A stretch of 64,000 bases of DNA, from positions 98,303,515-98,367,514 of the forward strand of contig OX424555.1 in assembly GCA_949152475.1 (NCBI GenBank), given 5' to 3'. Shown here piece after piece: positions 1 to 64,000 of the stretch. Within the stretch, counting starts at the first letter, position 1, and every line of letters begins with the position of its first letter. Position numbers and translations under genes: made by a program. The notes below the pieces were generated by a model. That model was not told the DNA's origin. It searched no databases and saw nothing but the letters and a program-made list of their open reading frames with translations. This stretch comes from Terebella lapidaria (taxonomy: Eukaryota > Annelida > Polychaeta > Terebellida > Terebellidae).

Positions 1-50
1 CGTTACCTCACTGATGGTAGTGGACTACCATAACCCATCATTAATGTTTT

Positions 51-2165
51 CTAGAAGCGTTCTGACGTATAAGCCGCCAAACCATGAGCTGTATAGATTC
101 CCGTGGATGTTGTACTGTTACTGCGCCATTTTGACAACCTAAACAGACTTGACCTCTTGTCACGGGCCAGTTTCCTGACTCTCTTCGTACAGACGAAAGA
201 AAGGAAAATCAGCAGACCTTGCAGTGAGTTGAAGATGATGAACAGGTACCAGAGAGCATGCAGTTTGGAACCAGCAGCAAGGAGCCCAAAGATCCAAGTC
301 AGACCCATGATCACAGAGAGTTTGATGTAGAGCAGGAGTTCCAAGGCCCGTGTGGACTCTCCACGTATTGTTGCCTGGCGACCAACTTGCATAGACATGT
401 AGATGCTACGTGTTATCAACACAAACATAATGATGTTCGCAAAAAGATTCAGTGCCATAGGAACAACGAAAACTACCAGAAGCGCCTTTCCTCGGTTGAT
501 CCAACAGAGCGGGTCGCCATAGTGAGGTCGTAGCTCGTCACTGACAGCATCCAAGTGATTCAGGAGGACACCAGTCGCCACAGCAACGAGTGGTGTCAGC
601 CAGGCATAGCATGAATAGCAGATGTAGCGTCCTTTGTGCTCGCCATCACTCGAGTGTGACCCAGAGAAAGCACGACACATGTCAAAGTTGAGACAGTTTG
701 TCCAGCAGAAAGTAGCCAGGAATGAGTACTGGATTAGGAGAGCAAACGCATAACAGCCAGGACTTTCACTCCGATTAATAGTGGTTAGGAAGAGCAACTG
801 GGCCACAAAGAGACTACAAGATAGACTCACCACACACTTGCCCGGGACATTCCGAAGTTCTGGGAATATGCTGTGAGCCACGATGCATGCAGCTAAAGAT
901 ACGAGTGATAGAACCAAACCAACTAAGGTCAAGTAACCCTTGATGGTCTCGAGAGGGACTTTGTTGATAACCTCATCGGTTGTATTATGTCCATGAGATA
1001 TGCTCTCGTTTGCACAGACAGACTGAGTATGTTCAACGCTCCCATTTTGTCCAACTGTATGAAGCGACTTCACCGAAGGACTGTCATCCCTCATTATAGT
1101 AAAGTCGGATCTGTTGTCAAGGCCCATATTACAGGTGTGGTTTGGAGGGAAATTTTGATATTCAGATGACTGCATGCGGAGTTCAGTTGAACCCGTAGTT
1201 TTGTGGAGGGGTCGGCATTTATCACTGAGAACATCATGTACTTCCCCACTTGGACAAAAAAGTTTAGGAATAGCTCTAGGTCGTGCAACTTGCTGTGACA
1301 AATGGTACATGGACACCTGACCCGTATTAAGATCAAGTAGGACAGAGTATGGTGGTATCCAAACCAAAGGGTTAGGATTAGGAAGCGATGGTATTGTAGA
1401 CGAAGTGTCACTGATGCCATGGCAAAAGGCGCAGAACTGGTTACGAAAGATCCGCTTACTGGCATAGACAATGTTCATCGTACCCGGACACATCTCGGCA
1501 GTTACATTAGACCTTGGGCCCAAGTCCCAATCATCCGGACAATGGCTGGTCTGACTGACACACTTCCTAATTGCGGGCCGTCCACCTAGATCTATGATAC
1601 TAGGAGAGAAATAAGCATGATCAACTGTGCAAGGCTCTGAGGCGGAATCGTTAAAGAGTTCTTCTATTTCTGCAGAAGGGTTCCTTAGACCTAAACATTC
1701 CCTGCGAACTGTCCAGAACACCACATCGCTCGCGTCCTCCACAGAGTCGATTCCACCACAAACGGCACAGAAGATGTTCTTGTAGAGGACACCTGTCCTC
1801 CGCCCATTCACTGGAACCTCCAACAGCAGATCACCTCCTCCATTCTTTTCACAAAGTGCACGTGTCTCGTTATCGTTGTAACCAGCTGGACATTTGTTTA
1901 CAGAATACGTGACACCAGCAGAAATTTTGATGGAGATGAGGTACTGTGGCTGCTTTTCGCACACCAGTGTCTCCAATGGTATGGTAGGCAGTGACGAGTT
2001 GACATCTTGGCAACAGTCATCATAGAGCCCACAGCGGTCGTCACATTGACAGTTAAGGCACTGCTCAGCACAGATCTCCACTCGTGTCAGCAACAGCGAA
2101 GAAAACAGGAAAACCACTGGCACCGTCAGCCTATAAATATATACATTTATATTTATAACACACAT
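51..2165 (-). CDS. Somatomedin-B / Methuselah-like family B GPCR
   Basis: An open frame of 704 aa encodes a seven-transmembrane receptor for the plasma membrane. A hydrophobic signal sequence (about residues 12-32) is followed by a Cys-rich segment (CQCDDRCGLYDDCCQD) that fits the core of a somatomedin-B domain. A long Cys- and N-glycosylation-site-rich ectodomain follows, then seven helices from about residue 405 to 665. Motifs such as FCWTNCLNFDMCRAF, IKLSVIMGLTWIFGLL and NSLQGLLIF are those of the secretin/Methuselah 7tm_2 family. I see no GPS autoproteolysis motif, so a classical adhesion GPCR is less likely. The ligand is unknown. The first ATG is doubtful: on the minus strand the sequence just upstream of residue 13 reads ATATTTATAG, a plausible splice acceptor with exon start at 2130, so the first dozen residues may be intron. 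The rest looks like one intronless exon ending in TAG at 51-53. Confidence 0.85.
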   Translation of the reverse strand: MCVININVYIYRLTVPVVFLFSSLLLTRVEICAEQCLNCQCDDRCGLYDDCCQDVNSSLPTIPLETLVCEKQPQYLISIKISAGVTYSVNKCPAGYNDNETRALCEKNGGGDLLLEVPVNGRRTGVLYKNIFCAVCGGIDSVEDASDVVFWTVRRECLGLRNPSAEIEELFNDSASEPCTVDHAYFSPSIIDLGGRPAIRKCVSQTSHCPDDWDLGPRSNVTAEMCPGTMNIVYASKRIFRNQFCAFCHGISDTSSTIPSLPNPNPLVWIPPYSVLLDLNTGQVSMYHLSQQVARPRAIPKLFCPSGEVHDVLSDKCRPLHKTTGSTELRMQSSEYQNFPPNHTCNMGLDNRSDFTIMRDDSPSVKSLHTVGQNGSVEHTQSVCANESISHGHNTTDEVINKVPLETIKGYLTLVGLVLSLVSLAACIVAHSIFPELRNVPGKCVVSLSCSLFVAQLLFLTTINRSESPGCYAFALLIQYSFLATFCWTNCLNFDMCRAFSGSHSSDGEHKGRYICYSCYAWLTPLVAVATGVLLNHLDAVSDELRPHYGDPLCWINRGKALLVVFVVPMALNLFANIIMFVLITRSIYMSMQVGRQATIRGESTRALELLLYIKLSVIMGLTWIFGLLAAGSKLHALWYLFIIFNSLQGLLIFLSFVCTKRVRKLARDKRSSLFRLSKWRSNSTTSTGIYTAHGLAAYTSERF

Positions 2166-2243
2166 TTTTATTTCTTTGATAATGGAAATGAAGCATAGTG
2201 GGTTGGAGGCAATAAAATTGGAAAATGAGCGGGTTCAATTTGT

Positions 2244-2246
<3 letters not shown>

Positions 2247-2307
<61 letters not shown>
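2247..2307. repeat. (AT)n microsatellite
   Basis: About 30 uninterrupted AT dinucleotides lie 82 bp upstream of the GPCR start. Open frames reading Tyr-Ile repeats across it are artefacts of the repeat. Confidence 0.95.
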
Positions 2308-2308
<1 letters not shown>

Positions 2309-5300
2309 CAGCTTCACAAATTTCATTTGGTAGTCAACATCTAAGTGTAAACGATTACGTCTTGTCACAGGAATCTGAAATGTGGACTGCACACGGTCTG
2401 CGCACGTCTCTCAAATATGGCTGTTTCCACGTTACAGTCATTCAATCAGTAGAGCATATGTGGTATATTTTACTATCCCGGGATGACAACAATCTACACC
2501 TATCACCTGTGCCAGTGAGCTCACAACCATGGACGAGTCAGAGCGTCAACCGTCTGAGCTATTGCTGTAACACGACCCAATCAGGACACACAGGTTTGAC
2601 CAGTGAATGGAGACCTCGGTCGTCCCTAAACACTCTGCCGGGCATCATCACAATTACTCTCATCTGGTACCACGAACCCCTCAGGATGTCTAGACTAAAC
2701 AGACTAGCTTTCGTAGCACACATGCTTCATTCAAAAACCACATCAGATTTGGAATTTGAGTTTTCCAGCTCACAGCGTGTCAATCTCAATATGAAATTAT
2801 CTTCTCACCACTTGCTTGTCAATGTGTGCCATTGGCAGTTACGGCTAAAAAATACCGCCCCTCTGAAGTGGAACTGCATGCTGAAGGAGATATCCCCATT
2901 CTTTCAATGTTGATCCCCAGCATGATCTGGCTGATCTGGTTGGGAAGTGCGAGAAGTACCTGGAACCTTCATATGGGAAACAAAATAAACATGGAAGTTC
3001 TGTCGTGAGCAATACACAAACAACCTCCAGACCTCCAGGGTCAAACCTTGAACGACTCAAAATGGGTAATATGTGCCAGACAGAGCTCGTGCCTCGATCA
3101 GTGACCATAGTTGAAGGCCAAAGATGCACCGACAACATACAGATTCCAATATTTAAACAGTACACCACCAGATTACGAGAAAAGCTTGCCTCTAATATAA
3201 CCTTTAATGATACAACTAATGGGTTTCTGTTGGACCCTGAGCGGTTCCATCCACTACAACTGGCCCCCGGGAAATAGTGTAGCTCCCAGGGGATGTTACC
3301 AACGGCCAGCTGACACTCGTCACCCTGTCATGCTGTGTGTGGGTTCAAAAAGGAGGTGAATACGACATTTCCATCCGTTCCGGAGTAAGACACTCCATTC
3401 TGTGGTGTCAAGCATCTGCTCAGATCTGTAGGAGTGGGTCTATCAAGACCTGGCTAGTGGCGGGAGGGGGCGGGAGACGATGCTCTTTCCAGCTACTCGG
3501 ATCTCAAGAGCTTCGGGACTGCCAACGGTTCTGATCCCTGTCCTCTACAGCCGCCTGTAGAATATAACGTTCTCGTCATACTCTGGGTCCCTGACATATC
3601 AAAATACCCAGACGCCAGTCCGGTTGGCTGTTTGGTGGTTGAGATGTTCCACTTGTCCAGGCTCATCTCCCACATCCTGATTATCGGCCCTCCGATCAGA
3701 CTGACCATAGAGCTATTGTAGCCTCGGTCTCTGTCACCATCATGCGCGCTGCATATATATGACGCCAATAAAGTTCATGCATCAGCATTTCGCTCTGAAC
3801 GGTGGTGATTGTGTGGGAGGCTGAGCGCAAGTCACACAGTCGCGTTCACACCAACTCTGAAGTGGACGAGCTGCCCCGCTGGTGAACAGGTGAACAAGGA
3901 CAGACTCAACCAGAGAAGAGCCTTACTGGCTAGTTGGTGTCTGTCCAGAGTGTATTCACGTACCGTCTTAAGTTGTTCACACGTCTGGCATCTGAATTTA
4001 GACATCTGATCTAAGGCGGCAATGGGAGTTGGTAATGTAACAACTGACTGTCAAGATAAATCACAGCGGACTGACCCAAATACTGGCCTTTACATGGAAC
4101 GGTCTTGCAACTTAGGAAGAATTTTTAGTCCTGAGTCCTGACAGTCAGTGGACGCCATATGTCCTCTGACGTTACTTCTCTAAGGAATGTGAAATCCTTG
4201 TGGTAAGAAAACCACATTTGCTCCCTTCTTCCAGAATATGATTATGTCATCACCAGGCTAATTGATTTGATTCCAGCGTCTATAACATGAGTGTTAACTT
4301 ACCAGCCGAACATCTTCAGACCTATGTACACCAGTGTTACAGAACCGATCTCGAGATCTATGTTGTCTTTGAGACAGAATTGGTTGGGGAGTAGCTGACT
4401 GAAGCTCGTCTCTGTCTAAAATGACAGTAATAATGTGACGATGATACAGGGAACATTTGGAACATTTTTGTGCGGAAGATACTAGTCACAGAAAAAAAAT
4501 CAATCCATCCAAAAAAAACAGTTTTGTATCAAATAAATTGCCATATCTGAAAACAAGACAACCAGAGATTGCAGTCCCTCACAGGATCGGCACACTACAA
4601 TTGATTTTGCAAGTATTTCTATATTTTTCCGGACAAGAAACGAGAATGTATACGAAGGTTGTCAGCGATGGAAGTATAATAAACGATTTATGATACTAAT
4701 GTAAATTGGAACATAATTCACATGTAAATCCAATAATCTCTCAAGATTTCATCTCGCTACTCACTAGCGACGCTGTGCATGATATCTCGCAAGGAAACTC
4801 GATTAAATTAATGTCGAAGTAAATCAATATCTCGTGCCAGAAAACAAAGACCTATTCTGAATACTTTATGTTCAATGTTTGACCATCAATCTCGCAATTA
4901 TGAAATATCACATTTTTTCATTACAGAATTTTTGTGCAACAAGAGTGAAATCTGGCGACAGAACGACCAGGTATACACTAAAAGATTGGGAATTCGCCGA
5001 ATAAAAATCATGAGTATAGTTGGGGTATTGCGATATTTATCATTTGAACTTTCTCTCGACCATGACCATGTCGTTCGACCTTGAGCTGAAGGTTTTGCTC
5101 CAATCGAAAAGGAATAAACTCGGCATGAAACTCACTACAAGATACTAGAAATGTCCTCACATTTCACTCCCAACTTCAGTCTTTAAAATCATTGCCCCCA
5201 CCCCCACCCCCATTATGAGGAGTTTTATCTGGAATTTGTCGGAAGAAAATACATGAATATTAAATATTCTCAAATCGAACTCCATTTCTATAGATCTCAG

Positions 5301-5977
5301 GTCGATTGGACCATTGCTATTCCAGATATTCATGCGGACAGATAGACTAACAGACACACATACATACCCAAATACAATACGCTCGCCCCCACATCTCCCT
5401 ATATGGGTCAGGGTTACTATTAGACAATTAGTTTCATTTCTTTTATCTTTTGTTTCATATCAGCAATGTTGTAGTGTTTATGTGTATGAAAAATGAAAAC
5501 TCGGCTCATCTTACAGATTCTGAAACATATATATAACATGATGAAAATGTCATTAGTGGAATGTGAGAAATTGGGAGTGAATTAACTAGACTGCTGTGGG
5601 TGATATTGGAACCAAAATTTTCGTTGAAAATATGTATTTAATTTGCAAACTATCAATTCTAATTTTGGAATTTTTGATAAAAACGTTCTGGAATTATCAA
5701 TTATTTTCTTTTTACAAATATCTATTTAATTTATACAATATTATATGTAAATTCCAAATACTAAATTTATTGTGCCATTACTATATAGATATTTCCAGAG
5801 ATAAGTTGTTAAATCTCAACCTATAATGTATACTTAAAAAATTTAATAAATACTTACAGAAGTACATAATCCTCAAACTAGAATAACTGCATAATGATAA
5901 AGACAACTCCAAATAAAAATGAACAGATAGCCCCAGCAATGGTAACTATCATCCAAGCACGGTAACCATCTTTTTTT
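2308..5977. other. Intergenic stretch without a recognisable gene
   Basis: Between the GPCR and repeat element A. From 2400 to about 4000 base composition is balanced and several short open frames exist on both strands, but none matches a family I recognise and no consistent chain of splice sites emerged. From about 4400 on the DNA is AT-rich with short poly-A/T tracts and a C-rich stretch near 5190-5212. No thioesterase-like GxSxG frame, which could have completed the PKS downstream, was seen here. Confidence 0.6.
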
Positions 5978-7432
5978 AGGTTACCGGACCTTTGGTCCGA
6001 TAACCTATTGCCGTGGCGTTGCGTCCGTCGTCCGTCGTCGTCGTCCGTCGTCGTCTGTCTACATTTTTATCTTTAATGTTTACCATCGAATCTTTCTGAA
6101 ATTTTGCACAAAAAGGCCAAAATAATTTTCGAGAGGGATGTATTTTTTAGTTTTTTTCATCTTCACAATTTTTTCATAAAAACGTCCAAGTTTGGACTTT
6201 GACGGTCGTTTTCTCAAAGTCTGTTCAGTAACTGTTTTCTTAATGATGCATAACACTCCTCATATGTACCCCTGTGACGTGTATAAGTTTCGTTGCTCTT
6301 GAGTCGCTCGAAGTGGGCCATTTTGGGCCCAAACTCGGCCCAAATGAGACTTGCCCAATTCTCCTCTGCTTTATAATGGGACACATTTTGCCTAATACCT
6401 CACTTAATATTGAGATTAGAGACTGGGAATCAATTGTGGACATGTAAGAAATTATATATGCTGAATATTCTCGAGACCTTGAATTTGACCTCTGACCTAA
6501 TTTCCAAGGTCACAGGACAAAATGGCTAATATCTCGCTTATTAACGACTTTACAGCTTAGGAATCAATTGTGGACATATAGGAAATGATATTCGCGGAAT
6601 ATTCTGATGACCTTGAACTTGATCTTTGACCCAATTTTCAAGGTCATAGCACAAAATGGCTAATATCTCGCTTATTATCGACTTTACAGGTTAGGAATCA
6701 ATTGTGAACATATAGGAAATGATATATACTGAATATATTCATTACCTTGAATTTGACCTTTGACCTCATTTTCGAGGTCACAGAACAAAATGGCTAATGT
6801 ATCGCTTCTTATTGACTTTACAGCTTGGGAATCAATTACGAACATATAGGAAATGATATATACAGATTATTCTCGTGATTTTGAATTTGACCTTTGACCT
6901 AATTTCAAGGTCACAGGACAAAATGACTAATATCTCGCTTATTATCGACTTTACAGCTTAGGAATCAATTGTGAACATATAGAAAATGATATAAGCTGAA
7001 TATTGCCATGACGTTGAATTCTACCTTTGACCTCATTTTCAAGGTCAAAGGACAAATTTTGATGACCTTGAATTACACCTTGACCTTATTTTCAAAGTCA
7101 GAACCCAAAATGGCTTATATCTCGCTTATTATCGACTTTACAGCTCAGGAATCCATAGTGAACATATAGGAAATGATATATACGGAATATTTTGACGACC
7201 TTGAATTTGACCTTTGATCTCATTTTTCAAGTCAGAGAACAAAATGGCTCATATCTCATTTATTGTCGACTTTACAACTTAGGAATAAATTGTGGATAGA
7301 AATGATATATGCTGAATATTCGCATGACCTTGAATTGACCAATGACCTTATTTTCAAGATGATGGGACAAAAGGCTAATATCTAGAATATATATATTGTC
7401 CGGTAACCTTTCTTAGCCCTTGGGCAATTTTT
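5978..7432 (+). mobile_element. Repeat element A, copy 1: Helentron-associated-like (HINE/DINE-type) non-autonomous element
   Basis: It begins AGGTTACCGGACC directly after a T-run, and the first ~30 bases fold into a near-perfect hairpin (AGGTTACCGGACC against GGTCCGATAACCT). A GTCCGTCGTC-rich segment follows, then a head region, then about six tandem units of roughly 134 bp (about 6450-7330). It ends with TCCGGTAACCT, the inverse of its start, then the palindrome-like TAGCCCTTGGGCAA and a T-run. Subterminal inverted repeats, a core minisatellite, a 3' hairpin and insertion into T-tracts fit non-autonomous Helentron relatives, including bivalve pearl-type elements. This class assignment is inference. 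No protein is encoded. It lies 0.9 kb beyond the 3' end of the PKS. Confidence 0.6.
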
Positions 7433-8184
7433 TTTCATTTACACGTTACTTCTGTTCAAATTTTGAAATTTATATTGAAGGACACACTGAAACAATAATA
7501 ATGTATTATTACAATATTGGATTATCTTCATTGATTATTGATATTGATTTTATGCTTTTTTCACTGATCATACTTAGTATTATTTTGCAATACAGGCTAC
7601 TGTATTACAATTAGTATTCAAGGCGCTACGTTGTTTGATAAGTTATTCCATGGACGTAAAAGTTTTACGTCCATGGTTACTCAGAGTCGTGGCAATGTTC
7701 ACAGCTTCACTTAGTAACCATGACAAGAATTCAGAAACTATTTTTGTGAAGTGCATAGATATATAATTTGTTCCATTTGTTTCCTATATAAAAACAAATG
7801 TTATAAAGTATCGTATGATGTATAAAAGCATAACAGCCAAAAGTTGATTAATGAAGTTGTCTTGGTTCCAACGATTTTCGTTTTTAAATTGGATGAAAAA
7901 GTTAATGAAAATTTGATTCAAATCCCATACGGCGTCCAAAATAAGACAAAGATATTAATGAGGTGGTAAAAAAAGAGCATCACCTGTCCTAGCAAGCCAA
8001 TTAATCAGTTAATGTTGCTCGCCCATACAGCGATTACCCATTTTTTCATTGAATTCGGCGTTTTCAATTACTTCCATAAAAATACCTTTGCCCTGGTGGT
8101 GTAGACTTCCCTATTGCATATTCATAAAATGAATATAATACTCTATAAAATGAACATATCAAACACATTTTTGTTGTTTTCGAT
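7433..8184. other. AT-rich spacer, nothing recognised
   Basis: It separates element A from the PKS poly-A signal. It is low complexity and AT-rich, with only short incidental open frames. Confidence 0.6.
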
Positions 8185-8190
8185 TTTATT
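8185..8190 (-). terminator. Candidate polyadenylation signal of the PKS gene
   Basis: TTTATT on the plus strand is AATAAA on the minus strand. It lies about 125 bp after the PKS stop codon, which supports the view that the transcript ends soon after the carrier-protein domain. Confidence 0.45.
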
Positions 8191-8314
8191 ATTTTCGATG
8201 CAGGTCCATGTGTTTCATCAATACATTCTAAGTGCAATTACTCATTATCTATTCACGCTGCCGTTTTATATAAATCTAGTGAATATAGCATCCCACGTGA
8301 CCCAAAAATACACA

Positions 8315-17782
<9,468 letters not shown>

Positions 17783-18918
17783 CCTGCTCACTGGTCTAGC
17801 TACAGCTGAGAGTTCAACGCACTAGTCGCCTCTATACTCTCTGTAACTCAATTCAACTTACAGATTTCTGTGATGAATAGCTTACATACCATAGGTTTTA
17901 GGATAACATGAAATTAAAAATAACTTAACTGATTGGTTGCTGATTTAAACGATATCACAGTCTACAGCCAATTCTGGGTTATTCTAACAAAAAGAATTCG
18001 CACAAATTGTTTTGTTGAACACATGTGTTCCGATATCCCAGGAAGCTCCCTTACTCAAACTGGACTTGTATTTGAAAGGTCACCTTAAGCCATCCATTCT
18101 ATTTTATATGGTATGGCAATGATAAGCCTGCTGCAAAAAATAGCCTGCATGATATCTAATCATCTGATGTGATATTTGTGGTGTTGTAAAGACCAGTAAG
18201 AGCGAATGACTATCAAATATAGCAACAATCAGTAAAAATAGTCGACCATTTCATATTGATTCAATGAATAAGTGTCATTTTCGTCCCGTACCTGCTATTA
18301 TGTTGCAGAAGTGAAATGTCATACAGTTGCCATACATTTATATACAGTTATAATGTGACATAATATTCGTTGGAAATAACTTGTTGTGCATTTCCTGTTG
18401 TTGTAATTTTAACATGTATATATTGATTAAGTATATTCACATTTCCATGACCATGAATTGATACCATATGATTATGACCATACATTTATATTATAATATG
18501 ACATAATATTCGTGGGAAATAACTTGTTGTGCATTTTCTGTTGTTGTAATTTCAACATGTATATATTGATTAAGTATATTCACATTTCCATGACCATGGT
18601 TTGATACCTCACAAACCCAGACCAAGCTCACACAATCTAACGTACCTTTTTATTATATTTATAAAGGCCTACAATTATCTCTATGATATTTACCGTTACT
18701 TATTTTTCATTCCTTGCTATACACATATATATATTTCTCCTATACGTATCTGCTTTATTTATGTTGAACAGGCGCTAATACTCGATATGCCTATCAATTT
18801 ATTACCACGTTAAAATCGTAACACATGCTTGAGTATTGACCGTTTTGCTACTCTCTGTATACATTGGGTTTACAAGTTTATGGGACCCACATACAGTGTT
18901 TGACTCGGTATCAGAGAG
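17783..18918. other. Intergenic region between the divergent PKS and fucosidase-1 genes
   Basis: The two genes are head to head with 1.1 kb between start codons, so both promoters should lie here or in 5' exons. It is AT-rich. No confident core promoter motif was found. It contains the 143-bp tandem duplication listed separately. Confidence 0.55.
18340..18603. repeat. Two-copy tandem duplication, period about 143 bp
   Basis: The block around ACATAATATTCGT at 18358 recurs at 18501 with few differences, and both copies contain CATTTCCATGACCATG. It lies in the intergenic region between the divergent PKS and fucosidase-1 genes. Confidence 0.85.
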
Positions 18919-21900
18919 ATGTACAATTTACGGTGTGGCTGGCGTATGTATTTCCTCATTACCATGACAACCGTTAGTATTGCCTACATCCTGATTACAC
19001 TTTTCCCGACCACCTACGCGCATGCGCTGTATGGCCCTGACTACCACGCAGCCGCTGTTGTTGTTGGACCGAGTAAAGCGACTGACAAGCGCCCTACTGA
19101 AGTCAAAGAACCAGTAGGCCTACACCTTAGAACTCGACCAAACCCAACAAGCAGAGGTCACACGGAAGGTGAACAGGTCAGCACATCACTGCACAACTAC
19201 ACCGCCCAACATCAAGACATGGCGCGCATCAAATTGACTGGCAACACGAGAACAGATGCACACCAGGATTACCAGGATAGTGTCAAATCCCAAGTACACC
19301 AAACGAAAACAACAGACGAGGTCTCTGATGAGTCCACAACAACCACTGAAGCCGTCCAGGACAAGTTTGCTAACGAGGTGACCTCACTGATGCACGAACC
19401 GTTACGAAAACCAGAGCAAACCACGGAACCCGTCCCAAGCCTTTCACTACAACCACACACTGTCGGCAATCTGAGTAAACCACATATTACTCCGCTGCAA
19501 ACAATGTTGCCGAGCGATAGCAAAAAACATGTCACAGACAGCAGTACTGATAGGCCAATGGAGCTACTGGGTAAGGAAATGCAGAACAATTCAATGGATT
19601 TACACAAGTCAGGATCTTCCCCGTCAACCATACCCAAACCATCTGCTACAGAGAGCAGAATCCCACATCCTGAACCCAATACCAGTACTGACAAAGCTGA
19701 CAGGACACCGAGCAATACATTTGAGGATCAAGATTCACCAAAAGTCATTCACAAAGAAGACAATACGAAGCAAGGATATATCACAACTGAACAGATACCG
19801 GCTACTCAGAAGGATTGGCAAACTAATGAAACGGAGTCAAGTTCAACAGATAGTTCTCGGACAGTAAAGAAAAAGATACATGTTGAACTGGGCAACGTTC
19901 AAGACGAATTTCAAAACAAATGGAATTTGTCTGAAGTCACCTCACCAAAAGTTGCAAATATTTCGAAAATGAACCAGACTGAACCAATGCCAGCTCCACA
20001 AAATATTATTGCACATGGTAATGGAGGGGAAAGTCTTGGAGTTGGTTTTGATACAACTCAACAAACTATATCACGCGATCTCTCAACACCACAGCAGCTC
20101 AAGACAGCGAACATAACTAAAGAAGTTCCAGCAGGAAAATTGAAAGGCACGAAAGAGTCTGGCGAGAGACTGAGATTTGAAGCTACTTGGGACTCACTGG
20201 ATTCAAGGAAGTTGCCGCGATGGTATGATGACGCCAAGTTTGGGATATTCATACACTGGGGCGTGTTTTCCGTACCTGCCTTTGGGGACGAGTGGTTCTG
20301 GTACAAGTGGAAGGAGTTGAAGTCTCCAAAGTACATGGAATACATGGAGAGGAACTACAGACCAGGGTTCAAGTATGCAGACTTCGTTCCAGAGTTCACG
20401 GCAGAACACTTCAACGCAACTCAATGGGCCGATCTATTCGAGGCAGCTGGCGCAAGGTATCAAATGTATTAGACATTACTATACATGTAAAGAAAACTTG
20501 GAGTCACAAACAACAGAGATAGCTCTGGTCAGTGTACTAGATATTTTGTGCTCTAATCAATGCACACATTTTGATACATGAGAGAGATGTCTTTCGTTTC
20601 TGAGATACGTGGTTCTGACTAGTAAACACCATGACGGATTCACGAACTGGCCGTCTAAGGTCAGCTTTGGCTGGAATTCTGTCGATGCTGGTCCCGGGCG
20701 GGATCTAGTCGGTAAGGATAACATCACTTAGAATTTCCGATAATGCGTAGTTCAGCAGTGACTGGTGTGATTCATTTACAACCCCATTGTTTTCCTTGTA
20801 TGTTCCTGGAATCGATAGTATTTCAGAAATAGCTTAATGTGTTAATGTGTATGATGTTCCAACTTAATCGCGTTAATGAACAGCATGAAACATTAATAAG
20901 CCAGTGATCAATACACACTTGAATGTCAGATGATCGTGCATTCATCGATTCCAAAAATTTATCGACATTTTCCAGGCACCAGTTAGTGGTCTTGGCAACA
21001 GTATAATTCCACAACAGTTGTTTGTTTCAGGAGAATTGTTTGAAGCAGTCAGACGGAAAGCCAGTTTACATTTCGGGTTGTATCACTCGCTTTTCGAATG
21101 GTTCAACCCTCTTTACATCCTCGACCGACAGAACAACTTCAATACACAGTATTACGTCACAGTGCGTACAATTCGCATAAAACCCCATATCATGTGTTTA
21201 TGCATAAACAGTATCGGTACAGTGTATACCGGTATGCAGGTTTTTTTTTCAAATTGCATAGGCCTAGGCCTACTTTATTTATAACGCAAATAAAAGGCAA
21301 AATCCTCAAGAATAGTTTAACCATTCTTTGTTCTTTTTAAGAAAAAAAAATCCTTTGTAAGAAAACACAATTCCATGATCCGATGCCGCCTATCGAGTGA
21401 AAGACGTAGTCCAGTACTGCGCTTACTAGTTTGTGCCAATAAAGATATGTGACACACATGTTTGCGGCCTGCTGTCCCCAGAGTAAGGTGTTGCCGGCTC
21501 TGTATGAGCTGGTGTCAGCCTACAAGCCCGAGGTCCTGTGGTCTGACGGGGACTGGGTGGCGCCGGATTCCTACTGGAACAGCACACACTTCCTAGCATG
21601 GCTCTACAACCACAGGTAAACACATCCTGTAAAACAATTGATCATTCTACGGTCCAGAATCTCTTGAATAAGGAGCATGATGGTACACAGAGGGCTATGA
21701 ACAACGTCAACTTACTAACATTATGGCATGTTTTCCAAATACACTCAGCCCCGTGAAGGACACAGTTGTCACCAATGACCGCTGGGGGAGAGGGCTGGGC
21801 TGTCGTCATGGAGACTTCTTCAACTGTCCGCACAGGCCAATACCAGGTAAGACATATTTGACAAAATTGGAGCTAAAACACCATACCACCAGTCCTGCCA

Positions 21901-24900
21901 AGACATCGACCACAAGGGTTCTTCGATATTTGCAGATAGTCTCCTGCAACACAAATGGGAACATTGTGTAGCCTTAGACAAGCGTTCCTGGGGTTACCGT
22001 AAGAACGCAAGATTGTCGGCGTATAGAAACACAAAAGATATTCTGCGTTCTTTAGTCCGCACTGTCAGGTGAGCCATCGAGAACATTTTGCAGGTTCGAT
22101 ATCATACTGGTTCATTTGTGTCATTTACAAACCAGCCCAAGGAATGTCCTTGCAGCCTGGGCGGCAACTTTCTGTTGAATATCGGACCGACAGCTGATGG
22201 GAGGATTACGCCGATCTTCGAGGAGCGGCTGCGAGAGATCGGGAGCTGGCTGAGTATCAATGGGGAGGCGATCTATGGAACAGAGCCTTGGCGGTGTCAA
22301 CGGGACACAAACACATCAGATGTCTGGTAAACCTGGACTCGACTCATCCAGATCGAGAGATCAGCTGGTTTTATGCTCTCAGCTAGTTTTCTGCTTTGCC
22401 CTTTTTAGGTTACCGGACCTATGGTCCGATAACCTATTGGCATGGCGTTGCGTCCGGCGTCCGGTGTCGGCGTCGGCGTCGGCGTTCACATTTTTAGGTT
22501 ACCGGACCTATGGTCCGATAACCTATTGGCATGGCGTTGCGTCCGGCGTCCGGCGTCGGCGTTCACATTTTTATCTTTTTTGTTTACGGACCAATCTTTC
22601 CGAAATTTTGCACAAAAATGCACAAAAATAATTCAAGAAGGAGGTATTTTTTAGTTTTTTGATTTTCACAATATTTTCAAAATGGCGGCCGTTTTCGTCG
22701 AAAATCGGCCAATTTTGGACTTTGGCGGCCATTTTCTCAAAATCTGTTCAGTAACTTTTTTCTTTTTTAGGTTACCGGACCTATGGTCCGATAACCTATT
22801 GGCATGGCGTTGCGTCCGTCGTTCGTCGTCCGTCGTCGTCGTCCACATTTTTATCTTTTTTGTTTACAGGCGAATTTTTCTGAAATTTTGCAGGAAAATA
22901 CTTAAAAATAATTCAAGAAGGAAGTATTTTTTAGTTTTTTTATTTTCGCTTTTTCTTCAAAATGGCGGCCGTTTTCGACGAAAAATGCCTGATTTTGGAC
23001 TTTGGCGGCCATTTTCTCAAAATCTGTTCAGTAACTTTTTTTCTTTTTGATACATAAGACTCCTCATATATACTTCTATGATGTCTATAAATTTCGTTGC
23101 GCTTGAATCGCTCGAAGTGGGCCATCTTGGCCCAAACTCGGCCCAAATGGGACTTTCCCATGTTAAATTCTCCTATGCTTTATAATGGGACACATTATGC
23201 CTAATATCTCACTTGATATTGAGATTAGAGACTAGGAATCAATGGTGGACATATAGGAAATGATATATGCTGAATATTCTCGTGACCTTGAATTTGACCT
23301 CTGACCTCAGTTTCAAGGTCAGAGCACAAAATGGCTTATATCTCGCTTATTATCGACTCTACAGCTTGGGAATCAATTGTGGACATATAGGAAATAATAT
23401 ATGCTGAATATTCTCGTGACCTTGAATTTGACCTCTGACCTCAGTTTCAAGGTCAGAGCACAAAATGGCTTATATCTCGCTTATTATCGACTCTACAACT
23501 TAGGAATCAATTGTGGACATATAGGAAATGATATATGCTGAATATTCTGATGACCTTGAATTTGACCTTCGAACTCATTTTCAAGGTCACAGGACAAAAT
23601 GGCTAATATCTCGCTTGTTATTGACTTTACAGCTTAGCAATCAATTATGAACATATAGGAAATGATATATGCAGATTATTGTCATGACCTTGAATTTGAC
23701 CTTTGACCTCATTTTCAAGGTCACAGGACAAAATGGCTAATATCTCACTTTTTATCGATTCTACAGCTTAGGAATCGATTGTGGACATATAGGAAATGAT
23801 ATATGCTGAATATTCTCGTGACCTTGAATTTGACCTCTGACCTCATTTTCAAGGTCCAAGGACAAACTGGGTCATATCTAGCTCCTCTATTGACTGTATG
23901 GCTTGGGAATCAATTCATAGTTCCGACAACATAGCAACCGGCCACGCCCCCCTTTAGCAATCGCGGAAAAGGTCCCACAAAATACCACAGTTCTCTCCCA
24001 TGGGCCAGTTTGTTTGTGGGACTTGATACGCATCACTGCGTTTTGGAGCAATATTTGACGCTCTTTGATTGGCTAGTAAATATGGACGTATGAATATTCA
24101 TGTATCATCGGAACTATGAATTGTGGACATGATATAGAAAATGATATACATTGAATATTTTGATGATCTTGAATTTGACCTTTGCCCCTTCATTTTCGAA
24201 GCCACAGCACAAAATTGCTAATATCTCTCTGATTATTGAATTTACAGCTTAGCAATCAACTGTGGACATGATATATGCTTAATGTTATATATGCTGAATA
24301 TTCTCTTGACCTTTAATTCAACCAGTGACCTGGCTAACATCTAAAATATTAAACATTGTCCGGTAACCTATCTTCGGCCCTTGGCCTAATTTTTTGCACA
24401 AGGATGCCTTATTATGTCCTTCATAATGTGTATAAGTTTCGTTGCCCTTGATTCGCTGGTCTGCGTGTGGCGGCCATTTTTAATTTGTCATTTTCGTCGA
24501 TAATCGGTCAATTTTGGGCTTTGGCGGCCATTTTTTCAAAATCTGTTCAGTAACTTTTTTTATTTTTTTGCACAAGGATGCCTTATTATGTCCTCCATGA
24601 TATGTATAAGTTTCGTTGCTCTTGAATCGCTCAAAGTGGGCCATTTTGAGCCCGAACGCAGCCCAAATGGGACTTTCCCATCTTAAATTCTCCTATGCTT
24701 TATAATGGGACACATTAAAGCCTAATATCTCACTTAATATTGAAATTAGAGACTAGGAATCAATTGTGGACATATAGGAAATGATATATGCTGAATATTG
24801 TCGTGACCTTGAATTTGACCTCTGACCTTGGTTTCAAGGTCAGAGCGGCCGTTTTCGTCGAAAAATGGCCAATTTTAGACTTTGACGGTCGTTTTCTCAA

Positions 24901-27029
24901 AATTTGTTCAGTAACTTTTTTTTCTTATTGATGAAAAACACTCCTCATATGTACCCCTGTGACATGTATAAATTTCGTTGCCCTTGAATTGCTTGAATTG
25001 GGCCATTTTGGGCCCAAACTCGGCCCAAATGTGACTTTCCCATGTTAAATTTTCCTATGCTTTATAATGGGACACATTAAGCCTAATATCTCACTTAATA
25101 TTGAAATTAGAGACTAGGAATGAATTGTGGACATATAGAAAATGATATATGCTGAATATTCTCGTGACCTTGAATTTGACTTATGACCTCATTTTCAAGG
25201 TTACAGGACAAAATGGCTAATATCTCGCTTATTATCGACTTTACAGCTTAGGAATCAATTGTGAACATATAGGAAATTATATATGCTGAATATTCTCGTG
25301 ACTTTGAATTTGACCTTCGACCTCATTTTCAAGGTCACATGACAAAATGGCTAATATCTCGCTTATTATCGACTTTACAGTTTAGGAATCAATTGTGAAC
25401 ATATAGGAAATGATATATGCTGAATATTTTCGTGACCTTGAATTTGACCTTTGACCTCATTTCCAAGGTCACAGGACAAAATTGCTAATATCTCGCTTAT
25501 TATCGACTTTACAGCTTAGGAATCAATTGTGAACATATAGGAAATGATAGATGCTGGATATTCTCGTGACCTTGAATTTGACCTTTGACCTCATTTTCAA
25601 GGTCACAGGACAAAATGGCCAATATCTTGCTTATTAGCGACTTTACAGCTTAGGAATCAATTGTGAACATATAGGAAACGATATATGCTGAAAATTCTCG
25701 TGACCTTGAGTTTGACCTTTGACCTCATTTTCAAGGTCACAGGACAAAATGGCCAATATCTTGCTTATTAGCGACTTTACAGCTTAGGAATCAATTGTGA
25801 ACATATAGGAAATGATAAATGCTGAAAATTCTCATGACCTTAAATTTGACCTTTGACCTCATTTTCAAGGTCACATGACAAAATGGCTAATATCTCGCTC
25901 ATTATCGACTTTACAGCTTAGGAATCAATTGTGAACATATAGGAAATGATGTATGCTGAATATTCTCGTGACCTTGAATTTGACCTTTGACCTCATTTCC
26001 AAGGTCACAGGACAAAATTGCTGATATCTCACTTTTTATCGACTTTACAGCTTAGGAATCAGTTGTGAACATATAGGAAATGATATATGCTGAATATTCT
26101 CGTGACCTTAAATTTGACCTTTGACCTCATTTTTAAGGTCACAGGACAAAATGGCCAATATCTTGCTTATTAGCGACTTTGCAGCTTAGGAATCAATTGT
26201 GAACATATAGGAAATGATATATGCTGAATATTCTGTTGACCTTGAATTTGACTTTTGACCTCATTTTCAAGGTCAACAGGACAAAATGGCTACCGGTAAT
26301 ATCTTGCTTATTGTCGACTTTACAGCTTAGGAATCAATTGTGAACATATAGGAAATGATATATTCTGAATATTTTAATGATATTGAATTTGACCTTTGAC
26401 CTAAATTTCAAGGTCAGTCATTTTATTTACGAAGTCAGATTACAAAATGGCTTATATCTCGCTTATTATCAAATTTACAGCTTAGGAGTCCATAGTGAAC
26501 ATATAGGAAATGATGTATGCTGAATAGTTTGGTGATCTAGAATTTAACCTTTGATCCCATTTTCAAGGTTAGAGATATGGCGATTTCAGTGGTCACCTTG
26601 AATTTGACCTTCAACTTTCTCGGCTTAACTCTGTATATTTCTCCGGTAACCTTTCTAGCCCATTGGGCTAATTTTTCGATTTATTAGCTACTGAAACTGA
26701 ATTTTATTTATTGCATGACGCGCCATACAGCTACCATTTTTCGAAGTGAGTTGCTATCATGATATTGTTGGCACACTTGCAGGTACATCAGCAGCAGGAC
26801 CCAGTCTGGTACAGTGTACGCAGTGTTGTTGTCATGGCCGAGAGAGGGACGATTGTTGCTAGGGGCGATCACAATCTCCGGGGACACCCGAGTCACATTG
26901 TTAGGGGTCTCCAGCCCGATCCAGTGGACTGCGACCGAGGCCGGGGTCAACATAAATCTCGCCGTGTTGTCTGGACCAGAGCTGCCGTGTCGTTGGGCCT
27001 GGGTCCTAAAGCTACAGCACGTGTTCTGA
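18919..27029 (+). CDS. FUCA: Alpha-L-fucosidase (GH29) with a long mucin-like N-terminal extension (fucosidase 1)
   Basis: It hydrolyses alpha-L-fucosides on glycans. Eight exons (18919-20456, 20605-20711, 21031-21161, 21482-21615, 21749-21846, 21936-22068, 22156-22326, 26783-27029) give 852 aa, against about 460 in usual animal enzymes. The GH29 domain starts near residue 419 ([19 protein letters not shown]) and keeps the nucleophile segment [21 protein letters not shown] and [10 protein letters not shown]. It ends with the usual beta-sandwich tail. Exon 1 alone adds about 385 residues rich in Ser, Thr, Pro, Lys and Gln with several N-x-S/T sites. At the very N-terminus a hydrophobic stretch (about 10-34) ends in TYAHA, so it may be a cleaved signal peptide or a type II anchor. 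The last intron (4.46 kb) consists largely of nested copies of element A. Exons 4 and 5 (134 and 98 bp) correspond to one 232-bp exon in the two paralogues. Confidence 0.9.
22407..26676 (+). mobile_element. Nested complex of element A copies in the last intron of fucosidase 1
   Basis: Three 5' ends with the AGGTTACCGGACC hairpin occur at 22407, 22496 and 22769. The second starts inside the CACATTTTT tract of the first, the third inside the T-run after CAGTAACTTTTTT of the second. The innermost copy runs to about 24395 with its own 3' hairpin, after which head sequence of an outer copy resumes. A long array of about a dozen 134-bp units follows (about 24830-26560) and the complex ends with TCCGGTAACC and TAGCCCATTGGGCTA at 26676. 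Head segments are partly repeated at 24396-24570 and 24841-24940, so the outer copies are rearranged. All lie in the same orientation as the gene. Confidence 0.65.
23916..24118. mobile_element. 203-bp MITE inserted in an element A unit
   Basis: It has 11-bp terminal inverted repeats CATAGTTCCGA / TCGGAACTATG, and the flanking AATT at 23912-23915 is repeated at 24119-24122. Removing it with one AATT restores the normal unit sequence GAATCAATTGTGGAC. Its superfamily is not assigned. Confidence 0.75.
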
Positions 27030-27110
27030 ACAACAAAGCAGGAGTACACGGACACCAATATTGAACACATAGGCGTACGTGTAGGAACCGGACAAACCAT
27101 GCAGGAGCTA

Positions 27111-27116
27111 AATAAA
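27111..27116 (+). terminator. Candidate polyadenylation signal of fucosidase 1
   Basis: AATAAA lies 82 bp after the stop codon of the last fucosidase-1 exon. Confidence 0.6.
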
Positions 27117-27929
27117 ATTCATATTTATTACCATATCTATTCACCGAACAAGTATTTAGATATTTATCTCTGTAATCATTGGTCGCGCCAGGTCTTGTGT
27201 AATATTACACTGAAATATGTTGTTACAACAAGCAATTTAGGACGAGTGATGTGTCCATCGCCATAACTAGCGTCTTAATGTGGTGTTTCTCGATCGAATA
27301 ATACATGTTTAATGAAGCTGGAAGACATTCATCGTGACTGAAGTCACATCAGTTTTAGGTTCGTTCTTCTTCAGGATCGTAGTCCGGTTGTCCACGACGG
27401 AGCTCGAGAAAGGCTACCTGCCTTGAATTCCAACAAAGGGAACTCCAAGATTATGGGGCAGTGACCTCCAAACGTGACACCATGCATGCACAATTTCGAA
27501 ACAATTCTGAGCCATATCAGCTAGAAAGGATATCTGTTAGTTTTGTCGATCTGGTCTCGCACTTCGGAAAGTCATCTTTTTGCAAAACATCATCGGCAGC
27601 CTGTCTGAGTTCGCACTCGGATAAGAATCCTGGTCGTGATGTACGGCCAAGTGGGGGCGTGGTCTGTGCCACTGAACACACTGGAGTGACAGCCAGAGCG
27701 GGAGGTCAGCAATCATCTAAAACATCTTCATGGTGAACAGGGACATTGCCTTGTTCGAAATCAAATAAGTAGACCCACTACTGCAATAACTGCAGCAAAC
27801 GTAGTCGACTGCCATAAACATTTTTGCTACAATTCCGACAAAAACAAAACTAGGATATGTTGAAATCCCAAATCTTGGAATTGTGGAGTACGAGCTTGTC
27901 CAACATTCAAAAGCATGGATACATGTAAT

Positions 27930-27971
27930 CAGTGACCTAGATAAAAAAATTTAAAAACTATCTAGGTCACT
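27930..27971. repeat. Short perfect inverted repeat
   Basis: CAGTGACCTAGATA faces its reverse complement TATCTAGGTCACTG across a 14-base A/T spacer. It may be the remnant of a foldback element. Confidence 0.8.
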
Positions 27972-28289
27972 GCATGTAATGGGTAAGTGACGTCAAAGCA
28001 TCACCATTAGGAACCCGACCAGCGTAATATAGCAGGAAATTTGTGTGATGTTTATTAAATAATTCAGAGTAGGACAAAGATCGCTCAAGGGAGTTTCTCA
28101 TACAGATTTACCTGATAATAAAGGCAATCACATTTGTACAGAAGTACAGAATTGTGCATATATATGAATTCGTTGAAATCAATCACACCCAAGTGCGCGA
28201 GTTCCGGGCGTCACACCCATGACATTCCGGGCTCGTCACAGCGGGCTACATTACAATGATGATGCAATGTCTGAGGATGTATAACGGCC

Positions 28290-28395
28290 GGACTTGTTCG
28301 CATCGACGGACTGTTTACCTGGTTATAGTTCCAAAGTAATTACCTACCGCAAGGACCTTGGATAGCGGGCGTCAAACTTGACAAACGTACGATTT
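28290..28395 (+). mobile_element. Possible degraded LTR fragment (fossil)
   Basis: The stretch with TACCTGGTTATAG, GGATAGCGGGCGT and TCAAACTT resembles, in order, the distal part of the LTRs at 56464-57014 and 61480-62042. It is a short, old and broken fragment, and similarity is modest. Confidence 0.3.
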
Positions 28396-28896
28396 CAAAT
28401 ATTGCCATACACAGCATGCTCATAGACTTGAGATACTTGGTATTCATGTTGTAAACAAGACCTCAGGCTTGAATAAAGCCATCATAGTCTCAAAAACTGC
28501 TCAGGATCCACCATAGAACACCTGGTAACCGTCAGCGTCTGCGAGCCCCAGCCCCCGCGTCCTTATGTATACTGTCTCTGGTATTAACGAAACAAACCCC
28601 TGCCCCCGCAATTGCAAATCCTGGATCCGCCCCCGTAAAGTTGCTGTGCTAGTAATATTCTTCATATTTGTTCATTTTCCACATGTCACTGGGGTAACTG
28701 GACATTCAAATAAACAGACATATACAGCCCAGAGATAAATGTTTTGCTACAATATTGAGAATCGATTATTTGTTGTTAGAATTTAATGGACAGTCAATTG
28801 TGATGGCCAGAAATGATTCAATAAGATATTATTGAATACACTGGGTACGGACACGGTATAACCCTGCATTGATGTTGTCGGCGAGACATGCTAATA

Positions 28897-31040
28897 CTTT
28901 ATAGTTGTCCTACCTACACCTATAAAGTACATTATGATATGTCGTACCTACAACTATAAATACATTATAATCCTACCTACAACTATAAAGTGCATTATGA
29001 TATGTCGTACCTACAACTATAAAATACATCACGATATGTCCTACCTAATTATTATAATGTACTTCATAATTGTAGGTAGGACATATCATGATGTACTTTA
29101 TAATTGTAGGTAGGACATATAATGTGCTTTATAGATGTAGGTAGAACATATCATAATGTACTTTATAGTTGTAGGTAGGACATATCATAATGTACTTTAT
29201 AGTTGTAGGTAGGACTTATCATAATGTACTTTATAGTTGCAAGTAGGACATATCATAATGTACTTTACAATTGTAGGTAGGACATATAATGTGCTTTATA
29301 GATGTAGGTAGAACATATCATAATGTACTTTATAGTTGTAGGTAGGACATATCATAATGTACTTTATAGTTGCAAGTAGGACATATCATAATGTACTTTA
29401 TCACATGCTATGAATTTATCTTAAACTACAAACAGTAGGAACACACAGTGATTTCCGACAGTGTGATAACCTTTGCCGGAAACATCATGTTTGCACTATT
29501 TTTTTCTTCACATTTTGCTTCACATTTCACATATTCACATGATTTGTAGGTAGGACATATCATAATGTACTTTATAGTTGTAGGTAGGACATATCATAAT
29601 GTACTTTATAGTTGTAGATAGGACATATCATAATGTACTTTATAGTTGTAGGTAGGACATATCATAATGTACTTTATAGTTGTAGGTAGGACATATCATA
29701 ATGTACTTTATAGTTGTAGATAGGACATATCATAATGTACTTTATAGTTGTAGGTAGGACATATCATAATGTACTTTATAGTTGTAGGTAGGACATATCA
29801 TAATGTACTTTATAGTTGTAGGTAGGACATATCATAATGTACTTTATAGTTGTAGATAGGACATATCATAATGTACTTTATAGTTGTAGGTAGGACATAT
29901 CATAATGTACTTTATAGTTGTAGGTAGGACATATCATAATGTACTTTATAGATGTAGGTAGGACATATCATAATGTACTTTATAGTTGTAGGTAGGACAT
30001 ATCATAATGTACTTTATAGTTGTAGATAGGACATATCATAATGTACTTTATAGTTGTAGGTAGGACATATCATAATGTACTTTATAGTTGTAGATAGGAC
30101 ATATCATAATGTACTTTATAGATGTAGGTAGGACATATCATAATGTACTTTATAGATGTAGGTAGGACATATCATAATGTACTTTATAGTTGTAGGTAGG
30201 ACATATCATAATGTACTTTATAGTTGTAGATAGGACATATCATAATGTACTTTATAGTTGTAGGTAGGACATATCATAATGTACTTTATAGTTGTAGGTA
30301 GGACATATCATAATGTACTTTATAGATGTAGGTAGGACATATCATAATGTACTTTATAGTTGTAGGTAGGACATATCATAATGTACTTTATAGTTGTAGG
30401 TAGGACATATCATAATGTACTTTATAGTTGTAGATAGGACAAATCATACTGTACTCTATAGTTGCAAGTAGGACATATCATACTGTACTTTATAGTTGTA
30501 CGTAGGACATATCATAATGTACTTTATAGATGTAGGTAGGACATATCATAATGTACTTTATAGTTGCAAGTAGGACAAATCATACTGTACTTTATAGTTG
30601 CAAGTAGGACATATCATAATGTACTTTATAGTTGCAAGTAGGACATATCATAATGTACTTTATAGTTGCAAGTAGGACATATCATAATGTACTTTACAGT
30701 CATAAGTAGGACATATCATAATGTACTTTACAGTCATAAGTAGGACATATCATAATGTACTTTACAGTCATAAGTAGGACATATCATAATGTACTTTATA
30801 GATGCAAGTAGGACATATCATAATGTACTTTACAGTCATAAGTAGGACATATCATAATGTACTTTATAGATGCAAGTAGGACATCTCTTAATGTACTTTA
30901 GTCATGAGTAGGACATATCATAATGTACTTTACAATTGTAGGTAGGACATATCATAATGTACTCTATAGTTGTGGGTAAGACATATCATAATGTACTTTT
31001 TCTGGTTTGGGTAGGACATATCTTTACAAATATTATAGTT
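28897..31040. repeat. 34-bp minisatellite array with an inverted head
   Basis: About 60 tandem copies of a 34-bp unit (TTGTAGGTAGGACATATCAT followed by AATGTACTTTATAG) occupy about 29044-31040 in plus orientation. About four copies at 28897-29046 run in the opposite orientation, so the array begins with a palindromic junction near 29046. A non-repeat insert lies at about 29402-29543. Units are nearly identical in the middle and more varied at both edges, as expected for homogenisation of the array centre. Confidence 0.95.
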
Positions 31041-31811
31041 GTGGGTAGGGCCCACTTCATATGAACTCTATATTTGAGAGAGGTACATACATCTTGATCT
31101 AGTCTTAGAGTTTTCAAGTATATAAAAAAGAAATACAGTATGCAGCCAACACAAAATCACATTGATGATGCCCGCTGAATGAAACCTGATACTTTTATAT
31201 AAACATTTTATTCATACACGAATTATGTTACGATGGTGAGCCTATGATAGAGACACCAACTGTCCAATCACCAACAGATGTTGCTACAAGTAAACACATA
31301 TCGGAATAGTTGCGAATACAATAGCCTCCTACTGTTTTGACATCACCACCAGGTCCATGAACCCCAAAAAAGGCAATACACTGTATGCAGGTTAAGTGGA
31401 ATGTATATATATGCAGTGTAAGAGAACGAATTGTGAGAAACTTTCATTCAAACATTAAACACAACAAAATTATGCATGCACATAAACAAATATACTCGAA
31501 TCCTGTGCCCGAAATATGACCTGTTAATTTCAGGAAGGTTTCAATGGTATTCTACACACAGCAACGTAGTGAATATAATCCGAGTTCTAATTGTTTACAT
31601 GCTATAAAATGTTATTATAGATATATAATAAACCAAATACTGCCTACACATGCTTTTATTTCGCCCTTGGTCGTTTCTAGACCCCTCGCAAACTTAGTCT
31701 CCTGGAAACAACCGCGGACAAAATAAAACAATATTTTGAGGGCAGATTAAAACCAGTTTGTGAAACTCGTGAACGAGATTGATCTTTGATCATTAATGAA
31801 TCAGAGCAGAA
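31041..31811. other. AT-rich spacer, nothing recognised
   Basis: No gene, hairpin or repeat family identified between the two minisatellites. Confidence 0.55.
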
Positions 31812-32025
31812 GTGGAATATGGATGGTTGCTGGGGTGGAATATGGATGGTTTCTGGGGTGGAATATGGATGGTTTCTGGGGTGGAATATGGATGGTTGCT
31901 GCGGTGGAATATGGATGGTTGCTGGGGTGGAATATGGATGGTTTCTGGGTGGAATATGGATGGTTGCTGGGGTGGAATATGGATGGTTTCTGGGGTGGAA
32001 TATGGATGGTTGCTGGGGTGGAATA
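31812..32025. repeat. 23-bp minisatellite, about nine copies
   Basis: The unit is GTGGAATATGGATGG followed by TTGCTGGG or TTTCTGGG; one copy is 22 bp. Because 23 is not a multiple of three and the unit lacks stops, several frames on both strands stay open. The resulting Tyr/Trp/Gly-rich or His/Pro-rich proteins are not genes. Confidence 0.95.
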
Positions 32026-32476
32026 CACAAAAAATATTACACTCTATGTGCTTCCTATGAATAGGACGGTTTCGACACTCAGAGCTATATAATAATGGAG
32101 GTTATGACTTGAATAATTACACACATCAACACCAAAAGCTATGTTACATGAACATGTACGAGCATTAACTTTAAACAATACTTTTCAGACCCATGCAGGT
32201 GCCGTGTGTGAACATGTTGTACACGAAACTTTTATTATGATACGACATTACGGTTATTTGCAACACACACATGTACTTGTAAATATATAATTTACATATT
32301 TTGTTATCTTTGTTTTTGGTGATGATTCTTTTTTCTATGGCAATCACAAATATATACAAAAAGCGCAATATATAAAGTATCTAAATATGGTAATATAAAT
32401 TTTGAACTCCTGAATCTCACCATATCACAAATGAATCTCACCCCTTCGTATCAAATGCTTTATCAACTTGACGGTC
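32026..32476. other. Spacer downstream of fucosidase 2
   Basis: AT-rich. A minus-strand AATAAA (TTTATT at 32231-32236) may serve as the fucosidase-2 poly-A signal. Nothing else is recognised. Confidence 0.4.
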
Positions 32477-35400
32477 CTAAGCAAGGTTTTTTAGTTTGAA
32501 GACCCAGGCCCAGTCACACGGCATGGCAGTGACCGAGATCAAAGGAATCTGGATCCGTATGCCGCTGCTTCCTGTCGCAGTCCAGTGGAACGGGTGAGGG
32601 TAGCCCAGCATCGACACTGTGGTCGTCATCGTCGTGGTTACAGCCCCCAGGGTCAGGGAGTCACCTACTGGCCAGTCCAGTGCGATAGCGTAGACGGCCG
32701 GGTCACTGGGATCTCGTGACGCTGTGTACCTAACAATCGCCACATATCAATAATGAAATACACGTACATCTCATATGTGAAAAGTCAGAGAATCAATGAA
32801 TTGATTTTATTGAAGCACAAACAATAGAAACTAACCAGACTCTGGGGGTCACAGTATCATTCTGATGTTGCCACGGTTTGGATCCATAGATCGCCTCGCC
32901 ATTGACTTTGAGCCAGGATCCCATCTGCCGCAGTCGCTCCTCATACACTGCCACAATACGTCCGTCGTGAGTCGGAGCAATGTTCATCAGAAGGTTACCG
33001 CCACAGCTAAGGTTTTAACAGTAATCACACATTTGAATTGAAACCAGCCAATCAAAAGGATTAACATCCACAAGGTACCACTTGGCACACAACCCTCACC
33101 TAACAGTCCCCGCCAGTATCTCCACCAATCCCTTGATGTCGAAGTAGTCAGAGAGCCGAGCATTGCGCCTGTATCCCCAGGAACCCTTGTCAATGGTCAT
33201 ACAGTTCTCCCACTTGTGTGGCTGAAGCTTCCCTGTAAAATACATCATGGCTTGCTAGGTAAAAATCGAACCAGTTCAATGGCATAACTGAATGCAGAAA
33301 GGGTTATTTAAATATGAAAAATATTTTTCCATTTTTTTAGTGAGCTTTATCCAGAGATTCCCCAACATGCCAGACGTACCTGCTATATTGGGTTCCAAAA
33401 AATGAATAATTAACTCTATTATCAATAAAACTAATAAAGATTATTTGTGAGGGACATCACTGACCAGGGTTGTAGCGGTCACTGCATGTGTAGAAGCTGC
33501 CATGGTGACACATGTCGCCTGCTCCCCAGCGGTCATTGACTACCACGGTCTCCTTGACTGGACTGTCATTGAAGAGCCAGGCCAGGAAGTTTTTACTGTC
33601 CCAGTATGTGTCCTTGGCATTCCAATCTCCATCAGACCAAACTACCTCCGGCTTGTAGGCATTGACGATCTCGTACAGCTCTGGCATAGTTTTACTCTGT
33701 GCATTGAGAAAACAATGGATTCTTAGAACTGCGTATTGGTATCATAATCTTCAGCAATAACATGAACTTATATTCAATTCGAGATTTTCAGGTGTTCTAC
33801 CTTCACAAAATACTGGGTCTTGAATCCATTTTTCTGGTCTTCCAAGTAGAGTGGATTAAACCACTCAAATAAAGAATGGTAGATGCCAAATCGCAGCGTA
33901 GAATTAGCTCTGATTGCTAGAGCCAAGTCACCTGTATCACTAAACATTCTATAATGGCTGCAAGGTTATTCGGAGGAGCATGAATTGATCATTGTCTATA
34001 CTCTCGTGAAAGTACTTTAAATATTTATCACCTAATACAGATACATGTATACTAAAATTACGCGAACATAGCATCAAGGGTGCTGTAGCTTACCAGCAGA
34101 CTTAGATCAAAAGTGCCATTGAGCTATAATACTGAAGGTAGTCTGAGGTCAAGTTCAGTGTCACCAACAGATCCACTAGATTTGATTCCCTAATCCCTAT
34201 ATGCTTATAATACTGATACAGCCATAAGATGAATAAAATCTACCTCTTATCATTTCGGCAAATAAACGGCCGTCAAATCTGCAAAAAGCGATTGAATGAA
34301 AAATAAAACAGGTCAGGGTCAGCCAATGTTATGTTTTAGTAAAGTTCTAGAAAAATTCATCAAGCCGAAATCACCTGACGAACACCAGACGGGTGGATGG
34401 ACGATGGATGAAAAACCACGAAAATAGTTCATTGGCCGGTAAGCTAAAAATGAACTTCACACGCAACATGCATGGGTATTTAACTTAACAAACTACAAAC
34501 CTAGAAGATCTCGTTTTGGACCAACATCCATTGAGTTCCAGTTGAAGCTAACTTTAGATGGGTAAGTTGTGAAACCTTCATGATGCTTACTGCTGAATAC
34601 GACATACCTGAAAGAACATCACGTTACTACATAATGAATGATATCCTGATATCAATATATTTCCATTATTGTTATCAGATCATCTTCAACTAACAATACA
34701 TTCACATTGATTGATGGTCCAATACACATATTATGTATGACCCAGGTCATGATCATTAATCGAAAACTGTTTTTAGGAGAATGGAAAAAATTGTTGACAA
34801 AAAATAGGCTAAGCACAAGGTAATCGAACCTGGCTCCAGACGCTTTGAGAATGTCAACCCAATGGTTTGGATCATAAAACTCGGCGGTGAACATCGGACC
34901 AAAATCAGCATACGTGAAATCAGGCCGGTAGTTTTGGGTCATGAAATCAACATAGGCCTGCTGTTTGGTTGGACCCTGCCAGTACCACCAGAACCACTCG
35001 GAGCCGAAGCTGGGGACCGAGTACAGGCCCCAGTTGATGAAGATTCCGAACTTCGCCTCGTCGTACCAGGAGGCAGTGATTGCCAAAGACGTCGGACCAC
35101 GACCCAAGTCCGGTAAAAAGAGGGCTGGTCCGGAAAAAAATACCAGCTTGTCTGCCCAACAGTCCGATGGGTTTTGCCCCATGAATAACGATCTAACAAT
35201 TTGATCGCAATCGGCAAATTACCCATGTGCTTCTCGAATTGAGAGCCATCAGAGACTGACAAAACACACAACCTCACCCCCCCCCCCCACATCCACTGCA
35301 TCCCCCCCCCCCCCCCACCATCCTTCCCCTAACACTGCCTTTGATCATGTTGATTGCTGGTAGAATCTCACCAGATTGTTTGGAGAAGGGTGGCACGTCC

Positions 35401-36463
35401 GGCAATTTTTTTGCACCCGGGCCCATTACTCGGCTGCTCATTGGCTTAAATCGTGTCTGCAACAACGGCTTGTGCTTATGAATAATTAATGAGATGGCAT
35501 CACGGGATTGAAATCTCCGCCAGAAAACTTTGCAAGCCAGTACAAAACTGTGAACTTAAACAACTGGGCACCTGCTTGGATTAGATACTGCAGTACTTAA
35601 TAAGAATTCATTTGATCAAACAAGCCACACACTCTCCCCATTAAATCCACCTCTGGTGGATCTCCCTGAAAGGTAACAAAAGTTATTTGTCCGACAGGTA
35701 AAGTGCCTTGCTGGTCAGGGCAAGTTTTTCTGTCAGCTTCTTCTCCCCCCTTACATAATCAAGCATTATAGAGCGGCTGCACCAGACATGCACTGGAAAA
35801 AGCAACAAAATTGGCTTTTGATCGTCCACTTTCTGTGGTGATTACATAGATACTTACCCAGTCACCCAGTCAAATTGGTATAAGCAACCAATGTAACAGA
35901 AAATCAGGGCAAATCAGTCAGGAGAAGTGAATGTCAAAATTTGCTTGCCAGATGGAGCAAAAGTGAGAAAAAATAGTTAAGTTATGCGCTGAACTAAGAG
36001 TGCCACAATGAATAAGATGATTAGATAAGATTAGATTTCAAGAAATATCCACCCCCTATTCTATTATTGAATTTGCTGTCCAATGTCCAATCCATACTAA
36101 TATCATTTTTATTCCACCGTGTACTATTATTTGGAAGATGACAGTAGATGAAATCATTATCCTAACATGTCTTGACCCATTTAAGCCTATTTCATGGCTC
36201 AGGATATTCATCAACGCTGAATTTTTAGGGTATTGAATGTTAGTGATAAAAAAGCTGGACCAGTGAAAGTTAGGCTGGGCAGGTAAAAAATTTGGGTTCA
36301 CCTGCCCAACGGTCCAGTAAAATTCTGACCACTTTGGCAATCACTGAGTCCAGGAGGGGAGAGGGCGCGAGTCGAGAGATTGCCAGTCTGGTGTGTAGGC
36401 CGTGTCGACCCGTGACAGGCTCACACACAACACTGACAGAGTGAGATACATCGGGGACATCAT
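32477..36463 (-). pseudogene. FUCA: Alpha-L-fucosidase (GH29) with exon 1 split by a hAT-like transposon (fucosidase 2)
   Basis: Exons, in coding order: 36350-36463 plus 34830-35065 (exon 1, split), 34501-34607, 33801-33931, 33465-33696, 33100-33232, 32836-33006, 32477-32729. Exon 1 starts with a signal peptide (MMSPMYLTLSVLCVSLSRVD) and runs to LDSRPLPSW, where a 1276-bp element is inserted; the gene resumes at [13 protein letters not shown]. Leaving out the element and one 8-bp target duplication gives 1377 nt, that is 458 aa, the normal GH29 length. All other exons are open with good splice sites and keep [14 protein letters not shown] and MNIAPTHDG. The insertion therefore seems recent. 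The allele should be inactive unless the element is spliced out or removed, and other alleles may lack it. The last exon is almost identical to that of fucosidase 3. Confidence 0.85.
35074..36349. mobile_element. hAT-like non-autonomous DNA transposon in fucosidase-2 exon 1
   Basis: It has 15-bp perfect terminal inverted repeats CAGTGATTGCCAAAG (35074-35088) and CTTTGGCAATCACTG (36332-36346). The flanking 8-bp duplication CCAGGAGG lies at 35066-35073 and 36350-36357, with three extra bases at the right end. An 8-bp duplication and a CAG terminus are features of the hAT superfamily. No transposase frame is visible. It contains poly-C tracts at about 35277-35316. Confidence 0.85.
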
Positions 36464-37318
36464 CTGAACTCTGTCTTCAACTGCAGTGTTTAGTCATATC
36501 AGCATTGCTGGAAACGGATTCTGTTTCTTGACAGTTTCTTTTGTTTACATACAATCACATGACTGATCTAGAATCGAATTTCTTTCAAAACGTGTATTTC
36601 CTTCTAGCATCAGTGAAATAGAACCAATGGTCCTGCATATGCACCTGAAAAAAATCTTTCTCAGTGTCAATGAAGAGGCTAACAGACAGTTAAACTATCA
36701 CCTCCGGTGATCAACATTTCTTTAATGAGCTGACAATGTGCACTGTTTGATCAGAGAGTCTTCACTTCGTCTGCATCATTTGGTATTTTAAACTGGTGGT
36801 ACTCCTGGTGGCTGCACGTACAGTGCTATGGGATATCATTCAGGATTTATGAGTGAATGTGTTCTCATTCTACATGTACCGGTACAACATCACACCCAGC
36901 CACCGGTTAGAGGTACAAAGACTGGAAATGTGCACAGCGAAGTCTGTCTGTTTCAAGCTCTTTGGTTTAAATCATGTGTTATCAAAGGTGTAATACTACA
37001 GCAATCAAAATATATAGTATATAACATGTAATGGGATGTTTTGCACCTCACAAGTCACCTCAAGATATCCAGGAATGTAATGACAAGACAACAAGTTTTA
37101 TTCAAAGCGAAATCCTTACAGTGTACAAGATTAATGAATATGAGCATGAGTGGATCTGGTTGGATTGTTTAATGGGGAAAAATCTATAATATGCAGTTCC
37201 ATGTGACCTGTTAATGAGTTTTCATGCAGTAAATTAGGAAAAGAAATTTCTGACAGATAACATGTCTCTCCACAGCACATCATACCTGTAACATAATTAG
37301 GTGCACACAAACTCTAGC
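36464..37318. other. Spacer between fucosidases 2 and 3, proximal part
   Basis: It holds the presumed fucosidase-2 promoter. No clear TATA box or gene is seen. Confidence 0.45.
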
Positions 37319-37532
37319 GTCAGAGTACCTAATCATCGACCCTCTCCCTAATCGTCGACCCCTGCAAACGGCTGGGCAAAACTTGAATAAACTAAAATGT
37401 GAAGTGGACTGAAATGTGTATTAGAAGTACTTTCAATGTGGTTTTTGTCAGATGTCTGTTTTGCACAGCTGTTGGGCAGTGTTTGCAGGGGTCGATGATT
37501 AAGGACAGGGTCGATGATTAGGTACCCTGACG
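37319..37532. mobile_element. 214-bp MITE with long terminal inverted repeats
   Basis: The left end (CGTCAGAGTACCTAATCATC and on to CCCCTGCAAAC) is matched in reverse by the right end (GTTTGCAGGGGTCGATGATT through GTACCCTGACG). The imperfect terminal inverted repeat is about 50 bp. The target duplication is not clear. Confidence 0.7.
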
Positions 37533-37799
37533 ATAGGGGATTTTAGGTACATAACTACTACTAACATGAAACAATTCACTTTCTATATACATGTACATTG
37601 TATACTTCTAACACACAATGAAAAGTTACAAAGTCCTGTAGAAAAGATGTTGTTATTGGTTCCAAGAGATGGCATTGTATCATGTTTGACTTACTTCGGA
37701 ACTGAGTTGGAAATGACTATAACATTTTGACAGCTCAACCAGCAGTTTTGATCAAGTAATGATGTTTGTTGGCATGTGTGATCCTCACAAGACACCTAT

Positions 37800-38095
37800 G
37801 TAGAAGAAATCAAGCGTACTCTGGCTACCTTCTTCGAGGAGCACACCAACCTTGACAACCCTACGGGGGTTAGGTGGCCACTGCCAAGCCACTCGCCAAG
37901 TCACTCGCCCGCACCACCATCCTCACTCATGAGCCAGACTGGTTGAAGCCCAAAGTGAAAGAGGCGATCTACATCCACGAATGCCAGCCAGTCATGAACC
38001 GCGGTCAGGTATACCAGCTACCCCCGGTCATCCACAGCCTCATTCCTGAGCGCCACACACACCAACAAACATCATTACGTGATCAAGAATGCTAG
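37800..38095 (+). mobile_element. Penelope-like retroelement C-terminal fragment (fossil)
   Basis: A frame containing HEPDWLKPKVKEAIYIHE and MNRGQVYQLPPVIHSL resembles the tail that follows the GIY-YIG region in Penelope-like elements. Only this short part is recognisable. The copy is broken and isolated. Confidence 0.5.
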
Positions 38096-38605
38096 CCGAG
38101 TGGTCGAAATGTCAATAGTCATCGCCAACTAAGTTCCAAAGTAAGTCAAACATGTTACTGTTGTGAGAACAGGAATTAATACAATGATATCTTATAACAA
38201 TATTCATATAGAACATTTTTACTAAAAAGTTGGTCATTGCAAACAATAAAATATCACAATTAGCTTCACATGATTCAATGATTGTAATTCCACTTTCAGC
38301 AAGTAGCTAACACCAAAGTATGTGTACCTTCACAAGATCACAGCTACAGCAGCATGTACAGCATCGCAGGAATCAATTGGTAATGCATCCCAAATGAGCA
38401 TCACCAAACTGTACACTTTAACACAGGCCACAAGACACCTGCACCAAATATTTGTGTACATTTTCTCAAATTACCTTCAGATTGGACCCATATTTACATG
38501 CACACATTTCAATATTATACAAAATGTATATGCATGCACCCCAGCTTTTCACATACATGTATATTCTCTCCTTAATTTTCTTGCCAGTCATTAACTCATG
38601 CAGTT

Positions 38606-41600
38606 TCAGGCGAGGTTTTGTAGTTTGAAAACCCAGGCCCAGTCACACGGCATGGCAGTGACCGAGATCAAAGGAATCTGGATCCGTATGCCGCTGCTTC
38701 CTGTCGCAGTCCAGTGGAACGGGTGAGGGTAGCCCAGCATCGACACTGTGGTTGTCATCGTCGTGGTTACAGCCCCCAGGGTCAGGGAGTCACCTGCTGG
38801 CCAGTCCAGTGCGATAGCGTAGACGGCCGGGTCACTGGGATCTCGTGACGCTGTGTACCTGTCAATTGATAAAGAGCAGCCTAATCATGCTTCACATAAT
38901 GATCCAAAATGTATTCTAATGAATGGCGTTGATGAGATGGGGTATGTCTACACAGACCAAACACCAGGAGTGATTGTGTCGTTCTGATGTTTCCATGGTT
39001 TTGAGCCATAGATCGCCTCCCCATTGACTCTGAGCCAGGATCCCATCTGACGCAGTCGCTCCTCAAAAATTGGCACAATTCGTCCATCATGAGTTGGTCC
39101 AACATTCATCAGCAAGTTACCACCACAACTGAAGTAGGAATAGAGTCACATAAAATGACGCAAAATGACATCAATCTTGTTAAAGATCTGAGTAATTCAT
39201 CACATTGATTTTACACAAACTTACCTGACTGTTTCTGCCAGTGTTTGAATCAGTTCCTCTATAGCCAGATAATCTGACAGTTGAGCATTGCGTCTGTATC
39301 CCCAGGATCCTTTGTCAATTGTCATACAGTTCTCCCACTTATGCTTTATAAGTTTACCTACAATAAAAAAATTTGCATGACATGAGTCTTTATGGTTTTG
39401 CGTCTTACAAGCAAGCAATGCTGATTTGATAGTTTCATAGCTTGTATCTTTCTGGTGCATTTCTTGCATCTCTGGTTAGAATGTACACCATCAGTAGTTT
39501 TAATCAGTACAAGTACAGTGGATCCTGTGTTAAAGACCACCTGGTTTGAGAGACCACCCTGTGTTTTAAGACCGCTACACTTGGTCCCAAATGGCCTTTT
39601 ATCATCAGAATGAACCTGTCATGAGAGACCACCTGTCATGAGAGACCACCTTTTGGGGTCCCTTGGGTGGTCTTAAAACACAGGATCCACTGTAGCTGGC
39701 TATATACTTCTTTAAACATCATACATATTTGTGCTACTAGTATATGTTAAACAACCAGGATAGGAGATGATAATTTTATATACCTGGGTTGTATCTGTCA
39801 TTACAGGTGTAGTAGCTGCCATGGTGACAAGCGTCTCCTGCCCCCCAGCGGTCATTGGTTACCACGGTATCCCTGACAGGGCTGTCATTGAAGAGCCAGG
39901 CCAGAAAGTGTGTGCTGTTCCAGTATGTGTCCTGCACCTCCCAGTCCCCATCAGACCAGACAACCTCAGGTTTGTATTTGGTCACAATCTCATAGAGTTC
40001 TGGCATGGTCTTACTCTGTCAAAATGTGCAACAAATATTTCAACATAAGCCTAATGAGAAAATTAGCCGAAAGGCACAACATGTGTCCAAAAGGGAACAT
40101 TCTTTTCTATATGTTCACAATTGATTCCTAAGATGTAAAGACAATAATGAGCAAGATATTAGCCATTCTGTGATCTGACCTTGAAAATAAGGTCAAAGGT
40201 TAACTTCAAAGTAATGAGAATATTTGCCATATATCATTTCCTATATGTCCCCAATTGACTCCTAGACTCTAGTCTCAATATTAAGTGAGATACATGTATT
40301 TGGAAAATTGCGTCCCATTATAAAGCATCTATAGGATTTAACATGGAAAAGTCCCATTTGGGCCGAGTTTTGGCTCAAAATGGCCCACTTCGAGTGATTC
40401 AAGGGAAACGAAACTTATACAAGTCACAGAGGTACATATGAGATGTCTTATGCATCAATAAGAAAAAAAGAATTACTGAACAGGTTTTCAGAAAAAGCCG
40501 TCAAAGTCCAAAATTGGCTGTTTTTCGTCAAAACTGGCAGCCATTCTGAAAGAAATTGTGAATATCAAAAACCTAAAAATACCTCCTTCTCGAAATATTT
40601 TTGTGCAAAATTTTGAAATATTCCATCTTAATCTTTAAAGATAAAAATGTAGACGGAAGACAACGGACGATGGACACGACGCCATGGCAAAAGGTTATCG
40701 GACCAAAGGTCTGGCAACCTAGAAATATTTTCTGATGCTATCATATAAAAAGCATCAGAGAATGAAGTATCTTTATTAAACATGATAAACATTTACTCTG
40801 TCAACATGGACAACAAATGTTTCAACATAAGAATTGAAAATATTTCTGATGATAAAAGCCGAAGTGAAGAATATTTTAAAATAATTATAATCATTACAAA
40901 AATAACACTTACTGCCACAAAATACTGAGTCTGAAATTTGTTCTGCTTATCCAACAAGTAGAGAGGATGGAACCACTCAAAGAGAGAATGATAAAGTCCA
41001 AATCGAATGTCAGTCTTATTGCGAACAGCTGCTGCCAAATCGCCTGGATGGAAAAAATGTCATTGCAATTTGGGCATACAAACATCGTATAATAAGCATA
41101 CAAAAAATATACTTGATTTTATTTGATTTATAATTTTGAGGTACTGAGTTGTACATAACATACAAATTCAAGAATCATACCGACAAGATCACGTTTTGGG
41201 CCAACATCCACTGAATTCCAGTTAAAACTGACTTTTGATGGCCAATTGGTGAATCCTTCATGATGCTTGCTAGTTAAAACTATATACCTGGAATGTATTA
41301 ATGAAACAAAACGGGGTTGAAATTCAACACAGCTGTAACACTAGTATCAGCCAAAATTGTTGATACTAAATAACACAATATTTGTTACCAGTACTAATGA
41401 AATGTACCTTGCACCAGAGGCTTTGAAGATATCGGCCCATTCTTCAGGATTGAAGAACTCTGCTGTGAACATTGGAGCAAAGTCTGCATATGTGAAATCT
41501 GGTCGATAGTTCTTTGTCATGAAATCAATATAATCTTGAGACTTTCTCCCTTTCCAGTTCCACCAAAACCATTCAGAGCCGAAACTGGGAACCGAAAACA

Positions 41601-41766
41601 CTCCCCAGTGGATGAAAATGCCAAATTTGGCCTCATCATACCAAGAGGGTAGGGGTCTGGAATCCAATGAAGACCAGTTCGGTTCGTATCTGCCATCAAC
41701 AATACAGGCAAGTGACATGCATATCAGAGATAGACATAGAAGCCATTCACGCCCAATGTGTGCCAT
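38606..41766 (-). CDS. FUCA: Alpha-L-fucosidase (GH29), intact (fucosidase 3)
   Basis: It hydrolyses alpha-L-fucose from glycoconjugates and is probably lysosomal or secreted. Seven exons (41408-41766, 41181-41287, 40913-41043, 39784-40015, 39225-39357, 38958-39128, 38606-38858) sum to 1386 nt and 461 aa, the standard family length. A signal peptide ([20 protein letters not shown]) precedes [20 protein letters not shown]. The nucleophile segment is VVWSDGDW, with [15 protein letters not shown] and [11 protein letters not shown] further on. I chose the ATG at 41766 because the signal peptide follows at once. Exon lengths 107, 131, 232, 133, 171 and 253 are the same as in fucosidase 2, which shows tandem duplication. 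Introns carry a mariner-type MITE (39516-39692) and a reversed element A (40058-40722). The gene is divergent from SUZ12. Confidence 0.93.
39516..39692. mobile_element. Tc1/mariner-type MITE (177 bp)
   Basis: Terminal inverted repeats CAGTGGATCCTGTGTTAAAG and CTTAAAACACAGGATCCACT(G) are flanked by TA dinucleotides (39514-39515, 39693-39694), as for Tc1/mariner elements. It lies in an intron of fucosidase 3 and has no coding capacity. Confidence 0.75.
40058..40722 (-). mobile_element. Element A, copy in fucosidase-3 intron, reversed and shortened
   Basis: On the plus strand it runs from the inverted 3' end (AAAATTAGCCGAAAGGC) through one to two degenerate 134-bp units to the inverted 5' hairpin (GGTTATCGGACCAAAGGTCT, then GGCAACCT). 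It has a much shorter array than the other copies. Confidence 0.6.
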
Positions 41767-42220
41767 TTCTGGGAGTTGTCGGCAGTGCTCAAAATGGTGT
41801 AGAAAATGCAAACTTTTGCAAAAGGAGGACTTTTGACGATTTTCATCACTTTTATTTCACAGATCAATAAACAAAGCTGTCACATGATCAGCTCCCACGT
41901 GACCAATGGGATGCTGACAAGCCGTACGTTCAATACTTACTTTAGAATTATTTTAAAATGTCGGTATGATTATGAAAAAGGCCAATTTCCTACAAGAACA
42001 TATGATTCAACTGAAATTATCGCAAAATTGTGAAAAAATGACTTGTAGTGGTCCACTACATTGGATAATTATTCCTAAATTAATAGCCCCACCCCCACTA
42101 ATTTCGACATGAAATCGCCCAAGCCATTTCCGGTTCAGCCTCGTTTGAACTGATGCATTGTGGACTTGATTCGCGCGGATTCTCCTCATTTTGCTGAAAA
42201 ATAACAAATTGTTATCAAAA
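41767..42220. promoter_or_regulatory. Shared divergent promoter region of fucosidase 3 and SUZ12
   Basis: The two start codons are 454 bp apart on opposite strands. The interval contains CCCACGTGACCAATGGG at 41894-41910, which joins a CACGTG E-box (41896-41901) to a CCAAT box. The related CACATG lies 10 bp before it. GGTCACGTGGG resembles the CLEAR element that TFEB-type factors bind upstream of lysosomal genes, which would suit a fucosidase. Function is inferred from position and motif only. Confidence 0.45.
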
Positions 42221-50838
<8,618 letters not shown>

Positions 50839-51931
50839 TACAGGATTCCGCCACATGACCACCTCATCTCTCATCTAGTGCTGCCAGACCGCCTCATCCT
50901 TCATCTCGTCTCATTGTGTACAGAACTGTCATCTCATTCTATTGAAAATATCATTGTCATCCACAGCAAAGTCTCAGTGACTTCACCTTAAATATTGTCA
51001 AGGACACTGCAGGGAGTTGTTACTATGGTAACCACAGGTTAAACTGAACACCCTTAAAAGGCAGCACTCGTTAAGTCATTCAGGAATTGAATTGGAAATC
51101 AACTAATATACAATGCAAATCATTGGAATAGCAGGAGCTGAATTGTTGTTCAAATTGTCATGTGAGCTTGTTGGATTGATGATTGTGTAACCAACAATAT
51201 TGCACAAATTTTGTTGAAAGTCAGCAGTCTGGTATCCTTTTTTGTTGAATTGATGATTATATTAGGAGTAAATGTATGATATTCATCTGTGTGGCTGTTC
51301 AAGTTCGCGCAGCAAGAATTATATCCTCACGTTAAACTGCTCTGTGTGTTGTGGAGCAGTTGTATGGTCCTTTCTGTAATTGTAAATGAAGCACTGTGCA
51401 AGTCCAAGGCGTAACTTACTGACTTCGTTTGTCCCGGTACTTATATCACCGACCAACAATCACTCTTGCCAGCTCAATTTCCACGATCTGTGCAACTTAA
51501 TGAAGATGGAATACAAGTTATGATCATTGTGTGTAAGGAGCTGTGAGGTCGGTGAACATCTCTGCCTCTGTCATTTTACATCAGTCTTTCATCTCCACTT
51601 AACATAATAACAAGACATTGGAATTCATGGAGGACGAATGCTTGTTTGTATGACTTCACGAGTGTTCACACATCTTGGCAGAGTGTTGTATGAAAGTCCC
51701 CCCCCCCCCCCCCTCCCCGTCAGCAGTCCAACACGTCCCGAGCATCGTGTCTCAAGCCAGGTGTATCAGATCTCGTTAAGTTATGGGTGTTTGTATTTTA
51801 AACCATTCAGTCATAATGAGCTCACGTCAGTAAATTTACTTTCTTCTGTGGCAGTGAGCAAAATTCGAGTATTTTGTATAAAAATTTTCCATGTTGTTGG
51901 CACGGAAATAATTTGTGACCAATTTGTTTGA

Positions 51932-51937
51932 AATAAA
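51932..51937 (+). terminator. Candidate polyadenylation signal of SUZ12
   Basis: AATAAA in GAAATAAACTAAG, about 1.1 kb after the stop codon. Confidence 0.45.
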
Positions 51938-52034
51938 CTAAGTGTTGATGATGATTATGTCATTGTATCATTTTAATATTAGCAAAATTGATTTCGTAGT
52001 CCTGAACTCATGTCTGCAACTGAAATATCTGAGT

Positions 52035-52617
52035 AATCTACGTATATGTCCTAATAGACGCACCATCCCTAATAAACGTGCCCCCCCCCCCCCCTCTTTT
52101 TCTGACAAAAATAAACAAATACAATATTTGACCACAAAGATCGAAAGTCGATCATTGCAAAGGCTTCGATTCGGCACATATATCATAATGCATACAAATG
52201 TCGATCGTTACAAAGGCTTCGAATCCCTGTCACCCACACACACTTCTCCCGCCGCCCATCCAACTTTTGCTGTTTTAGGTTTGCTATGCGTTTTGCATAG
52301 TTAAACACTTCGTTTGAAAGAAAAATCATGAGATATATTTTTGCGTTCCTCCATGATGGCACTGTAACCAAATCATGTGATTTCCGGCATGCGCAGCGTT
52401 AAATATAGCTACCGGTATCATAATGTACCAGTGCATCCATACCAGATGGCAGGACCCCAACGGGATGCGATTTTGCAGTGCATGTTTGCACTATGATGTC
52501 AGTAGATGATTATGGTCACAAGGCCGACGTATGAATTTCAGGTATAGCGTAACATTATAGACGCACCCCCTTAACTTTTGCAACGCGCCCGGCGCGTCTT
52601 TTAGGACATATACGGTA
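52035..52617. mobile_element. Possible MITE with about 20-bp inverted ends
   Basis: The left end GTATATGTCCTAATAGACGC is matched by GCGTCTTTTAGGACATATAC at the right end in inverse orientation, about 580 bp apart. There is no coding sequence. The target duplication was not resolved. Confidence 0.45.
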
Positions 52618-53331
52618 TCAACATTTGCCACCAAACCATTGTGTCCCTGACTGCAAAAGATAACAACAACTTTATATGGGTTTATTGGTAAAATTCTAGA
52701 AGTCAAAAAGAAAAAGCACCATTCCACAACAAAGACACAGCCTAATAGAGAGTTCATTACAGTCAACAAATATGTTTTTTTTTTCCCGTTGACTAACATT
52801 AGGTTATTTCAACATTAACAAACAAAACAAAATTGACAACATAACGTACATGACCGTTGTCGTTGGAGTACACACTATATGACGCATACTTTATATCACA
52901 GATCAACATTTTTGTGGTGTTGATGGCTTGTTCGAACATTTGAATTTGTGACCATGTCAATCACTTCATTCATGAAACATTTTGTCATTTTTGTGCCCTG
53001 ATATATAGCAATGCATTAAATGGAAGAGAAACATTTAGTAAACAAACTACCGGTATTACTAATCTAATCCATACCCACATTGTTGGGACCTACAAGTACA
53101 GACAATCACTTCCAGCTCTGCTCTGGTAACAAGCTTGTGCTTCAGGTACAAATATTAAATTTTACAAGATGTAGAAGCATACTATCACCTTAAAGCAGAT
53201 TTGGTACATTTAACAGCAAATATCTAAAGAGCATTAGTTCATGAGCAGACCTTTCACCATAAAAGCAGTACATGTATATAGCAAGAAATATATTTAAAAA
53301 ACTCTCCATCCCAAGTGCATGGAGCTTGCGC

Positions 53332-56058
53332 TCACTCTGCCTCCTTGTCCCTGTTACTAACACTTCGGTTACCACGGACGTAGTAACGCAGAGGTTTTTT
53401 GGCCCAGTCCCCGGCGCTGTCGATTCCGACCCTTGTGCTGACAACAACATCCCCCACGTTGACCTTGAACCCGTCCTGGAGCCAGAGGTCAGAGGTCATG
53501 TTGATGTCCTGTTTGTTGAACTCTGACTTGGTGATGCCCAGAGCTTGAGTCAGCTTGGACGGACCATTACCGAGATCTTTTTCTGGGAGTCCAGAACCTT
53601 TGTCTGGCCGCTTGACGCCTCGACCCTGACGCATTGACTCCAGTCCGTGAGTGGCATCAATGGCGCGAATCAACACAGCGGCACCCTCACCTGGGAACAA
53701 GGGGATTCTTCATGTAGAAATATATTAAGTCATTTTGGAGTTTCAACGTACAACTCTAGCAAAAGGAATAGAATAGATTAACAAATCTTTGTCCTACCTT
53801 GGCTAGATATGTTGATACAAGTCATCACTCCGTAGATGTTGTAGACATAAACAGTCCCTGGATCCATGAACATGGCCTCGTTTTTTCCCGTCTTTTTGCC
53901 ACCGAATGAATGGGAAGCTTTGTCATCACCGCCAAGGTAAGCTTCTGTCTCCACAATGTCTCCTGCTACCAGCTCACCAGTCTCCAGCCTCCGCACCAAC
54001 TTCTTGCCGAGCAGCGCCCGTGCCAGGTCCTCACATGGGCGCTGGTAGAACGCTCTGGGCAGCCGCAGTTTCGAATCAGTATTTATTTTGGACTGCGGAG
54101 CCTGTTTCTGACTGGTAGATGACTCTCCCACTGCTTTAGGTGCTTTGGTGTCTCGCTGACTCGAGGAGGTAGTTGCTTTGGTTTGTTGTGTGTCTGAAGA
54201 TGATATCGGGCTAGCTGCAGTAGTAGAGTTAGCCATGACTTTGACTCCAGAGGTCTCGGTGTTGGATTCCTCTGCCTCCTTGTCCCTGTTGCTAACACTC
54301 CGGTTACCACGGACGTAGTAACGCAGAGGTTTTTTGGCCCAGTCCCCGGCACTGTCGATTCCGACCCTTGTGCTGATAACAACATCCCCCACGTTGACCT
54401 TGAACCCGTCCTGGAGCCAGAGGTCAGAGGTCGTGTTGATGTCCTGTTTGTTGAACTCTGACTTGGTGATGCCCAGAGCTTGAGTCAGCTTGGACGGACC
54501 ATTACCGAGATCTTTTTCCGGGAGTCCAGAACCTTTGTCTGGCCGCTTAACGCCTCGACCCTGACGCATTGACTCCAGTCCGTGAGTGGCATCAATGGCG
54601 CGAATCAACACAGCGGCACCCTCACCTGGGAACAAGGGGATTCTTTATGTAGGAATATATTGTTAAGTCATTTTGGAGTTTCAATGTACAACTCTAGCAA
54701 AAGGAATAGAATAGACTAACAAATCTTTGTCCTACCTTGGCTAGATATGTTGATACAAGTCATCACTCCGTAGATGTTGTAGACATAAACAGTCCCTGGA
54801 TCCATGAACATGGCCTCGTTTTTTCCTGTCTTTTTGCCACCGAATGAATGGGAAGCTTTGTCATCACCGCCAAGGTAAGCTTCTGTCTCCACAATGTCTC
54901 CTGCTACCAGCTCACCAGTCTCCAGCCTCCGCACCAACTTCTTGCCGAGCAGCGCCCGTGCCAGGTCCTCACATGGGTACTGGTAGAAAGCTCTGGGCAG
55001 CCGCAGTTTCGAATCAGTATTTATTTTGGACTGCGGAGCCTGTTTCTGACTGGTAGATGACTCTCCCACTGCTTTAGGTGCTTTGGTGTCTCGCTGACTC
55101 GAGGAGGTAGTTGCTTTGGTTTGTTGTGTGTCTGAAGATGATATCGGGCTAGCTGCAGTAGTAGAGTTGGCCATGCCTTTGACTCCAGAGGTCTCGGTGT
55201 TGGATTCCTCTGCCTCCTTGTCCCTGTTGCTAACACTCCGGTTACCACGGACGTAGTAACGCAGAGGTTTTTTGGCCCAGTCCCCGGCACTGTCGATTCC
55301 GACCCTTGTGCTGACAACAACATCCCCCACGTTGACCTTGAACCCGTCCTGGAGCCAGAGGTCAGAGGTCGTGTTGATGTCCTGTTTGTTGAACTCTGAC
55401 TTGGTGATGCCCAGAGCTTGAGTCAGCTTGGACGGACCATTACCGAGATTTTTTTCCGGGAGTCCAGAACCTTTGTCTGGCCGCTTAACGCCTCGACCCT
55501 GACGCATTGACTCCAGTCCGTGAGTGGCGTCAATGGCGCGAATCAACACAGCGGCACCCTCACCTGGGAACAAGGGGATTCTTTATGTAGGAATATATTG
55601 TTAAGTCATTTTGGAGTTTCAATGTACAACTCTAGCAAAAGGAATAGAATAGATTAACAAATCTTTGTCCTACCTTGGCTAGATATGTTGATACAAGTCA
55701 TCACTCCGTAGATGTTGTAGACATAAACAGTCCCTGGATCCATGAACATGGCCTCGTTTTTTCCCGTCTTTTTGCCACCGAAGGAATGGGAAGCTTTGTC
55801 ATCACCGCCAAGGTACGCTTCTGTCTCCACAATGTCTCCTGCTACTAGCTCACCAGTGTCCAGCCTCCGCACCAACTTCTTGCCGAGCAGCGCCCGTGCC
55901 AGGTCCTCACATGGGCGCTGGTAGAACGCTGTTTCTAGCCGCTTCCCGCTGTCCAGTTTAACATTCACTGAGACTGAGTCTTCCTTGGAATATTTGGCTG
56001 CACTTGGTCCATTGCTGGAGTTGGCGGCTTCCGTTGTGGCTTTCCTCTTCCAAGGCAT
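53332..56058 (-). CDS. MPG: Three-domain DNA-3-methyladenine glycosylase (MPG/AAG tandem fusion)
   Basis: AAG removes alkylated and deaminated purines in base-excision repair in the nucleus. Four exons (55674-56058, 54736-55563, 53798-54625, 53332-53690) sum to 2400 nt and 799 aa, against about 300 for usual MPG. The family domain is split by an intron after NISSQ. The two middle exons each encode second half + Ser/Thr-rich linker + first half, so splicing yields three complete domains. By family alignment the catalytic Glu (VETEAYLG) is at 80, 356 and 632; the DNA-intercalating Tyr (NIYG) at 117, 393 and 669; and the pocket Arg (LIRAI) at 137, 413 and 689. The active-site His (SHSFGG) is also kept. 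Both middle exons are 828 bp with phase-1 ends, so any number of units stays in frame. The 938-bp units differ by only about five residues. A recent duplication is likely; an assembly artefact is possible. Residues 1-40 are basic/Ser-rich. A possible acceptor at 56084 suggests an upstream 5' exon. Confidence 0.88.
53798..55673 (-). repeat. MPG: Two 938-bp tandem units (intron + exon) inside the MPG gene
   Basis: Each unit is a 110-bp intron followed by an 828-bp exon, 54736-55673 and 53798-54735. They are almost identical at the base level, introns included. This points to recent duplication or ongoing homogenisation. Confidence 0.9.
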
Positions 56059-56463
56059 GCTGGGACTCTGCTCACTGATGTAGTCCTGAAAGATACAGTA
56101 ATTGATCTCTTGAAACTACTGTCCATTACACAAATCAACCATCCATGTCCAGTGCCACATGGATAATATCATATACCGGTAATAGTAGTGGTGTGGTATA
56201 GGTATATACATGATATACGAGTCATATACTATGGAATTACCATTCTGTAATTGTTCTGTAACGATTTAATTGTGTTCCCAAGGCACATACGGGTATATCA
56301 TATGTAGTTAACAGGTTAATTCTGAACATATTGTGGTGATTTTGCCAGAAGCAGGAGATTCGGCAGGCGATTCTTTGTAAACACTACTCTTGTTTTGGCC
56401 GCTTCGTATTCGGAGCACGTGCGCTGCATAGCAACGTCCTCAAATCCTCTCACTCCATTGTAC
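56059..56463. other. MPG upstream region
   Basis: It presumably contains the MPG promoter or a first exon. A CACGTG motif lies near 56417. Nothing further is recognised before the LTR. Confidence 0.4.
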
Positions 56464-58214
56464 TGTACAATGGTCTTACGTCATCCCTCGTGTCTCGTGC
56501 TTCAGGGGTTATAAAAATTCTGAAGCCGTCTTGTTCAGTGGAGCTGGCAAGACGAGAGGACGACGGAGGACTCGGCCATGAGCTCTACGTCTGTACTCAC
56601 CGGCTAAGGCCCGCAAGGGCCCTGGGGACAATTCTCATAGGGGGCCCAGGAGGGGGACCGTGATGATTCGGGACTCGCCCTGTGATCAGCGGTCTCTCGC
56701 CCTGGGTTGGTGCGACACAGGCTCTGGCAGACCGTCGGGCTGTACAAGGTTCTGTCCCCCGAGCGGAGCGTCGGCGAGCCGGCCACAGTTAACACCACGG
56801 TGATGATCCAGTATCTGAGTGGTGTCCGTATGTCTGGGCTTGCTGGGCGGGCTGCTACCTGGTTAACATTCTAAAGTAAATACTGCGCCCGCAGTGACCC
56901 TCGGTGAGCGGACTATCGGCGAGGATCCGGGATAGTGGATGTGTGTCCGCCATGACTCATGGTGAACGGCTTATCCGCAAGGATCCGGGATAGTGAACGG
57001 CATCAAACTTTACTGTGGTGCCATGACCAGGATCAGTCTGACAACATTCCATCGTAGCCTAACGTCGCAGTGTCTTTGCTCCCTCGTCCCTGGGGACCGT
57101 CTGCCTCCTCCAGGACACTCAGGGAAGTGAAATATGAGCGAAAATGAGAGAGTAGCAGACCATACTCGGTCGCACGACGGCCGTGAGCCGCCCAGCGGTG
57201 GCTCTGGCGCTGCGGAAGGACAGCCGGATGAACTCCTGGACCAGACCCAGTCCGCGGAGTCATCTTTGGCATCTTTGACTTTGTCTGTGGGGCTGCAAAA
57301 GCAGTTGCTATCCGGGCCAGACCTTGATGTTCTAGGTGCGATGAGCTCTACTCCGCACCTGGCCCTGCCCGGACGACCTTTGCGGCCGTTACTTCTCCGT
57401 GGGACGTCTCCGGACATCCAGATTCGAGTCCTGATCACTATGGTTAGTTCCGGACAGGCAGACTGACTGTTCCGTCTACCTCCGCCGGCGGGGTTGACCT
57501 CTATGAGGACCCCCGCTCCGGATGTCGGCCGGATGGTTGGGGATGTGGTAGACCAGTTCACTGACTCCCTCAAGGTCGCCTCACACTGGGCAACCAGATC
57601 ATCGGAACCATTCGCCCTCTCCGAGATCACAGCACCTTTCGGGGCCGCTGCCGGAGAGAGAGCGGAGGCTGATGAGTACAAGCACTGTCAGCCGTCCGCA
57701 CCGAGCGTGGATTCGACGATGCCATACAGTCCGGGGATGACTGGGCCGGTGGCCCCTCCCCTAGCTCACCCAAGTCTGCCGGCGCCGGTGACCCATGCCA
57801 TGGGACACCGCGACTTGGCCGCACCACGCTGGTGACCGCTTCCGCCGTTCCTATGGCCTGCTCGAACGGTGCTCTGGGAGCTAGCTGGCAGCCGGTGGCC
57901 TTGGCCCCAAGCTATGCTGGCTACCCTGCCTCGCCTGGATCCTACCTGTTAGGATCGGCGGGGGCTCTGCCTGCACTAAGTCAGGGTGGGATGTCTGCGG
58001 GTGTATACCGGCGGCAGCTGCTAGTTTCCCCTCGCCCACCCCAATTGCGTACGGGTCCGCATCTGTGGACCCTACCATGGCAGGGGGTAATGCTATGGCG
58101 CTGGGTATACACCGCTGACCCCGGAGCCATATCCCCCAACCGGGAGCGCTCGTCACGGGACCGGAGGCCAGACCAGTCATCCTGGCGGAAAAAGTTCAAC
58201 AAGAACTAGACGTC

Positions 58215-60735
58215 AAGGCCTAAAGATGCCTTGGAGGCATTTCGGTGTGATGAATAATTTATAATACTAGATATCGACGAAAATGAAAAATGTCGACAAA
58301 TTTCGGGTCAAGGTCAAAGTTCATCCATAATACCCGCTAGACATGTTTGTCTAGGGCGACGAGTCCGAAAATACCATCCGTTTCGCTCTACGACGCACCG
58401 TTTCCGAGATATCGACGAAAACAAAAACTGCCGACTCGGCAAAAAAATTTCGGGTCAAGGTCAAAGTTAATCCATAATACCCCTTAGACATGTTTGTCTA
58501 GGGCGACGAGTCCGAAAGTAACGTCCGTTTCGCTCTACGACGCACCGTTTCCGAGATATCGACGAAAACGAAAAATGCCGACTCGGCAAAAAAATTTCGG
58601 GTCAAGGTCAAAGTTCATCAATAATTCCCCTTAGACATGTTTGTCTAGTGCGACGAGTCCGAAAATAACGTCCGTTTCGCTCTACGACGCACCGTTTCCG
58701 AGATATCGACGAAAACGAAAAATGCCGACTCGGCAAAAAAATTTCGGGTCAAGGTCAAAGTTCATCAATAATTCCCCTTAGACATGTTTGTCTAGTGCGA
58801 CGAGTCCGAAAATAACGTCCGTTTCGCTGTACGACGCACCGTTTCCGAGATATCGACGAAAACGAAAAATGCCGACTCGGCAAAAAAATTTCGGGTCAAG
58901 GTCAAAGTTCATCCATAATACCCCTTAGACATGTTTGTCTAGTGCGACGAGTCCGAAAATAACGTCCGTTTCGCTCTACGACGCACCGTTTCCGAGATAC
59001 GACGAAAACGAAAAATGCCGACTCGGCAAAAAAATTTCGGGTCAAGGTCAAAGTTCATCAATAATACCCCTCAGACATGTTTGTCTAGTGCGACGAGTCC
59101 GAAAATAACGTCCGTTTCGCTCTACGACGCACCGTTTCCGAGATATCGACGAAAAAGAAAAATGCCGACTCGGCAAAAAAATTTCGGGTCAAGGTCAAAG
59201 TTCATCCATAATACCCCTTAGACATGTTTGTCTAGTCCGACGAGTCCGAAAATAACGTCCGTTTCGCTCTACGACGCACCGTTTCCGAGATAACGACGAA
59301 AACGAATGCAAAAAAATTTCGGGTCAAGGTCAAAGTTCATCAATAATACCCCTTAGACATGTTTGTATAGTGCGACGAGTCCGAAAATAACGTCCGTTTC
59401 GCTCTACGACGCACCGTTTCCGAGATATCGACGAAAAAGAAAAATGCCGACTCGGCAAAAAAATTTCGGGTCAAGGTCAAAGTTCATCCATAATTCCCCG
59501 TAGACATGTTTGTCTAGTGCGACGAGTCCGAAAATAACGTCCGTTTCGCTCTACGACGCACCATCTCCGAGATATCGACGAAAACGAAAAATGCCGACTC
59601 GGCAAAAAAATTTCGGGTCAAGGTCAAAGTTCATCAATCATTCCCCGTAGACATGTTTGTCTAGTGCGACGAGTCCGAAAATAACGTCCGTTTCGCTCTA
59701 CGACGCACCGTTTCCGAGATATCGACGAAAACGAAAAATGCCGACTCGGCAAAAAAATTTCGGGTCAAGGTCAAAGTTCATCCATAATACCCCTTAGACA
59801 TGTTTGTCTAGTGCGACGAGTCCGAAAATAACGTCCGTTTCGCTCTACGACGCACCGTTTCCGAGATATCGACGAAAACGAAAAATGCCGACTCGGCAAA
59901 AAAATTTCGGGTCAAGGTCAAAGTTCATCCATAATACCCCTTAGACATGTTTGTCCAGGGCGACGAGTCCGAAAATAACGTCCGTTTCGCTCTACGACGC
60001 ACCGTTTCCGAGATATGCAGGATGAATCAAGGATGACTCAGCAAAAAATTATTTCGACCTCTAGGTCAAAGGTCGTTTGAGGTATCGATCCCAAAATCAA
60101 TAGGGTTCTTCCCTGGTGATATATAAACCTCCGTGCAAAATTCTGCAACTATTGCCTGAATATTTTTTGAGTTATCGTCCGGAAACCAAGTTCCTCGATT
60201 TCATCCTCACGGACCTCACGGACCTCGGAGCCGGATCAAAAAAAAAAGTACACCCTAGAGATGTTTGTCTAGGGCGACGAGTCCGAAAATAACGTCCGTT
60301 TCGCTCTACGACGCACGGTTTCCGAGATATGCAGGAAGCCTCAAGGATGAATCAGCAAAAAATTATTTTGACCTCTAGGTCAAAGGTCGTTTGACGGATC
60401 GATCCCAAAATCAATAGGGTTCTTCCCTGGTGGCATATGAACCTCCATGCAGAGTTCTGCAACTATTGCATAAATATTTTTCCAGTTATCGTCCGGAAAC
60501 CAAGTCTTAAAATTAGCCTTGATTTCATCCTCACGGACCTCACGGACCTCCGATCCGGCTCAAAAAGAATAGGGTTCTTCCTCATATCATTTCTGACTTG
60601 CGGTGAAAATTTGACAAGGATCCGTCAAGGCAATCTAAAGTTATCGTCCGGAAACCAAAAGTGGCGCAAGAAGAAAAAAAAAAAAAAAAAAAAAATTCTG
60701 CTAAAACCATAAAGGCATTTCTGCCGAAATGCCTT
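58215..60735 (+). mobile_element. Satellite-bearing element B, inserted in the LTR fossil
   Basis: The left end has a hairpin formed by AAGATGCCT and AGGCATTTC. The right end has a perfect 10-bp hairpin AAGGCATTTC / GAAATGCCTT. Between them lie the 147-bp satellite (58260-60020), then about 1.7 copies of a longer unit with GGTCAAAGGTC and CATCCTCACGGACCTC, and a poly-A tract near 60668-60690. Overall architecture (end hairpins around a tandem core) parallels element A though the sequences differ. It may be another Helentron-associated family. Confidence 0.5.
58260..60020 (+). repeat. 147-bp satellite, about 12 copies
   Basis: TTTCGGGTCAAGG starts at 58301, 58448, 58595, 58742 and 58889, exactly 147 bp apart. 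The next steps are 146 and 147 bp. Units are near-identical and contain TCAAGGTCA, AGGTCAAAGTTCA and CCGTTTCGCTCTACGACGCA. Confidence 0.95.
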
Positions 60736-62042
60736 AATAACACCGATCTGGAGGATCATTTACTCCGGGTAAGGTGAACGGCAGTGTATGAAGGATGGAC
60801 TCAGGAGGAAGCTGGGTACCCCGACAACAAACAGACGGATGTACGAGGAGTTTAAGGCTCAACTCCACCTGGTGACAGAATCCGTGACCGATTTGCGTTT
60901 AACCTGTGTGTACTCCGCCGGAGAGTCTATCCGGATATGGAAGCGGGTAGCTTCGAGCCGATGCTGATCGACCAATTTATCGAGGGACAGGCATACCACA
61001 TAGCGTACGCCTTGCCGTCTCACGAGAAACGGTCGATGGAAGAGGCGACCAATTTATCGAGGGACAGCCGTACCACATAGCGTACGCCTTGCCGTCTCAC
61101 GAGAAACGGTCGATGGAGGAGGCGATTAACAGGTGGCTCTGTTGCCCTTCCCCCACCCACCAAGAACCCGTCATGGTGCTCAACCCCCAGTGGGTTGGTG
61201 CACTCGCATCACCCCCAGTGACGCCTGTGCAAGCGGCTCTGGACGAGTATGATTATGAAGAATATAATCTTGGAACCGCGTAAATGATTGTGCACTGTGC
61301 CGAGATCGAATCTCCGGGACCCGCAGATTGCTGCGCGTTCACCTTCGGACCCAACTCATGCCGTCCTTGCTATTTCTGCGGAAAACAGGGACACATTTGG
61401 TTTTCAGTGTCCGGAGTTGCTGGAGTGCTTGCGGGCAAGCGGCTATAAGGGGAGCCTCTCCGAGCCACACCGGAGGAACTGTAACAATGGTCTTACGTCA
61501 TCCCTCGTGTCTCGGCTTCAGGGGTTATAAATATTCTGAAGCCGTGTTGTTCAGTGGAGTTGTCTCAGTGCTGGCAAGGCGAGAGGACGATGGAAGGCTC
61601 GGTCATGAGCTCTACGTCCCTACTCACCGACTAAGGCCTGCGAGGGCCCTGGGAACGATTCCCATAGGGGGCCCAGGAGGGGGACCGTGATAATTCGGGG
61701 CTCGTCCCTGTGATCACCGGTCTCTCGCCCTGGGATGGTGCGACACAGGCTCAGGCAGACCGTCGAGCTGTCCAGGGTTCTATCCCTGCGGCAGACCGCT
61801 GGCGAGCCGGCCACAGTTAACACTACGGTGATGATCCAGTGTCTGAATGGTGTCCGAATGTCTGGGCTTGCTGGGTGGGCCGCTACCTGGTTAACGTTCT
61901 TAAGTAAATACTGCGCCCGCAGTGACCCTCGGTGAGCGGACTATCCCCGAGAATCCGAGATAGCGGGCGTGCGTCCGCCGTGACCCATGGTGAGCGGCTT
62001 ATCCGCAAGGATGCGGGACAGCGGACGGCATCAAACTTTACA

Positions 62043-62855
62043 ATATTACAATCATTGACTGATGACCAACTAATATATAATCTAGCTGTCAATTGTACTT
62101 GTATGGGAACCTGCACGTACGAGGTTAGGACTTTTTTTAACAAGCTCCAGTTAGCACTATTCACGGGCAGAGCCCTATTGCACCACAGGCTAAAATGTTT
62201 CAATCTAAGATTTGGCGCCAAAAGTCCCAAAAGGGGATATTTCCCGGATTATGACATCACACCCATCATCAGCTGATTGCATGATGCTCCCTGATTGGCT
62301 AATTTGAGTGGCAGCTTCACAGCATGACAAAACTGCACCATGATGACAATGTAAACAAACAGCTGTCAAGTGACAAAGTATGGAATTAACTTAAAATTGA
62401 GGGACATAAATCGTTGGAAACAACTGAGATGGGAAGAAAATGATACACATTGTGTATTTCATGCATTAAAACCATGTTTTGTTATGAAATAAGTTCATAA
62501 ACCCTGACCCACTGTGACAGGGTGTCAGGCGAATACCGTTGTCGGCTCAGGAAGGGACTAGTACTTAACTCTGTTATTGGGCTGAACTAAGCTCCAGTTG
62601 AGTCCAGTTGAGTTTCTTGGTTGAGTTTAGACACAGATGCAAAACGACCTAAACCAGTGAAACAGTAATGATCATGGATCAAAGCTAGGTGTAAATAATC
62701 CATGATCATGCATCTGTGCACAGTGGCTCGTGCATATGTTAGCAATACCTAGCCCAGCCTGAGCGACGCGTCGCTCAGGCTGTACCTGGCCTACCGAACC
62801 ACTGTGCATCTGCACTTTGTTCGATTCCGGTTTACAGCTTGGTTCTGGTCCATGC
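62043..62855. other. Spacer, nothing coding recognised
   Basis: Flank of the LTR fossil. It contains the perfect palindrome at 62756-62781 and no supported gene. Confidence 0.5.
62756..62781. repeat. 26-bp perfect palindrome in a larger foldback
   Basis: AGCCTGAGCGACG is followed directly by its reverse complement. Outside it TGCACAGTGG (62718-62727) faces CCACTGTGCA, so an imperfect inverted structure of about 100 bp surrounds it. Confidence 0.85.
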
Positions 62856-63845
62856 AAAAAATTAGCCCAAGGGCTAAGAAAGGTTACTGGACAATATACA
62901 TTTTAGATATTAGCTTTTTGTCCAGTGACCTTGAAAATAATTTTTCAACAAATATATCACTTCTAGTATGTCCACAATAAATTCCTAAGCTGTAAAGTCG
63001 ATAATAAGTGAGATATTAGCCATTCTGTGATCGGTGATGTGACCTAGAAAATGAGGTCAAAGTTCAAGTTCATGAAAAGATTCAGTATATATCATTCCTC
63101 TATATTCGCAATTGATTCCTAAGCTGTGAAGATGATAATAAGCGACATATTAGCCATTTTGTTCTCTGACCTTGAAAATTGGATCAAAGGTCAAATTCTA
63201 GATCACCCAATATTCAGCATACATCATTTCCTATATGTTCACTATGGACCCCTAAGCTGTGAATTTGATAATAAGAGAGATATCAACCATTTTGTATTCT
63301 GACCTTGAAAATAAAATGACTGGCCTTGAAATTTAGGTCAAAGGTCAAATTCAAGGTCATGAGAATATTCAGAATATATCATTTCCTATATGTTCACAAT
63401 TGATTCCTAAGCTGTAAAGTTGATAATAAGCAAGATATTAGCCATTTTGTCCTGTTGACCTTGAAAATGAGGTCAAAAGTCAAATTCAAGGTCACTAGAA
63501 CATTCAGCATATATCATTTCCTATATGTTCACAATTGATTCATAAGGCGTAAAGTAACTAATAAGCAAGATATTGGCCATTTTGTCCTGTGACCTTGAAA
63601 ATGAGGTCAAAGGTCAAATTCAAGGTCACAAAAATATTCAGCATATATTATTTCCTATATGTTCACAATTGATTCCTAAGCTGTAAAGTCGATAATAAGC
63701 GAGATATTAGCAATTTTGTCCTGTGACCTTGAAAATGAGGTCAAAGGTCAAATTCAAGGTCACGACAATATTCAGCATATATCATTTCCTATATGTCCAC
63801 AATTGATTCCTAGTCTCTAATCTCAATATTAAGTGAGATATTAGG
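62856..63845 (-). mobile_element. Element A, reversed copy, truncated at its 5' end
   Basis: It starts on the plus strand with the inverted 3' terminus AAAAAATTAGCCCAAGGGCT and AGAAAGGTTACTGGACAA, then about six 134-bp units. It stops at about 63845 without the head region and 5' hairpin. The last 155 bases of the window are unrelated AT-rich DNA. Confidence 0.65.
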
Positions 63846-64000
63846 GTTAAAGTACTAGGAACATGAAAATATGATGAGAGCTCAGATTAAAGCACCATGT
63901 GAGCTGATCAGAATGATTTTTACAGCATGTGAATATCTCGATTCCTTCAAAAGTTATAGTGCTTCAAAGTTCGAATTCCCCAAATTACAATTTGAAAATT

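Follow-up and report, generated by a model that had tools for sequence, protein, structure and literature searches.

The window analysed here, a stretch of 64,000 nucleotides from contig OX424555.1 of Terebella lapidaria, carries on its minus strand a putative four-exon gene for the DNA repair enzyme MPG (alkyladenine DNA glycosylase, AAG). When the exons are joined, they give an open frame of 799 amino acids without a stop codon, which begins with an ATG at 56058 and ends with the last base of the stop codon at 53332, exactly the limits set by a first-pass annotation. Exons were located on the minus strand in the region 52500-57000, using the repeated splice donor (AGCCAAG/GTAGGAC, with the slash at the exon boundary) and acceptor (CTTGTTCCCAG/GTGAGGG), which resulted in the following model:

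55674-56058, minus strand: exon 1, 385 bp; ATG, 43-aa N-terminal extension and N-half of MPG domain 1, up to a split glycine codon (phase 1)
55564-55673, minus strand: intron 1, 110 bp, GT-AG
54736-55563, minus strand: exon 2, 828 bp, phase 1-1; C-half of domain 1, 72-aa linker and N-half of domain 2
54626-54735, minus strand: intron 2, 110 bp, GT-AG; 1 difference from intron 1
53798-54625, minus strand: exon 3, 828 bp, phase 1-1; C-half of domain 2, linker and N-half of domain 3; 9 differences from exon 2 in 828 bp
53691-53797, minus strand: intron 3, 107 bp, GT-AG; 3-bp deletion relative to introns 1 and 2
53332-53690, minus strand: exon 4, 359 bp; C-half of domain 3 and stop codon

The boundaries CAAG/GTAGGACAAAG...TTCCCAG/GTGAGG are common to all three introns, each of which interrupts a glycine codon in phase 1. 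Intron 1 is in phase 1 because it is preceded by 385 coding bases, and exons 2 and 3 are of class 1-1 because each is 828 bp long. Both are internal, equal in phase, nearly identical and accompanied by nearly identical introns, as in a tandemly duplicated symmetric exon, and both join the halves of successive domains, as the first-pass annotation had described. Where an intron is retained, the frame closes a few residues further on, after 134, 410 or 686 residues. Skipping of the middle exons keeps it open, yielding 523 aa without exon 2, 523 aa without exon 3 and 247 aa without both; the further claim that the number of copies can vary without loss of frame is upheld as well. A candidate splice acceptor (TATCTTTCAG/GACTAC) is found 27 bases upstream of the ATG, with the frame open in between; an additional 5' exon is therefore possible, and the start at 56058 is to be regarded as putative.

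The gene is arranged tail to tail with a SUZ12 gene, represented by a frame for the Zn domain (47640-48026) and one for the VEFS-box (50395-50838). An element of about 560 bp, possibly a transposable element, is present in two copies that are 88% identical (56462-57013 and 61478-62041), one of which starts about 400 bp upstream of the MPG ATG. Satellite-like arrays occupy 58298-60016 (147-bp unit, 11.8 copies, 95% match), 29050-31022 (34-bp unit, 58 copies) and 25083-26416 (134-bp unit, 9.9 copies), and arrays with the 134-bp period also occur near 6.4, 23.2 and 63.3 kb. Three frames match alpha-L-fucosidase (PF01120; 18904-20472 on the plus strand, 34652-35218 and 41347-41856 on the minus strand), one of them with a long N-terminal region of low complexity, and perhaps represent a local gene expansion. 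Frames for a KR domain, an FAS pseudo-KR domain and a ketoacyl synthase (9089-9766, 11418-12554 and 16825-17274, minus strand) probably belong to one multi-exon gene of the fatty-acid-synthase-like or animal polyketide-synthase type. A perfect (AT)30 run at 2247-2307 is located just upstream of a frame for a secretin-family 7TM receptor (51-2234, minus strand). RNA genes were found in the window neither by ARAGORN (bacterial code) nor at Rfam gathering scores.

MPG domains and their occurrence elsewhere

Pfam family PF02245 matched the joined protein in three stretches, with 593 bits in all (E-value 5e-180, cut-off 27) and the best stretch covering profile positions 2-180 of 181; three other Pfam names in the same scan were below their own cut-offs. 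The exonic halves, searched singly, each matched the corresponding half of the profile. The domains comprise residues 44-247, 320-523 and 596-799, each preceded by a tail or linker of low complexity. Domain 1 shares about 52% identity with human AAG, 97% with domain 2 and 98% with domain 3.

In an alignment of the three domains with human AAG (A1), with the human residue numbering taken from a separate alignment, the equivalents of E125, Y127, H136, Y159, Y162, N169 and R182 are invariant in all four sequences. We take E125, Y127, H136, Y159, N169 and R182 to be the catalytic and base-pocket residues of human AAG, and Y162 to be the intercalating one. Their equivalents are residues 80, 82, 91, 114, 117, 124 and 137 in domain 1, and are found 276 and 552 residues further on in the next domains. 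The first-pass annotation, which had listed a single intercalating tyrosine among the key residues said to be kept in each head, is thus corroborated with the tyrosines at Y159 and Y162 both retained, and its count of three complete domains and active sites in one 799-aa protein agrees with the open frame and the three PF02245 stretches. It was likewise correct in placing an exon boundary inside the domain, as each of the three is cut at the phase-1 glycine codon. In domain 1 this is codon 129, between the equivalents of N169 and R182, so that no single exon contains a complete active site in linear order. For MPG, a single catalytic domain in each chain is usual without being required for membership in the family; the chain described here has three.

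For comparison, two groups of prokaryote genomes were searched, each centred on a genome (G001, G002) that had been picked for holding MPG. MPG was present in 97 of 299 genomes from the phylum of G001 and in 109 of 199 from that of G002, and no frame with two complete MPG domains was found in any of these 206 MPG-bearing genomes among the 498. All seven whole genomes chosen had a single MPG match. Two match rows were obtained in six genomes, where they came from separate contigs (G017, G124, G250), from adjoining pieces of one gene (G179, G399) or from two halves (G102). Several prokaryotic MPG rows are situated in long open frames, 551 to 781 aa in length, that have one MPG match. A search of prokaryotic contigs confirmed at least 578 MPG stretches, the best 80 of which were used, and on viral contigs 3 of 38 pattern matches were confirmed as MPG. 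The 83 loci fetched with flanks of up to 2 kb contained one MPG-bearing frame each and no second complete domain; where two match rows were returned (5 of the 83), they were partial stretches summing to one domain. The premise that MPG is known as a single-domain enzyme is thus borne out for prokaryotes only. Among the matches listed for open-licence PMC full text, a multi-domain MPG was mentioned in no title or abstract start, and the words 'tandem', 'duplicat' and 'two catalytic' are absent from the available portion of the main text of a 2022 review on the noncatalytic parts of DNA glycosylases (PMC9266487).

In G102 (G102:C1:1395470-1397749, minus strand), the MPG gene consists of two halves (profile positions 1-82 and 81-181) on one strand, about 1.7 kb apart, possibly as the result of an insertion. 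The break lies near the profile position at which introns split the Terebella lapidaria gene.

The peptide encoded by exon 2 (275 aa) was also modelled by itself with AlphaFold2. The input alignment (A2) had 40 rows, consisting of exons 2 and 3 and both halves of 19 loci drawn from the 42 of the 83 loci in which the split point was found; the final residues of its prokaryotic C-half rows are misplaced. A structure alignment (A3, 38 rows) was discarded, as its C-half rows were misaligned. The best of five models has a mean pLDDT of 77.2 and a pTM of 0.73, with the other four ranging from 75.5 to 65.6 in mean pLDDT. In the best model, 133 of 275 residues reach a pLDDT of 90 or more and 56 are under 50, 55 of the latter belonging to the linker stretch 123-177; both halves are thus modelled confidently and the linker with low confidence, as disorder would give. 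In a Foldseek search with this model, the only matches at E <= 0.001 were six chains of human AAG, aligned over 89 columns at 0.8-0.9 Å with a TM-score of 0.32 by query length, which corresponds to about one half; an aligner that follows chain order would detect just one half of a circular permutant. Tentatively, the 828-bp exon may be a permuted module (C-half, linker, N-half) that is a complete glycosylase in itself, with the number of heads set by exon copy number and splicing, such that one-, two- and three-headed enzymes would arise and copy number may vary within the species; we hold this to be doubtful. Within the 799-aa chain, ordinary pairing of the N- and C-halves of a domain that have no linker between them is a simpler expectation than permuted folding.

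Repeat units, linker and history of the array

A BLASTN self-comparison delimited the repeat array and its linkers as follows:

53335-55930, minus strand: repeat array, about 2.8 units of 938/935 bp
54989-55208, minus strand: linker copy 1, 220 bp; ATG at 55174 with G at -3 and +4; AATAAA at 55025
54051-54270, minus strand: linker copy 2, 3 differences from copy 1 in 220 bp; ATG at 54236 with G at -3 and +4; AATAAA at 54087

Direct repeats in three copies at a spacing of 935-938 bp were found independently by a repeat scan. The array extends from approximately the first residues of MPG domain 1 almost to the stop codon. When copies 1-2, 1-3 and 2-3 are compared, the N-halves differ at 7, 4 and 3 of 253 positions, the C-halves at 3, 8 and 7 of 355, and the introns at 1 of 110, 3 of 107 and 4 of 107, in addition to the 3-bp gap in intron 3. 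Taken overall, the smallest distance is that between exons 2 and 3 (9 of 828), with a margin of one base in the N-half (3 versus 4 of 253), and the two appear to have arisen by recent duplication of a single intron-exon unit.

The copies are separated by 19 substitutions in the coding parts that they share; 12 of these are silent and 7 amino-acid-changing (two in one codon), where permutation predicted 12.8 changing ones (P = 0.005). When the domains are taken by themselves, 6 of 16 substitutions change an amino acid, against 10.7 expected (P = 0.012). The starting state at each position was set to the majority base, which makes the direction of change arbitrary for the linker with its two copies. 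This excess of silent substitutions beyond chance argues that the copies evolved as coding sequence. It can also stem from allelic variation that arose while the gene was still single-copy: the differences lie within the allelic range of very polymorphic animals, such as the Chinese lancelet with a reported SNP rate of 4.39% (PMC4284660), and consequently do not prove selection after duplication.

The origin of the linker was sought in several places. With BLASTN (word size 7, E <= 0.1), the 220-bp sequence matched nothing in the window but its own second copy, which lends no support to a source in the flanking DNA or elsewhere in the window. Derivation from the N-terminal region of exon 1 found no support at the protein level (score 30, shuffle mean 27.9, P = 0.31) or at the DNA level (P = 0.97), and it speaks against a first fusion by plain recent tandem duplication of the present gene that the linker resembles neither the upstream part of exon 1 nor the 3' flank. 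As an ATG with G at -3 and +4 is located near its beginning, we infer that the linker may derive from the N-terminal part of a further MPG copy. Shuffled versions of the linker stay open in 4.4% of shuffles, and its open frame could be accidental. The AATAAA motif, which occurs 39 times on the minus strand of the window and beyond the stop codon is nearest at 52686, 646 bp away, possibly acts in the linker as an early polyadenylation signal or is there by chance.

Since the 72-aa linker has no match elsewhere in the window, a two-headed fusion of the order N1-C, linker, N-C3 probably preceded the three-headed form. In a second step, the unit of intron and exon 2 would have been duplicated in frame to give three heads, which its 1-1 phase makes possible. 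This two-step history rests on few differences, and gene conversion among the units could yield the same pattern. The first-pass annotation had attributed the whole protein to tandem duplication of an intron-exon unit; that account agrees with the step from two to three heads, for which exons 2 and 3 differ at 9 of 828 positions, and leaves the first fusion unexplained, given the unmatched linker.

Reading of the locus and related systems

Judged by its sequence, the three-headed MPG is best read as an unusual variant of a known enzyme. We consider it probable that this animal gene encodes one chain of 799 aa, with an estimated mass of roughly 87 kDa, and that its three complete, nearly identical heads work as tethered, largely independent enzymes. 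Each head would flip out and remove alkylated or deaminated purines as human AAG does, a function suggested by the conserved active-site residues in this well-studied family. With one head bound, two more would be held near the same DNA; tighter and longer non-specific binding and a higher local concentration would be expected, and no new chemistry. Exon skipping or a change in copy number could provide one-, two- or three-headed forms without loss of frame. A gain in DNA retention or search from the extra heads is plausible; the disordered tail of human MPG is described as important for processive search and product release (PMC9266487). The same review reports intersegment transfer by MPG to be independent of the tail (PMC9266487), so that a gain from additional tethered parts is not assured.

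The number of units is open to the objection that it was produced by assembly or by haplotypes, the true gene being two-headed with one linker exon, or two alleles of a very polymorphic animal having been stacked. The units are indeed nearly identical (exons 2 and 3 differ at 9 of 828 positions, introns 1 and 2 at 1 of 110); moreover, lancelet alleles with 4.39% SNPs differ more than these units do, and tandem misassemblies are named among the errors corrected in the Chinese lancelet pipeline (PMC4284660). However, the window is free of any N, intron 3 has a 3-bp deletion of its own, and the linker, unmatched outside its own two copies, is in frame between the halves in both. As stacking of unit alleles cannot create this linker, a minimum of two heads is difficult to dispute, and we rate an artefact of copy number as quite unlikely. 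It is also unlikely, if somewhat easier to conceive, that the locus mainly gives a single-headed MPG, whether by joining exon 1 directly to exon 4, by early polyadenylation or by initiation at the linker ATGs, with the long frame as a by-product. Exons 1 and 4 do combine in frame to a normal MPG of 247 aa, both linker ATGs (55174, 54236) have G at -3 and +4, and each linker contains an AATAAA; yet the splice-site sequences are the same in all three introns, so that nothing in them favours skipping of both middle exons, not one stop codon occurs between the heads, and the low share of amino-acid changes extends to the middle exons.

Processing of the long chain into three separate glycosylases by cleavage in the linkers, so that the array raises dosage only, is suggested by the length of the linkers, modelled as disordered, and has a precedent in another enzyme class in polyserase-1, a chain from which three protease domains can be freed by processing (PMC1435904). 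Such processing is unusual for intracellular repair enzymes, however, and we regard it as improbable here. Just as small a probability is given to a decaying or unexpressed duplicate, with a functional single-domain MPG elsewhere in the genome. In amphioxus, MPG is reported to be closely positioned to RHBDF1 (PMC2975663), which is absent from the Pfam matches of the 11 non-MPG frames scanned here; these are a minority of the frames in the window, though, and the neighbour argument is weak. Against decay, 2.7 kb with three units contain no stop codon, frameshift or lost splice site, and the active-site residues are kept in all three heads. The tethered three-headed glycosylase thus remains the reading we prefer.

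AAG/MPG is a standard model for how repair enzymes search for rare DNA damage and has been studied as a single domain. If the three-headed reading is true, three nearly identical heads on flexible tethers would make it possible to test directly if multivalency accelerates or hinders the search for damage, with in-frame exon skipping as the sole difference to the one- and two-headed controls, and the gene would be a clear case of out-of-register symmetric exons building enzyme arrays. Its significance would be smaller if only the short form is made, and would rise with a long transcript.

Among known systems, human AAG/MPG (PDB 1bnk, 1ewn, 1f4r, 3qi5, 7xfh) has the PF02245 domain in common with the heads described here, 52% identity to domain 1 and the seven active-site residues. 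It is described as one domain behind one presumably disordered N-terminal tail (PMC9266487), whereas the present chain has three domains, each with its tail or linker. Three catalytic domains of one family in a single chain are likewise reported for the human serine proteases polyserase-1 and polyserase-2 (PMC1435904). These belong to another enzyme class, their domains differ from each other, and those of polyserase-1 can be released by processing, according to the same account (PMC1435904), whereas the MPG heads are 97-98% identical. Symmetric, duplicable exons of the same kind underlie the shuffling and expansion of 1-1 phase domains in animals, described as strongest in lancelets (PMC4284660). 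Unlike the 1-1 domain exons described there (PMC4284660), the MPG exon is out of register with its domain, combining the C-half of one with the N-half of the next, so that whole domains are made only by the array.
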